Assembly: GCA_000690595.2 (NCBI GenBank)
Contig: JHUT02000001.1
Span: 1-64,000 of the forward strand
Origin: Natrinema mahii
GTDB taxonomy: Archaea; Halobacteriota; Halobacteria; Halobacteriales; Natrialbaceae
Direction of reading: 5' to 3'
DNA length: 64,000 nt
Positions 1-64,000 of the stretch are shown one piece after another. The notes below the pieces were generated by a model. It made no database searches. It had not been told where the DNA came from and worked only from the letters and a program-made list of their open reading frames with translations. Made by a program: the position numbers and the translations under genes. How positions within the stretch are numbered: position 1 is the first letter of the stretch; the number at the start of each line of letters is the position of its first letter.

Positions 1-14
1 GGCACTGTCTAGTT
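1..14 (+). repeat. Left terminal inverted repeat of the IS6 element
   Basis: GGCACTGTCTAGTT, perfectly complementary to 732-745. It is the transposase binding and cleavage end of the element. The window starts exactly at this end. Confidence 0.88.
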
Positions 15-59
15 GAGCCAGTTTGAGAAGTGAGCAGGTCGTTGAGTTAATCGACCAAG

Positions 60-737
60 ATGCTCGCAGACCTGCTCAACGAGAGCTACGACGGGGATTT
101 AGAAGAATTTTGGGAGAACGAGCGGACGGCGACGCCCGTCAGGGCGTTCGCCGTCCGCCTCCACGAGACAGGTTGTTCGCTTCGAGAGACAACAACTATT
201 CTCGCCGAATTAGGCGTTGAACGCTCTCATGGAGCGGTTTGGAACTGGGTGCATCGGGTGGCTGACAGCGGACGCGACCCGCCGACGGCGTCGCCGTCGC
301 GGGTCGCTGTTGACGAAACCGCTGTCAAGATCAACGGCGAGTGGTCTTGGTTGTACGCTGCAATAGACACCGAGACAAAGTTGATTCTTGACGTTGCGCT
401 GTTTAGTCGACATGGCACTGATCCGGCAGCTGCGTTTCTGCAGAAACTCCGCGAGAAACACGACCTCTCAGAGGCTGAGTTTCTCGTCGATCAATTTGGC
501 TATCGGACTGCCCTCTCTCGAGTCGGACTGAGCGGTCGGGTCAACTATACCGACCGAAACCTCATTGAAAAGTGGTTTCACACCCTCAAAATGCGTATCG
601 ACCGCTTCCATAATTCATGGGTGGGCAGTCGGGCGAGCGTTCGAGAGTGGCTTGAACAGTTCGCACATTACTACAACCACCAGAGACCGCATCAGGCTCT
701 CGATGGAAACGTACCAGTCGAGGAGGTGCAGAACTAG
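60..737 (+). CDS. IS6-family DDE transposase
   Basis: A 225-residue transposase, the usual length for IS6/IS240 enzymes in haloarchaea. An N-terminal helix-turn-helix region (about residues 20-70, with SLRETTTILAELGVERSH) precedes an RNase H-like catalytic core. The first Asp is in VAVDETAVKI (about residue 84), the second in FLVDQFGY (about 143), and the Glu lies in NLIEKWFHTLKMRIDRF (about 171). The tail YYNHQRPHQALDG is typical of the family. The frame is intact and fills the element between its terminal repeats, so the copy may still be active. It catalyses replicative transposition through cointegrates, according to family knowledge. The ATG at 60 is the natural start. Confidence 0.9.
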   Translation: MLADLLNESYDGDLEEFWENERTATPVRAFAVRLHETGCSLRETTTILAELGVERSHGAVWNWVHRVADSGRDPPTASPSRVAVDETAVKINGEWSWLYAAIDTETKLILDVALFSRHGTDPAAAFLQKLREKHDLSEAEFLVDQFGYRTALSRVGLSGRVNYTDRNLIEKWFHTLKMRIDRFHNSWVGSRASVREWLEQFAHYYNHQRPHQALDGNVPVEEVQN

Positions 738-745
738 ACAGTGCC
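732..745 (-). repeat. Right terminal inverted repeat of the IS6 element
   Basis: AACTAGACAGTGCC, the reverse complement of bases 1-14. The GTG at 741, the first possible start of the downstream reading frame, lies inside this repeat, so the insertion has rewritten the 5' end of that frame. Confidence 0.88.
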
Positions 746-2339
746 GACTAAAGAAGTTGATAAGGAGCTCGACAGGATCGAAACGGAACTGGACCACTTG
801 ACCAAAGTCAGGTCGGCACACGCCGAGGCGAAACGGAAACTAACTCTCATTAATAACGGACCACAAATACCGCAGGATAGGCTCGAAGAAACGTATAGAT
901 TAGTGGAAGATGCTATTGCGGTTGCAAACGAGTTCGGTCGAACAACACTCCAACTCGAGGAGTACCAACGAAAGATTGCAACTGAACTCGAGTCAATCGC
1001 GCAGGGAGGAAGTCCGATGAATTCCAAGCTGTCTAATCAGTCGGTAACAACAACTACCCAGGAAGAAGCTACTATGGCGAGTTCAGGGGATTCTGACCGG
1101 GATGATATCATAAAGGAAATTGAACGAGTTTCCACAAAACTCGGGAAACGACCTACCACGACCGAATTCAGCGAGCATTCGAAGTACAAAACCTCCGATG
1201 TGTATTCCCATTTCGACTCTTGGGGCGACGCAGTTGACGCTGCGTCTATAGAGACAGCTTCACGGCAGGAGCTCCTCGATGAACTTCAGCAATTAAAGTC
1301 TGAACTCGGATTTATACCGCTTTCGACCCACGTAGATGAGCACAGTTCGTTCTCGACTTACGACTATCGCTTGGTCTTCGGTAGTGTTGACGACGCGCTC
1401 GAAGAAGCAGGCTATGATCTCGAGGAACGCGTCATTGAACTCGTCGAACAGGCGGTATCAGACTCTGATGGAAAGCCGAAGATGGCCAATTTCGAAGCGA
1501 TCGCGCCGTATTCGGCAGGAGTCATCTACAAATTCTTTGACGGGTGGGATGAAGCAGTAGCTGCGGCCAAATCTGGAGGCACAGAGACCACGCTTGGTGC
1601 AGATTCTGATAGAGATACGGCAGAAGTCGATACTACCGTTGAACAGAACGAACTCTCCGAGCGTTACGAAACTCTCCGCAATCTCCGAGAATTGTGCCGG
1701 GTCGTAATCGACGCACGCGACAAGAGGACCACTGACGAGAAACAGGAGGATCGATACGAACCCATGGATCAATGGGCCGAGGTGATCGAATCCCGTTGGT
1801 CTGGCGACTCAGTAGAAGCAGAAAATTACGGTGAGCAGCAAAATACCCGAAATCAGTTCTCTATGCGGGAGTATCGAAGGGAATACGGTAACGGCGATCG
1901 AGTCCTTGAGTTCGGATGTATTTCCGCCCGACCACCGAGTTTGACCATGCAGGCACTTCTCGAGCCGTTTCTTGATGTCGATCCCGGTGAATTCTATCTT
2001 CCCGTCGATCCGGTATCAGACACCACACTTCCCATTATCGTCGAATCTGAGTACGAACTGGATCACGCGGTCGAAATGCTACAGCGCCTACCTACTGAAC
2101 CAACCGCTGCTGAACATCCGGGGGAACAGAGTACCGAAAAAGATAGTTCTGAAATGGATGCAAAACCGGGAGATATCCTCGAAGTCAATGGAGTAACTGA
2201 TGAAATCGCCACTGTATTACAAACCAATGGGTACCTATCCCGAGAAGATCTCAAAAACGCCTCGATGGAGGAACTAGCCAACGTTGATGGTGTTGGTGAG
2301 CAAATTGCTATGCGAATTAAACTCGATGTCGGGGGGTAA
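741..2339 (+). CDS. HNR-repeat and helix-hairpin-helix protein, 5' end cut by the IS
   Basis: First gene of the defence operon. The open frame reads from a GTG at 741 inside the IS terminal repeat, so the original N-terminus is probably lost. A better start may be the ATG at 1017, preceded by GGGAGG at 1003-1008 (440 residues). The first 90 residues look like coiled coil. Three tandem units of about 60 residues follow (about residues 115-280), each with a pattern such as LGKRPTTTEF then FDSWGDAVDAA; these resemble the homing-endonuclease-associated repeat (PF18780), a presumed DNA-binding module. The last 55 residues (NGVTDEIATVLQTNGY, then VDGVGEQIAMRI) form a helix-hairpin-helix pair. There is no catalytic motif. 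A DNA-recognition subunit for the neighbouring helicases is a reasonable inference, not shown. Confidence 0.6.
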   Translation: MPTKEVDKELDRIETELDHLTKVRSAHAEAKRKLTLINNGPQIPQDRLEETYRLVEDAIAVANEFGRTTLQLEEYQRKIATELESIAQGGSPMNSKLSNQSVTTTTQEEATMASSGDSDRDDIIKEIERVSTKLGKRPTTTEFSEHSKYKTSDVYSHFDSWGDAVDAASIETASRQELLDELQQLKSELGFIPLSTHVDEHSSFSTYDYRLVFGSVDDALEEAGYDLEERVIELVEQAVSDSDGKPKMANFEAIAPYSAGVIYKFFDGWDEAVAAAKSGGTETTLGADSDRDTAEVDTTVEQNELSERYETLRNLRELCRVVIDARDKRTTDEKQEDRYEPMDQWAEVIESRWSGDSVEAENYGEQQNTRNQFSMREYRREYGNGDRVLEFGCISARPPSLTMQALLEPFLDVDPGEFYLPVDPVSDTTLPIIVESEYELDHAVEMLQRLPTEPTAAEHPGEQSTEKDSSEMDAKPGDILEVNGVTDEIATVLQTNGYLSREDLKNASMEELANVDGVGEQIAMRIKLDVGG

Positions 2340-2403
2340 GTCAACGGGGGCGAAAATCTGCGAGGAACCGAACAGGAGAGAAAAATACTAGCCGATTTAC
2401 ACG

Positions 2404-5400
2404 ATGCACGCACCTCAACAAACGCTCGAAAACGCTGTCGACCGTGCCTCTGAGATTACTTGGTGGAACCGCCAGATGACCCGTCTGAACGAAGTGGTTA
2501 GCGACGAAGCTGCTACTTCGTTCGTAGAGAACGAAATTGTCGAGCAAAAAGGGCCATATGTGGAGTTCGTGGATGCGCCAGAATTCCACGAACAGCCGGC
2601 AGCTGATTTCCTGCGGAACCTCGATTACAGTGAGGAATTGATCGACGCAATCGTCGCAGAACTATTCGGAGGCAGCACAAACGGTTCTTTGTACGAACAT
2701 CAGGCGAGAACCATCGAAGCGATCGCTGCTGACTCGAACGACAATATTCTGGCAGTTCCGACGGCAACTGGCAAAACGGAATCGTTCTTCTTCCCCGTCT
2801 TAGACCACTGTCTTTCAACTGATGAACCCGGTTTGAAATCACTGATCGTCTATCCAATGAAGACATTGGGTGTCGACCAGCTCAATCGATTCATCTCTTA
2901 CCTCGACCAGATCAATCGGTATCGCGATCCAGAAGAGCGAATCACGATCGGGATCTGGGACTCCGACACACCGACACGAGTCGGAACGAGAGATCACGAA
3001 ATCGAGGAAGGATCATATATTCGGGGTCTCGAGTGTCCGCGTGAAGAGGGGGAAAAGCTGCGAGTCCTCGGCGATATGACGGTTGGCACTGATGACAACC
3101 AATACTCTTGGATTCGCGTGACCCGTGACTCCATCCGAAACGGCGCCGATATCCTTCTTACTAACCCTGAGGCGCTAGATCATATGTTCGTAAGCGACAA
3201 CCCAGAAACTCGGGATATTCTGGGAGAAGACCCGGGCAAGCATCCAGTCGAGCATATCGTCTTCGACGAGGCACACGTTTGGAGCGGAATTTCCGGAGCT
3301 TCGGTCCGACTCCTCTCGGAACGGCTCAAGGAATTCTACAGTGATCGCGATCCCCAGATCACGATGGTGTCTGCAACAGTCGATAACCCGACCGAACTCG
3401 CACATCGACTCACTGGCACACTGGAGTCAGATATCAACTCGATCGGTTTTACAGCTCGAGAGTTCCCGATTAAAGGCGATCCTCAGTTCGATCGCCTTGA
3501 GCCATGTGATATGGGAGAGTTCGCTGCTGCACTCGCACTTGCGCAAGCGGAAGACTTCACTGTCTCTGAACTGACGAGCGTAGATTTAGAAGGAGCACTC
3601 CAAACCGCCCGGGAAGTTGGGCTCGTTGAAGTCACGTCGGACGATGTCGTGGCGCTCTCAGACGATGTTGAATGGCTCCAGAAGTCGCTTCAGACGGCAA
3701 CGGATGCTTTGACTTCGAGGGAAGGAGTCAAATCCCCACTAACGGCTGTTAGATCTGCACAAAATCGGGGGGAACTCTCGGAGTCGGTTCTCGATACAGG
3801 GGGACTCTACAGTCAGTGGTTCGACTTCGTAGTAGAGTCAGTTCCGGAAGTAGCCGAATTCGCACAGTGGTTCAACGAGGGAACGACAGGTGAAGTAGGG
3901 TTCAAACACTATGACGACCTCCTCGACCAGCTCGCTGCGACTGGTGTTGATCGTCCGGAAGGCGTCCTAAGTACCGTGATGATATTCGGGCGATTGGCTG
4001 GAATGATCACGGAGAAATATCATGTCTTCCTGAAACCGCCACACCAAGTGTATCTGTGCCAAGAGTGCGAAACAGTTACTCGAGATAAGAGTTGTTGTGG
4101 GGATGAGAACGATGAGGTACAGTTCTGTAAACGATGTCACTATCCTTACCTTGAGGTGAATACAACCGATGAGAGTGAGGAGTTTCGGCCATTCGATCAC
4201 GCAGGTCCAGTTGAAACTTGCCCCGGATGTGGGCAGTGGCCGAATCTCACGGATATCGGCGTCCCTACTTCCAGCTTACTCTCCTATATGCTGACAGAGG
4301 TATGCAGAACTTCACCAACAAAGAAGACGCTGGTCTTCTCAGACTCACACAGTGCTGCCGAATCCGTCGGCGATCGCATCATTGGAACTGAGTATGGTTT
4401 GATGGCACAGACCCTCTATGTCCAAGAATTGATTGAAAACGGCGGGACTCTCGACAATTATGAGCTATTCCGAAACGTCGCTGATCGACTGCGTGAAGAG
4501 TACTGGGAACCGCTAATCCAAAACGAGATCGACGAGGACGGAACCGCTTACAACTTCCTTCGAACGTTGCTCGACGACATCGAAGGTCACGCGATGCTCC
4601 ATAACGCTGAGGAACTCCTCGATAGCGCTCTTGTTACTGCTGAACCGATTGCGGAGATTGATGATCCAAAAGAACGGGTTATTGCACACGAGACATACAA
4701 GCTGTTCGTAAAAGATCCAGGAATCGGATTCAGCAAAAACACGGTTAGCTTCGAGGGACTCACTCTCGCTAAAATCATTGATCGGGTTGCTTCACGATCG
4801 GGGTACGACCGCGATGTCGTTCGAACGGTCATTCCGGATGTTCTCGAACAGTTACTGGCTCAGTCTATTGTTGTTGAGCAGTCCTGGGAAGAGGTTCGGC
4901 AAACCGTCGCGAACGCCACGATCAAGCAGGATGAGGTGCAGAACAGAGAGGAAAAAGAAAAGCTGTTCGACTATCTCGAGGGTGCTCGGGAGGAATTCGA
5001 CGAAGCAAATATTCGGGATAGCGATCCGAAGAGTGGAGTTCTCACCCGATCGTTACGTCGCGACCAATCCAAATTGACGCTTCTGGAACGAGCCTCGTTC
5101 TGTACGGAATGTTATCAATCGTTCCCGGCAACTGATCAGAGCGAGATTGATATGTGCCCGGATTGTGACGCCGAAATCGAGACCTATCGTCGGTTTACTA
5201 AAGATAATAACGGAAACCTCGTTGCTGATCCCGGCTACGCTGAAGCCGAATCTGGGTGGCCATACGCTATCGATCACTGGGCACATGATATTACGGCCCC
5301 GATTCGGAACGGTACCGAACCCGAGTTTATCACTGTTGGAATTCATAAAGGGAATATTCCCCACACACTTCGTGGCGCTATCGAGGAAGGGTTCCGTAAG

Positions 5401-7137
5401 AACGACCCTGATATCAATATCGTAAGCGCGACGCCGACGATGGAACTTGGCGTTGACATTGGTACGTTGGATACGGTTTCTCAAGTCGGTATTCCACCGA
5501 CTTTGACGAACTATGTTCAGCGAAGTGGACGAACTGGGCGTACTCGAGGTAGTTCGTCATTAGTCCTAACTGCAATCCGCGGGGAACATCCAGTCGACGG
5601 GCATTACTATGGAAATCTGGAGACGTTTCTCGATCATTTCGAACCCGTTCGAGTACCCAACCCATATGATTTCGATGAACTACTCACCGGACACGTCGTA
5701 ACGGAGACGTTCGCGTACTTGGCTCGGAACCCACATCCCTCTAATGTGTTTGAGCGAATGTACAAGCTCAATGAAGTCAATCAGAATCTCGGCGCCTTCG
5801 TAAACGATGTCGAGGAAAATATTGGGATTCTGACCGACTTCCTTCTGGACGAACGGCGTGATGCCCTCGAACAGCACATCGAGTCGATTTTCGGCCAAGC
5901 GGGAGTGGAAGCCTTTGAACAAGCCTTCATCGGCAATGGGCCACTTTCCATCGGGAGTCGAGTCGAAAAGACGTTCTCACGGATCACTGCGATGTCCGGA
6001 TCTGCGGAGACGAATAAGGCATTCACCGAAAACAATAATCGCCTCGACCAGTGGCTCTCTCGACTCGGATATCTCGCGAATTACCGGAGCTTCGGACAGC
6101 GATTCCCAGTCAAATTCAAGGGCAATAACGAAGGCATCGAGTTCGAGGCATCGGGCCGGCTCTACGATATGTATCCAGGGCCCGAAAACGGACTCGGCTC
6201 CGTAATCACCCTGCACGGAACAGATTATATCGTCGACGACGTACACGGATCTTCGACCCCGTTAGCGACAGTGATGGTCTGCACCAACGAAGACTGTGAT
6301 CGTCCGTTCGAAAGCTACGACCTAGATGTCGAACAATGCCCTCATTGTGAAGAGGAGCTTGAAAAGACGAACATCCACGGTGTGAGCTCGGTTGAGTGTA
6401 AGACTGCAAGGGGCGGACAGAAGATGTACAATACGCACGGACTGATGACGACTTCAGTCCGACCCAGTGGCTCACAATCGACCCAGGCCTCACCTACCGT
6501 GTTCGGAATCCCCTGTGAAGCGAATTACGGTGAACTCGAGATTACAGACTTCGTATATGCGTTCGAGCGGCGTCATTCTGCAAGTCCCGATAAGGAGGTG
6601 CTCCGATCGGAGGCGCTGATAGAGCGCGACTCCTCGTCTTCCAATAGTGGCCGCTCCTGGGAGGATCGGCTTGAGGAAGCAGACACTGAGGAGTATGCTC
6701 CTGTCGGTCAACAGTACAATACACAGGGGATCACACTCCGATTCGATCTTGATGAGGTACAGGCCCGATTCGAGCAGGTTGATCACGAAACAGCGTCATG
6801 GCCACAAGCCCTCGTTAGCCTCGAGCAAGCTCTCGACAAAGCGATTGCTGTCGTCGCTCAGTGTGATCGATCCGACTTCCGGGTTAAGGCAAACAAAGAG
6901 GAGACGAAAATCGTTGTACGAATTGTCGACAGCCGGCAGGGCGGTAATGGCATTGCCTGGCAGGTCTGGGAGGCACTGGACGACATTGAATCGCGTGTTG
7001 AAGAGGTCGCAGCTTGTGACCGGTGTGAAGACTACTGTGACGAGTGTCTTCTGCTATCGCGAACGCCCGCTTACTACCTCGAGAACAAATTACTCGACAC
7101 CAGAACGCTCAGCGCGATTATTGGAAGTGGAAGCTGA
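2404..7137 (+). CDS. Giant SF2 helicase with MrfA/DUF1998-like C-terminus (Dpd or DISARM type)
   Basis: A 1577-residue DEAD/DEAH-box helicase. Walker A is AVPTATGKTES (about residue 118), motif II is VFDEAHVW (about 287), motif III is SATVDNP (about 323), motif V is TMELGVDIG (about 1010) and motif VI is QRSGRTGRTRG (about 1040). A long insert between the RecA lobes contains CxxC pairs (about 552-610 and 899-925), a further CxxC pair lies near 1292-1315, and the extreme C-terminus has CDRCEDYCDEC, the zinc-binding element of MrfA-like/DUF1998 helicases. Such helicases serve in DNA repair (MrfA), DISARM (DrmA/DrmB) and Dpd restriction (DpdF/DpdJ). Gene context with two TGT paralogues favours Dpd. 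It should act as an ATP-driven DNA translocase. Its TGA overlaps the next ATG (TGATG), indicating translational coupling. The exact DpdF equivalence is uncertain. Confidence 0.75.
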   Translation: MHAPQQTLENAVDRASEITWWNRQMTRLNEVVSDEAATSFVENEIVEQKGPYVEFVDAPEFHEQPAADFLRNLDYSEELIDAIVAELFGGSTNGSLYEHQARTIEAIAADSNDNILAVPTATGKTESFFFPVLDHCLSTDEPGLKSLIVYPMKTLGVDQLNRFISYLDQINRYRDPEERITIGIWDSDTPTRVGTRDHEIEEGSYIRGLECPREEGEKLRVLGDMTVGTDDNQYSWIRVTRDSIRNGADILLTNPEALDHMFVSDNPETRDILGEDPGKHPVEHIVFDEAHVWSGISGASVRLLSERLKEFYSDRDPQITMVSATVDNPTELAHRLTGTLESDINSIGFTAREFPIKGDPQFDRLEPCDMGEFAAALALAQAEDFTVSELTSVDLEGALQTAREVGLVEVTSDDVVALSDDVEWLQKSLQTATDALTSREGVKSPLTAVRSAQNRGELSESVLDTGGLYSQWFDFVVESVPEVAEFAQWFNEGTTGEVGFKHYDDLLDQLAATGVDRPEGVLSTVMIFGRLAGMITEKYHVFLKPPHQVYLCQECETVTRDKSCCGDENDEVQFCKRCHYPYLEVNTTDESEEFRPFDHAGPVETCPGCGQWPNLTDIGVPTSSLLSYMLTEVCRTSPTKKTLVFSDSHSAAESVGDRIIGTEYGLMAQTLYVQELIENGGTLDNYELFRNVADRLREEYWEPLIQNEIDEDGTAYNFLRTLLDDIEGHAMLHNAEELLDSALVTAEPIAEIDDPKERVIAHETYKLFVKDPGIGFSKNTVSFEGLTLAKIIDRVASRSGYDRDVVRTVIPDVLEQLLAQSIVVEQSWEEVRQTVANATIKQDEVQNREEKEKLFDYLEGAREEFDEANIRDSDPKSGVLTRSLRRDQSKLTLLERASFCTECYQSFPATDQSEIDMCPDCDAEIETYRRFTKDNNGNLVADPGYAEAESGWPYAIDHWAHDITAPIRNGTEPEFITVGIHKGNIPHTLRGAIEEGFRKNDPDINIVSATPTMELGVDIGTLDTVSQVGIPPTLTNYVQRSGRTGRTRGSSSLVLTAIRGEHPVDGHYYGNLETFLDHFEPVRVPNPYDFDELLTGHVVTETFAYLARNPHPSNVFERMYKLNEVNQNLGAFVNDVEENIGILTDFLLDERRDALEQHIESIFGQAGVEAFEQAFIGNGPLSIGSRVEKTFSRITAMSGSAETNKAFTENNNRLDQWLSRLGYLANYRSFGQRFPVKFKGNNEGIEFEASGRLYDMYPGPENGLGSVITLHGTDYIVDDVHGSSTPLATVMVCTNEDCDRPFESYDLDVEQCPHCEEELEKTNIHGVSSVECKTARGGQKMYNTHGLMTTSVRPSGSQSTQASPTVFGIPCEANYGELEITDFVYAFERRHSASPDKEVLRSEALIERDSSSSNSGRSWEDRLEEADTEEYAPVGQQYNTQGITLRFDLDEVQARFEQVDHETASWPQALVSLEQALDKAIAVVAQCDRSDFRVKANKEETKIVVRIVDSRQGGNGIAWQVWEALDDIESRVEEVAACDRCEDYCDECLLLSRTPAYYLENKLLDTRTLSAIIGSGS

Positions 7138-8069
7138 TGCAGGAACCAGCTACGTTTAAACGATTGCGAAACGCGGATGTTGCGGTCATGCACGATGACG
7201 TCGAGGAGACCTACTGGTGGCTCCTTCGATCGTTACCTGCAATTGACTATCTCGGCTTCTCAGCGTTCACCTATCCGACGTCATGGCGGACACTCAATAC
7301 TGGCGGACAATTTCAATCGTATACGCAGCAGTATGATTACCTAGACTATGAGTACAAAGTTCTGGGTCAGATCGAGGAAGAAACCTATGATAGCGATTTA
7401 GTGGTCATCACCAATGAGTACTACGAGTCTGAAACACAGTACTCAGTCGACCACCTCGTAAGTCGGTACTCTTCCCGTCCCGAAACACTTCTCGTCGTAA
7501 CCGACTCTCGGCGATTCACGCCACATGGGGGACAGCGTCCACTCTACCAGGAGCAATTCGTAGAGCGGATTGGACCATATCAACGGCTGTATGATGCATA
7601 CGAATCCGTGTATAAAGATGCTGGATGGGAGCTGTCGCTCATCGACACGAAGAATCTATTTCTTCACGACAACGCGAACCTCTACGAGATCGTGGACGGA
7701 GACTCGTTAGAAACGACTGAGGAGCTGTTTGCGGTACTCCCAGATTCCCCGTATCTCCCACTCTACCGTGTATTTGGTGAGATTTTCGGACGGGAAGATG
7801 AATATGGAACGGTTCCGTTAGACGAGGATGACGTCACTGGGCTCGAACGCTGGCTTCGACGTCGTATCGAGTGGGATCGTGGAACAGCTAAAGACGTGGC
7901 CCAAAAATTGAACAGAGCAGTAGGCGAAGAGGGGCGTACGTTCGATCCTTCGTATGCAGCACGGAGCCCGGAAGTCCGTGAAGCACACCAGACTTCGAAA
8001 CAAATCGATCCAAATGAATCGTCAATCCACAAACGCTATCACAATTGGTTACAGCAAGAGTTCCAATGA
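7137..8069 (+). CDS. Unrecognised 310-residue operon protein
   Basis: Starts at the ATG overlapping the TGA of the helicase (TGATG at 7135-7139) and ends overlapping the next ATG (8066), so it is tightly coupled to both neighbours. I do not recognise the family. The protein is rich in aromatic residues, with patterned stretches LLVVTDSRRFTPHGG (about residue 119) and WELSLIDTKNLFLHDNANL (about 163); the hydrophobic beta-strand followed by DSR could be part of an alpha/beta fold. There is no membrane segment, no cysteine cluster and no visible P-loop. It has no clear counterpart in the bacterial dpd order that I can name, so it may be a partner specific to the archaeal version or a diverged subunit of the helicase before it. 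Confidence 0.6.
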   Translation: MQEPATFKRLRNADVAVMHDDVEETYWWLLRSLPAIDYLGFSAFTYPTSWRTLNTGGQFQSYTQQYDYLDYEYKVLGQIEEETYDSDLVVITNEYYESETQYSVDHLVSRYSSRPETLLVVTDSRRFTPHGGQRPLYQEQFVERIGPYQRLYDAYESVYKDAGWELSLIDTKNLFLHDNANLYEIVDGDSLETTEELFAVLPDSPYLPLYRVFGEIFGREDEYGTVPLDEDDVTGLERWLRRRIEWDRGTAKDVAQKLNRAVGEEGRTFDPSYAARSPEVREAHQTSKQIDPNESSIHKRYHNWLQQEFQ

Positions 8070-8905
8070 GCAGTAGTGAGGGTTACATACTGAACGCGGT
8101 TCAGACACCGGGCCCACTCTTTCCGGTCTATCGCTCTGTCGAGGGGGGACACAGCACGAAAAGTGAGATACAAGCAGACACCGGTATCGATTCAGGCTTG
8201 GATGCCGCGATAGGAGGCTTACAGCTACTCCATCTCATAGGTAGAGAAGATGGCGAGTATTATACGAGCTCCTATCAGTGGAACGTAGACTCAGACGAAC
8301 TCGGATTCAAGTTGACTGCATTGCACAATCTCGCACAAGAGTGCGTATCCGGTGCTTGGGGAAAGCAAGCCGTCGTTCTTCTCAACTATAGCTACCTCTT
8401 GCGAAATGACATCCAATATTTCGAGAATAACGAGGAATCGGTCTATAACGGAATCGATGGTTGGTTCAAAGAAATAAACTACCAGCCACAATCACAACAG
8501 GGACTCATCACACATAACGATAATAAGTTCGCAAATTGGACACGACTCGTCCACTTCCTTGGTCTCGTCCACAAGGTCCGCGGGCGAGAACACACGGTCT
8601 ATCCAGACCCCGAGCTGATCCGAAAATCGCTTGAGTTCGCGACTGACGATACTGGTATCGACGTCGACGGAACACCAGGGATAGAGATGGAAGAGTATCT
8701 CCGATGGCTTCGGGAGAATCTCCTGTACGTCGAATCGACATCTGATGGAGATATCCCAGAAGGACTTTCCCGTGTACTCTTCGAACTCGTCCGAAATGAC
8801 GAGATACAGATCGTCGAGTACGGAGACGCCGGTACAGTGGGATTAGGTGGTATTCCTCCTTACGAAGGAATCGACAGCCAAGCGAATACAATTACCTTGA
8901 TCTAA
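8066..8905 (+). CDS. DpdG-like protein (by position)
   Basis: A 279-residue protein starting at an ATG that overlaps the preceding stop (ATGA). The N-terminal 70 residues look like a winged helix (GGHSTKSEIQADTGI then GLDAAIGGLQLLHLIGREDGEYY, with the strand pair ending in an aromatic wing). The rest is mostly helical, with a second helix-turn-helix-like part (FANWTRLVHFLGLVHK, about residue 155). It sits directly before the large P-loop ATPase, as DpdG sits before DpdH in bacterial dpd clusters. The name rests on position and size, not on a recognised motif. It probably forms an adapter or DNA-contact subunit of the restriction complex (inference). Confidence 0.5.
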   Translation: MSSSEGYILNAVQTPGPLFPVYRSVEGGHSTKSEIQADTGIDSGLDAAIGGLQLLHLIGREDGEYYTSSYQWNVDSDELGFKLTALHNLAQECVSGAWGKQAVVLLNYSYLLRNDIQYFENNEESVYNGIDGWFKEINYQPQSQQGLITHNDNKFANWTRLVHFLGLVHKVRGREHTVYPDPELIRKSLEFATDDTGIDVDGTPGIEMEEYLRWLRENLLYVESTSDGDIPEGLSRVLFELVRNDEIQIVEYGDAGTVGLGGIPPYEGIDSQANTITLI

Positions 8906-8906
8906 C

Positions 8907-11849
8907 ATGAGTACTGAACAAGATCTTCAAGCACAACGTTCGCATCTCTATTGCCCGCACTTCCAGAACGTCGACGAAAAGACGCTCCGTCAGCTGTTCT
9001 CGAAGGTGGCAGCGGTTCGATCAGATAACCGTGATCTCTTCGATTTTACTCATCGGCCAATCAAAGTATTCCGATCGCCACAAGGTACACAAGCGGAAGA
9101 AGAGATCGTTAGCGAAGAAGCAGTCTACCGTGAGTTTTCCGATGAACGGGTTGGAAACTTCACTGTCGTAATTGAAGGTGAGGTCGGAACTGGGAAGTCA
9201 GAGCTTTGTGCTTATCTGGCACATCGGTTAAGAGACAACGACAGACCGATCCTTCACGTCGATAAGGACGACGACTTGATGACGTTACTTTCGGAGCGAA
9301 TCCCCGAATTCTACGAAGAACAATTCGGTGAGGAGCTCCCCGGAGCGTCGAATTTCAAGCAACTAAAGGACGACCTCGAGCAGAATGGTCGAGTCGTCGC
9401 AAACAATGCGACGTCTGGGGCCATCCTAAATCTGAGTGCTCATGGATATAATGTCCATGTTCAGGACAAGGAAGACGACATTCGAGACTTCGTCCAGGAA
9501 CAACTCTCTTTACTCGTCGAGAAGGGGGAATACGCTAAGGAGATCAAATTCGTTACCGAGCAGGCGTATCGACGAAACGACTTCCTCCAGATTTTCGAGG
9601 ATGACGTCGATAAGAGCGATGCAGTAGATGCGTTCAACAAGGAACTCTGGCGGGAAATTCGTGATCGATATCAGACCGCCTCGCTTGACGATGTTTTGGA
9701 GCGAGTCGGGCAGAAGTTCACCGATACGCGTCCGGTCATAATCTTCGAGGACTTCGCGATCACAGCGATGGAGGGCCAGCAGCTCCGAAATTACATGGAG
9801 CGTGACAAGCCAAGCGATAACTGGGATTTCGTTGTCGCTGGTACGCGCGACTCCACTCAGGTCCTTCACACGCGGACTGCTGAAGATCGGTTCGAATTCT
9901 ATCGCACGAACAGACAGAATTCGAACCAAGTTCTCTTCTTGGATGAAGATTCAGCGGTCGACTTCATCCGCCCGTATCTTGGTTATTTCAAATCCTTCGA
10001 CAATAGCGTTACCTACGACCGGAGTGGAGAAGGACTCGAGATAGAATTAGAACCAGCCCCAACCGATTCAATTTGTGATAGGTGTGGATTCTGTGACGAA
10101 TCTTTCCGTGACCTCTTCCCCTTCAACGAGCCGTTCCTTCAGCGAATGTACGCCGGACTTCGCGAAGACGAACAGTCGCCTCGAGAGTACGTAATGGCCG
10201 TATTTGATGTCCTTCGGGATTACTACGAAGGCTACATCAATGTGCCATCCGATGCTGATCGTCTATCCACTCTCACTAATCCTGTTGATCCAGATACAGC
10301 GATTTACGAACGTGCTGAATCTTTCGCAAAACTCGGACGATGGTATGGCGTCCCGACAAAGAACGGAATAGAAGTCGATAGCCGTTTTGTCGAAGTGTTC
10401 GGCTTTTCCGAGATTGTCGATGAAATCAATGAAGTGGAAAGAAATAGAGATTCAGTACTGATTCCAACAGATATCGGCAACAGCGGAACCGGAATACGTA
10501 CCGGAAGAAGTGGTACCAGGACTGAAGGAGGTTCCGGGGCCGGAAGTGGAACCGAAGGAGGGACTGAAACCGGAACTAGTTCCGAACCACCGTCGCGGTC
10601 GAAAGCCGAACGACTGATCGACGAGCATCAACCGAACGTTCAACCGTGGCAGAAAAATCCGACTGATTTCCCAGAGATCAGTCGCTATCTCCGAGTCGGG
10701 CTTCGGGACGCGATGGAGCGCCTGACGAACGGATTTGAATTATTTGAGGGTATGTCACTCCGGTATAATCTGAGTAGTCAGAAAGACCCGTTCGTCTTCG
10801 AAACTCTGCAACGAGCACCCGATGACGACCAAATAGTGATCGATCCCCAAGAGTTCCGGCTCTCTGACCTCAAAAAACTCCTCGAGTTCGGAATCTACCG
10901 TCAAGAAGACAAAGCGAAGGCAGATTACGATGATTTGCTTCGGGAGCTCGGCACCCAACTAACTGGCTACGCAAGGATCTGGCAGCAGAAGGTTATAAAC
11001 AAGAATCTTCGATCGGACAGTCGTTTCTTCAAAAAATCGGTTAGATATGAATTCGAAGACTTCGTCTTGGCTGGCTATGCGAACGTGGTCATGCTCGACT
11101 CTCCGTTCAAAGAGATGAGTGCCAAAACACTAGGTGAGCGCTTCTCTGATGGAAATTCATACGGATTAGACCCGACGCTCAGATCGGAGTTGAAGTCGGA
11201 ACTGTCCAAGGACCAGTACGAGGCCATTACGAGATTCCTTGATTACGGCGAGTGGTTCGAAGAGATGATTAGCGCATTCTTCGGAGCTAATGCCAATACG
11301 CTTGATCTCTCGAAAATCCGAACCCATCTCGATAAAAATTCACCGTACGAAGTACTCGAGGGACTCGGGCGGCAGTATATTCAGGACATTTCACCTCGTG
11401 TTCGGTTTGACACCGATAACAAAATCCGGGATATCGCCAACCAGACGTATGATCTACAGAACGCGCTTGAAGAGGTGCGCGACGAGTACCGAACGACGGT
11501 GGTTGAGACGTTTACCCAAGAACTGTCTGATGTCTCTGTTTCGGAAATTGAGGCAGGCGTCAAGACCCTTCGTACCTACGATAGCGCCGATTCAGAAATG
11601 ATCGAGTCACTTAGCAAGTTTATCGAACTCGACCAATCGGAAATCAATGATGCGGTTTCTGCTGCTGAGAGGGCAACTGATCTGTCTGAAGGCGACCCTA
11701 GCGAAAAGTTACAGGGAACGCTCATCAGTATGAAACTCGCGTCCTCTAATATCTACGGTCGATACTCAGATGTTACGATCGTCGGAGGAGGATCGGCATC
11801 AGAATTTGCTGAACACTTCCAATCCGTTGGGGAGCATTATGTCAACTGA
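8907..11849 (+). CDS. Large P-loop ATPase, DpdH-like
   Basis: A 980-residue cytosolic ATPase. A leader with the pattern FTHRPIKVFRS (about residues 47-57) precedes Walker A GEVGTGKSE (91-99); Walker B is VIIFED (277-282) and a sensor-like stretch VAGTRDST follows near 313. The arrangement of a His-Pro-x-x-x-x-Arg-Ser element before the P-loop recalls bacterial DpdH as I remember it. A CDRCGFCDESF zinc-type pair is near residue 392. A Gly/Ser/Thr-rich low-complexity linker (about 520-566) separates the ATPase half from a helical C-terminal half. One base separates it from the preceding stop, and its end overlaps the next gene by 11 bases. By family analogy it powers the restriction arm of a Dpd system; BREX-type large ATPases (BrxC/PglY) are the closest alternative. 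Confidence 0.6.
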   Translation: MSTEQDLQAQRSHLYCPHFQNVDEKTLRQLFSKVAAVRSDNRDLFDFTHRPIKVFRSPQGTQAEEEIVSEEAVYREFSDERVGNFTVVIEGEVGTGKSELCAYLAHRLRDNDRPILHVDKDDDLMTLLSERIPEFYEEQFGEELPGASNFKQLKDDLEQNGRVVANNATSGAILNLSAHGYNVHVQDKEDDIRDFVQEQLSLLVEKGEYAKEIKFVTEQAYRRNDFLQIFEDDVDKSDAVDAFNKELWREIRDRYQTASLDDVLERVGQKFTDTRPVIIFEDFAITAMEGQQLRNYMERDKPSDNWDFVVAGTRDSTQVLHTRTAEDRFEFYRTNRQNSNQVLFLDEDSAVDFIRPYLGYFKSFDNSVTYDRSGEGLEIELEPAPTDSICDRCGFCDESFRDLFPFNEPFLQRMYAGLREDEQSPREYVMAVFDVLRDYYEGYINVPSDADRLSTLTNPVDPDTAIYERAESFAKLGRWYGVPTKNGIEVDSRFVEVFGFSEIVDEINEVERNRDSVLIPTDIGNSGTGIRTGRSGTRTEGGSGAGSGTEGGTETGTSSEPPSRSKAERLIDEHQPNVQPWQKNPTDFPEISRYLRVGLRDAMERLTNGFELFEGMSLRYNLSSQKDPFVFETLQRAPDDDQIVIDPQEFRLSDLKKLLEFGIYRQEDKAKADYDDLLRELGTQLTGYARIWQQKVINKNLRSDSRFFKKSVRYEFEDFVLAGYANVVMLDSPFKEMSAKTLGERFSDGNSYGLDPTLRSELKSELSKDQYEAITRFLDYGEWFEEMISAFFGANANTLDLSKIRTHLDKNSPYEVLEGLGRQYIQDISPRVRFDTDNKIRDIANQTYDLQNALEEVRDEYRTTVVETFTQELSDVSVSEIEAGVKTLRTYDSADSEMIESLSKFIELDQSEINDAVSAAERATDLSEGDPSEKLQGTLISMKLASSNIYGRYSDVTIVGGGSASEFAEHFQSVGEHYVN

Positions 11850-12519
11850 TACAAAGTCGCTCGAGGATCGATTGAATAGCGTTATTGAGGAACACCGCCG
11901 CCGCCATCTTTCCGATGAACTCGATGAGATTGCCGTGACGATGGAGGAGACTATTCTCCAACGGGTCCTCGCAAAAGCGTTCTTCGACGAGGACATCGAG
12001 TTCGAGTCGGAAACAAAGGAACAGGTGCAAGAAGTACTAACGCTACTCGAGCAGAACAGATACGAAGAAATTGAAGAACGGTTAGATGACCTTCGAAAAG
12101 ACGTCGAGACCGCAGAGACAACAGTAGAGAATCGCATTCAGGAACTTCGGCTTAAACATAACTCGACTGTTGCTGCCATGCGCCGTCTGAATAACCGAGT
12201 TGACCGAGTTAGCGGAATGCGACTTCAGGCTCTTGAAGGTCTTCTCGGGGACTGGCGCTGGAAGGAACACGTCTATCTCAACGATGATGCCGATCTTGAC
12301 GAGCTCAAAGAGAACGCCCGACAGTACGGAAATGAGATGCGAACGGCGTTCGATGAGCTCCAAGAAGAGATGTTCGGTGCTTACCCCGAAGAGATTAGGG
12401 ACCTTATTCATCGGATGATCGACGATGAACGATTATCTTACGACGATCTCACCGATAATCAACGAAAGCTCCTTGCAGAGTCAGATGTTGGTGAGTACAT
12501 CGAACTCACTTTATCCTAA
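11839..12519 (+). CDS. Coiled-coil protein, DpdI-like by position
   Basis: A 226-residue, strongly charged helical protein that starts (ATG 11839) inside the end of the ATPase gene. Residues about 40-120 have heptad-like Leu/Ile/Val spacing (FVxxEx, EEIEERLDDLRKDVETAE), a long coiled coil, and the tail has further amphipathic helices (IRDLIHRMIDDERLSYDDL). There are no catalytic or metal-binding motifs. It lies between the DpdH-like ATPase and the second giant helicase, where bacterial clusters carry dpdI. It could be a structural bridge between the ATPase and helicase (inference). The overlap implies coupled translation in a fixed ratio with the ATPase. Confidence 0.5.
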   Translation: MSTDTKSLEDRLNSVIEEHRRRHLSDELDEIAVTMEETILQRVLAKAFFDEDIEFESETKEQVQEVLTLLEQNRYEEIEERLDDLRKDVETAETTVENRIQELRLKHNSTVAAMRRLNNRVDRVSGMRLQALEGLLGDWRWKEHVYLNDDADLDELKENARQYGNEMRTAFDELQEEMFGAYPEEIRDLIHRMIDDERLSYDDLTDNQRKLLAESDVGEYIELTLS

Positions 12520-12527
12520 TCAAGGGA

Positions 12528-12541
12528 GAATCTGTAGATTC
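12528..12541 (+). other. Short hairpin in the operon's only sizeable gap
   Basis: The 85-base gap 12520-12604 is the longest break in the operon after 2404. It holds the perfect inverted repeat GAATCT-GT-AGATTC (12528-12541), and AGAATCT recurs at 12550-12556. It may be an attenuator, an mRNA processing site or an operator for an internal promoter of the helicase gene. No convincing TATA box is visible. Confidence 0.35.
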
Positions 12542-12604
12542 GTTTAGCAGAATCTTGAAGGAGTATCCAAGTAATCACCGTAACACGCCTATCACGTTCC
12601 TTCC

Positions 12605-15600
12605 ATGCAATTCATAGATCGACACACCAATTCTTCGCGATTAGACGACGACATACGTCAACTCATCGAAGGAATCCTCTATAACCGCCGGATCTTCGAC
12701 GCTGAACAGGATGACCCCCCATTTGTCACAGAAGCAGTAAAGTATCGACGTGAACGTCAGGACCGCCGACAGACGAGTGAATATACCGGATCAGATCCAT
12801 TCGTAAATGATATCCTCAAGCTGTTTGACTTCGAAGAGCCATTGGATTTCCAAGTCGAGAGCTGGCAGACGGTAGACGAATTGGATCACGACCGTCTCAA
12901 GTCAAACGAGAGCAAAGCAGCCATCTTTTCCGCTCCGACCGGGTTTGGGAAGACAGAAGCATTTTTAGGACCTCTCTATCAACTTCTCCGAGAAGAGCGT
13001 CAAGAGTCGACAGCGATCGTCTATCCGAGCCGGGCTTTGCTTCAAGACCAATTAGGCCGTATCCTCAAACACATTCACGAAATCGAGTCTCAATTCAATG
13101 AACAGCTTTCTGTCGGGATATACGTCGGCGGAATGCCGTATGAGATAAGCGACGTCGAAACCGATACAACCTTCTTCGAAACGAAAGGTGGCCATCCCAG
13201 ATTCAAGCTCGCTAACTGCTGGTGTGGTGAAGAAGGCTCACCAAATGCATTCGAGTTTCACGGGTCGTCGAGGGGATATACGCTGAAGTGTGAGAACAAC
13301 GATAACCACTCCTTCACTGACCGCGATATTCTCCTTTCGCGCCAGGATATGGTGTTCAACAATCAGCCGGATATTCTCCTTACGACGCTCGAATCTCTCG
13401 AAGGGTTTGCGTTGAAGCCTCACTATCCCCTGATCGACAATATCGAGACGATTGTCCTGGATGAAGTTCATTTGAATACTCAGATGCGAGGAGCACATGC
13501 AGCCAACATCATTCGAAATATAAATGAAATAACTGATCACCCGATTCTGTGGCTCGGTTCCAGTGCTACGATCGATAGTGCCGAACAGTTCGGCAAGCAA
13601 CTCTTCGGAGTCTCGAGTAACAACATTCGAACAGTAGAACCAAGGGAATCGGATTTCGACGACGATCACGAGGATTACGAGCACTACTATTTCATGCTGG
13701 CGTCGGAAGACGGTCCGGGTGCTTCCTCGATGTCAATCCAGCAGCACCTACTCTTCGGACATAGCCTTCTCGAGCAGTCATCCGGCGAACGAGGGAAAAT
13801 GCTTGCATTCATCGACAGCATCTCCCAAGTGAATCAGAAATACACACAGCTCGTTGACGCCGATCACAATCGAGAACTGTGGCGATACCATCTCGGCTCC
13901 GACGATGTCGAAGACTGGACTCAGGTCGCACGAGAGATGGATCACAACTTCCTCGATGAGCATCTCGAGTTTATGCCGGTGTACTCCGACCGAGGATTTG
14001 ACTCAGCCGAAGTCGCTAATAGTGACGTGTTGCTTTCCACGTCATTTCTGGAGGTCGGCATCGACGTTGGGGAAATCAAGACGATTACTCAGTATCGAAC
14101 ACCATGGGATCTCTCCTCGTTCCAGCAGCGAGCAGGGCGCGCTGCCCGGAAAGAAGGGATGGATGCACACATCGCTGTCATGCTTTCTGGACTTACCAGC
14201 GATGCAAATATGTTCTATCGGGCGGATCGATTCCTGGATTCCGATATTCGCACCCCACTGAAAACCGACAACGAAGTCGTTGAGTGGATTCATAGTCGAT
14301 TTCGAGATTATTACGAGACTGCGAGTGACATCAGTAGCCGAAACCTCCGACTTCAGAACCCACACGAGCTCTTCCTGGAGGAGTATCTCGATAACCAGCT
14401 CGACTACACCAAGTACCGGCAGCTAATACTTTCACCAGATGACTTCTTCGATGAAGAGTTCGATATTAACGTATCACCTGAGGCCCTACTTTCTGAGGAG
14501 CTCGTAAACGAAACGAGAGAGAGTCTTGAGGAATACCACGCTAACTTGCAAGAAGAGTTCGACGAGATTGAGTCGTTCTTCGGTTTAGACGATGGCAATG
14601 TCGTACGTGGTGAAGACGCGGTTGACACCTACGTGCATAAGGTCCAAGAGCGAGTGCTAAAATTGATTAACGCTCTGTCCGGTCAGGTAGCGGGCTACAA
14701 GAACGAACTCGATTTGCTCGGCGAATCTACACAGACCACTGAAATCAAAGAACTGGAATCCGAACTAGAAACGCTTCGTGAGAGTGCATCTCGGATTCCG
14801 GATGGTAAAACGCAGACTAAGGTTCAACACTTCGAGACACTATTGGGAGATCTCTTCGGCCTGAGTGGTGATCTAATCAAGCTTCAGAGCAGAGTAAATC
14901 GAACGAGTGAAGAGCCGATACCACAGGTTCGAACTGATCGTCTTAATGAGGTACAGGAGGCAGTCACGCGACTCAATAATCTGAGTGATGACGATCGAAT
15001 CAAGGAGTACTACCGAACGCAGAAACGCATCTACTACCTCAAAGAGGCACTCGACGAACTTGAGCAGTACGTGGGTTTTAGAACGCCATACCTCAGTTTG
15101 TATGCGATCAAGAATCTTCTCCGCGGTGCATACTATCTGGATCGATGTCTCAGAACTGACGACCGAAATCTGGGTGAAATCTGGTACGTTCCACCCAATT
15201 ACTACGGTGACTCGGGACGATTCTTCCGCGTCTTAGACCCGGGGAGTCAAGGAGGATCTGATGAGTCGATAGACAAGCTCGTCAGTACATATACGCCGTA
15301 CCGCTCGGAATATCAGTCGGAAACGAACGAGATGCGGGCCTTCCTTCCGCATACACAAGTGACTGAGGACGGCGTGGAGTTTGATTTCTCAGAATACGTG
15401 AGTGGTGAAGTCCGTGATGGTGTCTTCGTACCAGATTCGATCGAACTGTCCTCTGTGACGGATCTCAGTGGAGATGCTGCACTCAACATCGTCCGATACT
15501 GTCCAGAGTGCTACCAGATAATCTCGGATCTAGACAACTGTCTTCGACACGGCAAGAGCGCATTAGGGAAAATTCACTCCGATCCCCAAGTGAGTACGCA

Positions 15601-16681
15601 AATCACCGACCGTGATGAGGTCGAAACGACAGGTACGATCTCATTAGCGGACGTCACCTCGGAAGTTACCCTCGAAGGCGTCACACTCGATATCCGACCG
15701 GCTAGCGACTGGGGCGGAGAGATAAACTTCGATGGCAGCGATCCGTTCGAAGTCGAGATTGAGAGCCCGGACGAGAAGCTTGGCTTCCAACTCGATACGC
15801 GTGGTCTCGTTTTCGATATGGATTCGTATCTCCAGAAGATCAAACAAGACGAAGTCCGTAAAGTTGCCGAGCAGTACACCGACTTCGATGACGCCGACTA
15901 CGAGTACGTCGCTTACCACACGGCTGCTCACTTCTTCCTTCAGCTTGTTTCAGACATCAGTGCCGTCAACACGACAATGTTGTTCTATGGATTCAATCCG
16001 GAGACAGGCGAGGTTTACGTTTTTGAGCGTACGGAAGGAGGTCAAGGAATCGTCGATTTGGTCTATAACGAACTCTCTAGAGATCCGGGGACCGCCCTCG
16101 AGGCGATCAATCGAATCGCGTACAATCCCCAGGTCATCAACGAGCGGCTTTGGGCTCAAGAAGACTTCATCGATCAGTTACCGACTGATCCGGAAGAAGA
16201 GGCTGCTATTGAGTCGGTCGTCGATAAATTCTTGGAAAACCCGTTCGATTCCGTTTTAGAGCGAGTCGTTCAGGAGGTACTCTCTAGCGTCGACAAAGCT
16301 ACCCAGTTCGCGAAAGACGAGAATCTCGATATCGGAGAGACATATCGGGTCAAACACGTAATCGCTCAGGAGCAGCTCGACGGAAATGATGAATTCCCAG
16401 AAGAGGCAGTCACAGCGTTAAATCTTGGCCTCTCCGAGATTGATCGAACCAAGACTGTGTTTTACTCACCTGATATCGACGGTTGTGTCGAGAATCTGCA
16501 TCTCAGCGAGTGTATCGCAGCGACTGACCAGAGTGATTCGCTAAGCTACATTCTTCTCGAAGAACTCCGAGACCATCTTATCCGTAGTGTCCCTACGAGC
16601 GAAACAAGCAAAGAGATGTTCAAACGTAACTCTCCCCCAGCAGGTGAATTCGATGGTACAAGCATATTCCTTGACTTCTGA
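12605..16681 (+). CDS. Giant SF2 helicase, DpdJ-like
   Basis: A 1358-residue helicase, close to the length of bacterial DpdJ. Walker A is SAPTGFGKTEAF (about residue 112), motif II is the variant DEVH in IVLDEVHLN (about 283), motif III is GSSATIDSA (about 319), motif V is TSFLEVGIDVG (about 478) and motif VI is FQQRAGRAARKEG (about 504). A long coiled coil covers about 640-760 and a CPECYQII cysteine pair lies near 965. The C-terminal part has AHFFLQL (about 1107) and ERTEGGQGIVDLVY (about 1142), the DUF1998-like signature with its Gly-rich turn, and ends with paired cysteines near 1294-1302. It is a DNA translocase or helicase of the restriction module. The 3' end overlaps the PLD gene by 29 bases. 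Confidence 0.72.
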   Translation: MQFIDRHTNSSRLDDDIRQLIEGILYNRRIFDAEQDDPPFVTEAVKYRRERQDRRQTSEYTGSDPFVNDILKLFDFEEPLDFQVESWQTVDELDHDRLKSNESKAAIFSAPTGFGKTEAFLGPLYQLLREERQESTAIVYPSRALLQDQLGRILKHIHEIESQFNEQLSVGIYVGGMPYEISDVETDTTFFETKGGHPRFKLANCWCGEEGSPNAFEFHGSSRGYTLKCENNDNHSFTDRDILLSRQDMVFNNQPDILLTTLESLEGFALKPHYPLIDNIETIVLDEVHLNTQMRGAHAANIIRNINEITDHPILWLGSSATIDSAEQFGKQLFGVSSNNIRTVEPRESDFDDDHEDYEHYYFMLASEDGPGASSMSIQQHLLFGHSLLEQSSGERGKMLAFIDSISQVNQKYTQLVDADHNRELWRYHLGSDDVEDWTQVAREMDHNFLDEHLEFMPVYSDRGFDSAEVANSDVLLSTSFLEVGIDVGEIKTITQYRTPWDLSSFQQRAGRAARKEGMDAHIAVMLSGLTSDANMFYRADRFLDSDIRTPLKTDNEVVEWIHSRFRDYYETASDISSRNLRLQNPHELFLEEYLDNQLDYTKYRQLILSPDDFFDEEFDINVSPEALLSEELVNETRESLEEYHANLQEEFDEIESFFGLDDGNVVRGEDAVDTYVHKVQERVLKLINALSGQVAGYKNELDLLGESTQTTEIKELESELETLRESASRIPDGKTQTKVQHFETLLGDLFGLSGDLIKLQSRVNRTSEEPIPQVRTDRLNEVQEAVTRLNNLSDDDRIKEYYRTQKRIYYLKEALDELEQYVGFRTPYLSLYAIKNLLRGAYYLDRCLRTDDRNLGEIWYVPPNYYGDSGRFFRVLDPGSQGGSDESIDKLVSTYTPYRSEYQSETNEMRAFLPHTQVTEDGVEFDFSEYVSGEVRDGVFVPDSIELSSVTDLSGDAALNIVRYCPECYQIISDLDNCLRHGKSALGKIHSDPQVSTQITDRDEVETTGTISLADVTSEVTLEGVTLDIRPASDWGGEINFDGSDPFEVEIESPDEKLGFQLDTRGLVFDMDSYLQKIKQDEVRKVAEQYTDFDDADYEYVAYHTAAHFFLQLVSDISAVNTTMLFYGFNPETGEVYVFERTEGGQGIVDLVYNELSRDPGTALEAINRIAYNPQVINERLWAQEDFIDQLPTDPEEEAAIESVVDKFLENPFDSVLERVVQEVLSSVDKATQFAKDENLDIGETYRVKHVIAQEQLDGNDEFPEEAVTALNLGLSEIDRTKTVFYSPDIDGCVENLHLSECIAATDQSDSLSYILLEELRDHLIRSVPTSETSKEMFKRNSPPAGEFDGTSIFLDF

Positions 16682-17102
16682 AAGCCTCTCGTACTTTATC
16701 GGGTTCTCGCTACTACACAGTGACCGTGTCGTCATTGTCTCGCCGTGGTTGAGCGACGTCACGCTCCGACTTCCGGTCAATGACCGTTTCGAAGGTCGCG
16801 AAGTTCGGCTTCTACAGGCACTGGAAGAATTTTCAGATAAAGAGATCCATATTCTCGTCTGTGAGGGTGAAAATCATAACGAGTATATCAAGAATCGGCT
16901 TCCAGACCACGTTCACCTACAGGAAATTGACGATCTTCACGCAAAGGCCGTTGTTTGTGATGAATTCGTCTACATGGGGTCAGCAAATATCACTCACGGC
17001 GGTTTGACTTTGAATCGTGAATTATGTGAGGTGCTCGAGAACGAATACAACTCCGCTGGAGAATACGTGCGAAGAAAGCTTGACTTGGAGGTCAATCTAT
17101 AA
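16653..17102 (+). CDS. Phospholipase D-like nuclease, DpdK-like
   Basis: A 149-residue protein with one HKD motif: HAKAVVCDEFVYMGSANITHG (H-x-K near residue 95, then the usual G-S-x-N). One HKD per chain means it should work as a dimer, like other small PLD nucleases. Upstream segments VVIVSPWLSDV and EIHILVC are the beta-strands normal for the fold. Small PLD proteins close both bacterial dpd operons (DpdK) and DISARM operons (DrmC). The start at 16653 (ATG) lies inside the helicase gene; longer frames from 16587 have no better signal. It is the last gene of the operon and probably the DNA-cleaving effector (inference). Confidence 0.75.
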   Translation: MVQAYSLTSESLSYFIGFSLLHSDRVVIVSPWLSDVTLRLPVNDRFEGREVRLLQALEEFSDKEIHILVCEGENHNEYIKNRLPDHVHLQEIDDLHAKAVVCDEFVYMGSANITHGGLTLNRELCEVLENEYNSAGEYVRRKLDLEVNL

Positions 17103-17148
17103 CCGGATTGTTCGAGACGCATTCAGCAACTTCCAGCTCGACGATCTA

Positions 17149-17895
17149 TTACCACTCATCAACTGAAGTTTGATTTACTGGGGTAGAATTGATTTGGTAC
17201 TCCGTGAGCTGTTTCCACCCCAAACCTTGTTTCCGTAACAAGCGTTTCACCTTATTACCGACCTCAGGTGCAACGAGAATACCTCGTACTGACGCGTCGT
17301 CGGACTTTCGAAAATAGGAAACGTATCGGTGGAGTTGATCGACGTGAGAGTACTGAGCTACAGGCTGCTTGATTTCGAGGATTACGTTGTTACCATCTGT
17401 ATCTGCCCCGTAGAAGTCAATCCGACCGTGGGGCGTCCAACGTTCGTGTTCGATAATACGGAGTCCTTCTTCGATCTCTTCGGGATTCGACTGAATGAAC
17501 TCGTGCATCTGGTTTTCGGTCTGGTTCTCTTGTAGAATCGCCTCATCCGTGGCACTGCTTCGTACTGCAAGTGAGGCATCAGTGATATCGACTCGAATTT
17601 GCTCACTCTGGCCTTTTGCCGCATATATCCGAAGAAAATCGTCGATGAGGACTGTTTCGAGCGAACTCCCTATACCTTGTCGGGCTACCGCACGAGCACC
17701 AGTTGGCCGATGAACTGTTACTGCTCCGTCTTTTTTACAGATGATTAGACGCTCTCCTTCGCCGATCTTCCCCTCTCTGGCACCAGTATATTCAACTCTG
17801 CACGTCGCAAAAATCGTCACCAGATCTCCTTCAGCGTGAGCTCTAGAAACAAAATCAGTGAGTTCCCCCAGGCTAGGTGACTGAATGGATCTCAT
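17149..17895 (-). CDS. nucS: NucS/EndoMS endonuclease
   Basis: A 248-residue protein with the NucS layout: an N-terminal beta-rich DNA-binding half (EGDLVTIFATCRVEYTGARE) and a C-terminal PD-(D/E)XK nuclease. The catalytic residues are Asp160 in RIDFYGAD, Glu174 and Lys176 in LEIKQP, followed by QLHRYV. With the ATG at 17895 these numbers match those I recall for Pyrococcus NucS, which supports this start over the ATG at 17934. NucS cuts both strands at mismatches and at branched or single-stranded DNA. Here it overlaps a cluster for DNA base modification, follows the Nmad-like gene by 7 bases and converges with the PLD gene. Its role may be repair of, or attack on, altered DNA (inference). 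Confidence 0.82.
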   Translation of the reverse strand: MRSIQSPSLGELTDFVSRAHAEGDLVTIFATCRVEYTGAREGKIGEGERLIICKKDGAVTVHRPTGARAVARQGIGSSLETVLIDDFLRIYAAKGQSEQIRVDITDASLAVRSSATDEAILQENQTENQMHEFIQSNPEEIEEGLRIIEHERWTPHGRIDFYGADTDGNNVILEIKQPVAQYSHVDQLHRYVSYFRKSDDASVRGILVAPEVGNKVKRLLRKQGLGWKQLTEYQINSTPVNQTSVDEW

Positions 17896-17902
17896 CACTC
17901 GA

Positions 17903-19186
17903 TCAGCAACCGCAACTCGATGGAGGTGGAACATCCCCTGATTCGTCTTCTTCTTTCAACCGTTCTACTTCTTCAATGCACTTTTCAAAGACGTTAGGAT
18001 GTTGGTCAAGCTGATTGACAAGCTGACGAGTAGTTGCCTCGTCGAACTTCTTCATTCGGACATACCTCGGCGATTCGGCGACTTCCGACAGTGGAATAGC
18101 ATTCTCAAATCGGACAAGTCTTGTCGGACCCTGTACAGCTAAATGGTCGCCCATGTCAAGCTTCCTCTCTTTCTCGATGTAACCCACGATGTAACGTTCG
18201 TCGTAGAACTCCACTAAATCGCTGTTTTCACATTTAGTGAACAAAAATAGATATCGACGACTGTTATTCTTTAGAAATCCACGAATGTTCGGTTGATAAC
18301 ACTCGTTGCAGTAGTTTTCTGCCTGTTCTTCGATGTGGGGTTCTGTCTTCCCTCTACCAATGATGTCCCGCACGGGGAATTCAGACTCGGGGGCATGGAA
18401 AAAGAACTGCAACTGACCTTTATGACCAAGTTGGGAACGATCAAATTCACTACTGGAGACAACAGTTGGCTCGTCTGAGACTTCGGAATGGAACTCTCGT
18501 TGTGCTTGTAAAATAGTCCGTGTTCCGTCTTTATCGAACCGAAGAGGACGCCGGTACCAAGGGCCTTCTCCAGAGTCTTCGGAGTGTTCCGTGACGTATT
18601 CGTTTGCTTCGACTCCCGATCCCTTGCTAAACGGAAGCGGAGTCTCGTATAGTCGCGACTCGTCTGAATTTCCGAGGACAAGATACTCTGCATCGAATTC
18701 TTCACGCCTCACGTGCGCATTAGTCGCAAACTGTTTTTTCACTTCTTCTGGCAGTGAGTGATATTCCTCCTTCGAAACAGGATCGTATTCCAATGTGAAG
18801 TGGCCAATGATATACGCACCCCAATCGTTGTTTATCCAATCGTAGTTTGGTTCGTGATCACTGGCGTAGTCCAGCGTTGCATAAAAGAACAGAATATCAC
18901 CTTCTTCGAGCTTCGCAATTTCAGTAGTCTTCGGCGGGTGCCGATCACCGTACGTGTAGTGATCAGTGAAACCAATCTCGGGGAACTCTGGGTCGAAGTG
19001 AATTACGGTATCGCGTATTTCTTCGGGACGAACGTCTGCGAGTCCAAGGTCACTATAAGTTGGCTCACTAACTGTTTTATCAGCTTCTGCGATGGGGACG
19101 TATTCGAAAGAACCATCCGAATATATTGGCCCTCGGCCTCCTGGTGTGTTACTATTCGCCCCAACATTGAGAGCTACTGACTTCAT
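17903..19186 (-). CDS. Nmad-like nucleotide-modification-associated protein
   Basis: A 427-residue protein. Its start, LNVGANSNTPGGRGPIY then FEYVPIAE, with IIGHFTLE further on, resembles the Nmad3 family (nucleotide modification associated domain) predicted by comparative genomics to act in DNA base modification; the match is from memory and moderate. Other conserved-looking parts are FTDHYTYGDRHPPKT, GDILFFYATLDY and two cysteines in ENYCNECYQPNIRGFLK (about residue 285). The C-terminus carries a small SCGC tail. It has its own promoter (TATA-like box at 19211-19218, 28 bases before the ATG, so leaderless) and forms a two-gene unit with nucS. The unit faces the modification operon across a 235-base divergent region. 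Confidence 0.55.
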   Translation of the reverse strand: MKSVALNVGANSNTPGGRGPIYSDGSFEYVPIAEADKTVSEPTYSDLGLADVRPEEIRDTVIHFDPEFPEIGFTDHYTYGDRHPPKTTEIAKLEEGDILFFYATLDYASDHEPNYDWINNDWGAYIIGHFTLEYDPVSKEEYHSLPEEVKKQFATNAHVRREEFDAEYLVLGNSDESRLYETPLPFSKGSGVEANEYVTEHSEDSGEGPWYRRPLRFDKDGTRTILQAQREFHSEVSDEPTVVSSSEFDRSQLGHKGQLQFFFHAPESEFPVRDIIGRGKTEPHIEEQAENYCNECYQPNIRGFLKNNSRRYLFLFTKCENSDLVEFYDERYIVGYIEKERKLDMGDHLAVQGPTRLVRFENAIPLSEVAESPRYVRMKKFDEATTRQLVNQLDQHPNVFEKCIEEVERLKEEDESGDVPPPSSCGC

Positions 19187-19210
19187 CCTTTCAGATATGA
19201 CACTAGGGTG

Positions 19211-19218
19211 TTATAAAT
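19211..19218 (-). promoter_or_regulatory. TATA-like promoter of the Nmad-like/nucS unit
   Basis: On the minus strand this reads TTTATAA, about 28 bases before the ATG at 19186. The spacing implies a leaderless transcript, as is usual in haloarchaea. Confidence 0.5.
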
Positions 19219-19384
19219 GATGTGGTGATTGAAGGGCGTTTAAGAACCCTCCCTAACTCCATGCGATTTCAACTTCGTTAGCTAATTTATCCGTTGATTG
19301 AACGCAGAGCTCATCCCAAAGCTATCGGACTCATTTACTCCAGTGAAAGGAAACTACCATTTCAAATTTACTGACCAGCAGAAA

Positions 19385-19394
19385 CTATTATAAC
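19385..19394 (+). promoter_or_regulatory. TATA-like promoter of the modification operon
   Basis: CTATTATAAC ends 28 bases before the ATG at 19422, so transcription should start at or near the codon. With the minus-strand box at 19211-19218 it makes 19187-19421 a divergent promoter region. The rest of this 235-base stretch is AT-rich and shows no other feature. Confidence 0.5.
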
Positions 19395-19421
19395 ACTGCG
19401 TCAACGATCAGGGGTTAGGGC

Positions 19422-19883
19422 ATGTCGACGTTACTCGTTCAATCTTGTTCAAAGTCTAAAAATGAGGTAGATGAACCCGTCTCAGCGCTCGAATTGTACT
19501 CTGGCTACTTCTTCAAAATAATCAAGAAGTCGATACGAGAAGGCGCTGAAAATTCAGATATTGATATGTGTATTCTTTCGGCTAAACATGGAATAGTCAA
19601 CCCAAACGAACAGATTTCCCCATATGACCAGCGAATGGATGCCAAACGTGCGCAGGAAATTGGGCCAAAAGTAAGAAAACAACTTCGACGTCGGATCAGT
19701 GAGAATAGTTATAATAATATTGTTATAAATGCGGGAAAAGACTATCAACGGGCTCTCGAGGGCTTCGATGATGATTTGGACGTTACTACGTTTGTGATTC
19801 AGGGAGAGGGAATCGGGATGAAAGGACGTGCACTGAAACAGTTCCTCCGAGGCGATCGGTCAGGCGTTGCGAGGGTGCACTAA
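19422..19883 (+). CDS. DUF6884/YaaA-like Cys-Ser-motif protein
   Basis: A 153-residue protein. The opening LLVQSCSKSKNEV puts a Cys-Ser-x-x-Lys motif on the first loop, followed by LYSGYFF, ILSAKHGIVNPNEQISPYD and a C-terminal NAGKDYQRALEGF. This is the DUF6884/YaaA-like pattern found beside TGT paralogues in phages and dpd-type clusters. The same layout (LLFIPCSQKK, then GMYGPV, then SKTYRQVIENAF) occurs in the C-terminal ArcS-type domain of the TGT fusion at 23271, so the two are probably distant homologues. It may bind DNA or the modified base for the transglycosylase (inference). The stop overlaps the next ATG (TAATG), indicating coupling to the first TGT gene. Confidence 0.65.
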   Translation: MSTLLVQSCSKSKNEVDEPVSALELYSGYFFKIIKKSIREGAENSDIDMCILSAKHGIVNPNEQISPYDQRMDAKRAQEIGPKVRKQLRRRISENSYNNIVINAGKDYQRALEGFDDDLDVTTFVIQGEGIGMKGRALKQFLRGDRSGVARVH

Positions 19884-21133
19884 TGTCGCAGACTGACTCA
19901 CTCTCAGCTGTTGACTTTGAGGTCTCAGCGACGGCAGGAGACGCTCGTACTGGAACACTGTCTATCGGTGAAACTGAGATCCGAACACCAAATCTTTTCC
20001 CAGTACTGAATTTCTATGGAGGGGGTACAAAAAACAGTGTATACGGTGGAGGAATCCACCGGACGGTAAAGGAATTCATGATTAGCGCCGATCGAGTCGG
20101 TGCCGGTGATTATTCTGAGTTCTTCGATGGTGTTCTCACATCTGTTTCTTCCCTTACGGATTACAACGTGACTCGGGAACGCTATGAGGATTATATTGCA
20201 GCCCCGATCAAAGAACGAGACGTCTTCTCACCGTTCTCTGGTACATTGTTTATCGATTCTGGAGGGTTCAAATTCCTCAATAATGATGGAATCGATGGGA
20301 GCAATTTTCAGGTCAACATCGATCAGAAAACAGCATACGAAATTCAGCGGAGGATGGGTGCGGATATTATCGTTAATCTTGACCGGCCAATCGCACCAGA
20401 CGATAGCCATGAGCAACGAATAGAGAAAGCTCGAAAGACTGGCGAAAATATTGAGGAATTCCTCCGCCTGTCATCCGATTTCGATGGAGCTCGTTTCCTT
20501 ACGCTCCATGGATATAATTACTCCATGATGGATGCATTTCTCACAGAGATCACGAAGTATTGTAGCGCTGAAACACTTTGTTCGTCGTTCGACGGCATAG
20601 CATTGGGTAGCCTTGTTCCGAAGAAGGACGACAGAAGCGCGCTCATCGATGCGGTCATTGATTGTCGAAGGGTGCTTTCTGATTGGGGGTTCGACGATCT
20701 CCCCCTCCACGTTCTGGGAATCTCGAGTCGGGCAATCCCACTGCTTACTGCTCTTGGAGTCGACTCTTTCGATTCATCTACCTACCTCCAAACAGCGATA
20801 AACGGCGGGTATTTTGTATCCTTGATGGAGACTGTAAATGTGTCTGAGGCGGATTTCGAGCAATGTAACTGTCCCGTGTGTTCGTCGGATCTCTTGCGAG
20901 GATGGATGGAAGATAAAGAAAACGCACCGTATCAGAAAGACAGGCTAGGTGCCGTTGCGATGCATAATCTGATCGTTCAAAAACGAGAGATGGCTAAGAT
21001 TCGGGACTGCATCAGTCGTAGCGAAACAGAACCGCTGATTCAATATATCGAATCGACGGTCGCACAGGATAAACCGACTAGAGAGTTTGCACATCGAGTT
21101 GTCAACCATTCGCTTGGAGGGTATTCCTTATGA
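19883..21133 (+). CDS. TGT-like DNA transglycosylase 1 (DpdA-like)
   Basis: A 416-residue member of the tRNA-guanine transglycosylase superfamily. It keeps the substrate-pocket loop FIDSGGFKF (about residue 125), NLDRPIAP (about 164), GIALGSLVP (about 238) and the nucleophile segment GVDSFDSSTYLQTA (about 291). The TGT zinc site is present as CNCPVC (about 328-333) plus a His in AMHN (about 360). There is no PUA domain, so tRNA binding is unlikely; position beside dpd-like genes points to DNA as the substrate, with guanine exchanged for preQ0. It could be the catalytic or the partner half of a pair with the second TGT at 23271, as in eukaryotic QTRT1/QTRT2. Its end overlaps the GHKL gene (ATGA). 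Confidence 0.78.
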   Translation: MSQTDSLSAVDFEVSATAGDARTGTLSIGETEIRTPNLFPVLNFYGGGTKNSVYGGGIHRTVKEFMISADRVGAGDYSEFFDGVLTSVSSLTDYNVTRERYEDYIAAPIKERDVFSPFSGTLFIDSGGFKFLNNDGIDGSNFQVNIDQKTAYEIQRRMGADIIVNLDRPIAPDDSHEQRIEKARKTGENIEEFLRLSSDFDGARFLTLHGYNYSMMDAFLTEITKYCSAETLCSSFDGIALGSLVPKKDDRSALIDAVIDCRRVLSDWGFDDLPLHVLGISSRAIPLLTALGVDSFDSSTYLQTAINGGYFVSLMETVNVSEADFEQCNCPVCSSDLLRGWMEDKENAPYQKDRLGAVAMHNLIVQKREMAKIRDCISRSETEPLIQYIESTVAQDKPTREFAHRVVNHSLGGYSL

Positions 21134-22683
21134 AAAAACATCCAAAAGTTAACGAAGTTAACGAGTTCCTCGAAATTGCTAGCGACTTCGAAGACCCACT
21201 CGAGGTAATCCGCGAGTCGCTATCGAACGCCTACGATGCAAATGCATCGGACGTTGAAATCGAAATCAAAAGCCGTGAAATGGGATCTGATATCATCATC
21301 GATGACGATGGTGATGGAATGGACGAGCGCGATCTCGAATCGTTTTTCGACCTCGGGAATTCACGAAAAACAGATTCGATCGGATACAAAGGCCACGGCA
21401 CGAAAATATTCTACAAGAGTGATCGTATCGTCGTAAGTACGGCAACTGACGATACTCATCTTCGCGCAAAAATGGAACAGCCTTGGGAAAAGCTCAACCG
21501 ACGCGAACTTCCCGAATACGAGGTGTCGGAGAGACCAGATAGTAAAGACCACACTGGAACCAGAATTCGTATTCGCAACTTCCGGTCCGGTGAGGGGTTC
21601 GATCCCGAGAAACTCACTTACAATAAGATCGAACACTATTTGAAGTGGAAAACCATTGCAGGCTCGACAGCTTATATGTTCGACGAGGAAGACCGGGAGA
21701 TGGACATTACCGTCCGGTTGGGCGATGAAATTGATGACTCACAGCCCAAACTCGAAACCACAAATCGATTCGAGTTTCCCGATCCGCAGGAAAAACCTGA
21801 CGAAGAGTCAGAATTCCCGGCGGAACGTATGTGCAAGCACTACGATCCTACTGAGATTGAGATAGAACACGACGGAGGGACATCTACTCTACAAATCGTC
21901 GGTATGGTCGGTGGCAAAGCAGCCCGAAACGAACTTCCTACTTACGGAAAGCATTCTGCGCAATTCGGAGTTTGGCTTGCGAAAGACCATATCAAAGTTG
22001 AACGATTAAACGAGGCTATTTCACACGACAACGAGTTTCTCCACTTCTTTTTCATAGTTAATTGCCAGGATATCGAACTTTCCGCGAATCGTGAAACAAT
22101 CCGGAACAAATCAAGCTCGGTGTTTCAGAAGCTCAAGGAAGAGGTCGAATACCACATGTCGAAGGTTGCACAGGACCCTTGGTTCAAAAAGTATCTCGAG
22201 CTTCGACGAGAAGCCGAGATTAAACGGCGAGCGAGGAAGCGTCGGTCGTCCCTGAAACAACGAAGAGAACGAGTGGAGTCCGAGGAAAAGAGCGAGCCGA
22301 CGAATCGGACGGAGGTTTTGCTTGAACTCGAGCGCTCGAACGGAACGGCGACGATGACGGTCGAAGACTTCGAACCGGACGCCGACGTTCACGCAATTGT
22401 CAGACAGAGTGGGAAGCTTAGGAACGCCGCAGTTCACTATTCACTAACTGATCATTTCGAAAATGAATTGACGTTTGAGGAGGTTGACCTCGTGATCTGT
22501 TGGGAATACGGTGACCCGGTAAAACTACGGGAGTACGAACGAAAGGGCTACCTCGGCGAGACGGTCGAAGTCGACCTCGACGAGAACGGATTATACTACG
22601 GAGACGACAATTCATACGTTGAAATTTTACCATTGAGTGAACAAATCGAATCTACTACAAAACAGGCCGTAGCTGATGATTGA
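21130..22683 (+). CDS. GHKL (Hsp90/MORC-like) ATPase
   Basis: A 517-residue protein with a clear GHKL ATP-binding fold: motif N is EVIRESLSNAYDAN (Glu29, Asn33), the G1 box is DDDGDGMD (58-65), a lid segment follows (FFDLGNSRKT) and the G2 box is GYKGHGTK (85-92). A middle domain runs to about residue 350, and a basic stretch RRARKRRSSLKQRRERV (about 364-380) could bind nucleic acid. The C-terminal 120 residues form a beta-rich domain without catalytic motifs. Related proteins dimerise through ATP to clamp DNA or clients. It is translationally coupled to TGT 1 (ATGA overlap) and to the nuclease-like gene after it. It is not part of the bacterial dpd set I know. Confidence 0.75.
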   Translation: MKKHPKVNEVNEFLEIASDFEDPLEVIRESLSNAYDANASDVEIEIKSREMGSDIIIDDDGDGMDERDLESFFDLGNSRKTDSIGYKGHGTKIFYKSDRIVVSTATDDTHLRAKMEQPWEKLNRRELPEYEVSERPDSKDHTGTRIRIRNFRSGEGFDPEKLTYNKIEHYLKWKTIAGSTAYMFDEEDREMDITVRLGDEIDDSQPKLETTNRFEFPDPQEKPDEESEFPAERMCKHYDPTEIEIEHDGGTSTLQIVGMVGGKAARNELPTYGKHSAQFGVWLAKDHIKVERLNEAISHDNEFLHFFFIVNCQDIELSANRETIRNKSSSVFQKLKEEVEYHMSKVAQDPWFKKYLELRREAEIKRRARKRRSSLKQRRERVESEEKSEPTNRTEVLLELERSNGTATMTVEDFEPDADVHAIVRQSGKLRNAAVHYSLTDHFENELTFEEVDLVICWEYGDPVKLREYERKGYLGETVEVDLDENGLYYGDDNSYVEILPLSEQIESTTKQAVADD

Positions 22684-23153
22684 TCACGATGGGTGAATTC
22701 GCTTCTGAAGTTCAAGTCTATATTCGAGATCGGCTCAAAGAGTCTCGTCCCTCTCTTTCGTGGGAAACGGAATACGATCTCGCAGGGACTCCTATCGATA
22801 TTGTCGGTACAAACGGAGAGACGATGGTAGCACTTGAATTAGAGTGGCGACGGGCGGACCCTGCTGATAACTCTGCGAAAATCTTCCGCCACCTCTATAT
22901 GGAGCAGATAGATGCGGACGAGGTACTCATCGCACAAATCTTCACCGGATACTATGATTTGACGAGTGGAGGTATCTCATCGAAGCGGAAAAACGCTGAA
23001 TTTGTTGGTAAGGTCGCTGCCGACTCGATTGATCATCTTTCGTATTATCCGATTCATCTCCCGATAGAGCCACCCAAGCGGGGAGAAGAGTGGCCGGAGT
23101 CGTGGGCTGAGGCTGCCGACGATACTGTCGAACAAATCATCGGTTGTCTTTAA
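22680..23153 (+). CDS. PD-(D/E)XK-like protein
   Basis: A 157-residue protein (ATG 22680 overlapping TGA; ATG 22689 is an alternative start). The core GTPIDIVG then MVALELEWRR places Asp40, Glu53 and Glu55 as in the restriction-endonuclease fold, with ExE instead of the usual ExK, and helices DNSAKIFRHLYMEQID follow. It may be an active nuclease with an altered third residue or an inactive relative. It pairs with the GHKL ATPase by overlap, a combination reminiscent of ATPase-nuclease defence pairs. No zinc site or membrane segment is present. Confidence 0.55.
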   Translation: MITMGEFASEVQVYIRDRLKESRPSLSWETEYDLAGTPIDIVGTNGETMVALELEWRRADPADNSAKIFRHLYMEQIDADEVLIAQIFTGYYDLTSGGISSKRKNAEFVGKVAADSIDHLSYYPIHLPIEPPKRGEEWPESWAEAADDTVEQIIGCL

Positions 23154-23270
23154 TCAATTGGTGAGATAGACACAGTCCAAGACTATTCGATTCTAAACTC
23201 TTGACGTGAAATAAGAGGGGATGAGAACGAAGGGTCTATCAGGTGCGCTTCAGTATTCGGTACTGATTCG

Positions 23271-25301
23271 ATGGCGTCCTTCCGGGTAAAGACGGTCGGT
23301 GACGACGGATATGGGCGGATCGGTGAGTTGGACGTTACACACGGACCTATAGAGACGCCAGCGATGTTCCCTGTCGTCAACATGATTGGGGGAACGACTG
23401 TGGAGTCCGGTGGCGTCTGGAGTCGGATGCGGAACAAGCTCATCGACAAGGAGCACCTTCAGGGAATAATGTTCCAAGCGATGAGCTTTACTGATTATGG
23501 TGTATCTCCAGATAATTTGAACGATTTCTGGAGACAAAAGACGTTCCACGAGCGGTTCAACGAGCACGATGACCTCCCTAACCTCGATGCCCCGGTCTTT
23601 ATCGATTCGGGCGGGTTCAAGTTGATGAATTCCAATACATTTGGTGAGGCTCCAGAAAAAGGTGGTGTGCCGAATGAGTGGGGGCTTTACACAGATCCAA
23701 AAAGCATCCTCGGTCTACAGCTCGATTTCGGTGCCGATATCGTTGCAACCCTCGACTATCCAATTCCCCCGAATCTGAAAGAGGACGAGAAAACCGAGCG
23801 GATGAATCGGAGTATCGATAGTGCAGTCGAGTGTCTTCGTATCCTCGATGAACCAGCACTTCTCGAAGAAAGTTTCTCCATCAACAGTCGTGCGGCTGAT
23901 CGCCTTCGCGAGCGAAAGGCCGCCGGAGAAGAACCGAGCGTCTACATTGCACTCCATGGGCACGATTACGAGACGATCAACTGGTACGTAGGTAGTTTCC
24001 TCAACCGAATTTCCGAACACGATCTCGATAGCTCGTTTCAGGGATTTGCAGTGGGGTCGCTCGTTCCGCTCCGAGACAGTATGGATATTTTAGTCGATAT
24101 CGTCCAAGGCGCCAAAGACGCTATCCCTGAGGAGCGTTCGGACGAAATCGGCTTACACGTTTTCGGCGTAGGTGGGAAACAGGTCGGGTTGCTTTCTCTC
24201 CTCGGTGTGGATACGTTCGACTGTTCGACGCACATGCAGACTGCACGGTACAAGAAGTATCTTCACCCAGACACCTGGGCAAATCATGAACTGGACGAAT
24301 TAGAAGACCATCTCGAACCAGACGGCAGTTTCCCTTGCGACTTGCCCAACTGTCTTCTATGTGATGAGAACGAAGTTAGCTACGAAACGCTAATCGAAGA
24401 ACTCAACAGGGATTGGACGTACGAGGAACGAGAACGTGTGAAAGACAATGGTGGAAATATTAAAAGTGACTACTATGCTCTATTGGCGCGTCACAACTTC
24501 GAAGTCTACAATGAGGAGCTCAGACGAGTGCGAGAGGCGATTCGCGAAGGCCAACTTTTAGACTACGTTATCGGATTCGCGCGGAGTCACGACGATATTA
24601 AACGAGGGCTGAAAGAAGCGCAGATCAGGGACAAACGACTCAGAGCCGAACTCGAGTCTCGTGGCGCGTATGACCTGCTCCCCGGCTCTACACTGACGAG
24701 CGATCAGACGAAACTCTCGGAATGGGACGGTGGTGTCGATGAATCCGTCGACACCCAGCAAATCTCTCTGAAGCATAGTCCGAACGATTTCGATATTTTC
24801 ACGCGGTCCTACGAACCTCCATCGGCCAAAGAAATCCTCTTGTTTATTCCCTGTAGTCAAAAGAAGCCATATTCACAATCGCGAACCCATTCGATTCTTT
24901 TCGACAAACTCGGGCCCCGAGTCGACAACATCCACAAGGTGACCATCTCGGGTATGTACGGACCTGTGCCCGAATCTTTCGAACAAGAACAACCGGTTCT
25001 GGAGTACGATTACGTCCTTGCAAAGGAGGATATCGACCAAATTGAGTTAGTCACGAACCGCGTTCAACGATATCTCGTACAATACGGAGACCAGTTCGAC
25101 CACATCGTCGGGTACGTGACGAGTAAAACCTACCGTCAAGTCATCGAAAATGCGTTCGATGAGTTCGGACGCGGCAAGGTTTTTCCCCAAGAACCAAAAG
25201 CGTTACAGCTTACAGAGTTTTTCAGAAACGAAAATATCCAAGAGCTCCTTGACTATTTGGACCAGCATACAGCTGATGATCTGAGTGACCAACATTCGTA
25301 A
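23271..25301 (+). CDS. TGT-like DNA transglycosylase 2 fused to an ArcS-type domain
   Basis: A 676-residue fusion. Residues 1 to about 430 are a TGT fold with FIDSGGFKLM (about 112), TLDYPIPP (about 159), FAVGSLVP (about 259), the nucleophile segment GVDTFDCSTHMQTA (about 311) and a zinc site CDLPNCLLC (about 356-364) plus His near 406. Residues about 520-660 contain PCSQKKPYSQSRTH (about 527-540), which fits the PCSxxKPYxxSxSH signature of archaeosine synthase ArcS, followed by VTISGMYGPVP. ArcS modifies preQ0 in archaeal tRNA (lysine addition and then archaeosine with a radical SAM partner). No PUA domain is seen. Inference: the protein swaps guanine for preQ0 in DNA and converts it further. 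A 117-base gap separates it from the previous gene. Confidence 0.78.
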   Translation: MASFRVKTVGDDGYGRIGELDVTHGPIETPAMFPVVNMIGGTTVESGGVWSRMRNKLIDKEHLQGIMFQAMSFTDYGVSPDNLNDFWRQKTFHERFNEHDDLPNLDAPVFIDSGGFKLMNSNTFGEAPEKGGVPNEWGLYTDPKSILGLQLDFGADIVATLDYPIPPNLKEDEKTERMNRSIDSAVECLRILDEPALLEESFSINSRAADRLRERKAAGEEPSVYIALHGHDYETINWYVGSFLNRISEHDLDSSFQGFAVGSLVPLRDSMDILVDIVQGAKDAIPEERSDEIGLHVFGVGGKQVGLLSLLGVDTFDCSTHMQTARYKKYLHPDTWANHELDELEDHLEPDGSFPCDLPNCLLCDENEVSYETLIEELNRDWTYEERERVKDNGGNIKSDYYALLARHNFEVYNEELRRVREAIREGQLLDYVIGFARSHDDIKRGLKEAQIRDKRLRAELESRGAYDLLPGSTLTSDQTKLSEWDGGVDESVDTQQISLKHSPNDFDIFTRSYEPPSAKEILLFIPCSQKKPYSQSRTHSILFDKLGPRVDNIHKVTISGMYGPVPESFEQEQPVLEYDYVLAKEDIDQIELVTNRVQRYLVQYGDQFDHIVGYVTSKTYRQVIENAFDEFGRGKVFPQEPKALQLTEFFRNENIQELLDYLDQHTADDLSDQHS

Positions 25302-25340
25302 TCGATACACCCCCTAACTCATCGTTCTGAGCGCACAGTC

Positions 25341-25350
25341 AGCTTTATCA
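25341..25350 (+). promoter_or_regulatory. TATA-like promoter of the helicase-like gene
   Basis: AGCTTTATCA, with TTTATCA about 27-31 bases before the ATG at 25375, fitting a leaderless haloarchaeal transcript. Confidence 0.4.
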
Positions 25351-25374
25351 TACTTTACTTGAGAGTACAGCCTG

Positions 25375-27294
25375 ATGGGGTGTTGCACTGACAACGACCT
25401 CTCGCATGATTCGGCGCGAGAAGCATGCTCACAGGCGATTCGCGACGCTATCAAGACAGCGCTAAAAGACGACGTCTTCGGCGTTCTCGTTGACGCCCTT
25501 CCGACACTCGGCAAGTCACGAACGGTCGCCACCATCGGCGACGATATCTCCCATTTTTCCGCCAAAGAGGAAGTGGACATCACCGTCCTCACCCACCGGA
25601 AGGAGACACGGAACCAAATGGAGGAGTGGGCCGAACAAGCCGGACTGGATTCTCATCAACTTCCGGTATTCGATGACGACTGTCCAACAGCGGAAGGTGC
25701 GTTCGGTGAAGACTGGGAGGAGCGCATTTGTGACTTACGCGACCGGGGCATCTCTCCGGGACGACTCCACGCCGATCCGACGTATGACCTCCCCTGCTCA
25801 GATAGTCAGACATGTCCATATATGGATGGATGGGAAGAGTGTCGGAAACACCAGATACTCGTGGGTCACCCTACGCACGCATACGTTCCAGAGGTTATCC
25901 GTGATCGGATCGTGGTCTTCGACGAGGACCCCGGTGAAGCATTTCGGACGGACTTTAGCGCCAACGATATCCATCGGATCGTCAGCGAGTACCTCTCCAA
26001 TACAGATGAGATAACGTGGGAGACTGGTGAAGGCGAAAAGCCGGTCGAATCAGTGGACCAACTCAAGAGTTTCCGTACGTTCGGACCGAAAGAACAGATA
26101 GAGGAGACGCTGGAGACTCTCCGCTCGGCAGAACTGTTCGGTGACCCCACGCTCGTCGGACGCGTGGGTGGTCACGGACTCGCACGCGCAGTGACACTAT
26201 CTATGCTGGAGACGGAGCGTCAAGAAATGGGAAATGGTGCCGAACGAATTGAACTCCCCGACGATGCGGTCGCAGTCTACGATAGCGTAGACGGATGGCT
26301 GTACATTAGACGCCCACCTGACCTCTCATCAGCGGCAGCCATCGTCGGACTCGATGGTACCCCGATTGTTCGTATCTGGGAAGGTCGCCTCGGGTGCCCA
26401 TCGGACCAGCACCTTCGACACGAACGAGTCCTCTGTGACGACTGCCGGAACCGATATCTTCGCGACGTACTCGGCTATCGCGTCTGCCAAACCACCACGC
26501 ATGTCAAACCGTACGGCAGTGGGACGAACATCCATTCCGAGAAGGACCTCGCACTGATCGAGGCCGTTTACCGAGAGACAGGGCAGGAACCGGCGGTCAT
26601 CACTACACAGGCTGCGGAACAGGTGCTCTCCGAAGAGTGGACTCACGTCCAGAAGTCGGCTCATTACGGCAATATCAAGGGAACGAACCGATTCGAGGGG
26701 GACGCGATCCGAATTGGTATCGTCATCGGGAGTCAACATCCGGGAGACCACGAAATCAAGCGCCTTGCGGCGTTGAACGGGGATACCCTTGATCTACCCG
26801 AGAAGAGACGAAATCGAGGAAAGAACCTAACTTATGGCGTCGACTCTCGTTCTGACGAGGCCGAAGATCCTTACCTCGCCCACTTCCGTGAACACCAGGT
26901 CGTCCAAGCGATTTTCCGGTTCGGACGTCGTGACGGGGCGACCGTGTTCGTCCACACAGGAGTTGTTCCGGATTGGATTCTTACCGAAGGTCCGCTCGAC
27001 TCTGAGAATGAAGTGTTCCGACGAGCTCGGAGCGCGGGCGAACGAGAGGTTCTCGACGCACTAGAGCAAGGCGATTCCCTCACGGCAAAAGAGGTAGTTG
27101 AGTCCGTCGACATCGCCAAGCGAACGGTCTACGACCGACTCGAGGACCTCCGTAAGGACGGGCTGGTAGAGCAACTCGACGAGGATCGCCCCTCTCGATG
27201 GCGCCTCGCTGATACCGAGCCCGATCAAGGTCATGTCATCGATGACCGCTGGTACGTCAACCTCCCCGTCAAGCGGGTCTCGTCGGCTGACTGA
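25375..27294 (+). CDS. Helicase-like protein with C-terminal winged helix
   Basis: A 639-residue protein typical of haloarchaeal mobile elements. A P-loop-like ALPTLGKSRTVA (about residue 41) and a DEAD-like VVFDEDPGE (about 182) are followed by paired cysteines (PCSDSQTCPYMDGWEEC, about 140-156; CDDCRNRYL, about 352). A motif-VI-like VVQAIFRFGRRD lies near 510. The last 90 residues form a winged helix (LTAKEVVESVDIAKRTVYDRLEDLRKDGLVEQL). These features suggest a diverged SF2 helicase used for replication or regulation of the element. The Walker A is degenerate (TLGKS), so activity is uncertain. It sits between the modification operon and integrase 1. Confidence 0.5.
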   Translation: MGCCTDNDLSHDSAREACSQAIRDAIKTALKDDVFGVLVDALPTLGKSRTVATIGDDISHFSAKEEVDITVLTHRKETRNQMEEWAEQAGLDSHQLPVFDDDCPTAEGAFGEDWEERICDLRDRGISPGRLHADPTYDLPCSDSQTCPYMDGWEECRKHQILVGHPTHAYVPEVIRDRIVVFDEDPGEAFRTDFSANDIHRIVSEYLSNTDEITWETGEGEKPVESVDQLKSFRTFGPKEQIEETLETLRSAELFGDPTLVGRVGGHGLARAVTLSMLETERQEMGNGAERIELPDDAVAVYDSVDGWLYIRRPPDLSSAAAIVGLDGTPIVRIWEGRLGCPSDQHLRHERVLCDDCRNRYLRDVLGYRVCQTTTHVKPYGSGTNIHSEKDLALIEAVYRETGQEPAVITTQAAEQVLSEEWTHVQKSAHYGNIKGTNRFEGDAIRIGIVIGSQHPGDHEIKRLAALNGDTLDLPEKRRNRGKNLTYGVDSRSDEAEDPYLAHFREHQVVQAIFRFGRRDGATVFVHTGVVPDWILTEGPLDSENEVFRRARSAGEREVLDALEQGDSLTAKEVVESVDIAKRTVYDRLEDLRKDGLVEQLDEDRPSRWRLADTEPDQGHVIDDRWYVNLPVKRVSSAD

Positions 27295-27309
27295 TTGCTT
27301 TTCCTCTTG

Positions 27310-27389
27310 CGGCGGGACGTACTAGAATCTATACGTCCGACTGCAATTCGCGACGTTCGTCATCGATTGAATTCAGAGTCGTCCCGCCG
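27310..27389. repeat. 10-base inverted repeat upstream of integrase 1
   Basis: CGGCGGGACG (27310-27319) and CGTCCCGCCG (27380-27389) are perfect inverted copies 60 bases apart, in the gap between the helicase-like gene and integrase 1. They could be integrase or excisionase arm sites or an operator for the integrase. Confidence 0.45.
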
Positions 27390-27511
27390 ACCGGCGGAAA
27401 CGCGCCGGCCATGGTGGGGGCGAGCGCGTGACCCGCCGAGATGAGCAGCTACGGTGCGCAGCAGCGCAGGGCGACGTCGAGTCCTCGACGGTCGCGCGCT
27501 CAGAGGACAAA

Positions 27512-28705
27512 ATGTCAAGTAACAACTCCGACATTTCGGAATCGAACCAGTCGGACAGTTCCGAAGAGAAGCCCCTCCCCGATACGCCACACGTTCCCGA
27601 GCCTACGCAGGAGTACCTGGGCGAACGCCAAGCATTGCTCTACGAGAGGCAACGCGAGCGCCTCATCGAGTGGCTGGCAACCGAGGACGCTTGCGAGGGC
27701 GATGGGACGCTCTCTGAGCAGAGCCAGTCGAATTACGCTAGCCGGTTGGACCAAATCCATCGCTGGGTCTGGAAGTACGTCTCCGACGGATTCGTCTCCA
27801 CTCTCAAGCGCGACCACGCCGACGCGTTCGTCGAGGCATTGCGCGAGGATGAATTTACGAAACGCACCGGCGAACCGTACGCTGCCGACAGCAAGAGAAA
27901 GTTCGCGAACGCACTCAAGAAGCTGTTTCAGTGGGACTCCGGCGAGGACGAGGAGCCGTGGGAGCCGGAAACCACGTTCTCGCAGAACGAATACAACCAG
28001 TTCGACCACCTTACTCGGGAGGAACGAGTCCAGCTCCGCGAGGCTGCCACGACCTTCGGGAGTATGCCGAAGTACAACGACCTCTCGCCCGAAGAGCGTA
28101 GTCGTAAAAAGGCGCTTCTCGCCCAGCGCCTTGGCAAGCCAAAGGACGAGATTACCATGGGCGACTGGAAGCACCAGAACCGGACTTGGAAATTTGCCTC
28201 TCTCGTGATGACGGCGCTCGACGCCGGCCTTCGTCCGTGCGAGGTTGAGCGGGCACGGACCAGCTGGCACCAGCCGGATGCCGACGTTCTCCGTATCCCT
28301 CGGGAAGACGTCGCGAAGGAACGGAACCTAAGTGATCGGAAATCCTGGGTAGTTGCTCTTCGCGATGAAACCTCGGACGCTCTCGAGCTCTGGCTGGACG
28401 AGCGTGATGCTTGTCCCAAGTATGACGACACTGACAAGCTCTGGCTCAACCGCAAAGGGAACCCGTACAACTCGAAGACGCTCAATCACCTCTTCCGTAA
28501 GCTCCTCGACGAGGCAGGCATCGACGACACCAACCGGAAGCTCACCTGGTACTCTATCCGGCACTCGCTCGGGACCTACATGACCGAAGAGGGGAATCTC
28601 GAGCAGGCGCGGGAGCAGATGCGCCACAAGTCGGCGGAAACAACCCGCCGCTACGTCCACGCCCCGCCCGAGACTCGCCGAGAGACATTGGACGACATGG
28701 ACTGA
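27512..28705 (+). CDS. Tyrosine recombinase/integrase 1
   Basis: A 397-residue integrase from the ATG at 27512; the longer frame from 27428 adds a poorly conserved leader. The N-terminal SAM-like DNA-binding half (SNYASRLDQIHRWVWKYV) precedes the catalytic half with ALDAGLRPCEVERA (first Arg), WYSIRHSLGTYM (second Arg, with Tyr replacing the usual His of HxxR), QMRHKSAETTRRYVHAP (His and nucleophilic Tyr). It is a clear paralogue of integrase 2 (35478-36584), sharing LTREER and YNDLSP. It catalyses site-specific recombination of the element. No tRNA lies beside it in the window, so it probably belongs to an earlier or nested insertion. Confidence 0.88.
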   Translation: MSSNNSDISESNQSDSSEEKPLPDTPHVPEPTQEYLGERQALLYERQRERLIEWLATEDACEGDGTLSEQSQSNYASRLDQIHRWVWKYVSDGFVSTLKRDHADAFVEALREDEFTKRTGEPYAADSKRKFANALKKLFQWDSGEDEEPWEPETTFSQNEYNQFDHLTREERVQLREAATTFGSMPKYNDLSPEERSRKKALLAQRLGKPKDEITMGDWKHQNRTWKFASLVMTALDAGLRPCEVERARTSWHQPDADVLRIPREDVAKERNLSDRKSWVVALRDETSDALELWLDERDACPKYDDTDKLWLNRKGNPYNSKTLNHLFRKLLDEAGIDDTNRKLTWYSIRHSLGTYMTEEGNLEQAREQMRHKSAETTRRYVHAPPETRRETLDDMD

Positions 28706-28757
28706 CTAGAGGGATCGACCAGAACCGCCATTCAAGCGACTCACCAACGAACAAAAC

Positions 28758-29111
28758 ATGAAGAACATTAGCAACACGACAGAATCGGACGAATCAGTTG
28801 ATCAACAGAGCGATGCAACGCAGTCGACGGAGAAATGTGTTGGCTGTGGACACAGTCCCCTTAAGCAAGATACCGCTGTCTCGTACCACCCTGCCGACGA
28901 TCAGGGACCGAGCCTCGTTTCGGGGTATCTCTGTTCCGTGTGTCAGCAGCATGTGGAGGCCATCCTGAAGGGGTCTCAGTCAGATCAGTGCAGTAAATGT
29001 GGGAGCCCTCTCGCTCAGTCCCGCCACTTCGATCTGCGGGAGTACGACGACGAAGGGCATATCGTTGATATTTTGTCTTGCTGCTGGCGCTGTCTCCGCA
29101 ACGACGACTGA
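28758..29111 (+). CDS. Small zinc-ribbon protein
   Basis: A 117-residue protein with four CxxC pairs: CVGCG (about residue 24), CSVCQ (about 55), CSKCGSPL (about 74) and CCWRC (about 110). The first three suggest two zinc ribbons. A Ser/Asp/Gln-rich tail opens the protein. It follows integrase 1 by 52 bases on the same strand. Such proteins are frequent hypotheticals in haloarchaeal elements; DNA or protein binding is likely and the role unknown. Confidence 0.65.
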   Translation: MKNISNTTESDESVDQQSDATQSTEKCVGCGHSPLKQDTAVSYHPADDQGPSLVSGYLCSVCQQHVEAILKGSQSDQCSKCGSPLAQSRHFDLREYDDEGHIVDILSCCWRCLRNDD

Positions 29112-29225
29112 GTCGGTAAACCCCCGCTGTTGCGGAATCATCGCTTTCTGTTTTGAGTTCTGCCATCACCTCTTTTACGACGTGCTCGGCAGCAGCCACA
29201 CCAAAGATAGGAGGTTGAATCCAGC

Positions 29226-29396
29226 ATGCGAAGCCAGCAAATTGGTCGTACGGAGATACCCCTTAATGACGGTCACCACGTCTTCTGTGCTGGTAGGAAG
29301 CGCAATGTCGACGAAAGCGAACCACGATTCGTGTTCGAGACAGAGGGGACAGACGAGTCGTGTTTGGGGTTCCTAACTTCGATTCCAACCCTGTGA
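29226..29396 (+). CDS. Possible 56-residue protein
   Basis: ATG at 29226, TGA at 29394-29396. The translation has patterned charge and two cysteines (VFCAGRKRN and ESCLGFLTS), with an acidic middle part (FVFETEGTDES), which looks more protein-like than the other frames here. No family is recognised. It lies between the zinc-ribbon gene and the convergent HNH gene. Low certainty. Confidence 0.3.
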   Translation: MRSQQIGRTEIPLNDGHHVFCAGRKRNVDESEPRFVFETEGTDESCLGFLTSIPTL

Positions 29397-29430
29397 GAGG
29401 AAGATACCGTCGAACATCGCGCCACCTGTT

Positions 29431-30159
29431 TTACCCGTGTCTATCGAGTTGCCGTTCGAGCGAGGCAACGCGCCGCGCCAGGTCGCCAACGTCGGGGTCG
29501 CTTCCAGAATCGGCGGGCGGAATCGGCGGGTCGAACGCCCGCGCCCGATTGCACGCGGTCGGAATCGTGCGTTCGTCGAGTCCAACGATCCGGGCGATTT
29601 CGGCGTGACTCATATTCCCACGATCACGCATCCGCCGAATCACGTCGTCGCGGGCGTGCCGGGCTGCCCGTTCGGGATCATCCGGCAGTTGCCCGCGGAG
29701 GGGATCATCGACGCGATCAGCGAGGTCCCACTCACGATCCGCCGTCATCGACACCACGTTGACCGCGGCGAGTGCATAGAGACGCCGGAGCGCGTGCGCG
29801 TCACTAATGTTCGCCTCCTCGGCGAGGTCACCCGTTGTCGCCGGGGCGATGTCCTCGATGGCATTGATCAGTTTGTAGTCGGCGGGCGTCGTGTTGATGT
29901 CTGACTCTTCAAGGTCGAAATCGACATCGTCCGAATCGGTCCGCCCGCTGTGATGGTGGTGGTGGCAGTCGTCACATAGAACCACAATATTTGCTGGCTC
30001 GTTAGTTCCGCCGTTGGTGGGTGACCGTCGGTGGTGGAGATGCAAGGTCGCGTCGCCCCCAACCTGGGTCCCCTGTGCGGGACAGAGCTGACAGCTGTAG
30101 TCTGCTTGCTGGAGAACCTGTTGGCGAGTTTGCTGGGGGATTTGTTCCCGTCCACTCAT
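29431..30159 (-). CDS. HNH endonuclease
   Basis: A 242-residue protein from the ATG at 30159. The HNH nuclease unit spans about residues 10-70: YSCQLCPAQG, LHLHHRRSPTNGG and NIVVLCDDCHHHHHSG, giving two CxxC pairs around the His-rich active site. The C-terminal part has a helix-turn-helix (MSHAEIARIVGLDERTIPTACN, about 185-205) and a short leucine-containing tail. HNH proteins of this layout are common in haloarchaeal mobile regions, and may act as homing or restriction nucleases (inference). It is transcribed against its neighbours. Confidence 0.8.
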   Translation of the reverse strand: MSGREQIPQQTRQQVLQQADYSCQLCPAQGTQVGGDATLHLHHRRSPTNGGTNEPANIVVLCDDCHHHHHSGRTDSDDVDFDLEESDINTTPADYKLINAIEDIAPATTGDLAEEANISDAHALRRLYALAAVNVVSMTADREWDLADRVDDPLRGQLPDDPERAARHARDDVIRRMRDRGNMSHAEIARIVGLDERTIPTACNRARAFDPPIPPADSGSDPDVGDLARRVASLERQLDRHG

Positions 30160-30262
30160 GAACACCACCCTACTGCCTGCTGCCATGGATGTTCCGCACC
30201 AGGCGGATCAATACGTCCGTACCAGTCGTGGCCACGGGTCCCAGAGGACCTATGGCGATTAG

Positions 30263-30535
30263 GTTCATGTGTTGGCATGCTTCCTCACCGGAAGCGCGGG
30301 TCGGCGCTCCTACCGCCGATCCACTTTCCGAAAGTGCCGGAAGTGGAATCGCGCTTCACACCCCAATAGTTCAACACTAATCATTTAAAGACTATAGACG
30401 ATTAGCGGAGTTAGACTAGTCCTGGAGTAAGCCAATGGGGTGTTCTCGAGAGCAAGACTGGGTCTAACTGATGGGAAGTCGCTGGGCCGAGGAGTTCTAC
30501 AACGGAGGGCTGGTCCAAGGCTTCTTTACTAGCCC
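30263..30535. other. Gap without recognisable gene
   Basis: Between the HNH gene start and the regulator promoter. It is low in GC from 30360 on (CATTTAAAGACTATAG) and contains no convincing reading frame, RNA gene or repeat. It may be the remains of older insertions. Confidence 0.4.
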
Positions 30536-30545
30536 CTAATAATAC
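30536..30545 (+). promoter_or_regulatory. TATA-like promoter of the DUF7344 gene
   Basis: CCTAATAATA, a TATA-like box. A transcript starting about 25 bases further would begin within the inverted repeat at 30556-30594 and have a leader of about 45 bases. Confidence 0.4.
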
Positions 30546-30555
30546 TTGGTTAGAC

Positions 30556-30594
30556 GCGGTCGGTGCCACGGAGATTGAACTGAGCACCGACCGC
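30556..30594. repeat. 11-base inverted repeat (operator or hairpin) before the DUF7344 gene
   Basis: GCGGTCGGTGC (30556-30566) and GCACCGACCGC (30584-30594) are perfect inverted copies with a 17-base spacer. The right arm ends 15 bases before the ATG at 30610. This is a good candidate for autoregulation by the winged-helix product, or for a stem-loop covering the leader of the mRNA. Confidence 0.55.
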
Positions 30595-30609
30595 TCACAG
30601 CCAAACACA

Positions 30610-31053
30610 ATGACGAAGCCAGAAATTCCACCCAGAGAGACATCTCTATTCGCACAGCCTCTGAAGACACTCGTTCGGGCCTTCAAAGAGACCCCAGAGA
30701 GCGACTTGGAGAACGGCACTGACGCTGCTCTCTCACTGGACGAGACGCTGGACTTACTCGGTCACGGTCGTCGTCGGGCAATCGTTGACCAGTTCGCTAC
30801 AATGGATCAGCGTCATATCACTGTCGCTGATCTTGCCGAAGAGATTGCTTGCGCTGAATATGGGTGTCCTCCATCGGAACTCACGGGTGATCAACGTAAA
30901 CGAGTGTATATCGCGCTTGTGCAGTCGCACCTTCCGCGACTTGACGCTGCGGACGTAGTGACCTACCGCAGTGAGGCCAAGGTCGTCACCCGGGGTCCGC
31001 ACTTTGACTATCTCTGCCATGTCCATACAGCGCTTTGCGACGCCGTCTCGTGA
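30610..31053 (+). CDS. DUF7344-type winged-helix regulator
   Basis: A 147-residue haloarchaeal regulator. After an N-terminal extension, residues about 55-130 show the DUF7344 winged helix: LLGHGRRRAIVDQFA, HITVADLAEEIA, KRVYIALVQSHLPRLDAADVVTY. The family is near-exclusive to haloarchaea. The gene lies alone behind an inverted-repeat operator, fitting control of the element. A second DUF7344 protein occurs in the core part of the window (44636-45037). Confidence 0.75.
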   Translation: MTKPEIPPRETSLFAQPLKTLVRAFKETPESDLENGTDAALSLDETLDLLGHGRRRAIVDQFATMDQRHITVADLAEEIACAEYGCPPSELTGDQRKRVYIALVQSHLPRLDAADVVTYRSEAKVVTRGPHFDYLCHVHTALCDAVS

Positions 31054-31171
31054 TCGATGTCAAAATGTCCGCACCTCTCAAGGAATCGAGTCTGAGCACC
31101 CTTGGTAGAGAGCATTGAGGACTCTCATCTCATTCCCCAATCATTATGTTCCGTCCCTCAAATTGGAATGT

Positions 31172-31444
31172 ATGACTGATCCTGATCCTGGGAAAGTCGC
31201 AGGATATGTCATTGATACCCTCCGCGACAGGGACGACATCGCTCACGTCCGTCGGTATGATTATGAGAATAAACAAATCGAAGTTGTCGTCGAACCAGAA
31301 GACCTTGATGACAAAGAAGTAATCATTCCCTCCGAAGTTCTTCACCTGCTATCTGACTCTGGATTCGACCCAGTTAGTGCCCAATTTAGCACTAACGGTA
31401 ACTTCTCATCAGAAGCACGCGTGATGGGTTTCGAGCGTCGCTGA
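31172..31444 (+). CDS. Unrecognised 90-residue protein
   Basis: ATG at 31172 is preferred over the 5' extension from 31115. The product is a small acidic alpha/beta protein (VAGYVIDTLRDRDDIAHV, QIEVVVEPEDLDD, FDPVSAQFSTNGNFSS). No motif is recognised and there are no cysteines. It follows the DUF7344 gene on the same strand by about 118 bases. Confidence 0.5.
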   Translation: MTDPDPGKVAGYVIDTLRDRDDIAHVRRYDYENKQIEVVVEPEDLDDKEVIIPSEVLHLLSDSGFDPVSAQFSTNGNFSSEARVMGFERR

Positions 31445-31532
31445 ACTCTATTTAGGAACTCCTGACTTGGTAAGCAAAGAGAATCTCTAACTCTACAACG
31501 GATTTATCTCGGCAAAGCATAGTGACCGCCCT

Positions 31533-31952
31533 ATGCAGGAGAAGGTCGCTAATAAAAAAGACGTTGGCTCAGAAGTGCCATCTGAAGATGAGTTTCGGGT
31601 AGAAATCTACGATCAGTTCGATGTGGCTGGAAGAAGAGGTTTTGATCGCGTACGCACTTCCATTCCTTGACTTGTTTGTTCAGACGGAATAGCAGTATGA
31701 TATTGCCACACGATCGAAGATCTTAGCAGAAATAGCCCTCGCTCGGGCCTATATTAGGGAACCGAAGTTCAATATGCTCTTCTCAGCAACCGCGCTAAGC
31801 AGATCGACCGTCTCGCCGTTGATTGTGACCACCTCCATGGTATTCTGGCTGTAGAAGGACAAGTGTGGCGTATAAAGGTTCAGGAAGAAAGGTTTGACCA
31901 GATCTCAGTTGGGATCGAACGTTATTCGGGCAAGAAGAGGGTAATCGATTGA
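31533..31952 (+). pseudogene. Frameshifted remnant of an unknown gene
   Basis: Protein-like sequence runs through two frames. It starts at the ATG at 31533 (MQEKVANKKDVGSEVPSEDE) and stops at 31668. The frame beginning near 31630 (WLEEEVLIAYALPFLDLF) meets a TAG at 31690 and continues (ATRSKILAEIALARAYIREP) to about 31790. The original frame then resumes (QIDRLAVDCDHLHGILAVEG, ISVGIERYSGKKRVID) to the TGA at 31950-31952. Two compensating shifts plus one nonsense codon mark a decaying gene. Its 3' end runs into the convergent gene at 31905. The family is not recognised. Confidence 0.55.
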
Positions 31953-32795
31953 CTCCCGAAGATCATCATACAAGACAGATGGTAGGTCTGTCTTCGTCTC
32001 AACGAGAGTCAGCAGCGATTCAAGCACGGCATTGACTTGACGATCCGTAAGTTCATCAAGATCAGTTCCAACTGTAAGAGCCTCCTCAGCGACGTCGGCC
32101 ACAAAATACTGATCGAATACATGCACGGTACGTCCTTCTCGATGGGGGTCTTCCTCGAGGGTGAATAGCTCACTCTCCGTGCGAGCCAGATACCACTTTT
32201 CGATGGCGTCAATCTGGTTCTCCGTCAACCAAGCTACTGGTTCGCGACCCGCTCGGAGATCTTCTTGTCGCCGCCGTGCAATCACATTCTGAAGCGCCTC
32301 AGTATCGATTGAAGGAACACTGTAGGACCACTCAGTCCCGAAATCTTTGACGGCGAGCGTCCCCTCATGGTGTTCGTAGGATTCGACAGTTGTTTGGGCG
32401 ACGTAGTAGTACGTTTGGTCGTCGATTTTCGTATTCGTGAATTCGTAGGTGGTGTGTAGGCCAATCTGAGTCGTTTCACCGGAGGCAATTGGAGACGAGG
32501 ACCGCTTCGCCGCATGGGCTTCGCCGATCGCCGTCGCGAGCTCTTCGCGTTCCGTACTAGCCGTTTCTTCTCGCTGCTGTGCAGCAACATCTCGGGACTG
32601 TTTGCGGTGCTTCTTCGTGTCTGGCTCAGACGGCGCCGGACCTCGGTCCTTCTTGACGAGGTTGTCCAGCGTCTTCTGGTGTTCGGCACGTTCGCGTAGG
32701 CTGGCTTTGAGCACCCCTTCGAAGGTAATCTCCTCATCAGCTCTATACTTTCCATCGTTCTCGTCGGCACTATCATGGTTTGGATGCGGAGTCAT
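31905..32795 (-). CDS. Unrecognised 296-residue protein
   Basis: The ATG at 32795, with AGGTG 10 bases upstream, is preferred; a GTG at 32807 is also in frame. An acidic, charged N-terminal part of about 100 residues is predicted to be helical (RERAEHQKTLDNLVKKDRG, QQREETASTEREELATAIGE). A beta-rich middle follows (TTYEFTNTKIDDQTYYYVAQ) and a helical tail closes it. No catalytic motif is seen. It is the second gene of a unit with 32818-33849, separated by only 22 bases, so the two are likely to work together. Confidence 0.55.
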   Translation of the reverse strand: MTPHPNHDSADENDGKYRADEEITFEGVLKASLRERAEHQKTLDNLVKKDRGPAPSEPDTKKHRKQSRDVAAQQREETASTEREELATAIGEAHAAKRSSSPIASGETTQIGLHTTYEFTNTKIDDQTYYYVAQTTVESYEHHEGTLAVKDFGTEWSYSVPSIDTEALQNVIARRRQEDLRAGREPVAWLTENQIDAIEKWYLARTESELFTLEEDPHREGRTVHVFDQYFVADVAEEALTVGTDLDELTDRQVNAVLESLLTLVETKTDLPSVLYDDLRESIDYPLLARITFDPN

Positions 32796-32817
32796 TGTCT
32801 TAAACACCTGATCTCGT

Positions 32818-33849
32818 TCAGTCGAGGTTCAACTCACGGAAAATTTCAGGACGGGATTCCTGTGCCATCTCACGGACGTTATCGGCGGTATTCACCGTCG
32901 TGACGATGGGACTCTCCAAAGCAGGGACGGTTCCATCTGGCGCGTCGAAGATCCGTTCGAGCCGCTCCATCGCATTGTTGGTGCTAAGGTCGAGTGCGTC
33001 ACCCCAGCCAGGGTGGCCGTCTGGGAGTTCGATCGCACCGTCAGAGACAAAGGTGGCCAGGAGGCGATTCGTATCCTGCTTACGGTAGACGACCCAATCG
33101 CTGTCACCTGGAATCGCGGCCTGTAGGCGTGCGTCGTCGGCAACGTGCGCTCGATCGAGAGGCCGCATTTCGACTTCACAAGTCGCGTAGATGGACCCGT
33201 CATCGTAGGCAACGAGGTCGTAGACTTTCGAACCGAGATCCTCGCGAATGTCTGTGACGGTATCTGCCTTCACGTACGTCTTGACGTATTTGTTTTTACC
33301 CCGGTAGACATGTTCAGTAAGCCTAAGGATGTATCGGTGTACGATGCCCTCGTTTGCATCGGAGCGGAGAGTTGAGGTTTCCTCGTCGTATCCTCGTATC
33401 GCCTGCATGTCGAGATACTCTTTCGCGACTGGACCGAGGTCCCAGAGGGTGCGGCGAGCAATTTGATGCCGGGTAAGTCGCTCCCAGCCGTCGTAAACCG
33501 TGGGAGTTTCGATTACGTCGAAGGCCTCTGCTCGCTCTAGCGTCGACGGGGAGAGCAACTGATTCAAGTCTGCGTGTCCGCGGGCGAGGTCGATGGTCGT
33601 CGCTCCGTCCCTAATAGTGGTATAGCCATGAGCGAAATGATCAGCGATACACTCGACAAGGAGGCAAATGTTCACCGCCTCATCGGTCGTCATCCGTTCA
33701 GCAAGCGCGTTGAGGAGGCGAGCGAAACCGTCGAACTCTTTCGTACTGTCTGCCCAGAGATGGGGTTGCCGGTCTTGTGTAGTTGTTACCTTTCCGAGAC
33801 GATTCGAACGGTCAGAGGGTAGGGTCCGCGAGGGACTATTCAGTGACAT
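32818..33849 (-). CDS. Unrecognised 343-residue protein
   Basis: Starts at the ATG at 33849 (a TTG at 33852 precedes it). A conserved-looking block VYDLVAYDDGSIYATCEVEM (about residues 210-229) has the Asp and Glu spacing of a PD-(D/E)XK-like or similar alpha/beta core. It is followed by WVVYRKQDTNRLLATFV and a helix ending PGWGDALDLSTNNAMERLERI. The N-terminal half is helical (FARLLNALAERMTTDEAVNI, IADHFAHGYTTIRDG). No family is recognised. A TATA-like box lies at 33871-33880, 22-31 bases before the ATG, so it heads the two-gene unit with 31905-32795. Confidence 0.55.
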   Translation of the reverse strand: MSLNSPSRTLPSDRSNRLGKVTTTQDRQPHLWADSTKEFDGFARLLNALAERMTTDEAVNICLLVECIADHFAHGYTTIRDGATTIDLARGHADLNQLLSPSTLERAEAFDVIETPTVYDGWERLTRHQIARRTLWDLGPVAKEYLDMQAIRGYDEETSTLRSDANEGIVHRYILRLTEHVYRGKNKYVKTYVKADTVTDIREDLGSKVYDLVAYDDGSIYATCEVEMRPLDRAHVADDARLQAAIPGDSDWVVYRKQDTNRLLATFVSDGAIELPDGHPGWGDALDLSTNNAMERLERIFDAPDGTVPALESPIVTTVNTADNVREMAQESRPEIFRELNLD

Positions 33850-33870
33850 CAATTCAACATAATATATGAA

Positions 33871-33880
33871 GAAATAAAAT
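33871..33880 (-). promoter_or_regulatory. TATA-like promoter of the two-gene unit
   Basis: On the minus strand this reads ATTTTATTTC, placed 22-31 bases before the ATG at 33849, which implies a leaderless transcript. The following bases up to 34137 hold no recognisable feature. Confidence 0.4.
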
Positions 33881-34137
33881 TCTTACCGAGGCGGATTGAT
33901 ATAACGGTTTTCGGCCTTGGTAGTTTCAGCCTTCTACTTTTCAGTCCTCTTACTCGCTTTCGGGCTGGTCTCAGCCAATCTCGACGGAAAACTTTGTACC
34001 TTTCAGACCTACAAGAACAGGGGTGCTAGAGCAATATATTTGCGCCAAGTTAGTGTACCATCTAAATGATGTGGTGTCCTTTCGTTTTGTCAGTGTAAGT
34101 CAGATTGAGGGTGAGAAGATTTAGCTAGGACGGCGAA

Positions 34138-34908
34138 TCAGTCGGACAACGGTTCCGCGAGTCCTTCGTCAAAGATTTTTGCTTTGACGTCCTCAACAGG
34201 AAACTCAATTCCAAGATATGTTGCATCATCTTCGGGCACCGGTCCTTCCGGGAGCGTGAGTTCGATGACCTTCCCATTGAGTTCGACCCAGGCGTGTTCG
34301 ATCGGTGAATTGAACGAATTGGCCATGACGTAGCCCTCGACATATACTACATCATGGGACTCGCCGAAGGTTGCCGCTGTGAGAAGCGCGTTACGGTAGC
34401 ACTGCTGAGGCTCGCAGTCGGCAGCGACCTCAAATAAGTCAGTGAGTTCAAGTTCCTCACTGGTCAGTGGCGCAGTCTCCCGCCAACTACCGTCGGCGTA
34501 GTACGTTTCAGCTCTCTCAGAGAAGCGACGGAGGCTCTGGAGGTGGTCCAGAATATACTGTTCGTTAAGTGTAGTCGCGTCCGCACGCGTAGGCGTCGGT
34601 AATTCATCCGCGACTGAATCCACGAGGTTGTCGGGATCAATTTTCTCAACGTCGTCGGGATCGGTCGGTACGAATCCCCGAGTCAGTCCTTTGGGATACA
34701 TCTCCGGATTGGCTTCGAGCCACTGACGGGCTTCCTCGAATCCGAAGTGGTCGAGGCCTTCGTGGACTTCAGTGTACATGTTGACGACTCCCGACTTCCT
34801 GAGCGCTTCGAGTTGCGCAAAGACCGCCGGGGGGACATGGATACCTCCATTCGGCTGAGAGTGGGAGTCGCTATCTTGCTGGTCTCTATTTGATGGGGAA
34901 CTTGTCAT
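34138..34908 (-). CDS. DUF5049-like protein with Cys-His peptidase-like core
   Basis: A 256-residue protein (ATG 34908). The N-terminal part VFAQLEALRKSGVVNMYTEV then FEEARQWLEANPEMY resembles the phage DUF5049 domain. The C-terminal part has DCEPQQCYRNALLTAA with a Cys on a helix, and EGYV then PIEHAWVELNGKVIELT, the Cys and His arrangement of a papain or transglutaminase-like fold (Cys about 171, His about 211). It could be a peptidase-like toxin, antirestriction or remodelling protein; no reaction can be assigned. The 294-base gap 34909-35202 upstream has no visible feature. Confidence 0.45.
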   Translation of the reverse strand: MTSSPSNRDQQDSDSHSQPNGGIHVPPAVFAQLEALRKSGVVNMYTEVHEGLDHFGFEEARQWLEANPEMYPKGLTRGFVPTDPDDVEKIDPDNLVDSVADELPTPTRADATTLNEQYILDHLQSLRRFSERAETYYADGSWRETAPLTSEELELTDLFEVAADCEPQQCYRNALLTAATFGESHDVVYVEGYVMANSFNSPIEHAWVELNGKVIELTLPEGPVPEDDATYLGIEFPVEDVKAKIFDEGLAEPLSD

Positions 34909-35202
34909 GAAATGCGCCACATAATTGACGTGGGGGTATTTAAGCCTCTGGGGTACAAAATTTGATAATATTATTCTTTCTACCATCCCGAATCTTGGGT
35001 TCTGACTGAAGAGGTCCCGTGATAGAACAGGACAAGGATTGTGCAGAGTGCGAAAATGATGCCGTATGGCATGACTCCGATCAGGAAACCATTATTGCGG
35101 AGGCCACACAGGGTATTCATCGGAGAGCGCCACGGCTGACCCGCAAACGTGGAGGTCGGTGGCTCTCCATCCGCTAACCGAACGATCTTCTATCAACACA
35201 TA

Positions 35203-35481
35203 TCAGGTGGAGTTTGATCGATGTGATTCGAGTGCCACTATCCCTTGGTTCGTGACCGCGTAGATGAACGCGTATCCGGCATCGATATCCTCGACTAATT
35301 CGAGCCTCTCGAGTCGGTGTAGCGTGTTAGCGAATTCCTCCGGACGTAGGTCGGTGACCTCCTGTTCTAAATAGCCGTAGAGCTGTTTCCCCGAGATATT
35401 CCCGAACCTATCGAGGATTTCGAGAACGGTGAATCCGAGTTCCTTCTTTCGAACGCGAGGGTCGTCGCTCCCTGGATTCAT
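35203..35481 (-). CDS. Small winged-helix protein
   Basis: A 92-residue protein with a single winged helix: GFTVLEILDRFGNISGKQLYGYLEQEV then FANTLHRLERLELVEDIDAGYAFIYAVTNQG. Its ATG overlaps the stop of integrase 2 (ATGA), so the two are translated together. Paired small winged-helix proteins often act as excisionase or as a regulator of integrase direction (inference). Confidence 0.7.
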   Translation of the reverse strand: MNPGSDDPRVRKKELGFTVLEILDRFGNISGKQLYGYLEQEVTDLRPEEFANTLHRLERLELVEDIDAGYAFIYAVTNQGIVALESHRSNST

Positions 35482-36584
35482 CCCATTCGGTCCAGCGCCG
35501 CTCGCCGGTCCTCGGGCGGCGTCTGATCGTACTTCATCGTCGTCTGTTCGGACTTGTGGCGTAGTTGTGCCTGGGCAGCAGCGAGTCCCTCTTCGCGTGC
35601 CATGTACGTCCCCACCGAATGTCGGATACAGTACCAGCTCATCTGGCGGCCCTCGGTCGCGATATCTGCAATCTCGCAGAGCCGTTCAAGCAGGTTCTTG
35701 AGCGCGCGCGTCTGATAGGGGTTCGCCTGCCGAGTCAGCCATAACGCGTCCGTGTCCGCGTACATCTCGTAGTGTTCCCGCTCAGTGAGCCACCGCTCGA
35801 GCATCTCGGCGGTGCGCTCTTGGATGCTCACGATCCAGTTCTCGGTGTTCTTCGAGGACTCGTCTTTCGGGATGCGAAGCACCCGGTTCGGCGCGTCCAC
35901 CCAGTAGGTCTTGGCTCGTTCGACCTCGATGGGACGGAGGCCGGCGTCGAGACTCGCTGCAACCAGCGACGGAATCTTCCAGCCATTGGCCCGTTCCCAG
36001 TCCGTGGGGGACACTGCTGACTTTGGCTTCTCGAAGCGCTGGGCGAGGTACGCCTTCCAGCGATCGCGCTGGTCCGGTGAGAGATCGTTATACGCCGGAA
36101 TGCTGCCGTATTCCAGCGATGCTTCCCGGATCATAGACCGTTCCTCGCGCGTCAGGTAATCGCGAGGCTGAGAGGCGCTATCGTTGGAGTGGAACGTGAT
36201 CGCTGGCTCGTACTCGTCGAACCCGTGCTCGTGGTGGCGCCACTTGAACAGCATCTGGAGCGCCTTCTGGTAGTTCGACCGATCGGCGTTCGATCGATCC
36301 TCGTATGCCAATTGCTTCAGGAACGCATCGGCGTGTTCGTGCGACGGATCGGAAACGTATCGGTCTTCCTCCTCCCATACCCAGCGGTAGAACTTGTCCA
36401 TTCGGCTGGCGCGGGCGCTCACTGTCGTCCGAGCGTATCCCTCGACCTGATCGGGATCTTTGCCGAACGTGAGCAGCCACTCGAGACAGGCCTCGCGCGT
36501 CGATCGGTAGTCTACCAGCTGGCGCTGGTTGAGGTACTCGCGACTCGGTTCCGTGACGACAGTGATGTCGTCCAGATCGGTCAT
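35478..36584 (-). CDS. Tyrosine recombinase/integrase 2 next to tRNA-Glu
   Basis: A 368-residue integrase. The N-terminal DNA-binding part includes RMDKFYRWVWEE. The catalytic part has AASLDAGLRPIEVERAKTYW (Arg), QMSWYCIRHSVGTYM (Tyr-x-x-Arg-His, the same replaced His as integrase 1) and QLRHKSEQTTMKYDQTP with the nucleophilic Tyr. It lies 184 bases from the 3' end of a tRNA-Glu gene, oriented as expected for an element integrated into that 3' end. Recombination would restore the tRNA at one end of the element and leave a copy of its 3' part at the other. Confidence 0.9.
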   Translation of the reverse strand: MTDLDDITVVTEPSREYLNQRQLVDYRSTREACLEWLLTFGKDPDQVEGYARTTVSARASRMDKFYRWVWEEEDRYVSDPSHEHADAFLKQLAYEDRSNADRSNYQKALQMLFKWRHHEHGFDEYEPAITFHSNDSASQPRDYLTREERSMIREASLEYGSIPAYNDLSPDQRDRWKAYLAQRFEKPKSAVSPTDWERANGWKIPSLVAASLDAGLRPIEVERAKTYWVDAPNRVLRIPKDESSKNTENWIVSIQERTAEMLERWLTEREHYEMYADTDALWLTRQANPYQTRALKNLLERLCEIADIATEGRQMSWYCIRHSVGTYMAREEGLAAAQAQLRHKSEQTTMKYDQTPPEDRRAALDRMG

Positions 36585-36653
36585 CTGTTACCCCCACGCC
36601 GTCCGGCGAATGTGTTTGCCGTTCCGGCGAACGTAACTACCGGGCAATCAGTC

Positions 36654-36671
36654 GAAATCGCCAGACGGCGG
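36654..36671. repeat. Direct repeat copy 1 between integrase 2 and tRNA
   Basis: GAAATCGCCAGACGGCGG; the copy at 36741-36758 differs only at one base (GAAATCACCAGACGGCGG). The pair, 87 bases apart between the integrase and the tRNA, is a candidate arm-type binding site of the integrase or excisionase. A shorter direct repeat CCGGCGAA occurs at 36603-36610 and 36624-36631. Confidence 0.5.
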
Positions 36672-36740
36672 TGCGATGCAGTCTTCCGAGCTTCGTAATA
36701 GTCCTGTGGCGGCAATGTGAATCACCATCTTGCCACGGAC

Positions 36741-36758
36741 GAAATCACCAGACGGCGG
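36741..36758. repeat. Direct repeat copy 2 between integrase 2 and tRNA
   Basis: GAAATCACCAGACGGCGG, 17 of 18 bases identical to 36654-36671. It ends 11 bases before the 3' end of the tRNA gene. Confidence 0.5.
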
Positions 36759-36768
36759 GAGGAAGGAG

Positions 36769-36843
36769 TGCTCCGACAGGGATTCGAACCCTGGTCATTG
36801 CCTCGAGAGGGCAATATGATTGGCCGGACTACACTATCGGAGC
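36769..36843 (-). tRNA. tRNA-Glu (anticodon CTC)
   Basis: The cloverleaf is complete on the minus strand. The acceptor stem is GCTCCGA with TCGGAGC plus discriminator A (36769). The anticodon stem TTGCC and GGCAA encloses the loop CTCTCGA, giving anticodon CTC (reads GAG). The T arm has GGTTCGAATCC. No CCA is encoded and no intron is seen. It is the probable attachment site (attB core) of the island: integrase 2 lies just past its 3' end, and base composition changes here. Confidence 0.95.
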
Positions 36844-36962
36844 ACGTTGCGTCGCGCCTCGGCGCGTCGCGAGTGCATTCCATCGTAGCGCCGTCTGATG
36901 TTTAAGCATTCCGTTTCGAGCCGGGGGTGTCGACCGCTCTCACGCGTCATTTGTCGGCCGGG

Positions 36963-38189
36963 TTATTCTTCGAACGGCGACTTGGTCGCCTCGGGTTCGA
37001 ACCCCTCGAGGCTGATGATGTTCTCGCGACCGACGCGGAGTTTGCTGATCGTGCCTTCCTCTTCCATGTCGGAGAGCAGCATGCTCACTTTGGACTTCGA
37101 CCAGCCGGTTTCCTCGACGATGTTGACCTGCTTCATCCGGCCGCCGTTCTCGCGGATGAGTTTGACGACGCGGTCCTCGTCGGTCAGCAACTCCTCGTTG
37201 GGGATCGACTCGGAGTCGGTGGCCGAATCGGCGGTCGAACCGGGACCGGCGGCCGCCCCGTCAGCGGGAGCCGTCGGGTCAGCGTCGTTCGACGGCGATT
37301 CGTCGTCGCTACCGAGGCCGTCTCGTCGATACCAGACCGCGGCTGCGACGACGGCGACGATCAGGAGGGCACCGACGAGGAACGGAACGAGGCCCCCGCC
37401 GGCCATCCCCTCGAGCGGCCCCGCGTTGCCGTCGCCGATGGCGGCCGAATCGGGGCGGTCGAACACGGCCCGCGGCCGACCGTCGATGAACTCCCGGTCG
37501 CCGTTCCAGCGAACCGACTCCGCACCCGCGAGCGAATCGCCGGCGTACTGGGCATCGTCGGGTTCGATCGACCGGAACGTCAGGTCCCCGCCGGCTTCGA
37601 TGACGATCGCCTGCTCCGCGGAGAGCGGCACCCCGTCGAAGACGTCGCCGACGACAAGCCGGTCGTCCCGAACGGCGGCGAAGTTCGTCCACGTGAACGA
37701 CATCTCGACGACCCCGGTCGGCGTGAACTGGTCTTCGATCCGTGCCGACCGCTGGAAGTTCGTCGCTTCCATCTCCCGGCCAGCCTCCTGCATGCCGGCC
37801 CGGGTCAGTTCGCGTGACTGGTTGGTAAACCGATCGTAGAGGCCCGTTTCGTTCGCCTGGAACTCCTCGGCGAAGGCCTCGAAGTTCTCCCGGGTTCGGG
37901 TCGCGTTCTCGTCGTCGGTAAATCGCTGCTCGTATCGGAACGTCCAGGTCGCGCTGCCGTTCTCGTGGACGCGGATCTCGAACGTTGTACTATCGAACTC
38001 CCGCGTGTCCTGTCTGAGCAGCCCCTGCGAGTCCTGCGGCGCGATTGCGGCCCCAGTCTGTGGCTCGGCCGGCGTCGTCGAGACGGCGTCGCCCGGCTCG
38101 CCGGCCGCCAGCGATGCCGTTGCGCCGACGGCGAGGACGGACGACAGAACGAGAAGCACGACGAGTCCGACGGAGCCCGGCCGATTCAT
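36963..38189 (-). CDS. Membrane-anchored winged-helix protein
   Basis: A 408-residue protein from the ATG at 38189. The start MNRPGSVGLVVLLVLSSVLA is a signal peptide or first membrane segment. A beta-rich extracellular domain follows (ENGSATWTFRYEQRF). A single transmembrane helix (PFLVGALLIVAVVAAAVWY, about residue 275) leads to an acidic linker and a cytosolic winged helix (VVKLIRENGGRMKQVNIVEE then SKSKVSMLLSDMEEEG) near the C-terminus. Such haloarchaeal proteins are thought to pass an outside signal to DNA. A TATA-like box lies at 38209-38219. It is the first core gene beyond the tRNA. Confidence 0.75.
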   Translation of the reverse strand: MNRPGSVGLVVLLVLSSVLAVGATASLAAGEPGDAVSTTPAEPQTGAAIAPQDSQGLLRQDTREFDSTTFEIRVHENGSATWTFRYEQRFTDDENATRTRENFEAFAEEFQANETGLYDRFTNQSRELTRAGMQEAGREMEATNFQRSARIEDQFTPTGVVEMSFTWTNFAAVRDDRLVVGDVFDGVPLSAEQAIVIEAGGDLTFRSIEPDDAQYAGDSLAGAESVRWNGDREFIDGRPRAVFDRPDSAAIGDGNAGPLEGMAGGGLVPFLVGALLIVAVVAAAVWYRRDGLGSDDESPSNDADPTAPADGAAAGPGSTADSATDSESIPNEELLTDEDRVVKLIRENGGRMKQVNIVEETGWSKSKVSMLLSDMEEEGTISKLRVGRENIISLEGFEPEATKSPFEE

Positions 38190-38208
38190 TCGTCTCCCAC
38201 TACGTGCC

Positions 38209-38219
38209 GGAGCTAAAAA
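38209..38219 (-). promoter_or_regulatory. TATA-like promoter of the membrane winged-helix gene
   Basis: On the minus strand this reads GCATTTTTAGC, 20-30 bases before the ATG at 38189, again implying a leaderless mRNA. Confidence 0.45.
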
Positions 38220-38359
38220 TGCTTGTGAATATTCCGACCGAACCGATCGGCCAGAGGAACCCCACCGGCAGTCGGATCGATACACCCGAAGCTCCCGTTG
38301 CGGCGGATTCCACGCCGCGTGTCGATACCCACAAACCGATCGACCGCGTATCGCCGGCT

Positions 38360-38938
38360 ATGATTGCCAATCTCGCGCAGGGCGTCCAGGCGTTTACCAG
38401 CAACGTCTTCCTCGTCGACGGCGACCGACCCGTGATCATCGACACTGGTGCGAACTTCGACGCCGTCGCGGCCGTTCGCGACCACGTCGACGACCTCGAG
38501 GCGGTAATTCTCACCCACACCCACCGGGACCACGTTGGCAACCTCGCGGCGGTCAAAGACGCCTTCGGCGTCGACGCGTGGGGTTTTGACACCGCGATCG
38601 ACGGCGTCGATCACGCCATCGACGACGAGGAAACGGTTCAGTTGGGCGACCACGACTACGTTGCGCTGCATACGCCCGGCCACAAGAACGACCACCTCTG
38701 TTTCTACTCGGAGCCGGCCGGCGTCCTCTTCGCCGGCGACCTGATCTTCCAGAACGGGAGCTTCGGGCGCACCGACCTCGAGGAAGGCGACCGCGCGGCG
38801 TTGATCGAGAGCATCGACCGGGTCCGCGAGCGGATCGACCCCGACCTTGCAGAGATGCACACGGGCCACGGCCCGAGCGTGACGACGGATCCGTACGACC
38901 ACGTCGAACTCGCGGCGCGGATGTCCCGGCAGGCCTGA
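38360..38938 (+). CDS. Metallo-beta-lactamase-fold hydrolase
   Basis: A 192-residue MBL-fold enzyme. Metal-binding motifs are VILTHTHRDHVGN (HxHxDH), HTPGHKNDHL and LFAGDLIF, with a final MHTGHGPSV. The core length and the start MIANLAQGVQAFTSNVFLVD match small haloarchaeal glyoxalase-II-like hydrolases. An upstream in-frame start at 38219 would overlap the opposing promoter and is less likely. Substrate unknown; hydroxyacylglutathione-like thioesters are a family guess. Confidence 0.82.
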   Translation: MIANLAQGVQAFTSNVFLVDGDRPVIIDTGANFDAVAAVRDHVDDLEAVILTHTHRDHVGNLAAVKDAFGVDAWGFDTAIDGVDHAIDDEETVQLGDHDYVALHTPGHKNDHLCFYSEPAGVLFAGDLIFQNGSFGRTDLEEGDRAALIESIDRVRERIDPDLAEMHTGHGPSVTTDPYDHVELAARMSRQA

Positions 38939-38959
38939 CCCGCGGTCGCTGTTTGGGGC

Positions 38960-39790
38960 CTACACTCGGCCGGCGGCATCCAGCAGCGCGTCGTACGCGT
39001 CCGCGTACGCGTCGGCGATCCTTGCGGGGTCGTTCCGTTCGTCGGTCCCGAGCGCCGGCAGTCGAACCCGCTCGAGGGGATCGAGATACTCGAGGGCGTC
39101 GGGGACGCGTTTCTCGACGGCACCGTCTCTGGGACTGGAGCTGGCGACCTCGCAGGCGCGACAGTAGCGATCGCCCGGATAGAGCCGAACCCGGCCGGGT
39201 TCGACGGCTGCGACGGCCGCGATCGACGCCGGCTCGAGGGAGTCGAGCGGGAGCGCGATGTCGCTGTAAGACTCGACGACGGCGACCTCCGTGGCCTCGA
39301 TCTCGGCGGCCAGTCGCTCGAAAGCGGGGACGTACTCCCGCTCGGCGAGGGCGTTGAACTCGGCGACGGTCTCGACGGGGACGGCGTCGGCAAGCGGGAG
39401 CGCCTCGGCGACCCGATCCGGAACGGCGGCGGTGGCGTTGCGAACGAACAGCGGGTCGTCGGCCTCGCGACCGATCCGGTCGACTACGAACTCCCGGTCC
39501 GAGCGGCCGAGCAGTCCCGTCCCGCCGTCGGGAGCGGGCCGCCACAGCCGATGGACGGGGTTGAGCCGTTCGGGCGGCCGCTCGCGGCCGTCGGCCGCCG
39601 AGAGTCGCGCGGCGTCTTTACCGTACAGTCGTCCGTCGGAAAGGGCTCGCCGACAGTCATCGTGGTCGAACCAGAAGTCGTTGCCGGCGCGGGGCTTGTA
39701 GCCGACTGCGCCGGTCCGCTCGAGCAGGCCGGCCGAGAACGTGGTCTTGCCGGCGTCGACGCGGTCGGCACCGACCACGAGCAGGATCAT
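38960..39790 (-). CDS. P-loop ATPase of unknown role
   Basis: A 276-residue protein from the ATG at 39790. It opens with LLVVGADRVDAGKTTFSAGL, a Walker A of the dethiobiotin-synthetase-like or MinD-like type (GxxxxxGKT). Cys pair YCRACEVA lies near residue 205. It looks like a small-molecule or regulatory ATPase conserved in haloarchaea. The ATG overlaps the stop of the DUF5827-like gene by 4 bases, so the two form an operon. Confidence 0.6.
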   Translation of the reverse strand: MILLVVGADRVDAGKTTFSAGLLERTGAVGYKPRAGNDFWFDHDDCRRALSDGRLYGKDAARLSAADGRERPPERLNPVHRLWRPAPDGGTGLLGRSDREFVVDRIGREADDPLFVRNATAAVPDRVAEALPLADAVPVETVAEFNALAEREYVPAFERLAAEIEATEVAVVESYSDIALPLDSLEPASIAAVAAVEPGRVRLYPGDRYCRACEVASSSPRDGAVEKRVPDALEYLDPLERVRLPALGTDERNDPARIADAYADAYDALLDAAGRV

Positions 39791-40053
39791 TCCCGCAGGC
39801 CGTAGTAGCCGGGCTCGTCCTCGTCGCGGGGTTCGGCGACCACGAGGTCCTCGGCGTTGGTCATCACCCACGGAATCGCCCAGTCGAGCAGGATGTCCTC
39901 CGTCTCGCGGTCGATGTCCGCGTCCGGCTCGAGGCCCTGGAGCATGCGGGCGATCTCGTAGACGGTGTACATCCGGTCCTCCTCGAGCAGTTCCGCGGGG
40001 GTGTAGAAGTCACACGGCGGGAGACTCTCGAACTCCGATTTGGGTACGGGCAT
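39787..40053 (-). CDS. DUF5827-like small protein
   Basis: An 88-residue acidic protein (SEFESLPPCDFYTPAELLEE, MYTVYEIARMLQGLEP, LLDWAIPWVMTNAED). It matches the haloarchaeal DUF5827 pattern as I recall it; the function is unknown. It heads a two-gene operon with the ATPase. A TATA-like element at 40079-40086 is 26-33 bases before the ATG. Confidence 0.7.
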   Translation of the reverse strand: MPVPKSEFESLPPCDFYTPAELLEEDRMYTVYEIARMLQGLEPDADIDRETEDILLDWAIPWVMTNAEDLVVAEPRDEDEPGYYGLRE

Positions 40054-40078
40054 ACGCCCTCGTACCGCCGGCCGACGC

Positions 40079-40086
40079 CTAAATGA
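40079..40086 (-). promoter_or_regulatory. TATA-like promoter of the DUF5827/ATPase operon
   Basis: CATTTAGG on the minus strand, 26-33 bases before the start at 40053. The transcript would be leaderless. Confidence 0.4.
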
Positions 40087-40178
40087 TTCGTTCGGGAGTC
40101 GAGCCGGACCGCGAGTACCTGCGTACGGCCGGCATCAAAACGAGAGCCGATCCCCGCGATGCGGTGGCACGCGCTGGG

Positions 40179-40207
40179 CCGCGGTTCGCCACCGTGGCGA
40201 ACCGCGG
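40179..40207. repeat. 29-base perfect palindrome
   Basis: CCGCGGTTCGCCAC and its exact inverse GTGGCGAACCGCGG are separated by a single C at 40193. It lies in the 377-base gap 40054-40430 between the small ATPase operon and the dehydrogenase gene. It may be a regulator binding site, a REP-like repeat or a transcript-stopping stem. Confidence 0.6.
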
Positions 40208-40280
40208 CGTAACGCTGCGCGAGGTTGTCGCGAGTAATGCGGGGCCGTTGGTCCCGCATACTATGTGAACGGGCAGAGCG

Positions 40281-40323
40281 CGGCGCTACGCGCCGCGACC
40301 GTCGGGACGGCGAAGCCGTCCCG
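40281..40323 (-). terminator. Two hairpins after the FAD/Fe-S dehydrogenase gene
   Basis: GCGGCG...CGCCGC (40281-40297) and GGGACGGC-GAA-GCCGTCCC (40305-40323) lie about 110 bases past the stop of the dehydrogenase gene (40431). Archaeal termination usually relies on T-tracts, which are missing, so these may instead stabilise the 3' end or be repeat elements. Confidence 0.35.
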
Positions 40324-40430
40324 CAGCGCCCGTGAGCAGCAATCGGCTGGGGAGGGCGTGGCCTCCGTGTCGCCGCGGTAGCAGAACGGCTCGCGCCGCT
40401 GTCCACTCGACGAACCCGGCAACGCAGCGT

Positions 40431-43400
40431 CTACCTATCCGAGTCGAGCCCTCGAGCGAGCAGTTCGACGGGGTGGGCCGGCCGGTCGTACCCCTCGAAG
40501 TCGCCGACCTGCGTCCGACAGGAGGTGCCGGACGCGGCCACGATCGGCTCGCCGCCGTCGCCCGACGCCTCGGCCGCGCTCGCCTCGAGTCGCTCCCGTA
40601 GCATCGACCCCATCGCCCTCGAGAGGTCGTAGTGTTCCGCCTCGTAGCCGAAACTGCCGGCCATCCCACAGCACGTCGAGTCGACGGGATCGACGGCGTA
40701 GCCCGCCCGCCGGAGGACGCCGACGGCGTGGTGGTCCGCGCCGCGCGCTTTCTGGTGGCAGTGGCCGTGGAACGTCACCGGCGTCCCCGTCGTCGCCGAC
40801 TCGTCGAACGACAGCGCCTCGTCCAACCGGCGCTCGTCGAGGTACTCACAGACCCCGGAGGCGTTCGCCGCGAGCGTCTCGACCCGATCGTCCGCGAGCA
40901 GCGACCGGTACTCGTCGACGACCATCGCCGCGTCCGAGGGCTCGAGGAACAGGACCGACCACCCGCGCTCGAGGTAGGGCTCGAGGTCGTCGAGCAGGTC
41001 GCGGCCCCGTTCGGCCGCAGTCTCGAGCACCCCTTCGGAGTAGGCGGCCCGCCCGGTCGGGCCGAGATCCGGGACTGCGACGCGGACGGCCGCGGCCTCG
41101 AGAATCTCGACGGCCGCCTGCCCGACCTCGGGATGTGAGTAGTTCGTATCCGTGTCGGGAAAGAGGACGACGCCGGCCGTCGCGTCCTCGGGGGCCACCT
41201 GGGATCCGCCGCGCGCTCGCGGCGCTACCGCTCGCGTTTCCGAGACGTCGTCGACGTCTCGCTGCTCGAACCACTCGACCAACGACTCCCGCCGGAACGT
41301 CGGCAGCGTCCGTTCGGGTGCGATTCCGATCGTCTTCTCGAGGACCGTCCGCGCGCCCGGCAGGTCCGTCGCGTGGTTCGTCACCGGCGCGAACGTACTC
41401 CCCAGCGACGCCAGTCGGTCGACGTTCGCGAACAGTCGCTCGCGCAGGTTCGCGCCCTCTCGCTCGTGATACCCGTGTTTGACTTCGGCCTTGAGCCTCG
41501 CGAGGTCGACGCCGGTCGGGCAGTCGCTTTGACAGCCCTTGCAGCCGACACACAGGTCGAGGACGTCGGACTGGAACCGCTCGCTGTACAGCTCCTCAGG
41601 GTCGATCTCGCCGCTGATCGCTGCCCGGAGCAGGTTGGCCCGCCCGCGGGTCGTGGCGATCTCCTCTTCGGTCGCCCGGTAGGTCGGACACATCACGTCG
41701 CCGTCGGTCTGGCGACAGGTCCCACAGCCGTTACAGAGTTCGACGAGTTCCGAGAAGCCGCCCTCGTCGTCGAACTCGAGGGTGGTCCGGGGCTCGAGCG
41801 AGGCGTAGTCCGGCCCGTACCGCAACTGCGCCCGGCTGTCGGTCGGGTCCTCGTCGCGATAGACCACCTTCCCGGGGTTCATGCGCCAGTCCGGATCGAA
41901 GGCTGTCTTCAACTCCCGAAACGCGGCCCAGAGATCGGGGCCGTACAGCTTGGGGTTGAACGCCGTCCGAGCGAGGCCATCGCCGTGTTCGCCCGAGAAG
42001 GAGCCGTTGTGTTCGCGGACGAGGTCCGTCACGTCGTCGGCGATGGCCCGCATCTTCTCGACGTCCTCACCGTCCTTGAGGTTCAGCACCGGCCGGATGT
42101 GGAGGGTTCCGACGCCCGCGTGAGCGAAGTACGCGGCCTCGGTGTCGTGGGCCTCGAGGATCTCCTGAAACCCAGCGACGTATTCCGCCAGTTCCGCTGG
42201 GGGTACGGAGGCGTCCTCGACGAAGGGGTAGGGCTTCGGATCGCCGTCCATGCTCATCAACAGCGGAATGGCGGCCTTCCGGAGCTTCCAGAGCCGATCC
42301 TGTTTCGCGGCGTCGAACGCCTCGAGCGAGTCGAACGCCGCCCCGTCACCGACGAGACCGGTCGTCGCGGTTTCGACGGCCCCGGGGAGGTCGTCGACGA
42401 CCTCCGAATCGAACTCGAGCAGCAGCGCGGCCGCGGTGCCCTCGGGGATCGGCTCCGCGTACTCGGCGTACTCCGCCGACTCGGCGGCCAGCCGGAACAC
42501 CTCGTCGTCCAGCAACTCGACCGCACTGGCCTCGAGTTCGAGCGCCTCGGGGACGGCGGCCAGCGCCTCGAGCAGGTCGTCGTAGCAGTAGACCGCGAGC
42601 GCGGTTTCGTCCGGCCGAGTAACGAGCGAGAGCGTGGCTTCGACGACGACGCCGAGGGTTCCCTCCGCGCCGACGAGCAGTTTGGAGAGGTTGATGATTC
42701 GGTCCTCCTCCCCGCGGGCTTCGCCCGCTCGGTCTTCCGAGGCGGCTCTCGCCGCCTCGCTCTCCGCGTCCTCTCGGATCACTTTCTGCAGGTTGTAGCC
42801 GCTGACGCTGCGCTTGAGGTCGGGATAGCGCGCCTCGATTTCGTCGGCGTTGTCCTCGACGAGCGCCCGCACGGTGCGGTAGATTTCGGCCTCGCGGTCG
42901 TCTTTCGCAACGATGCGTTCCCACTCCGGTCCGTCGAGGACGACGTCTCGCGTGCGAATCAGCGAGCCGTCGGCCAGCACGACCTCGCACTCGTCGACGT
43001 AGGCGTCCGTGATCCCGTACCGGACCGAGTGGGCGCCCGTCGAGTTGTTCCCGATCCCGCCGCCGATCGTCGCCCGGTTCGAGGAGGCCGGATCGGGCGC
43101 GAACTGCAGGCCGTGGGGCTCGAGGGCGGCGTCGAGGTCGTCCTGGACCACCCCCGGCTGGACGACGGCGGTCCGGCCGTCGGGATCGATCTCGCGGACG
43201 TCGTCCATGTGCCGCGACAGGTCGAGGACGACACAGCCCGGCCCCACGGTCTGCCCGGCCAGCGACGACCCCGCACCCCGGGGGAGGACCGGCGCGTCGT
43301 GGTCGGCCGCGACCGCCATCGCGGCGCGGACGTCGGCGGTATCCCGCGGGAAGACGACGCCGGCGGGCTGTGCGCCGTAGATGCTCCCGTCCGTCGCGTA

Positions 43401-43574
43401 GAGGACCCGCGTGTACTCGTCGAACCGGACGTCGCCGTCGACGGCCGTCCGCAAGTCGGCCGCAAGTTCTCCGCCGGTATCGCCGCCGCCCGCGCCGGTC
43501 TCGAGCGACGGCCGGTGTCGCGTCCCGTCTCGATTCTCGACCCTCGCGTCGACGCCGCTGTCCTCGGCAGCCAT
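40431..43574 (-). CDS. FAD-linked oxidase / Fe-S / CCG-domain dehydrogenase fusion (D-lactate type)
   Basis: A 1047-residue fusion from the ATG at 43574. Residues about 60-520 form an FAD-binding domain of the GlcD/D-lactate dehydrogenase type (RGAGSSLAGQTVGPGCVV, the FAD pyrophosphate loop; IGGGIGNNSTGAHSVRYG; C-terminal FAD-oxidase domain). Two Fe-S motifs follow: CNGCGTCRQTDGDVMCPTY and CVGCKGCQSDCPTG. The tail has a CCG domain with GHCHQKA and CCGMAGSFGYE. Such one-chain enzymes oxidise D-lactate, glycolate or a related 2-hydroxy acid and pass electrons to the respiratory chain. Location is probably the inner face of the membrane. The exact substrate is not shown by the sequence. Confidence 0.88.
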   Translation of the reverse strand: MAAEDSGVDARVENRDGTRHRPSLETGAGGGDTGGELAADLRTAVDGDVRFDEYTRVLYATDGSIYGAQPAGVVFPRDTADVRAAMAVAADHDAPVLPRGAGSSLAGQTVGPGCVVLDLSRHMDDVREIDPDGRTAVVQPGVVQDDLDAALEPHGLQFAPDPASSNRATIGGGIGNNSTGAHSVRYGITDAYVDECEVVLADGSLIRTRDVVLDGPEWERIVAKDDREAEIYRTVRALVEDNADEIEARYPDLKRSVSGYNLQKVIREDAESEAARAASEDRAGEARGEEDRIINLSKLLVGAEGTLGVVVEATLSLVTRPDETALAVYCYDDLLEALAAVPEALELEASAVELLDDEVFRLAAESAEYAEYAEPIPEGTAAALLLEFDSEVVDDLPGAVETATTGLVGDGAAFDSLEAFDAAKQDRLWKLRKAAIPLLMSMDGDPKPYPFVEDASVPPAELAEYVAGFQEILEAHDTEAAYFAHAGVGTLHIRPVLNLKDGEDVEKMRAIADDVTDLVREHNGSFSGEHGDGLARTAFNPKLYGPDLWAAFRELKTAFDPDWRMNPGKVVYRDEDPTDSRAQLRYGPDYASLEPRTTLEFDDEGGFSELVELCNGCGTCRQTDGDVMCPTYRATEEEIATTRGRANLLRAAISGEIDPEELYSERFQSDVLDLCVGCKGCQSDCPTGVDLARLKAEVKHGYHEREGANLRERLFANVDRLASLGSTFAPVTNHATDLPGARTVLEKTIGIAPERTLPTFRRESLVEWFEQRDVDDVSETRAVAPRARGGSQVAPEDATAGVVLFPDTDTNYSHPEVGQAAVEILEAAAVRVAVPDLGPTGRAAYSEGVLETAAERGRDLLDDLEPYLERGWSVLFLEPSDAAMVVDEYRSLLADDRVETLAANASGVCEYLDERRLDEALSFDESATTGTPVTFHGHCHQKARGADHHAVGVLRRAGYAVDPVDSTCCGMAGSFGYEAEHYDLSRAMGSMLRERLEASAAEASGDGGEPIVAASGTSCRTQVGDFEGYDRPAHPVELLARGLDSDR

Positions 43575-43748
43575 AGCATGTGGGGTCGTCCCGCGGATAG
43601 TTAAACCATGGTAGTGACTCACAGCCGCTGGACTCGAGCCGGGTCGGGCGGTCGGCTCGAGCGGACTCGACGATGCCGTCCGGCCGGGACCGTCAGCGGC
43701 GGCTCTCGGGCCGGCGCAAGAAAAATTCGGGATCGACTGGCTCGTCGC

Positions 43749-44351
43749 TTACTCGAAGTGGTCGAGGCAGGTCTGGTACTCGTCTTCGGCTTTCTCCCAG
43801 TTGACGACGTCGAAGAAGCCGTCGATGAACTCGCCACGGTCCGGACCGTAGTCGTAGTAGTAGGAGTGTTCCCAGACGTCCAGCGCGAGGATGGGGTGTG
43901 CGCCCCACAGCGCGCCCTGGTCGTGCTTGTCGACCGCGACGTTGCGAAGCTGTTTCGCAACCGGGTCGTAGACCAGCAGTGCCCAGCCACCGGCGGCACC
44001 GGCAGCGGCCTCGAACTCGCCCTTCCAGCCCTCGTAGGAGCCGAAGTCCTCCTCGATGCGGTCGGCGAGGTCGCCCTCGGGTTCGCCGCCGCCGTCGGGG
44101 GACATGTTCTCCCAGAACAGCGTGTGCAGATAGTGGCCACAGCCGTTGTGGGTGACGTCGCTGAGCGCGCCCGGCGTCGAGCCGAAGTCGCCCTCTTCGC
44201 GGTTTTCCGCGAGGGTTTCCTCGGCCGCATTGAGGCCGTTGACATAGCCCTGATGGTGCGTATCGTGATGCCAGGTCAGTACCTGTTCGGACAGTGCCGG
44301 TTCGAGCGCGTCGTAATCGTACGGAAGTGGTGGAAGTTCGTGGTCAGCCAT
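43749..44351 (-). CDS. sod: Superoxide dismutase (Fe/Mn type)
   Basis: A 200-residue superoxide dismutase. Ligands are His in LTWHHDTHHQGYVNGLN, His in GCGHYLHTLFWENM, and Asp and His in LALDVWEHSYYYDYG. Haloarchaeal enzymes of this type use manganese. The ATG at 44351 is preceded by AGGTG (8 bases), so a Shine-Dalgarno site is likely. A TATA-like AACTTAAC at 44391-44398 gives a leader of about 20 bases. It dismutates superoxide in the cytosol. Confidence 0.97.
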   Translation of the reverse strand: MADHELPPLPYDYDALEPALSEQVLTWHHDTHHQGYVNGLNAAEETLAENREEGDFGSTPGALSDVTHNGCGHYLHTLFWENMSPDGGGEPEGDLADRIEEDFGSYEGWKGEFEAAAGAAGGWALLVYDPVAKQLRNVAVDKHDQGALWGAHPILALDVWEHSYYYDYGPDRGEFIDGFFDVVNWEKAEDEYQTCLDHFE

Positions 44352-44390
44352 AGTATACACCTCATGATTCGTATCGGTTTCTCGCCTGTT

Positions 44391-44398
44391 AAGTTTTG
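44391..44398 (-). promoter_or_regulatory. TATA-like promoter of sod
   Basis: AACTTAAC on the minus strand, about 40-47 bases before the ATG at 44351. The remainder up to 44635 is GC-rich and holds no recognisable gene. Confidence 0.4.
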
Positions 44399-44635
44399 AG
44401 GAGAGAGACGATATCACACCGCATAAAGGATCGCCGCTCCCTCTTGCGATTTACCGATACGTCACCGGATCCACCACGGTCTCGAACTTAAAGCTTTCAT
44501 ACGGTCTCCTGTCCGTCACCGCCGGTGGGACCGCGACCGCCCTGCGGTCCCACAGGAACGGCAACCCGTCTCAGCGACCCCGACCGGATCGCTCACCGCC
44601 GTCCCCGCGTCCGCAGTCCGTGACCGACGGCCGCC

Positions 44636-45037
44636 CTACGACATCTCCTTGTGATGTGCATGCTCGAGCCACTCCTCGAGCGACGGCTGTCCCCAGTATC
44701 GCACCGTCTCGCTTCGCCGGTCGTGTTCGAGAACGCCGGCGTCCTCGAGTTTCGGGAGGTGGACGTGCCGGAGTTCCACCCGAACGGTGTCCTGTCCGTC
44801 GGCGGGACCCGCGTCGGCCGGCGACCGCGCCGAGTCACGGTCGGCACCCCCGGCGGCGATCCGCTCGAACGCGACGACGTTCTTTGCCAGGGCCGCGACC
44901 GTCGCGACGCCGTCGGACCGCTGATTGAGATAGTACAGCGCGTAGCGTCGTCGCCTGTTCGAAAGGAGATCGAAAACGAGGTCCAGCGACGGCATCGCAT
45001 CGGCCTGTACGGTCGATACACCCTCCCGTTCACGCAT
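44636..45037 (-). CDS. DUF7344-type winged-helix regulator
   Basis: A 133-residue protein with a DUF7344 winged helix: VFDLLSNRRRRYALYYLNQ, VATVAALAKNVVAFE, RVELRHVHLPKLEDAGVLEH then RSETVRYWGQ, with the wing strands intact. Family members are haloarchaeal transcription regulators with unknown ligands. It stands alone between sod and the ndk operon. The ATG at 45037 is used; an in-frame ATG at 44995 (MPSLDL) would give 119 residues. Confidence 0.75.
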   Translation of the reverse strand: MREREGVSTVQADAMPSLDLVFDLLSNRRRRYALYYLNQRSDGVATVAALAKNVVAFERIAAGGADRDSARSPADAGPADGQDTVRVELRHVHLPKLEDAGVLEHDRRSETVRYWGQPSLEEWLEHAHHKEMS

Positions 45038-45213
45038 CCACGAACCACCTACCGTCTGTTACCATTCGAAACCACCACGGCCGTCTACTTCGGCCGCCAC
45101 ATTAGACTTTACGTCTGTCTGAAAATATATGTGTGAGAACGTCTCAGCTCGTCGTGAACGATACTAGCGACCGGCAAAACCGGCGGTAAAGCCGCCGTTC
45201 GCTCCGGAACGCG

Positions 45214-45678
45214 TTACTCGTAGAGCCACTCGGCGTCGTGCTGATCGTAGTCGATCAGCTCGTCCTCGTCGAAGTGGATCGCGATCTCGCGTTCGTTCGC
45301 GCCCTCGTCCTCGTGGTCGGCAGCGTGGACGACGTTCCGACCGAGATCGAGCGCGAAGTCGCCCCGGATCGTGCCGGGCTCGGCCTCGAGCGGGTCGGTC
45401 TCGCCGATCATCTGGCGGACCTGTCGGGTCGCGTCCTGGCCCTCCCAGACCATCGGGACGACCGGTCCCGAGGTGATGAAGTCCACGAGGTCGTCGTAGA
45501 ACGGCTTGTCCTCGTGTTCGCCGTAGTGTTCTTCTGCCCGTTCGCGGGGCATGTTCTCGACCTTGATACCGACGAGCTTGAGCCCGCGGTCCTCGAGTCG
45601 GGAGACGACCTCGCCCACGAGGCCGCGCGCGAAGGCGTCGGGCTTGACCATCACGAAGGTGCGCTCGTGATCGCTCAT
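45214..45678 (-). CDS. ndk: Nucleoside diphosphate kinase
   Basis: A 154-residue enzyme that transfers phosphate from NTPs to NDPs. Signature parts are [38 protein letters not shown], the active-site His in [20 protein letters not shown], and the acidic C-terminal WLYE. Last gene of the rpl7ae-rps28e-rpl24e-ndk operon; its ATG overlaps the stop of rpl24e (ATGA). The operon order is conserved in haloarchaea. Confidence 0.97.
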
Positions 45679-46028
45679 GCCTCTTCAGCCTCGGTTTCGG
45701 CGTCGTCGGCTTCGTCGGTGTCCGCGTCCTCGTCGACGGGTTCGTCGTCGGCCTCGTCGGCCTCGTCGGCCGCCGTCTCGAGGTCCTCGTCCTCGTCGGA
45801 CTCGGTCTCGTCGGCGTCGTCGGCGGGCGTCTCGTCCTGTGCGGGACCCTTGCCGCGACGACCCTCTTCGGTCCACTCCAAGTCTCGGGGTTCGCGCCCG
45901 AGCTTGTAGTTTTTCTCCGCTTTGGAGTCGACGAAGTGAAGCACGGAGCCGTCGTTTTTGACGTACATGATACCCGTGCCGGGTTCGATCTCTTCGCCCG
46001 TGTAGTCGCAGGTTCGTTTCTCGACCAT
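45675..46028 (-). CDS. rpl24e: Ribosomal protein L24e with long acidic tail
   Basis: A 117-residue protein. The first 60 residues are normal L24e: [19 protein letters not shown] (zinc site in a reduced form), [24 protein letters not shown]. The last 50 are almost all Asp, Glu and Ala. L24e is usually about 60 residues, so the acidic tail is an extension. The start overlaps the rps28e stop (TAATG). Location is the large ribosomal subunit. Confidence 0.93.
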
Positions 46029-46252
46029 TATTGTCCTCCGATGGAGTCGGCCTCGCGGGCGGTCTCGCGAAGCTGGAGTACGTCCCCTTCGCGGACCGGC
46101 CCGAGGCAGTTACGGGTGATGATGCGTCCCTGGTTCTCGCCCTCCTTGATTCGGCATTTGACCTGCATGGCTTCGCCGTGCATGCCGGTCTTGCCGACGA
46201 TCTCGATGACCTCGGCGGGCGTGGAGCCGCTTTCTTCCTCTTCAGCACTCAT
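46028..46252 (-). CDS. rps28e: Ribosomal protein S28e
   Basis: A 74-residue small-subunit protein: [20 protein letters not shown] then [20 protein letters not shown] and [19 protein letters not shown] are the conserved S28e blocks. A short acidic N-terminus is haloarchaeal. It is the second gene of the operon, 11 bases after rpl7ae. Confidence 0.96.
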
Positions 46253-46263
46253 CTCTGATCACC

Positions 46264-46626
46264 TCAGTCGAGGTCCTCGACCTTGTCGGCGATGTCCTCG
46301 ACGTCGTCTTCGGCTTCGCCAGTGTCGACGATCGCCGCAGCGGCCGAGCCGACCTCGAGGCCGGCAGCGTGGCCGACGTCGTCCTGGGTCTCGATGAAGA
46401 CGACGGGGATGCCCTTCTCCTCGGCGAGGTCGGGCAGGTGCATGACGATCTCCTCGGGGGAGACGTCTTCGGCGACGTAGACCAGATCGGCGTTGCCGCG
46501 CTCGATGGCCTTCGTGGTTTCGTTCGTTCCTTTCTTTACGCGTCCGGTGTCTCGTGCGACCTCGAGCGCCTCGAGGGCGTCGTCGGCGAGGTCGGCTGGG
46601 ATGTCGGTGTTGACGTAGACTGACAT
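46264..46626 (-). CDS. rpl7ae: Ribosomal protein L7Ae
   Basis: A 120-residue L7Ae: [20 protein letters not shown] then [20 protein letters not shown] and [19 protein letters not shown]7Ae binds kink-turns in rRNA, in C/D and H/ACA guide RNAs and in RNase P, and is known in other archaea to repress its own mRNA through a 5' kink-turn. The first gene of its operon, it has a leader of about 125 bases (46627-46750) with a possible kink-turn covering the region just before its ATG. Confidence 0.97.
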
Positions 46627-46739
46627 GGTTGTTCACCTCTCCTACACGTGGGCTCGCGCTCCCCTGCCGTCCGGGCACTGGGTACCCGTGCCGGGCCGAT
46701 CCCGGCGGAAGTCCTGTGAAGCTAGGAGCATCATCAACC
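46627..46739 (-). promoter_or_regulatory. Structured leader of the rpl7ae operon with a kink-turn-like element
   Basis: On the minus strand, GGTTG (46739-46735) pairs with CAACC (46631-46627), directly before the ATG. CTCCTA (46728-46723) pairs with TAGGAG (46644-46639). The internal loop between the stems has ATGATG on one side and AGGTGAA on the other, with tandem G-A and A-G opportunities like a C/D-type kink-turn. GGCAC and GTGCC around GGGTACCC form an inner hairpin. The AGGTG translation signal is inside the loop, so L7Ae binding could block translation. Inference from sequence only. Confidence 0.5.
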
Positions 46740-46774
46740 CCGCGTAGGGTGTACACTCGAATAGCGTTGCCCCC

Positions 46775-46782
46775 CTTAAAAG
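46775..46782 (-). promoter_or_regulatory. TATA-like promoter of the rpl7ae operon
   Basis: CTTTTAAG on the minus strand, followed by a run of G. Transcription should start near 46750, leaving a leader of about 125 bases, unusually long for a haloarchaeal gene. Confidence 0.5.
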
Positions 46783-46934
46783 CGTGTTCAAACGGCTGGC
46801 GAAGTGAGACACCTCCGCACGGATGGGGCCGGTTCGGGCCGCCATCAGGCGCGGAGGCTGACAACATGGCTCGATCGTGTTCTCCCGGCCGGCAGTGGGT
46901 TCCTACACCGCCGGCAGGTACTCCGGTGTCGGAG

Positions 46935-48533
46935 CTATCTGAACGCGGCTTTCGCGGCGTCGGCGAGAACCTCGGGCTCGTACTGGTGCGTACTTACCGG
47001 GGGCACCTCCCGATCCACGTCGAGTTGGTCGTAGACGGCCCGCATCGCGGACCGCACCGAATACTCGACGGTGAACACCACGTCCCGGGGTTGCTCCGCG
47101 AACTGGCCGATGAACGCGAGGTTGTTCGATCCTGGTGGGACGACGTCCGGCCGATCGCCGGGCGTCCGCGGCATGAAGTGACTCGTGATAAACGGCATGT
47201 TACAGGGGATACAGTTCGCGTCCTCGAGGACCGACGGGAGTTCATCGAGATAGCCGAGGTGATAGCACAGTTCCTCGAGGATTTCCTCGCCGGTGCAGTT
47301 CCCCATCTTCTTCTCGACGTAGTTCCCCTCCTCCTCGGGGAACAGGCCGTACCCCCAGAAGACCTTCACGTCGTCGGGCTGGTTCGCGAAGTGGGGCTGG
47401 GCGGCGACGACGATGGACATCAGCCAGTTCGACTCGGTGAATGTGATCAATCCGTTTCCGGGCGCTTCGCCGGTGACCTCGACGATGTGTTCGAGTAGGT
47501 CCGGCTCGTCGAGCGTAACGGTGTAGGACGGCCACTTCGTCTCCTGGACGTGATCGGCAAACGCCGACGGCGTCCCGAACTCGGGGTTGTCCTCGGCGAT
47601 GTTCTTCCACAGTTCGAAGGACGCTCCCGTCGTGTTCAGATCGGGCGCTTCGGTCATCGATCCGAGATCCGAGCCGTCGGTCATCGATCCGTTGGTCAGG
47701 AAGACCAGATCCGTCGGCTCGACGTCGATCGTCTCGGCCGCACCGTCGGCCTCGTAGTGGATCCGTTCGACGGTCTTGCCGTCCCGACCGGGGACGATAT
47801 CCATGTCCGTCACTTCACAGCCGCCCCGGAACTCGACGCCGTGGTCTTCCAGCCACCGTCGAATCGGTCGGACCATCGAGTCGTACTGGTTGTACTTGGT
47901 CCGGTGGATGCCCTCCATGGTGTTCAACCGGGGGAACTCGTGCATGAAGCGGTGCATGTATCGGCGCATCTCCGCGACGCTGTGCCAGGGCTGGAAGGCA
48001 AACGTCGTCGCCCAGATGTACCAGAACGTCGTCTCGAAAAAGGAGTCGGAAAACCACTCCTCGATCCGCGTATCGCCGAGTTGCGCCTCGGGCGTCAGGA
48101 CCAGTTGGAGCAAGGAGAGCCGGTGCTCCATCTCGAACCCGTACGACGAGACGTCGAGGACCTCCTGCTCGTCGCCCAGCAACCGGGCGACGGCGTACGT
48201 CTGATTGTCCTCGTTGAACTCGTCCATGACGTCCTTGACCGACCGCTCGCGGTCTTCGAGCGACGGAATCGTCTCGAGCAGGTCCCACGTACACTCGTAC
48301 GTGGGGAAGTTGAGCATCCGGCCGCCCCGAATGACGTACCCCTCCTCGGGCGAGCCGGCCCCGTCGAGCGCCCCGCCCATCACGTCGAGTTTCTCCAAGA
48401 CGTGGATGTTCTCGCCCGGCAGTTCGCTGTCACGGACGAGGAACGCGGCTCCGGCGAGGGACGCGATCCCCCCACCGACGAAGTACGCTTCCCGTTCCGA
48501 TCCGTTCTGTCGCTGGGTCCGATCGTTACTCAT
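46935..48533 (-). CDS. ohyA: Oleate hydratase
   Basis: A 532-residue FAD-dependent oleate hydratase. The Rossmann start is AYFVGGGIASLAGAAFLVRD. FAD and active-site parts include GGRMLNFPTYECTWDLLE, TNGSMTDGSDLGSM and QPWHSVAEMRRYMHRF. The enzyme adds water to the cis double bond of oleate or linoleate to give 10-hydroxy acids and is best known in bacteria. Haloarchaeal lipids are isoprenoid ethers, so the enzyme is likely to act on external fatty acids as detoxification (inference). The ATG at 48533 is preferred over a GTG at 48542. Confidence 0.92.
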   Translation of the reverse strand: MSNDRTQRQNGSEREAYFVGGGIASLAGAAFLVRDSELPGENIHVLEKLDVMGGALDGAGSPEEGYVIRGGRMLNFPTYECTWDLLETIPSLEDRERSVKDVMDEFNEDNQTYAVARLLGDEQEVLDVSSYGFEMEHRLSLLQLVLTPEAQLGDTRIEEWFSDSFFETTFWYIWATTFAFQPWHSVAEMRRYMHRFMHEFPRLNTMEGIHRTKYNQYDSMVRPIRRWLEDHGVEFRGGCEVTDMDIVPGRDGKTVERIHYEADGAAETIDVEPTDLVFLTNGSMTDGSDLGSMTEAPDLNTTGASFELWKNIAEDNPEFGTPSAFADHVQETKWPSYTVTLDEPDLLEHIVEVTGEAPGNGLITFTESNWLMSIVVAAQPHFANQPDDVKVFWGYGLFPEEEGNYVEKKMGNCTGEEILEELCYHLGYLDELPSVLEDANCIPCNMPFITSHFMPRTPGDRPDVVPPGSNNLAFIGQFAEQPRDVVFTVEYSVRSAMRAVYDQLDVDREVPPVSTHQYEPEVLADAAKAAFR

Positions 48534-48862
48534 GTGAGACACCCTCCGTGTTCCTGATCGACGTCCCGGTTCGCCGGCGTGACCGGTTCGAAGCCGTGTT
48601 GCCGTACATGTTCAACCACGATTGGGTATTTGACACGATTGGTATTGAAAGGCCGCAGCAGTTCTCACGGCATGGAAACGATGAACGAGTTATGTGTTTT
48701 CAGAAATTGATATCCCAGCCAGACACGATTCGACGGACTCGGCGGGAGCCGCCACATCGCCCCCCGAGGCGGGACCCGGCCTCGGTGTCCGTTGTGATGG
48801 CCGCCGGTGCGATCGACGACGGTTCCCGCATGTAATTATACCGGCACACACGAAGCGAGCGT
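48534..48862. other. Divergent gap between ohyA and tmcA
   Basis: This stretch of about 330 bases separates the two divergent genes. A TATA-like AATTATA at 48834-48840 lies 23-29 bases before the tmcA ATG, giving a leaderless transcript. No other gene or repeat is seen, and the short frames here have no protein-like pattern. Confidence 0.5.
48834..48840 (+). promoter_or_regulatory. TATA-like promoter of tmcA
   Basis: AATTATA, 23-29 bases before the ATG at 48863. Confidence 0.45.
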
Positions 48863-51142
48863 ATGAACGCGGACGCGGACGTCGTTACCCTCGCGCGAAC
48901 ACTCCGCGCGGAAGCCGAGCGCGCCAACGAGCGCCGGGTGCTGGTCCTCGCGGGGAGCCGCGAGCGTGGGTACGATCGGCTCGAGTCGGTCCTCGACACC
49001 CTTTCGGTTCCGATCACGGCGACGACGCTGGTCGGGCCCGTCGACCGGCTTCGCTGCGAACAGCTTCCTCAGGCCAACGCGGGCGAGTTGCTGGGAACGA
49101 CGCGGGACGTGATCGCCGTCGACGCCCACGACGAACTCCGGCCCAACGCCGTCGGGAAGGTCGTCGGCGCGGTCGACGGCGGCGGCCTCCTCGTCTTGCT
49201 CGTGCCGCCGCTCGAGGCGTGGCCGGACCGCCGCGACGGGTTCGACGAATCGCTGGCCGTTCCGCCGTTCGAACTGGGCGACGTCACCGGCCGATTCCGA
49301 CGGCGGTTCGTCGAGACGCTGCGGGCCCACCGCGGTGTCGCCATCGTCGACCTCGAGTCGGAGCGGATCGAGGCCGACGGCCTGACCCACCCGGCCCCGC
49401 GGCTGGCGACGGCCGCCCCCGCGCCGCCGCCGGACCGTCGGTTCCCGGCTGCCGCCTACGAGGCCTGCCTGACGGGCGATCAGGCCGACGCCGTCGCCGC
49501 CCTCGAGGTGCTTGCCGAACCCGATCGAGCCGTCGTCCTCGAGGCCGATCGGGGGCGGGGCAAATCCAGCGCGGCGGGGCTCGCCGCGGGTGCGTTCGCC
49601 GCCAGCGGCGAGGACGTCCTCGTGACCGCTCCCACGGCCCGGAACGCGGCGGAGCTGTTCGACCGCGCGGGCGAACTCTGTCGGACGCTCGAGGGCGACG
49701 ACGCGACGGTCGAGTCCCGCCGGATCGAGACGGCCGCCGGCGGTTCGGTCCGCTTTTGCGAGCCGACCGCCGCGGCGGACACGACCGAGACGGCCGATGT
49801 CGTCCTCGTCGACGAGGCAGCCGCGCTCCCCGTTGGGACCCTCGAGTCGCTGCTGGCCGCGGACCGGGTCGCGTTCGCGACGACGATCCACGGCTACGAG
49901 GGGGCCGGCCGAGGGTTCTCGGTCCGGTTCCGGGACCGGTTGGCCGAGGGCGACCACGAGGTGACCGACTGCCGACTCGTCGAGCCGATCCGGTACGCCG
50001 GGGGCGACCCCATCGAGGTGTGGGCCTTCCGCGCGTTGCTGCTCGACGCCCGGCCGCCGGTCGAGCCGCTGGTCGCCGACGCCGACCCCGACTCCGTCGA
50101 GTATCGTCGCCTCGAGCCCGACGCCCTCCTCGCGGACGAGCGCCTGCTCCGGGAGGCGTTCGGCCTGCTCGTCCTCGCACACTACCGGACCGAACCGAAC
50201 GACCTCGCGCGCCTGCTCGACGCGCCCAACCTCGAGGCCCGCGCGTTGTGCCACGACGGCCACGTCGTCAGCGTCGCCCTGCTCGCGCGGGAGGGGACCC
50301 TGTCGTCCGACAACCGCGCGATGATGTACGAGGGCGGCCGGGTCCGGGGCAACATGCTGCCGGACGTACTGACCAGTCAGCTGCGCGACGAGGCCGCCGG
50401 CGAGCCCGCGGGCCTGCGGGTCGTCCGCATCGCGACCCACCACGCGGCCCGCTCGCGGGGACTGGGCTCGCTGTTGCTCGAGCGCGTTCGCGAGGAGTTC
50501 GGCGACGGCGGTGGCGGCGCTGCGTCGATCGACTGGCTCGGGACCGGCTTCGGCGCGACGCCCGGCCTGCTCGCGTTCTGGCGGGAAAACGGCTATCGGA
50601 CCATCCACGTCTCGACGACCCGCAACGATTCGAGCGGCGAGTACTCCGCGCTCATGCTCGCGCCGACGACCGACGCGGGCCGGCGGCTCCACGACCGCCA
50701 CGCCGAGTGGTTCGCCGACCGGTTCGGGGCCCTCAGTGCTGATTCCCTCGACGATCTCGAGCCCGACGTAGCTCGGGCGGTCCTCCGAAGCGTCGACGCC
50801 GAGGCCGCACCGTCGCTCTCGCTGTCCGATCACGAGTGGCGGGTCGTCGCCGGGGCCGCCTACGGGCCGGGGCTGTTCGACGTCGACCCCGGTCCCTTCC
50901 GCGACCTCGTCGTCCGATACCTCGTCGACGACCCCGACGACGGCGACCTGACCGCCCGCGAGGAACGGCTGCTCGTCCTGCGAGCCCTGCAGGCCCGAGA
51001 CTGGGAGTCCGTCGCCGACCGCCTCGAGTACCACTCCACCGGCCAGTGCATGCGGGCGCTGGGCGACGCCGTCTGTCCGCTCGTGGACCGCTACGGAACC
51101 GACGCGGCGCTCGAGGTTCGGGACCGGTTCGCCGACGAGTGA
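48863..51142 (+). CDS. tmcA: tRNA(Met) cytidine acetyltransferase TmcA
   Basis: A 759-residue TmcA/NAT10-type enzyme. It has an N-terminal DUF1726 part (RVLVLAGSRERGYDRLE), an RNA-helicase-like ATPase with Walker A EADRGRGKSSAAGL (about residue 229) and VLVDEAAALPVG (about 314), then a GNAT acetyltransferase with RIATHHAARSRGLGSLLLERV (about 524). The C-terminal tail binds tRNA. It makes N4-acetylcytidine with ATP and acetyl-CoA in tRNA and, in some archaea, widely in rRNA and mRNA. It is cytosolic and stands alone here. Confidence 0.95.
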   Translation: MNADADVVTLARTLRAEAERANERRVLVLAGSRERGYDRLESVLDTLSVPITATTLVGPVDRLRCEQLPQANAGELLGTTRDVIAVDAHDELRPNAVGKVVGAVDGGGLLVLLVPPLEAWPDRRDGFDESLAVPPFELGDVTGRFRRRFVETLRAHRGVAIVDLESERIEADGLTHPAPRLATAAPAPPPDRRFPAAAYEACLTGDQADAVAALEVLAEPDRAVVLEADRGRGKSSAAGLAAGAFAASGEDVLVTAPTARNAAELFDRAGELCRTLEGDDATVESRRIETAAGGSVRFCEPTAAADTTETADVVLVDEAAALPVGTLESLLAADRVAFATTIHGYEGAGRGFSVRFRDRLAEGDHEVTDCRLVEPIRYAGGDPIEVWAFRALLLDARPPVEPLVADADPDSVEYRRLEPDALLADERLLREAFGLLVLAHYRTEPNDLARLLDAPNLEARALCHDGHVVSVALLAREGTLSSDNRAMMYEGGRVRGNMLPDVLTSQLRDEAAGEPAGLRVVRIATHHAARSRGLGSLLLERVREEFGDGGGGAASIDWLGTGFGATPGLLAFWRENGYRTIHVSTTRNDSSGEYSALMLAPTTDAGRRLHDRHAEWFADRFGALSADSLDDLEPDVARAVLRSVDAEAAPSLSLSDHEWRVVAGAAYGPGLFDVDPGPFRDLVVRYLVDDPDDGDLTAREERLLVLRALQARDWESVADRLEYHSTGQCMRALGDAVCPLVDRYGTDAALEVRDRFADE

Positions 51143-51172
51143 GGTCGCTGCTCGCGAACGGGGAAGATCCAT

Positions 51173-51445
51173 TCAGCCGGTTTTCACGAACTTCGCCTTC
51201 CCGTTCTGCTCGACGGTGATTCGATAGCGGTGGTAACTGAACTCGACCTCCATCTGGGCCTCCGGCGACGGCGGATTCGAAAAGAGTTCGTTGAGCATCC
51301 CGTCCACGCAGTCGTATATCGTCGGGAGGTCGGTGGAACCGACGCCCTCGAGGTCCATGATCGCCTCGACGATCTGTACCGTCGGGTTCTCGCCGTCGGG
51401 GTCGAGCGTTCGGTGAACGATCTCACTCTCGGTCTGATCCGTCAT
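51173..51445 (-). CDS. HalOD1 output-domain protein
   Basis: A 90-residue protein from the ATG at 51445, made of one HalOD1 domain (VQIVEAIMDLEGVGSTDLP, IYDCVDGMLNELF, VEFSYHRYRITVEQNGKAKF). HalOD1 is a haloarchaeal output module of two-component regulators; stand-alone copies are common. No receiver domain is beside it. Confidence 0.85.
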   Translation of the reverse strand: MTDQTESEIVHRTLDPDGENPTVQIVEAIMDLEGVGSTDLPTIYDCVDGMLNELFSNPPSPEAQMEVEFSYHRYRITVEQNGKAKFVKTG

Positions 51446-51527
51446 CGTCCCTGCCCAACGGGAACCCGCGATATAGATGTCCGGCATGATTGCGCTCCCC
51501 CGGAACGCCGTCCCCGACACGCCGCTC

Positions 51528-52262
51528 TCAGAACAGTCGCCGACGCAGCCCTTCCGGCAGGAGATCCACGAGCCACGCGACGGCCCGCCAGCGCCGCGTC
51601 ACGTAGGCGTGGTCGCGCTTTTTCTCGATCGCTCGAGCGATCTGTGTGGCCGCCGTCTCGGGCGAACACTCCCAGAAGCCGCCCAGCGACAGTCTGGTGT
51701 CGACGAACCCCGGTTCGATGGTCGTGATCGCCACGTCAGTGTCGCGATCGGCCTCCCGATAGCGGAGCCCCTCCAGATACGTCGAGACGTAGGCCTTGGA
51801 GGCGCTGTACGCCGGCGCGTCGTCGTTACCGATGTGGGCCGCCACGGACGAGATGCCAACGAGATGGCCGTCAGATTCGCTCGCGTGATCGGGAGTCGAC
51901 TCGAAGTACTCCATCGCGGCCGTCGCCAGCGCCGTGAACCCGCGGACGTTGACGTCGATCGTCTCGCGTTCGGGCTCCCACTCGAGGTCGCGGTTGACCG
52001 ACGCGACGCCGGCGCTGAGAACCACGAGATCGACCGACGGCATCGCCGCCGTGAGTTCGAAAAACCCCTGGCGGGCATCCTCGGTGTCGGTGACGTCCAT
52101 CGTCGCGACGTAGGACGTGGTCGGCAGTTCGCTCCCGATCCGTCGCATCCGTTCGGTCCGGCGGGCCGCCAGTCCGATCTCGTAGCCGTCGGCGGCCAGC
52201 CGTCGGGCCACTGCTTCGCCGATACCCGACGACGCGCCGACGACGATGGCACCGGTAGTCAT
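51528..52262 (-). CDS. Short-chain dehydrogenase/reductase
   Basis: A 244-residue SDR. Cofactor motif VVGASSGIGEAVARRLA, structural VLSAGVAS, catalytic Ser in ISSVAAHIG and the Tyr-Lys pair in PAYSASKAYVSTYLEGL are intact. It uses NAD(P)H to reduce or oxidise an unknown carbonyl or alcohol. The ATG at 52262 precedes the Rossmann strand closely. It diverges from the transporter gene after it. Confidence 0.9.
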   Translation of the reverse strand: MTTGAIVVGASSGIGEAVARRLAADGYEIGLAARRTERMRRIGSELPTTSYVATMDVTDTEDARQGFFELTAAMPSVDLVVLSAGVASVNRDLEWEPERETIDVNVRGFTALATAAMEYFESTPDHASESDGHLVGISSVAAHIGNDDAPAYSASKAYVSTYLEGLRYREADRDTDVAITTIEPGFVDTRLSLGGFWECSPETAATQIARAIEKKRDHAYVTRRWRAVAWLVDLLPEGLRRRLF

Positions 52263-52395
52263 GCGTGAACGTTCCGTCACTGGACCGTAATGGTATCGGG
52301 TCCGTCCGGGGTCGGTCCGTCCCGGCTGCCGGTATCACTGTCTGGAACGGGAGACGTCGTTATTTACCCGTCACCGTGGAAGCACGGACACCCGG

Positions 52396-54195
52396 ATGGC
52401 ACCGTTGACGACTGGTGCGTTGCTGGTCTTTCTGATCATCGCCGTCGCACTCGTGTTGTTCGTCACCGAGCCGGTCCCCATCGACGTCACGGCGCTCGGG
52501 ATCACGGTGAGCCTGATGCTACTCGGCCCGTGGACGGGCGTCTCGCCGAGCGATGGCGTTGCCGGGTTCTCCAACCCCGCGACGATCACGATCCTCGCGA
52601 TGATGATCCTGAGCGAGGGCGTTCGTCGAACCGGCGTTATTCAGCGCCTCCAGCAGACCGTCGCGTCCTACACCGGCACGGACGAGCACAAGCAACTCGG
52701 CGCGACGATCGGCATCGTCGGGCCGCTGTCGGGGCTGATCAACAACACGGCGGCGGTCGCCGTACTGATGCCGATGGTAAACGACCTCGCCCACGAGAAC
52801 GGCACCTCCCCCTCGAAGCTCCTCTTGCCCCTCTCGTACGCCTCGATGTTCGGCGGAATGCTCACCCTCATCGGCACGTCGACGAACCTCGTCGCGAGCA
52901 GCCTCTCCGCGGAGTACCTCGGTCGCCCCTTCTCGATGTTCGAGTTTACCCACCTCGGCGTCGTCGTGTTCGCCGTCGGCTCGGCGTACCTGCTCACCGT
53001 CGGCTACTGGCTTACCCCGGCACACGTGACCGCACGGAGCGAGCGGGAAACGGCGGGGAAAGAGGAGTACCTCACGGAACTCGTCGTCCGAACGGACTCG
53101 CCCCTGGTCGGCGTCACGCTTCGGGACGCGCTCGCGGAAGTCAGTTTCGAGGCCGACGTCACCCAGCTCGTTCGGGGCGATCGGTACACCTCGAACCCCA
53201 CGCTGTCGACGATCGTCGAGCCCGACGACATCTACACGGTTCGGCTCACCGACGACGCGCTCCAGACGTTGCTCGAGGTCGACGGAATCGATCTCGTTCC
53301 AGGCGTGACGGCCGAAACCGACCTCGAGACGCTCGCTCCGGACCAGACGCTCGTCGAGATTGTCCTCACGGCGGGCTCGGACCTGATCGGCGAGACGATC
53401 GACTCGGCGGGCTTTTCGGATACCTATCAGGCGCGAGTCCTCGCCGTTCGACGCGGCGGCAAGATCACGCACGAACGGCTGACCGAGTTCACGTTCCGGC
53501 CGGGCGACGCGCTCCTCGTCGAGTCCGAGGCCGAAACGGTCGACCGGCTGGCCGACAATCCGAACGTCATCGTCGCCGGCGACCTCGCGCTCCAGCAGTT
53601 TCGGCGGTCGAAACTCCCGCTCGCGGTCGTCGTCGTCCTCGCCGTCGTGGGACTGGCAGCGACCGGACTGGTGCCGATCATGGTCTCGGCGCTGGCCGGG
53701 GTCGTCGTCATGCTGGCCGCGGGCGTCCTCAAACCCGCCGAGGCCTACGATGCCGTCCAGTGGGATATCATCTTCCTGCTCGCGGGCGTCATCCCGCTCG
53801 GAAACGCGATGGCCGAGACCGGCGGCGCGGACGTCCTCGGCGCGCTCGTCGTCTCGAGCGCGGACTTCCTCCCCGCCGCCGCCGTCCTCGGCGTCTTCTA
53901 CCTGCTGACGGCCCTGATGACCAACGTCGTCAGCAATCAGGCCAGCGTCGTGTTACTCGTCCCGGTGGCGATCGACGTGGCCTCGAGACTCGACGCGAAC
54001 CCCTTCGCGTTCGTCCTCGCGGTGACCTTCGCCGCCAGTACGGCCTTCATGACGCCAGTCGGCTACCAGACGAATCTCTTCGTCTACGGGCCGGGCAAGT
54101 ACCAGTTCCGGGACTTCATCCGTGTGGGCGGCCCGCTCCAGTTGCTGCTGGCGGTCGTCACCACGGCCGGAATAACGGCGTTCTGGGGCCTCTAA
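52396..54195 (+). CDS. SLC13-family permease with RCK_C (TrkA_C) domains
   Basis: A 599-residue membrane protein. Membrane segments flank a soluble middle region (about residues 215-400) with two TrkA_C-like folds (EYLTELVVRTDSPLVGVTLR and TLVEIVLTAGSDLIGETID). The transport core has the SLC13/DASS signatures INNTAAVAVLMPM, GTSTNLVASS, LMTNVVSNQASVVLLVPVAI and TPVGYQTNLFVYGPG. These proteins move dicarboxylates, sulfate or other anions with sodium. The substrate cannot be read from the sequence. Confidence 0.88.
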   Translation: MAPLTTGALLVFLIIAVALVLFVTEPVPIDVTALGITVSLMLLGPWTGVSPSDGVAGFSNPATITILAMMILSEGVRRTGVIQRLQQTVASYTGTDEHKQLGATIGIVGPLSGLINNTAAVAVLMPMVNDLAHENGTSPSKLLLPLSYASMFGGMLTLIGTSTNLVASSLSAEYLGRPFSMFEFTHLGVVVFAVGSAYLLTVGYWLTPAHVTARSERETAGKEEYLTELVVRTDSPLVGVTLRDALAEVSFEADVTQLVRGDRYTSNPTLSTIVEPDDIYTVRLTDDALQTLLEVDGIDLVPGVTAETDLETLAPDQTLVEIVLTAGSDLIGETIDSAGFSDTYQARVLAVRRGGKITHERLTEFTFRPGDALLVESEAETVDRLADNPNVIVAGDLALQQFRRSKLPLAVVVVLAVVGLAATGLVPIMVSALAGVVVMLAAGVLKPAEAYDAVQWDIIFLLAGVIPLGNAMAETGGADVLGALVVSSADFLPAAAVLGVFYLLTALMTNVVSNQASVVLLVPVAIDVASRLDANPFAFVLAVTFAASTAFMTPVGYQTNLFVYGPGKYQFRDFIRVGGPLQLLLAVVTTAGITAFWGL

Positions 54196-54269
54196 CGGCT
54201 TCCCGCGCCAACGGACCGGTTCGAAAGCGCCGGCAGTACGGCTTTGACGCTCGCGCCCCTCGACGGCAT

Positions 54270-54755
54270 ATGGTCGACGTAGTGCTGGTCCTCGCGATCG
54301 CGTTGCTCGCCGGTGCGATCGTCGGCGCGGCCGTCCCGATGGTGCCGAGCGGCCTCCTCTCGCTGGCCGGGCTCGGCGTCTACTGGTGGGGAGCCGGATC
54401 GGCGGAGATTAGCGCCATCACCGTCACCGTCCTCGCCGCCATCGCCGTCGTCACCGCGCTCGTCGAGTTCTTCGGCGGCTCGATCGCCGCCCGGGCCGGC
54501 GGGGCGTCGTGGCTGACCACCGCCGTCGCCGCCGTCGTCGGAATCGCCCTCATGCTCGTCACCGGCCCGGTCGGGCTGCTGGCCGGCCTCTTTGGCACCG
54601 TCTTCGTCCTCGAGCTCGTCCGCGGCGAGGAACTCGAGGGCAGCGCCCGGTCGGCGGTCTACACGACCGTTGGGACCCTCGCATCGACGGCGATTCAGGT
54701 GCTGTTGACGGGGACGATCCTGCTTGGTTTTCTCGTGGCCGTCTTCCTGCTGTGA
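54270..54755 (+). CDS. DUF456 membrane protein
   Basis: A 161-residue protein with four or five hydrophobic helices (VVLVLAIALLAGAIVGAAVP, WLTTAVAAVVGIALMLV, GPVGLLAGLFGTVFVLELVR, IQVLLTGTILLGFLVAVFLL). The Pro/Gly-rich turns VPMVPSGLLSL and GPVGLLAG match the DUF456 family, whose role is unknown. The ATG at 54270 is chosen because it begins the first membrane helix. Confidence 0.85.
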   Translation: MVDVVLVLAIALLAGAIVGAAVPMVPSGLLSLAGLGVYWWGAGSAEISAITVTVLAAIAVVTALVEFFGGSIAARAGGASWLTTAVAAVVGIALMLVTGPVGLLAGLFGTVFVLELVRGEELEGSARSAVYTTVGTLASTAIQVLLTGTILLGFLVAVFLL

Positions 54756-54794
54756 CCGACGGAACACTGAAGTCGTGGGTATCGTTCACACGGG

Positions 54795-54962
54795 ATGATG
54801 GACTGTACCGAACCCGACTGCCAGCGCCCTGCAGCGGTCGAGCTACATGTCCCGTGGGACGAAAACCGGGTCGTCTGTGCCGCCCACGCCCGCGTCCTGG
54901 GCCGGCGGGACGGCATCGTCGCCGATCCGTTGCCCGACCGGGGTGACGAACTGCTCGAGTAG
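54795..54962 (+). CDS. Small CxxC-type zinc protein, 55 residues
   Basis: Starts at ATG 54795 or 54798 and ends with TAG at 54960-54962. It carries MDCTEPDCQRPAAVELHV then VVCAAHARVLGR, giving two Cys pairs plus His (C-x4-C and C-x2-H) that should bind one zinc. The pattern is that of small haloarchaeal zinc proteins. It follows the DUF456 gene by 39 bases and is too short for many gene callers. Confidence 0.6.
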   Translation: MMDCTEPDCQRPAAVELHVPWDENRVVCAAHARVLGRRDGIVADPLPDRGDELLE

Positions 54963-55023
54963 GCGTCGACGTCGCTCGAAACGCAGCGACGCCGAGACGC
55001 GACCGTCTCGAAACCGATCCCGA

Positions 55024-56754
55024 TCAGGGGTGTGCGTAGTACGCGACGGTCTCGTCGTCGGCGTCTCCGTGTCGATCGATTCGTGCAAACCCGACCCGTT
55101 CGAACTGCACCAGTTCATCGGGCTCGAGGTCGGCGACGCCGGGTTCGGCGTGCCCCGTCACGTCGCCCTCGATCGTCCGCATGCGGAGAGGAACGCGGTC
55201 GTCCGCGGGCACCCAGTGGACGACGTCGACGCCCTCCTCGCGAACGACGTCGATGTCGTCGTCGGTGTAGCGCAACGCGCCGTCCTCGAGTTCGAACCCG
55301 CCCAGCCCCTTCAGCCAGAGCCGCGCGTCGTCGCCCGCCTCGGGAAGGTCCCCGGCCTCGAGCATGACCGAGTCGCCGACGGGAATCTCGCGGACGCCCC
55401 GCTCCTCGTGGTCGGGATGCAGCGGCGGGTTCGCTTCCGCCGGCGGGTCCCCGGCGAGGGGGACTTGATTGCCGTCGCGGACGAAGAAGCGGCGGTCAGT
55501 CTCGTCGTCGATCAGGTCGCGGTTGGCCGCGTAGATCGAACTCAACGCGAGGTCGACGTCGCTGGTCGAGGTGCCCAGTCCGACCATCGCCTCGACGATG
55601 GCCTCGCCGCGGATGCCCCGCCGACGCAGGCTCTTGAGCGTCGGCGCTCGCGGGTCGTCCCAGCCGTCGAGTTCGCCCGCCTCGATCAACTCCGAGATGG
55701 TCGAGGTACTCATCTTCACGTCGTAATCGTCGAGCTGGACGTGGCCCCAGTGGACGACCTCCGGGTACTCCCAGTCGAAATAGTCGTAGACGAACCCCTG
55801 TCGCTTCGCGGAGTCCTGCAGGTCGATCCCGCGGATGATGTGGGTGACCCCCAGCAGGTGGTCGTCGATCCCCGACTGGAAGTCGAGCATCGGCCAGCAG
55901 CGGTACTCGCTGGCTTCCTCGCGGGGGTGTGGCGTGTCGATCATTCGGAAGGCCACCCAGTCGCGCAGGGCGGGGTTCTTGTGTTCGATGTCCGTCTTCA
56001 CCCGCAGGACCATCTCGCCGCTGTCGTACTCGCCGTCGATCATGGCCGCGAACTCCTCGCGGACCGTCTCGACGTCCTTCTGGCGGTGGGGACAGGCCTC
56101 GCCCGCGTTCTTCAGCTCCGAGAACTCCTCGCCCGAACACGAGCAGGTGTAGGCCCCGCCGAGTTCGATCAGCTCGCGAGCGTGGTCGTAGTAGGTCTCG
56201 AGGCGGTCGCTGGCCTTGTACACGTCGTCGGGCTCGAAGCCGAGATACTCGAGGTCCTCGAGGATGGCGTCGTAGGCCTCGAGATCGGGCCGCTTGGTCT
56301 CGGGGTCGGTGTCGTCGAAGCGCACGCAGAACCAGCCGTCGTAGCGCTCGCGGTAGCTGCCGATGACGGCGGGCATCCGGGCGTGGCCGACGTGCCAGGG
56401 CCCGTTGGGGTTTGGCGCACACCGCATCCGGATCTCGTCGTACTCGTCCGCGTTGGGCAGGTCGGGGAGATCGTGGTCGTCTGCTTCCTCCTCGGCCTCG
56501 ATCTCGGCGAGTTCCTCGGGCGCGAGTTCCTCGAGTCGCTCGCGTTTCTCGTCGTAGTCGAGGTCGTTGACCCGGCCGACGACGCCGCCGGCGATCCCCG
56601 GAATCTCGTCGCCGTGTTCGCGAAAGTCGGGGTTGTCGCCCATCAGCGGCCCCATGATGGCACCGACGTCGGCGTCGCTCTCGTGTTTGACGGCGTTCAA
56701 TAAGGCGTGCTTCTCGACCTCGCGCTCGATGCGCTCGCGTAAATCGTCGTCCAT
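55024..56754 (-). CDS. gltX: Glutamyl-tRNA synthetase
   Basis: A 576-residue archaeal/eukaryal-type GluRS (or GlxRS). The class I signatures are PNPNGPWHVGHARMP (HIGH form) and DVKMSTSTIS (KMSKS form). The N-terminal acidic helical part and the C-terminal beta-barrel are as in archaeal enzymes. In haloarchaea it charges both tRNA-Glu and tRNA-Gln, the latter amidated later. The ATG at 56754 fits (MDDDLRERIEREVEKHALLN); the long frame upstream is spurious. Confidence 0.96.
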   Translation of the reverse strand: MDDDLRERIEREVEKHALLNAVKHESDADVGAIMGPLMGDNPDFREHGDEIPGIAGGVVGRVNDLDYDEKRERLEELAPEELAEIEAEEEADDHDLPDLPNADEYDEIRMRCAPNPNGPWHVGHARMPAVIGSYRERYDGWFCVRFDDTDPETKRPDLEAYDAILEDLEYLGFEPDDVYKASDRLETYYDHARELIELGGAYTCSCSGEEFSELKNAGEACPHRQKDVETVREEFAAMIDGEYDSGEMVLRVKTDIEHKNPALRDWVAFRMIDTPHPREEASEYRCWPMLDFQSGIDDHLLGVTHIIRGIDLQDSAKRQGFVYDYFDWEYPEVVHWGHVQLDDYDVKMSTSTISELIEAGELDGWDDPRAPTLKSLRRRGIRGEAIVEAMVGLGTSTSDVDLALSSIYAANRDLIDDETDRRFFVRDGNQVPLAGDPPAEANPPLHPDHEERGVREIPVGDSVMLEAGDLPEAGDDARLWLKGLGGFELEDGALRYTDDDIDVVREEGVDVVHWVPADDRVPLRMRTIEGDVTGHAEPGVADLEPDELVQFERVGFARIDRHGDADDETVAYYAHP

Positions 56755-57091
56755 TACCCGGCGGTACTTCCGCCCGGGCCAAAACCCTCGCGATTCGGGC
56801 CGCACCGACGCACGCACCGGCGACGAGTCATACTGGCTGCTGTCCGTCAGTTTCGGCGCAGCCGCCACCGTTCCGCGGTCTCGCCGGGACACCGTCACAG
56901 CCGACCGTCTCAGTCCTCGGAGAACTCCCCCTCTCTTCTCGGAGCGACTCGACCGGAACGCCGTTCCGGTCGACCAACGCGTCGAACTCACCGGCGTCCC
57001 CTTCCGGGGGCGATTCGTTCACGGGCACGATCGCGTTCGATCCGACGGTCGCGATGACCGACTCGAGACGGCCAGCGGTCGCGATCGCCCG
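56755..57091. other. Gap between idsA and gltX
   Basis: About 337 bases. A minus-strand frame of 66 codons (56828-57028) exists but is not convincing as a protein. No RNA gene or repeat is seen, and no clear TATA box precedes gltX. Confidence 0.4.
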
Positions 57092-58144
57092 TCAGTAGCC
57101 GCGTTCGATCAGGTAATCCGCCAGCTCACAGAGCAGGTCGCGGGCCTCGTTGTCCGGCAGCACCTCGAGTCGGCGCTTGCCCCGTTCGACGAGGTCGGTC
57201 GCGGTCTCGTCGGCGTAGGCGATCGACCCCGACGCCTCGAGTTCGGCGACGGCGTCGTCGATCTCGGCCTCCGTGACCGCCTCGACGTCGTCGGTATCGA
57301 CCAGGTTCTCGACGTCGACACCCTGCTCGCGGGCGTGGACGGTGATCAGGGTCTGTTTGTTCTCGACGAGGTCGCTGCCGCGCTGTTTGCCCAACTGTTC
57401 GCTCGGGACGGTCAGATCGAGGACGTCGTCCCGGATCTGGAACGCGCGGCCGATGTCGAGCCCGTAGCCGTAGAGTTCCTCGATGGTCTCGTCGTCGGCC
57501 CCGAGCAGGATCGCGGGGAGACACGCCGACGCGGCGTACAGCACGGCCGTCTTCTGCTCGACCATCTCGAGGTACTCGTCGGGGGAGACGTCGGTCCGCT
57601 CCTCGAAGGTGACGTCCAGCGACTGGCCCTCGCAGATGTCCGTACAGGTCGTCGCCAGCACGTCGAGGGCGTCGACGATCCGATCCGACTCCGCGCCCGT
57701 ATCGAGCATGATCTCGAAGGCCTTCGAGTAGAGCGTGTCGCCGGCGAGGATCGCCGTCTCGAGGTCGTACTCCTTGTGGACGGCCGGTACCCCGCGACGG
57801 AGGTCGTCGTCGTCCATGATGTCGTCGTGGATCAGAGTAAACGACTGAATGACCTCGACGCTGACCGCGGCGGCCATCATATCGACCGGCCCGCTCCCGT
57901 CGACCGGGTCGAACGAGCGGTAGTCCGCCGACAGCGGATCGACGTCGGTCAGCGCCTCCGCGGTCGTCAGCAACACCGTCGGCCGGAGCCGCTTGCCGCC
58001 CGCATCGAGCAGGTAGCGGGAGGCCTCGTAGAGCCGTTCGGGTCGCTGGATCGGGAGCTCCTCGGGGATCGCGTCGTTGACCTGCTCGCGGCGCTTCCGG
58101 ACCGCCTCGAGCACCGCCTCTTCGCGTGCCTCTGGGCTCGTCAT
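57092..58144 (-). CDS. idsA: Geranylgeranyl/farnesyl diphosphate synthase
   Basis: A 350-residue prenyl synthase. The first Asp-rich motif is FTLIHDDIMDDDDLRRG, the second RAFQIRDDVLDL, and LLDAGGKRLRP is the N-terminal substrate loop. It builds C15-C20 prenyl diphosphates for the archaeal lipid core. Its start follows the RNase J stop by one base, and the isoprenoid and RNase J pairing is common in haloarchaea. Confidence 0.95.
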   Translation of the reverse strand: MTSPEAREEAVLEAVRKRREQVNDAIPEELPIQRPERLYEASRYLLDAGGKRLRPTVLLTTAEALTDVDPLSADYRSFDPVDGSGPVDMMAAAVSVEVIQSFTLIHDDIMDDDDLRRGVPAVHKEYDLETAILAGDTLYSKAFEIMLDTGAESDRIVDALDVLATTCTDICEGQSLDVTFEERTDVSPDEYLEMVEQKTAVLYAASACLPAILLGADDETIEELYGYGLDIGRAFQIRDDVLDLTVPSEQLGKQRGSDLVENKQTLITVHAREQGVDVENLVDTDDVEAVTEAEIDDAVAELEASGSIAYADETATDLVERGKRRLEVLPDNEARDLLCELADYLIERGY

Positions 58145-58145
58145 A

Positions 58146-59492
58146 TCACTCGACCAGCTGGATGAGGTTCCCGTTGCGCGTCACGTGAAGGTCTCGGCCC
58201 ATCTTGTAGCCCTCGTTCTCACAGAGATTGACGTAGCTGGAGAAGCCGCTCATGTCCTGGTGAGCCGGAATGACGTGCTGGGGCTGCAAGGCATCGAGCA
58301 TCTCGTAGTGGCCTTCCTGATTGAGGTGGCCCGAGACGTGGATGTCGTCGTAGACGCGTGCGCCCTGCATGCCCAACAGCTTCTCGGCCTGGTAGCGCTG
58401 GCCCTCGTTGGTCGGCTCCGGGATCACGCGGGCCGAGAAGACGACCTTGTCGCCATCGTCCAGTTCGTAGGGTGTCTCGCCGCGGGCCATCCGGGTGAGC
58501 ATCGCGCGGGGCTCGCCCTGGTGGCCGGTGACGACGGGCAGGTAGTTCTCCTTGCCCTCGTTCATGATGCGTTTGAACGTCCGATCGACGGACTTGCGGT
58601 GGCCGAACATCCCCAGATCGGAGGGGAAGTCGATGAAGTCGAGTCGCTCCGCGGTGCCCGAATACTTCTCCATCGACCGACCGAGCAGGACCGGCTGCCG
58701 GCCGATGTCGTCGGCGAACTCGACCAGCGACTTGACGCGGGCGATATGGCTCGAGAACGTCGTCGCGACGATACCGCCGTCGTAATCCTCCATGCTGTAG
58801 AGGACGTCCCGGAGGTGTTCGCGAGCGACGCTTTCCGAGGGCGTTCGTCCCTTCTTGTTCGCGTTGGTACAGTCCTCGATGTAACACAGCACGCCGTTGC
58901 CCTCGCGGCCGATTTCGCGGAACCGCTCCATGTCGATCGGGTCGCCGATGACCGGCGTGTGATCCATCCGCTTGTCCAGCCCATAGACGATCGACCCTTC
59001 GGGGGTGTGAAGGACCGGGTTGATCGCGTCGATGATCGAGTGGGTGACGTTGACGAACTCGAGTTCGTTGCGGTCGCCGATCGACATCGTCTCGCCGGCC
59101 TCCATCTTGACGAGGTCGTTCTCGACGCCGAACTTCTGTTCGCTCTCGATCTGCTGTTTGACCAGCTCGATCGTAAACGGCGTCGCGACGACCGGTGCGT
59201 CGTATCGGTGGGCGAGCTTGCTGATCGCGCCGATGTGGTCTAAGTGACCGTGGGTCGGCACGATTGCCTTGACGTCGCCCTCGAGGTCGCTCATGACCCG
59301 ATCGTCCGGGATAGCGCCCATGTCGATCAGATCGAGACTGTGCATCTGCTCGGTTTCGACGTTGTCGTGGATCAGGACCTGCGAGAGGTTCAGACCCATA
59401 TCGAAGATGACGACGTCGTCGCCGGCGCGGACGGCGGTCATCTGCCGTCCGACTTCTTCGTAGCCGCCAATGGTTGCGATTTCGATTTCCAT
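58146..59492 (-). CDS. rnj: RNase J (beta-CASP ribonuclease)
   Basis: A 448-residue beta-CASP nuclease. Metal motifs are [13 protein letters not shown] (HxHxDH) and [12 protein letters not shown], and the beta-CASP part has [20 protein letters not shown] and [14 protein letters not shown]. Archaeal RNase J is a 5'-3' exoribonuclease for RNA decay. It is cotranscribed with idsA. A long leader with strong hairpins precedes it (59493-59704). Confidence 0.95.
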
Positions 59493-59704
59493 GGTTCGTA
59501 GCACTGAAAGCCGCGTGATGGACTCTCATCGAAACTGTCCGCGGACGCCTAGTCGTACGGCCCCGGCGTCTTGCAGCGCGTCGGCCATCCCGCTATGCGC
59601 TCGCGGGGACGACCGTCCCCGTCCGGCTCACGACATCGTGAGCCCCCGAACGCACTTGCCCGCGGGTTTCGTTGCTCGTCCCTACACGCCCGGGCATTAA
59701 AAAC
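59493..59704 (-). promoter_or_regulatory. Structured leader of the rnj-idsA operon
   Basis: A TATA-like TTTTTAATG (59694-59704) on the minus strand lies about 200 bases before the rnj ATG, so the mRNA would have a long leader. Two perfect hairpins are in it: CGGGGAC-4-GTCCCCG (59603-59620) and GGCTCACGA-2-TCGTGAGCC (59625-59644). A 20-codon frame runs from 59588 to 59526. The rest to 59835 on the other side is the trkA start region. Confidence 0.4.
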
Positions 59705-59835
59705 ACAGTGGGTTGGCCGTCTCGCGGGGGCGATCCGGGCGGAACGCGGAGATCGTCGCGACCTTCGAGACACCGTAATCCATTTCTCTATCCGGCCGAA
59801 ACCGGTGGTCAATACATGCTTTCGGAGGGATCGTC

Positions 59836-61167
59836 GTGTACGTAATCATCGTCGGTGCCGGCGAGGTCGGGCGCTCGATCGCCGCGAACCTCGAGGACGG
59901 CCACGACGTGGTCGTCATCGACCGTGACGCGGACGTCGTCGACGAACTCACCTACTCGCTGGACGTGCTGACGATCCGCGGCGACGGGACCGACCTCGAT
60001 ATCCTTCGCGAGGCGGGCCTCGAGCAGGCGGGGCTGGTCATCGCCTGTACGGACAACGACGAGACGAACGCGGTCGTCTGTGGCGCGGCGAAAGCGGCCG
60101 GCGACGTCTTCACCATCGCTCGGGTGCGCCGCCGAACCCTGCTCGAGACCTGGCAGGGATCGCAGGGTGCCTTCGGCGTCGATTTCATGGTCTGTACCGA
60201 CCTGCTGACCGCGCGGGCGATCTTCCGGATCTCCGGGTTGCCGAGTGCACACGACGTCGATACCTTCGCGGGCGGGCTGGTCCGGATGGCCGAGTTCGAC
60301 ATTCCGACGGACAGCCCGATTGTTGACCTGACCGTCAGCGAGGCCGACTGTTACGACTCGCTGACGTTCGCGGCGATCTTCCGCGACGACGAGATGATCG
60401 TGACCCGCGGCGACACACACATTCGGGCGGGTGATCGGGTCGTCGTCATCGGTAGCCCCGAATCGATCAACGAGTTCGCCGACGAGGTCGCGACCAAACC
60501 GGACGACGCCGAGGAGGTCGTCATCGTCGGTGGCAGCGAGGTCGGCTACCAGGCGGCCCGCGAGTTTGAGGACCACGGGTTCCGGCCGCGGCTGATCGAA
60601 CGGGACCACGAACGGGCCCGCGAGATCGCCGAATCGCTGCCGAACACGATGGTCATGGAAAGCGACGCGACCAACTCCGAGTTCCTCGCTCGGGAACACG
60701 TCGGCGAGGCCGACGTCGTCGTCGCCGCCTTAGACAGCGACGAAAAGAACCTGCTCGTCTCGCTGTTGGCCGACCGACTCGGCGTCGACCGCACCGTCGC
60801 GATCATCGAGAACCCCGAGTACGCCGACCTCTTCGAGACCGTCGGCATCGACGTCGCGATCAATCCCCGCGAGGAGACCGCCGAGGAGATCATCCGGTTT
60901 ACCCGGACCGACAACACCGAGAAGATCGCGATGCTCGAGCACGACCGCGCCGAGGTCATCGAGATCGAGGTCGGCCCGGAGAGCGCCCTCGCCGGGCGCG
61001 AGATCGTCGACGCGACCGACGATCTCCCCGACGGCGTCGTCATCGGAGCGATCTCGCGGTCCGGCGACCACATCACGCCCCGCGGGTCGACCGTGATCCA
61101 GCCCGGCGACCACGTCATCGTCTTCGTCGACGCGACGATCCTCGACGACGTTCTCGAGCTGATCTAG
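59836..61167 (+). CDS. trkA: Trk potassium uptake regulator TrkA
   Basis: A 443-residue protein with two RCK repeats. The GTG at 59836 opens MYVIIVGAGEVGRSIAANLE (NAD-binding GAGEVG). TrkA_C domains follow, and the second RCK half starts VVIVGGSEVGYQAAREFE. It gates the TrkH channel at the inner membrane face in response to NAD(H)/ATP. The TrkH gene follows after a small membrane protein gene on the other strand. Confidence 0.95.
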   Translation: MYVIIVGAGEVGRSIAANLEDGHDVVVIDRDADVVDELTYSLDVLTIRGDGTDLDILREAGLEQAGLVIACTDNDETNAVVCGAAKAAGDVFTIARVRRRTLLETWQGSQGAFGVDFMVCTDLLTARAIFRISGLPSAHDVDTFAGGLVRMAEFDIPTDSPIVDLTVSEADCYDSLTFAAIFRDDEMIVTRGDTHIRAGDRVVVIGSPESINEFADEVATKPDDAEEVVIVGGSEVGYQAAREFEDHGFRPRLIERDHERAREIAESLPNTMVMESDATNSEFLAREHVGEADVVVAALDSDEKNLLVSLLADRLGVDRTVAIIENPEYADLFETVGIDVAINPREETAEEIIRFTRTDNTEKIAMLEHDRAEVIEIEVGPESALAGREIVDATDDLPDGVVIGAISRSGDHITPRGSTVIQPGDHVIVFVDATILDDVLELI

Positions 61168-61250
61168 CGCCGCCGATCGGTCGGCGACGAACCCAGTCCC
61201 GCTCGGACCCGTCGAACGGGGCGATAGTCAATAGAACTACCGCGACGAAG

Positions 61251-61496
61251 TCACTTCCACGGCCGGTTCCGTCGCCGCTGTTGTCTCGGTCGGTCTTCGG
61301 CTTCCGTCAGGAACCGTTCGATCGCCCGGCCGGCCCACAGGAAGACGACCGTCATGAAGACGGCCAGCTCGAGCCGGACGACGGAGTCGTATCGGACCGC
61401 GAGGACGAGGGCCATGATCGCCACCGCGGCGGCCACGACGCTGAACACGTCGTAAAACGAGTAGGGATAGCGAACGCTTGGAACTCGAACGCACAT
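61251..61496 (-). CDS. Small two-helix membrane protein
   Basis: An 81-residue protein from the ATG at 61496. Two hydrophobic helices (VFSVVAAAVAIMALVLAV, LELAVFMTVVFLWAG) are followed by a basic tail. No family name is recalled. It lies between trkA and trkH on the opposite strand. Confidence 0.6.
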   Translation of the reverse strand: MCVRVPSVRYPYSFYDVFSVVAAAVAIMALVLAVRYDSVVRLELAVFMTVVFLWAGRAIERFLTEAEDRPRQQRRRNRPWK

Positions 61497-61696
61497 ACTG
61501 CTATCTACGCGCAGTCGATATATCGCCCTATCCACAAACCGATCTCCTCCGTTCGAAAACCCACCTTTTCGAGGTGCGTTTCCGCCGGCGAGGACCCCGT
61601 CCACCGGGCGGAGACAGTCTTACGATGGATTAATGAAACCGAATCGAAATGCCATAGATACCGTGTCCAGACGCGACTCCGCGAGCGGGGTGTTCC

Positions 61697-63241
61697 ATGC
61701 GGCTCCGAACTGACTGGCGCGCCAGCGTCGCGCTCGTCGGGACCGTTCTCAAGTACCTCTCCGTACCGTTAGTAATCCCGCTCGTCGTGGCGCTCATCTA
61801 CGGCGATCCCGTCGTCCCGTTCGTCGCGACGATCGGGGTGACGATCGCCGTCGGCGAGGGCCTCGAGCGGCTCAGCCCCGAACCGGACCTCGATATCCGC
61901 GAGGCGATGCTGTTCGTCGCGATCTCGTGGCTCGCCGTCGCGGTCGTGGGGGCAGTACCGTACGTGATCGCGGGCTGGGGAACCGAGTCGACCCTCGCTC
62001 ATCCCGTCAACGCCCTCTTCGAGTCGATGTCCGGGTTCACGACGACCGGAGCGACCGTCCTGAGCGAGATCTCCCTCGAGCGCCACTCCCACGCGATCAT
62101 GCTGTGGCGACAGCTCACCCAGTGGCTCGGCGGGATGGGGATCATCGTGTTGATGGTCGCAATCTTGCCGGAAGTCGCCGTCAGCGGTGCCCAGCTCGTC
62201 GAATCCGAAGCCCCGGGTCCCGAGCTACAGAAGCTCACGCCGCGGATCGCGGAGACCGCCCGCATCCTCTGGCTGGTCTACTTCGCCTTCACCGTCGTCT
62301 ACATCGCTATTCTCTACGGCCTGCATCTCGCGGGGATGGCACCGAACATGGGGCTGTACAACGCCATCGCCCACGGGTTCACGACGCTCCCGACCGGCGG
62401 GTTCTCGCCGGAGGCCGACAGCGTCGCGGCCTTCTCGGCGGCCGTACAGTGGACCGCCGTTCCGTTCATGATCATCGCCGGGACCAACTTCGCGCTGTTC
62501 TGGCACGTCTTCAGCGGGGAGGGCCACCGCTTCGTCCGCAACTCCGAGTTCCGCGCCTACATCACCGCGATCGCCGGACTCACCGTCCTCCTGGCCGGGA
62601 TGCTCTATGCCGGTACCGCGCCGGCCCTGGCGGAACTCGGCGGCCTGACCGAGGGCGTGTTCGAGAACTCGCTGCGCCAGAGCGCCTTCCAGATCTCCTC
62701 GCTGTTGACCTCGACAGGGTACGCGACCAGCGACTTCGTCGACTGGAGTTCGACGGGGAAGATCGTCCTCCTGTTCGCGATGCTCGTGGGCGGCTGTGCC
62801 GGCTCGACGGGCGGCGGCGTCAAGGTCGTCCGGTGGCTAATCGTCTTCAAAGTTCTTCGGCGAGAGCTGGTTACCGCGTCTCATCCCGAAGTCGTCCGTC
62901 CGATCCGGCTCGGCGGCAACGTCGTCGATGAAGACGCCATCCGGGGCGTCCTCGGCTTTACCTTCATGTACCTCGTCATCTTCGCCGGCGCAACCTTGCT
63001 GATCGCGCTGGACGTCAGTCGGGCCAACGCGATCGCGAACTTCTCGCCGCTCGAGGCCTTCAGCGCGAGCCTCGCGACGATCGGGAACATCGGCCCCGGC
63101 TTCGGCCACCTCGGACCGTTCGGCAGCTACCTGGACTTTCCGATCCCGTCGAAACTCCTGCTGATCTTCCTGATGTGGATCGGCCGCCTCGAGATCATCC
63201 CGGTACTGGTCCTCTTTACCGGCGGGTTCTGGACCCGCTGA
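61697..63241 (+). CDS. trkH: Trk potassium channel subunit TrkH
   Basis: A 514-residue membrane protein with eight or more transmembrane helices and the four pore loops of TrkH/KtrB proteins: MSGFTTTGATVLS, TTLPTGGFSPE, LLTSTGYATSDFVD and IGNIGPGFGHLG. It takes up potassium, essential in high salt, under control of TrkA. The ATG at 61697 sits just before the first helix. Confidence 0.95.
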   Translation: MRLRTDWRASVALVGTVLKYLSVPLVIPLVVALIYGDPVVPFVATIGVTIAVGEGLERLSPEPDLDIREAMLFVAISWLAVAVVGAVPYVIAGWGTESTLAHPVNALFESMSGFTTTGATVLSEISLERHSHAIMLWRQLTQWLGGMGIIVLMVAILPEVAVSGAQLVESEAPGPELQKLTPRIAETARILWLVYFAFTVVYIAILYGLHLAGMAPNMGLYNAIAHGFTTLPTGGFSPEADSVAAFSAAVQWTAVPFMIIAGTNFALFWHVFSGEGHRFVRNSEFRAYITAIAGLTVLLAGMLYAGTAPALAELGGLTEGVFENSLRQSAFQISSLLTSTGYATSDFVDWSSTGKIVLLFAMLVGGCAGSTGGGVKVVRWLIVFKVLRRELVTASHPEVVRPIRLGGNVVDEDAIRGVLGFTFMYLVIFAGATLLIALDVSRANAIANFSPLEAFSASLATIGNIGPGFGHLGPFGSYLDFPIPSKLLLIFLMWIGRLEIIPVLVLFTGGFWTR

Positions 63242-63368
63242 ACGGACCGGCCCGCCTCCGTACGGTCGATCCCGCTCCCTGCTCTCGTGTTCGTCCGACT
63301 CCCGTCAGTCCCGACACGGCCACGATCTGCACCACGGATGCGCCGGGACCCAGTAATAGCAACCCTCC

Positions 63369-64000
63369 TCAGTCGATCGTCGTCCCCGGGTTCTCGCCCT
63401 CGAGGAACGACGCCAAGCCCTCGAGCCCGAAGATCGACGCCTCGGCCTCGAGATTGAGCAACGTCCGCACCTTGCCGGCCATCCCGCCGGTCACATCGGT
63501 CGCCTCGCTGGCTCCCAGGACGTCGGCGACGGCGTCGAAGTCGTCGATTCGGTCGATGACAGCGTCCTCGTCGTCCAGTACGCCGGGCACCGTCGAGCAG
63601 AGCCCGACCCGATCGGCCTCGAGGGAACGGGCCAGCGCCGCGACGAGTTCGTCGCCGCTGACGACGGTCGCGCCCGCGCCGGCGTGAGCGATCATATCGC
63701 CGTGGAGGACGGGAACGAACCCCTCGGCGAGCATCGTCTCGACCTGCCCGGTCGGCAGGGCGAGTTCCCCCTCGCCGTCGCGGTGGCCCGCCGAGAAGGG
63801 ATGGACCGGCACCGCCTCGACGTCTCGCTCGAGCAGCCGTCCGAGAACGAACTGATTGAGCGTCTTCATCGCGCCGTGAACGTCGAGCGCCGCGCTCGCG
63901 TCGCGGGTCCCCGCCGTCGTGGTGACGCCGTGTTCGCTGGCGTTGTGGTGGCCGAAACTGCCGCCGCCGTGGACGACGACGAGGTCCTCGCGGTCCTCGA
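63369..64000 (-). CDS. Isopentenyl phosphate kinase (C-terminal part)
   Basis: The frame runs from the stop at 63369 to the window end, so the N-terminus is missing. Visible parts are DLVVVHGGGSFGHHNASEHG (the archaeal IPK His and Gly-rich loop), VPVLHGDMIAHAGAGATVVSGDEL and DVTGGMAGKVRTLL. The enzyme phosphorylates isopentenyl phosphate in the archaeal mevalonate route. The trk genes separate it from rnj-idsA, with which IPK genes are often linked. Confidence 0.92.
   Translation of the reverse strand, partial: EDREDLVVVHGGGSFGHHNASEHGVTTTAGTRDASAALDVHGAMKTLNQFVLGRLLERDVEAVPVHPFSAGHRDGEGELALPTGQVETMLAEGFVPVLHGDMIAHAGAGATVVSGDELVAALARSLEADRVGLCSTVPGVLDDEDAVIDRIDDFDAVADVLGASEATDVTGGMAGKVRTLLNLEAEASIFGLEGLASFLEGENPGTTID

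What the first reader, a model, noticed from the sequence alone, without database searches (positions are those of the whole stretch)
19422..25301. Two related Cys-Ser-motif domains, one free and one fused, bracket the modification operon
The 153-residue protein (LLVQSCSKSK, SAKHGIV, NAGKDYQRAL) and the C-terminus of the TGT fusion (LLFIPCSQKK, GMYGPV, SKTYRQVI) share strand-motif order and spacing. They are probably distant homologues placed at either end of the operon. The small one may be a DNA-binding or specificity partner.
Basis: partly seen in the sequence, partly recalled or inferred. Interest (0 to 1): 0.7.

Follow-up and report, generated by a model that had tools for sequence, protein, structure and literature searches.

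The report
Paired guanine-swapping enzymes, shared helper fold
A salt-loving archaeon's predicted antiviral island encodes two base-swapping enzymes, each tied to its own copy of one ancient helper fold, suggesting that it finishes a modified guanine in DNA in two chemical ways.

Summary
The free 153-aa protein (DUF6884) and the C-terminus of the TGT fusion (DUF5591, the archaeosine-synthase core) are real distant homologues. Profile-profile score is 38.4 against a maximum of 22.9 in 200 column shuffles. Both high-confidence models have the same solved structure at or tied for the top (2q07: Z 10.8 and 15.3). "Bracketing the operon" is not conserved: that layout occurs in 8 of 25 loci. What is conserved is a contiguous DUF6884-TGT1-GHKL triad (30 of 30 triad genomes among 292 searched). 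The fusion TGT2 is present in 27 of those 30, on either strand.

The small protein is better read as a DpdC-like enzyme working with TGT1 than as a mere specificity partner. DUF6884 is fused to a bona fide DpdA in an operon with FolE, QueD, a QueE-like protein and QueC in one haloarchaeon, and sits beside DpdA in a viral contig. TGT2 keeps both TGT catalytic aspartates (28 of 28) and the ArcS signature (26 of 28), so it looks like an active base exchanger fused to an archaeosine-type finishing domain.

The island fits BRIGADE Type I, already described in a 2025 preprint whose held text does not mention these domains. No chemistry is tested here.

The parts
19422..19883 (+). Free DUF6884 (YaaA-fold) protein, 153 aa; putative DpdC-like partner of TGT1
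   Evidence: PF21818 4.5e-19; DpdC models 2.2e-05; model pLDDT 95 matches 5caj YaaA and 2q07, both Z 10.8; stop overlaps the TGT1 start
19883..21133 (+). TGT1, tRNA-guanine-transglycosylase-like base exchanger, 416 aa
   Evidence: PF01702 6.2e-26; catalytic-type Asp motifs DSGG and FDS and Cys ligands conserved in 28 of 28
21130..22683 (+). GHKL-type ATPase, third gene of the conserved triad
   Evidence: PF13589 6.4e-13; full length in the same 30 of 292 genomes as TGT1
22680..23153 (+). 157-aa protein, possible nuclease; found elsewhere in other loci, not part of the conserved triad
   Evidence: only NucS_C E 0.26; homologues at other positions in G137, G164, G054, G253
23271..25301 (+). TGT2: TGT domain fused to an ArcS-type core, 676 aa
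   Evidence: PF01702 1.9e-27 and PF17884 2.3e-19; 28 of 292 class genomes; catalytic Asp motifs 28 of 28
24801..25181 (+). DUF5591 (archaeosine-synthase core) domain of TGT2 with PCSQKKPYSQSRTH signature
   Evidence: signature in 26 of 28 relatives and 30 of 30 ArcS; 2q07 Z 15.3
12605..16681 (+). DpdJ-like (YprA family) helicase
   Evidence: NCBIfam DpdJ 4.7e-49 (167 bits, below its 800-bit cut-off); PADLOC DpdJ 1e-50
16587..17102 (+). DpdK-like phospholipase-D-type nuclease
   Evidence: NCBIfam DpdK 8.4e-14 (below cut-off); PLDc_2 8.2e-08
2404..7137 (+). Second YprA-family helicase (Druantia/ARMADA-like) with C-terminal MZB/DUF1998 zinc domain
   Evidence: DruE 4e-40; PF09369 7.1e-09
8907..11849 (+). 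DpdH-like AAA/STAND ATPase
   Evidence: PADLOC DpdH 7.6e-10; nSTAND3 1.2e-4, below cut-off
7044..8905 (+). Two small conserved genes of the helicase-ATPase block (341 and 286 aa)
   Evidence: no Pfam or PADLOC match; co-occur with the helicase and ATPase in relatives
11770..12519 (+). 249-aa conserved gene following the ATPase
   Evidence: co-occurs with the ATPase in relatives; only weak Pfam matches

Best explanation
The two domains are diverged copies of one fold (YaaA / DUF6884 / DpdC-like / ArcS-core) whose job, where known for DpdC and ArcS, is chemistry on the nitrile of 7-cyano-7-deazaguanine (preQ0) already placed in a nucleic acid. In this island each belongs to its own base-exchanging TGT. 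TGT1 puts preQ0 into DNA, and its translationally coupled partner DUF6884 converts that nitrile, most likely to the amide as DpdC does. TGT2 puts preQ0 in by itself, and its fused ArcS-type core adds lysine or otherwise makes an archaeosine-type base, possibly finished by the host's RaSEA. The marks would label self DNA for the helicase-nuclease block (two YprA helicases, DpdH-like ATPase, DpdK-like nuclease). Shown here: homology, shared fold, conserved residue set, conserved gene pairing, TGT catalytic motifs kept in both, DpdA-DUF6884 fusion with preQ0-synthesis genes in a relative. Inferred: that the substrate is DNA, that each domain is catalytic, and which product each makes.
For: Homology and fold. 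DUF6884-TGT1 same strand with ORF ends overlapping or up to 4 nt apart in 28 of 28 loci, and contiguous in the two further genomes: 30 of 30. In G130 DUF6884 (65.7 bits, cut-off 30) is fused to a DpdA that passes its equivalog cut-off (301.7 against 200), in a gene run with FolE, QueD, a QueE-like protein and QueC. A viral contig has DUF6884 15 nt before a DpdA (383 bits). 30 of 32 relatives match DpdC models. ArcS signature in TGT2 26 of 28, with TGT Asp motifs 28 of 28; genuine ArcS keeps the signature 30 of 30 and lacks DSGG 30 of 30. Host carries arcTGT, ArcS, RaSEA and QueC elsewhere, so precursor and RaSEA are available. DpdC hydrolyses dPreQ0 to dADG (PMC12839542, passages); ArcS adds lysine to preQ0 (PMC11298593, abstract in the listing and passages).
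Against: No chemistry is shown. The DpdC matches are weak and partial (window protein: residues 11-80 on positions 43-111 of a 319-position model, 2e-05), and there is no NCBIfam DpdC hit. Evolutionary distances do not single out TGT1 as the partner of DUF6884: rho 0.57 with TGT1, 0.58 with GHKL, 0.61 with TGT2. The two cyanobacterial TGT2-type fusions lie without DUF6884 nearby, and the Planktothrix genome has none. Three of 30 triads lack TGT2, and one TGT2 genome (G236) lacks the triad. Two TGT2 relatives lost the signature histidine.
Confidence: 0.5

Rival explanations
1. The free DUF6884 protein is not an enzyme but a DNA-binding or specificity subunit that delivers TGT1 to its sites.
For: Same fold as YaaA (5caj, Z 10.8); the Pfam paper describes YaaA as DNA-binding and DUF6884 as sharing its positively charged cleft (PMC11701544, passages); tight coupling to TGT1.
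Against: Putative active-site residues C9, K13, S53, G57, Y68, Y108 invariant in 32 of 32, including fused and generic relatives, more than a pure DNA binder would need; relation to DpdC models.
Confidence: 0.2
2. The DUF6884 protein recognises or removes bases (repair or base-excision restriction) instead of finishing the modification.
For: Pfam authors model the DUF6884 protein YfjM flipping a base and cite its binding to DNA lesions (PMC11701544, passages); weak structural hits to SMUG1 glycosylases (Z 5.8-6.4).
Against: SMUG1 hits are within background (Z under 8) while YaaA and 2q07 stand at 10.8; constant coupling to TGT1 and fusion to DpdA with preQ0 genes fit modification better.
Confidence: 0.12
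3. TGT1 and TGT2 act as a heterodimer in one pathway, so both helper domains serve two successive steps on one base.
For: Both TGTs co-occur in 27 of 30 triad genomes; [quoted passage not shown]
Against: TGT2 alone in cyanobacteria and in G236, TGT1 alone in three genomes; both keep catalytic residues.
Confidence: 0.13
4. The operon modifies tRNA, not DNA.
For: ArcS and TGT families act on tRNA (established knowledge).
Against: The host already has separate arcTGT, ArcS and RaSEA; only TGT and DUF5591 are found in TGT2; the genes sit with Dpd-like and YprA defence genes.
Confidence: 0.05

Closest known systems
BRIGADE Type I (Bell et al. 2025, PMC12458937; abstract, passages and figure legends read)
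   Same: Two YprA helicases of different branches, PLD nuclease, predicted 7-deazaguanine cluster, haloarchaeal host
   Different: The held text does not mention TGT, DUF6884, archaeosine or GHKL; the TGT-ArcS fusion and paired helper domains are not described there (supplementary figure and tables not seen)
Bacterial Dpd system (DpdA/DpdB/DpdC plus DpdD-K)
   Same: TGT-type base exchanger plus YaaA-related protein; DpdJ-, DpdK- and DpdH-like genes
   Different: TGT1, DpdJ-like and DpdK-like all fall below the NCBIfam equivalog cut-offs; a second TGT fused to an ArcS core; a GHKL ATPase in the triad; no DpdB match among the proteins scanned
Archaeosine synthase ArcS
   Same: DUF5591 core with PCx3KPYx2Sx2H signature next to a TGT-type domain
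   Different: TGT domain keeps catalytic Asp motifs (DSGG absent in 30 of 30 ArcS); scores 111.6 against a 440-bit cut-off; core lies on its own fully supported side of the tree with cyanobacterial fusions
DUF6884 / YfjM and YaaA (DUF328)
   Same: Fold, CxxxK and LSAxxG motifs
   Different: Here coupled to a TGT and shown related to the ArcS core
PADLOC candidate PDC-M57A
   Same: 32 of 32 relatives match the model
   Different: No other PDC-M57 component was matched by the proteins scanned

Membership tests
DUF6884 (PF21818) | Score above Pfam gathering cut-off | tested here: met
   69.4 bits against 30
DUF6884 (PF21818) | CxxxK and LSAxxG motifs | tested here: met
   C9, K13, S53, A54, G57 invariant in 32 of 32
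YaaA / DUF328 (PF03883) | Score above Pfam gathering cut-off | tested here: not met
   24.6 bits against 29.6
YaaA / DUF328 (PF03883) | YaaA fold | tested here: met
   5caj Z 10.8, 149 aligned, rmsd 3.5; next unrelated row Z 7.0
ArcS | DUF5591 core with PCx3KPYx2Sx2H signature | tested here: met
   70.2 bits against 26; window carries the signature
ArcS | Equivalog score (NF040592) | tested here: not met
   111.6 against 440 bits
ArcS | TGT domain degenerate (no DSGG) | tested here: not met
   DSGG present in 28 of 28 TGT2, absent in 30 of 30 ArcS
ArcS | Transfers lysine to preQ0 | not testable with these tools
   needs an assay
Dpd system | DpdA equivalog (NF041059) | tested here: not met
   TGT1 27.6 against 200 bits; TGT2 no hit
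Dpd system | DpdC | tested here: inconclusive
   PADLOC DpdC 2.2e-05, partial; no NCBIfam hit
Dpd system | DpdJ and DpdK equivalogs | tested here: not met
   167 against 800 and 51.5 against 100 bits
BRIGADE Type I | YprA helicase of the Dpd branch | tested here: met
   best named match DpdJ, 1e-50; no helicase tree built
BRIGADE Type I | ARMADA-like YprA helicase | tested here: inconclusive
   DruE 4e-40 and MZB zinc domain; no tree against ARMADA
BRIGADE Type I | PLD-type (or PD-(D/E)xK) nuclease | tested here: met
   PLDc_2 8.2e-08, 32.6 bits against 27
BRIGADE Type I | Predicted 7-deazaguanine gene cluster | tested here: met
   two TGTs, both above PF01702 cut-off
BRIGADE Type I | Halophilic archaeal host | tested here: met

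The most novel reading that the evidence does not exclude
The island writes two chemically different 7-deazaguanines into the cell's own DNA, an amide-type by TGT1 plus DUF6884 and an archaeosine-type by the TGT2-ArcS fusion, making this a cellular defence system that uses DNA archaeosine; and the whole YaaA / DUF6884 / DpdC / ArcS-core fold is a superfamily of preQ0-nitrile enzymes acting on nucleic acid.
Probability: 0.22. Interest if true: 0.82.

Novelty: new variant of a known kind. Interest (0 to 1): 0.52.

Why it matters
It gives a concrete, testable role to DUF6884, a family of unknown function above cut-off in 155 of 292 haloarchaeal genomes, links it to the archaeosine-synthase core, and predicts archaeosine-type bases in the DNA of a cellular organism instead of a virus. 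It also adds the chemistry half to BRIGADE, whose held description names a 7-deazaguanine cluster without resolving it.

Tried and rejected
Operon bracketing as a conserved design: rejected (8 of 25 loci; TGT2 same strand 15, opposite 10). Co-evolution as proof that DUF6884 partners TGT1 rather than TGT2: tested, does not discriminate. Direct sequence similarity of the two window proteins: none by BLASTP. TGT2 in viral contigs: 31 stretches matched a pattern, none confirmed. Solved relatives of the 153-aa protein by sequence: none at E up to 10. YaaA (5caj) does not appear among the 50 rows shown for the fusion domain; that is no evidence of a different fold. A 310-aa gene next to the second DUF6884 in G028/G142 was suspected to be another TGT: no Pfam or NCBIfam match. 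A first extraction of TGT2 relatives ignored strand and was discarded, redone. Literature: searches showed, in the listings and the passages I opened, no paper in the held library that describes the TGT-ArcS fusion or links DUF6884 to the ArcS core; DUF5591 is in no held paper. The primary Dpd and YaaA papers are not held, so this absence is weak; supplementary files could not be read.
Full report
The observation. The window holds a 153-aa protein at 19422-19883 and a 676-aa TGT fusion at 23271-25301, as stated. Pfam names the first DUF6884 (4.5e-19) and the C-terminus of the second DUF5591 (2.3e-19, aa 511-637), the archaeosine-synthase core. BLASTP of the two gives nothing, so I built family alignments: A1, 32 DUF6884 sequences (28 of the 30 triad genomes, three generic neighbours, one fusion domain), and A2, 28 TGT2 C-termini. 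hhalign gives 76% and 91% probability in the two directions. Over 200 column shuffles of A2 the highest score was 22.9 (mean 13.5) against 38.4 observed, and the reversed profile gave 0.5%. Against 30 ArcS cores it is 84-94%; against the ArcS, TGT2 and four further DUF5591 sequences merged, 94-95%; against TGT1, a negative control, 0.3%. Six of the eight invariant residues of A1 align with identical invariant residues of A2, read.

Fold. AlphaFold2 models have mean pLDDT 95.0 and 89.8. Foldseek puts 2q07 (AF0587) first for both and as the only match under E 0.001. VIA-align gives 2q07 Z 10.8 (121 aligned, rmsd 3.1) and YaaA 5caj Z 10.8 (149 aligned, rmsd 3.5) for the small protein, where the next row is 7.0; and 2q07 Z 15.3 (136 aligned, rmsd 2.7) for the fusion domain, where the next is 8.2.

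Gene order. A full-length TGT2 was found in 28 of 292 class genomes. TGT1 (E under 1e-100) and full-length GHKL occur in the same 30 of 292 (a 31st GHKL row, G039, is fragments). In the 28 loci read in detail DUF6884 and TGT1 are on one strand, with ORF ends overlapping or within 4 nt; the larger overlaps come from my longest-start choice. In G002 and G115 the three genes are contiguous by coordinates. So the triad is contiguous in 30 of 30. TGT2 accompanies it in 27 of 30. Of the 25 loci with all genes inside the stretch read, TGT2 is on the same strand in 15 (downstream of GHKL in 8, upstream of DUF6884 in 7) and opposite in 10. The three triads without TGT2 (G028, G142, G290, all of the window's genus, so perhaps one event) carry a second, generic DUF6884 directly upstream. 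Every triad examined thus has two proteins of this fold nearby or in the genome, but generic DUF6884 genes are common in the class (155 of 292 above cut-off), so I treat this as suggestive only. G236 has TGT2 without the triad; next to it lies a PF23859 DpdA-family gene.

What the partners do. In G130 one 563-aa protein is a DpdA (301.7 bits, cut-off 200) fused to DUF6884 (65.7, cut-off 30), in a gene run with FolE, QueD, a QueE-like protein (only a sub-cut-off 4Fe-4S match plus my reading of the sequence) and QueC. In Halobacterium bonnevillei DpdA (277.9 bits), DUF6884 (27.7 bits, just below cut-off), a TGT and a GHKL ATPase are neighbours. In one viral contig of 80 fetched, DUF6884 precedes DpdA (383 bits) by 15 nt; a second, L236, has a weak TGT match overlapping DUF6884. 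Thirty of 32 A1 members match PADLOC DpdC models at up to 0.1 and 12 of 32 match DUF5591 at up to 1, best 1.1e-05. DpdC is stated to be DUF328 and to hydrolyse dPreQ0 to dADG (PMC12839542, passages), and one preprint lists DUF6884 as the Pfam domain of DpdC (PMC11888242, passages). That is the basis for reading the small protein as DpdC-like. Pfam had already related DUF6884 to YaaA (PMC11701544, passages); the link to the ArcS core is what this work adds.

TGT2. It keeps DSGG and the FD(C/S) motif in 28 of 28 and the ArcS signature PCx3KPYx2Sx2H in 26 of 28; 30 of 30 ArcS proteins keep the signature and 30 of 30 lack DSGG. The ArcS rows were picked by a PCx3KPY pattern, so only the rest of the signature is an independent count there. 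The naming of the two aspartates as catalytic, and of the signature as ArcS-specific, is recalled from the TGT and ArcS literature. On a tree of 62 DUF5591 domains ArcS lies on one side of a fully supported branch, with TGT2 and two cyanobacterial fusions on the other; the position of two Firmicutes sequences may be a long-branch effect, and the root is unknown. The core was therefore not taken recently from a haloarchaeal ArcS. The host has its own arcTGT, ArcS and RaSEA on one contig, and QueC.

System. The surroundings (two YprA helicases, DpdH-like ATPase, DpdK-like nuclease) match BRIGADE Type I of Bell et al. (PMC12458937; abstract, passages and figure legends read), reported only from halophilic archaea. 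Its held text has no hit for TGT, archaeosine, GHKL, MORC, queuine or DUF6884; its supplementary figure was not seen. Equivalog cut-offs for Dpd proteins are not met, so this is Dpd-like, not Dpd.

Mechanism and doubt. I favour two TGT-plus-helper pairs making two finished forms of DNA preQ0. Against it: no chemistry, weak and partial DpdC matches, distances that do not single out TGT1 as partner, and TGT2-type fusions living without DUF6884 in Planktothrix. Hutinet et al. already suggested that phage ArcS might also hydrolyse as DpdC does and reported dG+ in a phage with ArcS (PMC6884629, passages), so DNA archaeosine in viruses is known; in a cellular defence island I found no report in the held library.

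Noticed in passing
L154:9977-13635 and L155:9977-13644: Cyanobacterial (Planktothrix, Oscillatoriales) TGT-DUF5591 fusion, about 36% identical to TGT2, with signature and TGT motifs intact; in L154 next to a GmrSD-type nuclease and a HEPN protein, with similar-looking genes in L155. No DUF6884 in the Planktothrix genome.
   Followed up: partly
L157:890-2780 and L159:8562-10453: In two Firmicutes MAGs a free DUF5591-like protein lies beside and divergent from a separate TGT-like gene: an unfused counterpart of TGT2.
   Followed up: partly
L091:9219-17964: Haloarchaeal island with TGT, DpdA-DUF6884 fusion, FolE, QueD, QueE-like, QueC and a NucS-like gene.
   Followed up: partly
L156:3970-11916: Halobacterium bonnevillei run GHKL ATPase, DpdA, DUF6884, TGT, 300-aa protein: another arrangement of the same parts.
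   Followed up: partly
L160:2641-4517: Environmental viral contig with DUF6884 directly before DpdA.
   Followed up: partly
L088:7390-8322: 310-aa gene without any Pfam or NCBIfam match, conserved next to the second DUF6884 in G142 and G028; a GmrSD-type nuclease follows the triad.
   Followed up: no
window:17149-19186: Nmad3 (nucleotide modification associated) and NucS-like genes on the minus strand between the DpdK-like gene and the triad.
   Followed up: no
window:741-2339: 532-aa protein with homing-endonuclease-associated repeats (PF18780, 4.9e-34) and a helix-hairpin-helix end, upstream of the first helicase.
   Followed up: no
window:25375-27294: 639-aa protein after TGT2 ending in a winged-helix region (sub-cut-off HTH matches).
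   Followed up: no
window:27428-36843: GC content rises from about 0.50 to 0.69 beyond 36 kb, with a tRNA-Glu at 36768-36843 and a gene at 27428-28705 that looks by eye like a tyrosine recombinase: possibly an integrated element.
   Followed up: no

What the first reader, a model, noticed from the sequence alone, without database searches (positions are those of the whole stretch)
21130..23153. GHKL ATPase coupled to a PD-(D/E)XK-like protein inside the modification operon
The two genes overlap each other, and the GHKL gene overlaps TGT 1. Neither belongs to the canonical dpd set. The nuclease-like protein has ExE in place of ExK. The pair may be an ATP-dependent DNA clamp and effector, or may open DNA for base exchange.
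Basis: partly seen in the sequence, partly recalled or inferred. Interest (0 to 1): 0.7.

Follow-up and report, generated by a model that had tools for sequence, protein, structure and literature searches.

The report
GHKL ATPase locked to DNA-modifying TGT
In salt-loving archaea, a clamp-like ATPase always travels with an enzyme predicted to swap bases in DNA, in the place where the bacterial version of this defence system keeps a different ATPase, whereas the small nuclease-like protein next to it is only an occasional extra.

Summary
Both genes are real, but they are not one unit. The GHKL gene (21130-22683) is an obligate partner of TGT1. In 392 haloarchaeal genomes, full-length GHKL and TGT1 occur in the same 39 and nowhere else. 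In the 38 other loci TGT1 lies directly upstream on the same strand (gap -11 to +4 nt), preceded by a DpdC-like DUF6884 gene. None of the 39 genomes has DpdB, the ATPase that bacterial Dpd systems use to insert preQ0; a bacterial control scored over cut-off. The restriction genes around the core vary, and 13 of 39 genomes lack both DpdJ and DpdH homologues. Best reading: DUF6884-TGT1-GHKL is the writer of a Dpd-type system and the GHKL protein, a MORC/MutL/Hsp90-like ATPase, replaces DpdB. The 157-aa protein has a PD-(D/E)XK fold and an invariant D40...E53-x-E55, but follows GHKL directly in only 2 of 39 loci and lies within 25 kb in 9. Most copies sit elsewhere, usually beside leuS. It is an accessory, probably a nuclease. 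Function is inferred; nothing here measures modification.

The parts
21130..22683 (+). GHKL + S5 ATPase (517 aa), obligate partner of TGT1; proposed replacement of DpdB
   Evidence: Pfam; alignment; 39 of 39 co-occurrence; adjacency; model and folds
22680..23153 (+). 157-aa PD-(D/E)XK-fold protein with ExE; optional accessory; start probably ATG 22689
19883..21133 (+). TGT1, DpdA/ArcTGT-like transglycosylase with D125, D297 and C333 invariant in 39 of 39
   Evidence: PF01702 E 6e-26; NCBIfam DpdA E 1e-6, below cut-off, and TgtA
19422..19883 (+). DUF6884 protein, DpdC-like; C9, S10, K13 invariant in 39 of 39
   Evidence: PF21818 E 5e-19; PADLOC DpdC E 2e-5
23271..25301 (+). TGT2: TGT domain plus DUF5591/ArcS-like domain (matches ArcS at 512-631)
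   Evidence: in 34 of 39 genomes
12605..16681 (+). DpdJ-like helicase, variable restriction part
   Evidence: PADLOC DpdJ E 1e-50; 25 of 39 genomes
16587..17102 (+). PLD-domain protein (DpdK-like by position)
   Evidence: PF13091 E 8e-8
8907..11849 (+). DpdH-like P-loop ATPase, variable restriction part
   Evidence: PADLOC DpdH E 8e-10; 23 of 39 genomes

Best explanation
DUF6884-TGT1-GHKL is the fixed writer of a haloarchaeal Dpd-type DNA modification system. TGT1 (with TGT2 where present) exchanges guanine in DNA for preQ0, DUF6884 and/or the ArcS-like part of TGT2 modify the inserted base, and the GHKL protein is the ATPase of the exchange step, a non-orthologous replacement of bacterial DpdB. 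Proposed mechanism: a GHKL dimer closes on DNA when ATP binds, holds TGT1 on the duplex and distorts it so that the guanine can be reached, then opens on hydrolysis. The PD-(D/E)XK protein is an optional accessory nuclease recruited to some of these islands from a haloarchaeal family that mostly sits at a chromosomal site; it more likely serves restriction. Shown: gene identities, co-occurrence, adjacency, conserved catalytic residues, folds, absence of DpdB. Inferred: DNA as substrate, ATP coupling, clamp action, nuclease activity.
For: Same 39 of 392 genomes have full-length GHKL and TGT1; TGT1 directly upstream in 38 of 38 further loci, gap -11 to +4 nt, DUF6884 before it in 38 of 38. DpdB 0 of 39 with LW23 as positive control. 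GHKL stays where DpdJ and DpdH are both absent (13 of 39) and where TGT2 is absent (5 of 39). Catalytic residues invariant in GHKL, TGT1 and DUF6884 (39 of 39). TGT1-GHKL identity matrices correlate at 0.943 against 0.80-0.85 for pairs with DUF6884 or TGT2. QueC/QueD/QueE/FolE genes in many loci. MORC/MutL/Hsp90-type fold.
Against: No modification, ATPase or binding data. [quoted passage not shown] TGT1 is below the NCBIfam DpdA cut-off (27.6 against 200 bits). The co-occurrence is in one archaeal order and shared inheritance of neighbouring genes inflates correlation. Bacterial relatives of GHKL (27-32% identity) have no TGT neighbour.
Confidence: 0.6

Rival explanations
1. The GHKL protein is a restriction component that senses the modification state and controls nucleases, as proposed for MORC/paraMORC proteins in restriction-modification operons and for the GHKL domain of VcSduA.
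For: GHKL ATPases are frequent in restriction operons (PMC2292703, abstract and sections read); VcSduA joins GHKL to a PD-(D/E)XK nuclease and both activities are needed for defence (PMC12137116, passages); nuclease-like gene directly follows GHKL in the window and G377.
Against: GHKL tracks TGT1 and not any cutter: 13 of 39 genomes lack both DpdJ and DpdH, the nuclease-like gene is linked in 9 of 39, and GmrSD, GIY-YIG, HerA/phosphodiesterase and DrmA-like genes replace one another.
Confidence: 0.25
2. The GHKL protein is an Hsp90-like chaperone or assembly factor for TGT1 rather than a DNA-acting ATPase.
For: Hsp90/HtpG chains head the Foldseek list, and strict coupling to one partner would suit a dedicated chaperone.
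Against: VIA-align ranks MORC3 above Hsp90 (Z 18.4 against 16.4; a small difference), and the sequence-profile hits are MutL and MORC2, not Hsp90.
Confidence: 0.08
3. GHKL and the PD-(D/E)XK protein form a dedicated two-subunit clamp-nuclease.
For: Direct adjacency in the window and in G377; 9 of 15 genomes with both have them within 25 kb, about 3e-14 under random placement.
Against: 30 of 39 clusters lack the nuclease within 25 kb; 92 of 392 genomes have it, mostly without GHKL; 27 of 41 examined copies lie at a leuS-type chromosomal site.
Confidence: 0.05

Closest known systems
Bacterial Dpd system (dpdABC writer, dpdD-K restriction)
   Same: TGT-family enzyme with a DUF6884/DpdC-like partner and an ATPase in one operon, DpdH/DpdJ-like proteins, preQ0 genes nearby
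   Different: No DpdB in 39 of 39 genomes; a GHKL ATPase sits beside the TGT instead; often a second TGT with an ArcS-like domain; TGT1 below the DpdA cut-off
BREX-related capture (BRC) systems with TGT (PMC12839542)
   Same: TGT without DpdB; authors suggest another ATPase (STAND) may take its place; L096 has HerA and a phosphodiesterase-domain protein near the core
   Different: No GHKL ATPase is named there (0 occurrences in the main text); here GHKL is constant and the BREX-like genes are not
MORC / paraMORC ATPases of restriction operons (PMC2292703)
   Same: N-terminal GHKL plus S5 module in defence operons with helicases and nucleases
   Different: MORC signature motif absent in 39 of 39; partner is a TGT, not a methylase
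VcSduA (GHKL-Shedu, paraMORC3; PMC12137116)
   Same: GHKL ATPase together with a PD-(D/E)XK nuclease in anti-phage defence
   Different: One fused protein there; here separate genes and the nuclease is optional

Membership tests
GHKL ATPase superfamily | N, G1 and G2 motifs (E29, N33, DxGxG, GxKGHGT) | tested here: met
   Pfam HATPase_c/_c_3; invariant in 39 of 39
GHKL ATPase superfamily | S5-type second domain after the ATPase domain (MutL, MORC, Hsp90 group) | tested here: met
   VIA-align covers model residues 6-366 with MORC3, MORC2, MutL, Hsp90
MORC family | GhXhhpXXRhl motif in the S5 domain (as given in PMC2292703) | tested here: not met
   0 of 39 by pattern search
Bacterial Dpd system | DpdA (NCBIfam NF041059 over cut-off) | tested here: not met
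   TGT1 matches at E 1.3e-6 but 27.6 bits against a cut-off of 200; it works like a DpdA at most
Bacterial Dpd system | DpdB | tested here: not met
   0 of 39 genomes; positive in LW23
Bacterial Dpd system | DpdC / DUF6884 protein | tested here: met
   PF21818 in the window; homologue in 38 of 38 further loci
Bacterial Dpd system | 7-deazaguanine in DNA | not testable with these tools
   Needs nucleoside mass spectrometry
PD-(D/E)XK nuclease superfamily (157-aa protein) | alpha-beta-beta-beta-alpha-beta core | tested here: met
   Model pLDDT 89.1; Can2, EndoMS, Bax1, McrC, BstEII among best folds
PD-(D/E)XK nuclease superfamily (157-aa protein) | catalytic Lys of the (D/E)XK motif | tested here: not met
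   E55 in its place in 49 of 49; K67 and K102 invariant and could stand in; BamHI is a recalled example of an active ExE enzyme
GHKL-Shedu (paraMORC3) | DUF4263 nuclease fused behind the GHKL module | tested here: not met
   No DUF4263 hit in GHKL or in the 157-aa protein at E up to 1; separate genes

The most novel reading that the evidence does not exclude
A MORC/MutL-type GHKL clamp is an obligate subunit of a DNA base-exchange enzyme: ATP-driven closing on DNA lets a TGT reach guanine in duplex DNA. This three-gene writer, without DpdB, is a portable module that haloarchaea combine with Dpd-, BREX-related, DISARM-like and GmrSD-type restriction modules.
Probability: 0.45. Interest if true: 0.8.

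Novelty: new variant of a known kind. Interest (0 to 1): 0.6.

Why it matters
How a TGT, a base-exchange enzyme known from tRNA, gets at guanine in duplex DNA is open; in bacteria an ATPase, DpdB, is used, and what it does is not settled in what I read. Archaea with an unrelated ATPase in its place would show which property counts (ATP-driven DNA handling) and give a second system to test it. GHKL clamps are known from mismatch repair, topology and silencing, so a link to base modification would widen their range. TGT next to GHKL is also a simple marker for finding archaea that may modify their DNA.

Tried and rejected
GHKL outside haloarchaea: a single-sequence scan of genome contigs gave no relative. 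With the alignment, 4 bacterial genomes and 1 virus contig had relatives of 27-32% identity without TGT neighbours; a Caballeronia plasmid had another. In the phylum search (294 genomes) three non-haloarchaeal genomes matched: a full-length relative on a 6.6-kb contig without TGT (L177), a copy cut at a contig end with an ArcS-like gene 2.2 kb away (L178), and a weak one on a 3.6-kb contig (L179). These contigs are too short to judge context.

PD-(D/E)XK protein in mobile elements: none in viral contigs or plasmids; it was not searched in phages. GHKL: none in phages. Sequence search of solved structures for the nuclease-like protein gave only NucS at E 0.14, not counted.

A cluster-specific clade of the nuclease-like protein: 8 of 9 linked copies fall in one group together with two unlinked copies, SH-aLRT 86, so its origin is left open.

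Raw ORF clustering around the nuclease gene was swamped by antisense ORFs; I replaced it by an acidic-protein filter. That filter can drop or misplace genes, and in some loci of that table an overlapping ORF stands in for the nuclease gene. Neighbour counts inherit this.

paraMORC2 (conserved ExxxH late in S5): the pattern occurs in 26 of 39, not conserved, so no assignment. Folds not listed are not excluded.

Literature: searches found no paper in the held library that names a GHKL ATPase next to a DNA TGT; (7-deazaguanine, DNA modification, GHKL) gave one paper, where the two concern different systems. Most subscription papers are not held, and the main Dpd papers (PMC10164549, PMC6207457) were not available, so no wider claim about print is made.

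Full report
OBSERVATION. The two ORFs exist as described: 21130-22683 (517 aa) and 22680-23153 (157 aa), both on +. TGT1 ends at 21133 and GHKL starts at 21130 (ATGA). The overlap of GHKL with the second gene holds only for a TTG start at 22680; the start shared by nearly all relatives corresponds to ATG 22689, which leaves 5 nt between the genes. The surroundings are a Dpd-like island: DpdH-like ATPase, DpdJ-like helicase, PLD protein, DUF6884, TGT1, GHKL, the PD-(D/E)XK-like protein, TGT2 with an ArcS-like domain, then a 639-aa protein with a C-terminal helix-turn-helix and an integrase.

GHKL IS TIED TO TGT1. In 392 genomes of the order, GHKL gives 139 genomes at E 1e-3, but nearly all beyond the first 39 are weak domain hits of about 20-30 bits; full-length homologues (490 bits or more) are in 39 genomes. 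TGT1 at E 1e-60 is also in 39 genomes, and comparing the two lists gives the same 39. I fetched 20 kb around GHKL in the 38 other genomes. In all 38 TGT1 is immediately upstream on the same strand, gap -11 to +4 nt, with a DUF6884 gene before it. One more genome, G088, has broken GHKL fragments and no TGT1. Identity matrices of TGT1 and GHKL over 39 genomes correlate at 0.943, more than TGT1 with DUF6884 (0.82) or, over 28, with TGT2 (0.83); close linkage contributes to this.

IT STANDS WHERE DpdB WOULD BE. In bacteria DpdB is the ATPase that drives preQ0 insertion, with DpdA and DpdC (PMC12839542 and PMC11888242, passages). The DpdB model finds nothing in any of the 39 GHKL genomes (10, 29). 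The same search finds DpdB over cut-off beside DpdA in Verrucomicrobia bacterium LW23, which also has a distant GHKL relative on another contig. [quoted passage not shown]

THE RESTRICTION SIDE VARIES. DpdJ is found in 25 of 39 genomes and DpdH in 23 of 39 at E 1e-20; 13 have neither (my comparison of the lists). TGT2 is in 34 of 39. In the 20-kb stretches of the 38 loci, GmrSD-type proteins occur in 9 and GIY-YIG proteins in 11 (one member of each checked). L096 has a HerA protein and a phosphodiesterase-domain protein, L098 a DrmA-like helicase and an AAA_5 protein with a DpnI_C domain. QueC 13, QueE 13, QueD 12 and FolE 4 of 38 (one member of each checked, where QueE shows as Radical_SAM) support local preQ0 supply. 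So GHKL goes with the writer and not with any one cutter.

FOLD OF GHKL. The model from 20 sequences (mean pLDDT 78.8; residues 76-88 and the C-terminus poor) gives GHKL plus S5. VIA-align: MORC3 Z 18.4 (3.9 A, 299 residues), MORC2 17.0, MutL 16.6, Hsp90 16.4. Profile search of PDB sequences gives MutL and MORC2 (E 5e-7 to 2e-6). The MORC signature motif is absent (0 of 39), so it is MORC-like, not shown to be a MORC. MORC2 acts as a DNA clamp (PMC12216690, abstract); clamp action here is inference.

THE PD-(D/E)XK PROTEIN IS AN ACCESSORY. It is found in 92 of 392 genomes. 15 of the 39 GHKL genomes have it, and in 9 of these it lies within 25 kb of GHKL (G000, G338, G350, G184, G377, G191, G144, G297, G212); it directly follows GHKL in 2 (window, G377). 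Under random placement (50 kb of 4 Mb) 9 of 15 has probability about 3e-14; defence genes cluster, so this overstates the case, but linkage is real. I examined 41 copies outside the GHKL stretches: the 40 best-scoring such copies of about 84, plus the window genome's own second copy (L100). 27 of the 41 have at least two of leuS, bcp, hsp20, pheA within 5 kb; the other 14 include L105, the copy of G191 about 19 kb from GHKL (families checked). A TGT match was found only in L105 among the 40. All 49 aligned copies keep W28, E31, D40, E53, E55, W56, R57, R58, N64, K67, S100 and K102. The model (pLDDT 89.1, 6 sequences) has the PD-(D/E)XK core; nearest solved folds are Bax1, McrC, Can2 and BstEII (Z 8.8-9.2) and EndoMS/NucS. 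ExE in place of ExK is also found in BamHI (recalled), so an active nuclease is likely but not shown.

CONCLUSION. The strongest result is the obligate TGT1-GHKL unit in genomes without DpdB.

Noticed in passing
7044-8905 and 11770-12519: Three proteins without a Pfam match above cut-off travel with the DpdH-like ATPase as a block in several haloarchaeal loci (L066, L083, L145, L148).
   Followed up: partly
17149-19186, - strand: A NucS-like nuclease and an Nmad3 (nucleotide modification associated) protein sit head to tail on the opposite strand inside the island.
   Followed up: no
23271-25301: TGT2 has intact TGT residues and an ArcS-like domain (NCBIfam ArcS E 4e-32) whose PCSxKKPYSxSRTH-type stretch is nearly invariant in 28 aligned copies: one protein might both insert and convert the base.
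   Followed up: partly
1-36000: The island is AT-rich (46-59% GC) against 63-70% downstream; it holds an integrase at 27428-28705, and a tRNA-Glu lies at 36768-36843 near the change.
   Followed up: no
L100, 9675-10145 (- strand): The window's own genome has a second copy of the PD-(D/E)XK protein (51% identity) at the leuS-type chromosomal site; what this widespread haloarchaeal protein does there is unknown.
   Followed up: partly
L163 and G635:C56: Verrucomicrobia bacterium LW23 has DpdA and DpdB together on one contig and a GHKL relative near a C5 methylase and Vsr on another.
   Followed up: partly
L181, 19509-24208: The Haladaptatus plasmid carries three annotated tRNA-guanine transglycosylase genes within 14 kb.
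   Followed up: no

Follow-up and report, generated by a model that had tools for sequence, protein, structure and literature searches.

DNA 7-deazaguanine modification in bacteria is described for systems in which DpdA is found together with DpdB. The bacterial Dpd islands comprise DpdA, DpdB, DpdC and DpdD-K (PMC11888242, PMC6884629); DUF6884 is the domain named dpdC, and queD, queC and queE are frequent neighbours of the islands, which were mined with dpdAB as a requirement, the phyla reported being all bacterial (PMC11888242). DNA-type transglycosylases (TGTs) also occur in the BRC systems, which are archaeal and bacterial defence loci defined by HerA/PglZ/BrxC-like genes (PMC12839542), and the DpdA of Halorubrum virus HRTV-29 has been discussed as a DNA modifier (PMC8651126). 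On the tRNA side, ArcS of T. kodakarensis transfers lysine to preQ0 and is active on the free preQ0 nucleoside and on RNA fragments (PMC11298593), so ArcS chemistry needs no tRNA body. What ArcS homologs do outside tRNA has been called less clear in the phage literature (PMC6884629), and our literature search found nothing on ArcS action on deoxynucleosides.

The window analysed here, 64,000 nucleotides of Natrinema mahii, contains at 23271..25301 (+ strand) an intact open reading frame with an ATG start. Its 676-aa product, which we call FUS, is a fusion of a TGT to an ArcS core (DUF5591 domain), as seen in Pfam and in an AlphaFold2 model; our literature search found no biochemistry for this family. 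We propose, with a probability of roughly 0.66, that FUS acts on DNA as a bifunctional 7-deazaguanine enzyme and that the island around it is a modification/restriction system of Dpd-like type; FUS is likely to consist of a DNA preQ0 transglycosylase and a nitrile-modifying domain.

A Dpd-like island around FUS

FUS is preceded on the same strand by four genes. The first encodes a DpdC-like DUF6884 protein with CSxSK and LSAxHG motifs (19422..19883; PF21818, 69.4 bits; PADLOC DpdC, 2.2e-5), and the second a DpdA-like transglycosylase of 416 aa, TGT-A (19883..21133; PF01702, 91.7 bits; DpdA, 1e-5), which reaches 27.6 bits against NCBIfam DpdA (cut-off 200). These are followed by a GHKL ATPase (21130..22683; HATPase_c_3) and by a 157-aa protein with no assigned function, occasionally conserved in the neighbourhood comparison (22680..23153). 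The region upstream of this operon, also on the + strand, encodes two large helicases as well as a DpdH-like ATPase and a PLD protein resembling DpdK. The first helicase (2404..7137) has DEAD/DEAH and MZB domains, resembles those of Dpd, Druantia and BREX, and belongs to a restriction-type module with which two further proteins travel in the neighbourhood comparison (7044..8069 and 8045..8905). It is followed by the DpdH-like AAA/STAND ATPase (8907..11849; PADLOC DpdH, 7.6e-10), a helicase-module protein with no assigned function, found by neighbourhood comparison (11770..12519), the DpdJ-like helicase (12605..16681; PADLOC, 1e-50; NCBIfam DpdJ, 167 bits against a cut-off of 800) and the DpdK-like PLD nuclease (16587..17102; PADLOC DpdK, 5.6e-12). 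The Dpd homologies of the island genes all lie under the NCBIfam cut-offs. Between the two groups, an Nmad3-domain protein and a NucS-type nuclease are encoded by overlapping genes on the opposite strand (17149-19186), which are absent from all other FUS neighbourhoods compared.

Because FUS co-occurs with a second TGT, a GHKL ATPase, DUF6884, QueC/D/E and DpdH/DpdJ/DpdK-like genes, the locus appears to be a Dpd-like DNA-modification island, and it suggests that Halobacteria modify DNA with 7-deazaguanines in a Dpd-like manner, from islands on both chromosomes and plasmids. It shares with bacterial Dpd (PMC11888242, PMC6884629) the TGT enzyme, the DUF6884/DpdC domain, the preQ0 genes, genes that resemble DpdH/J/K by PADLOC and the setting in a genomic island. 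However, it has two TGTs, one of them fused to an ArcS core, and a GHKL ATPase; no DpdB was found among the scanned island ORFs, and a profile search with NF041061 (DpdD) gave no match. That the GHKL ATPase substitutes for DpdB would be a guess. The BRC systems (PMC12839542) likewise include a DNA-type TGT, but a Pfam scan of island ORFs found neither HerA/FtsK nor PglZ, the DUF87 trace in 8907-11849 falling far under cut-off, and no BrxC-like gene was found. Elsewhere, Haloarcula sinaiiensis plasmid pHsi139 (6569-15061 of the extracted locus) has a TGT gene whose neighbours are QueE, a QueD-like gene and one for a BREX ATP-binding protein; this may be a BRC locus that brings along preQ0 genes of its own.

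The first 26 kb of the window have a GC content of 0.46-0.53, which rises to 0.63-0.70 past 36 kb. Integrases at 27428 and 35478, the latter recognised by similarity to the former, and a tRNA-Glu at 36768 mark the island edge; the second integrase-like ORF lies beside the tRNA-Glu at the GC jump (35478-36843, - strand), the likely edge itself. A direct repeat of the tRNA end was considered as an att site and rejected, its second copy being absent from the window. Outside the island, the genome has one strong QueC match and its own RaSEA, so the host should have both preQ0 and the enzyme for the last step to archaeosine.

The two halves of FUS

The TGT half of FUS scores 96.7 bits against PF01702 (cut-off 26.3; residues 13-351 and a second stretch), and the whole-chain AlphaFold2 model (pLDDT 80.3) shows the TGT fold, with archaeosine TGT as its best PDB match (1iq8, 3.7e-19). 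Within the domain (residues 13-451; 23307..24623, + strand), alignment with real TGTs identifies the pocket (D112-S-G-G-F, D162, H229 and G262-S-L-V-P-L, through L267), the nucleophile D317 in GVDTFD and a zinc site made of C356, C361, C364 and H408 (24336..24494, + strand). The DSGG pocket, D162, D317 and the zinc ligands are kept across FUS orthologs, apart from one zinc cysteine replaced in one ortholog. The preliminary description, which had reported a complete TGT with pocket, nucleophile and zinc site, was thus correct on this point. H229 takes the place of the Q in the 'VQG' motif of tRNA TGTs, and in the alignment this H is common to TGT-A and a BRC-type haloarchaeal TGT.

FUS could also be a second tRNA archaeosine enzyme of the archaeon, uniting tRNA transglycosylase and ArcS, and its top HMM matches are indeed the tRNA enzymes TgtA and ArcS. 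Yet these scores are far under the equivalog cut-offs, at 108.2 bits for the N-terminal half against TgtA (TIGR00432, cut-off 350) and 111.6 bits for the C-terminal half against ArcS (NF040592, curated cut-off 440). FUS also has no PUA domain, is patchily distributed on islands and plasmids among restriction-type neighbours, and has homologs in cyanobacteria, while the host retains its own TgtA, ArcS and RaSEA. We therefore regard a second tRNA enzyme as very improbable. In a maximum-likelihood tree, FUS (cyanobacterial homologs included) and TGT-A each form a group of their own, and neither group falls within the tRNA-TGT clade; the placement of a few long branches is unsure. Since the HMM score of FUS to TgtA (108 bits) exceeds that to NCBIfam DpdA (cut-off 200), which gave no match, its proposed DNA specificity is drawn from gene context and this tree.

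The ArcS core (residues 499-676; 24765..25298, + strand) was delimited by PF17884, hhalign to ArcS and the model. It matches DUF5591 (PF17884) at 70.2 bits over residues 511-637 (cut-off 26) and, together with the absence of PUA from the Pfam scan, agrees with the earlier account of an ArcS-signature domain after the TGT. The signature itself, PCSQKKPYSQSRTH (residues 527-540; 24849..24890, + strand), came from alignments; when all six frames of the window are translated it occurs a single time, against a chance expectation of about 5e-9 per protein. Among 24 FUS proteins that are 37-79% identical to the one in the window, the C, S, K, P, Y and S of the signature never vary. A set of 31 diverse proteins likewise shows no change in these residues, in the G-x-V-P and E further on or in Y579/R622, all of them common to ArcS; in two of the 31, H540 is replaced by Q. 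In all, the FUS core and ArcS have in common P527, C528, S529, K532, P533, Y534, S535, S537 and H540, and further along G564, V566, P567, E571, Y579, Y621 and R622. The alignment of catalytic residues proposed earlier thus gives a divided answer: FUS retains the PCSxxKPYSxSxxH core yet differs at many other ArcS-invariant positions, namely TSP, YPAxHYD (H578, D580), VTGxW and H615, having S-G-x-Y563, L583, no W and Y615 instead.

In hhalign profile comparisons the core matches ArcS at 99.4% (E 4.5e-21) and DUF6884 at 88% (E 3e-6). Because all of these match, and ArcS best, profile comparison places the FUS core, ArcS and DUF6884 in one superfamily, with FUS on the ArcS side. A structure prediction against ArcS had also been suggested, and the C-domain model (residues 499-676; pLDDT 87.7, pTM 0.86) has AF0587 (2q07), an ArcS-like entry, as its sole PDB match below 1e-3; a profile search with the C-domain found the same entry. 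DpdC/YaaA structures, considered as fold matches, were absent from the top 50. The core might instead be non-catalytic and bind DNA or a base so as to read or position the modified base, as YaaA/DUF6884 relatives have been described as DNA-binding (PMC11701544) and some FUS proteins have Q for H540. The invariance of C, S, K, P, Y, S, G-x-V-P, E and Y579/R622 over 31 diverse proteins and ArcS argues against such a role, which we consider improbable.

The fusion stressed in the preliminary description is real, but by itself it is not new. The host ArcS (583 aa, on another contig) likewise consists of a TGT half and DUF5591, with its pocket motif degraded. FUS and ArcS (TgtA2) thus share a TGT-like half followed by DUF5591 with its signature, whereas the novelty of FUS lies in its intact TGT half, the loss of PUA and its genomic context, in mobile defence-type islands.

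Distribution of FUS and its replacement

FUS is patchy, occurring in 38 of 391 Halobacteria genomes and 25 of 86 genera, and its carriers include Haloplanus ruber, Natrinema salsiterrestre and Halorubrum lipolyticum. Some of its loci are chromosomal, others sit on plasmids in Natrinema and Haladaptatus. TGT-A and the GHKL ATPase are confined to exactly the same 42 genomes, and FUS and TGT-A occur together in 37 of the 391, versus 4 expected (P 3e-45), so that 37 of the 38 FUS genomes carry TGT-A and GHKL. The last one (G236) was left out of the TGT-A set, as its only TGT-A match is FUS itself. DUF6884, TGT-A and GHKL are close to FUS in 21 of 28 other loci, and QueC/D/E in about one third of the loci sampled (QueE/QueC in 10, QueD in 9; FolE in 4). 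Four genomes (G115, G307, G137, G123) first seemed to have FUS as the sole TGT of the island, a reading rejected when TGT-A was found 13-34 kb off; FUS without TGT-A is seen only in G236 and in cyanobacteria. On a plasmid of Haladaptatus YSMS36, two facing FUS-type genes (673 and 653 aa) lie with DUF6884, TGT-A and GHKL (18001-22700 of the extracted locus).

The two TGTs of one operon may form a heterodimer rather than act as two independent exchangers. QTRT1 and QTRT2 act as such a TGT heterodimer. By analogy, FUS, TGT-A and GHKL would make one complex, in which FUS picks the target and the ArcS core acts on the shared product. The presence of TGT-A and GHKL in an identical set of 42 genomes, including 37 of 38 with FUS, is in keeping with this. 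However, both TGTs have full active sites, FUS occurs without TGT-A in cyanobacteria and G236, and TGT-A occurs without FUS in five islands, making such a complex unlikely in our estimate.

Outside the Halobacteria, Planktothrix and an Oscillatoriales MAG encode full-length FUS homologs (35-36%), in a cyanobacterial class where DUF5591 is otherwise rare (2 of 291 genomes). Downstream of these genes come a GmrSD_N (NsnA/PD-T4-2_A-like) gene and one for HEPN_MAE_28990, which would seem to be an effector pair of another kind (L119 4900-6638, L120 4900-6647); the neighbour was considered as a DpdB and matches GmrSD_N/NsnA instead. In Desulfovirgula and a Peptococcaceae MAG, a TGT and a stand-alone DUF5591 protein are encoded by adjacent, divergent and separate genes beside a HerA ATPase (L140 53-3456, L137 887-2783). 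No relatives of FUS were found in viral_contigs and no full-length match in the phage collection; an unannotated Staphylococcus phage record gave one partial match (22.6%) to the TGT half.

Five genomes carry TGT-A and GHKL without FUS; in these, genes for a 310-aa protein and a second DUF6884 lie ahead of the operon. The former matches no Pfam or PADLOC family and, as a single sequence, gives no hhalign signal to the FUS TGT; we identify it as a DpdA because it matches the DpdA of HRTV-29 (26-27%, E 2e-15), whose gene itself adjoins a DUF6884 gene. The viral pair (PMC8651126) thus resembles FUS in joining a DpdA-type exchanger with a YaaA-fold (DUF6884) protein, and has homologs in the FUS-less islands, but it consists of two small, separate proteins and lacks DUF5591. 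As this pair stands in for the absent FUS, the two halves of FUS probably carry out base exchange and the task of the YaaA-fold partner on DNA, and the replacement is our best evidence for this. The earlier proposal of FUS as an alternative to DpdC proves too simple, given a DUF6884 gene and a second TGT in the same operon and the extra DUF6884, with viral-type DpdA, in the five islands.

Our reading of FUS as a DNA enzyme therefore draws on the intact TGT site and ArcS core, the operon context, the co-occurrence and replacement patterns, the separate genes in Firmicutes (a Rosetta-stone relation), H229, the tree and the host's own tRNA set. Fusion, adjacency, co-occurrence and replacement tie an ArcS-type core to DNA-type transglycosylases in culturable archaea, cyanobacteria and Firmicutes.

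The proposed second step, its product and related fusions

We infer the following order of steps. The TGT half would exchange guanine in DNA for preQ0 that comes from the host or from QueCDE of the island; D317 would attack C1', while D112/D162/H229 would keep the base in place. The ArcS core would then attack the dPreQ0 nitrile, probably via C528 (as a thioimide) with K532/Y534/S537/H540, and an acceptor would convert this intermediate to an amidine or an amide. In haloarchaea, host RaSEA could turn a lysine adduct into dG+, whereas bacterial carriers that lack RaSEA would stop at the adduct or amide. The modified base would mark self DNA, with the DpdJ/DpdH/DpdK-like genes as the likely restriction arm.

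At least two products can be envisaged. First, FUS could possibly be a DNA archaeosine or lysine-adduct synthase. ArcS-type amine (lysine) addition is favoured because the KPYxxSxxH extension is kept in FUS and missing from DUF6884/DpdC, and the full ArcS signature is accompanied by RaSEA in 19 of 19 haloarchaeal genomes tested; still, we hold a lysine-type product to be somewhat doubtful. Second, the core could be a DpdC-type hydratase converting the nitrile to an amide, as the loss of ArcS-specific residues (T560/S561/P562/H578/D580/VTGxW/H615) and the replacement by a DpdC-domain protein favour hydration. DUF6884 is the DpdC domain (PMC11888242) and is paired with viral-type DpdA where FUS is absent. 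The 'SGxYG' of FUS is similar to the SGLYG of YaaA, and RaSEA had no match in the two cyanobacterial carriers (in Firmicutes its matches were sub-threshold only). On the other hand, the whole KPYSxSxxH signature is found in FUS and ArcS and missing from DUF6884, and most islands already carry DUF6884, which would make a second hydratase redundant. We regard the amide as a serious contender, though short of even odds. The remaining probability falls to some further product or to none.

Thus, of the earlier claim that ArcS-type chemistry is directed to DNA, the ArcS-family core stands, as does a probable DNA role, given context, phylogeny and the retained host TgtA, ArcS and RaSEA; the changed ArcS-invariant residues and the cyanobacterial carriers without a RaSEA match tell against the chemistry itself. 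That haloarchaeal chromosomal DNA bears dPreQ0-Lys, or dG+ via host RaSEA, as a self mark made by one TGT-ArcS protein is a tentative and rather doubtful proposal. If true, it would mean that ArcS chemistry has moved from tRNA to DNA and, to our knowledge, would be the first cellular (non-viral) DNA archaeosine-type mark; the question is directly testable by mass spectrometry on the DNA of named strains.

A related arrangement is found on Nostoc plasmid pNOS3756_2 (9560-11704 of the extracted locus), where a 714-aa DpdA (WP_331711066) also combines a TGT and a YaaA-superfamily domain in one chain, with a second small TGT 3 kb off. In this protein the DUF6884 is N-terminal, in contrast to the C-terminal ArcS core of FUS. 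Because the domain order is opposite, fusions of TGT and YaaA-superfamily domains probably arose more than once.
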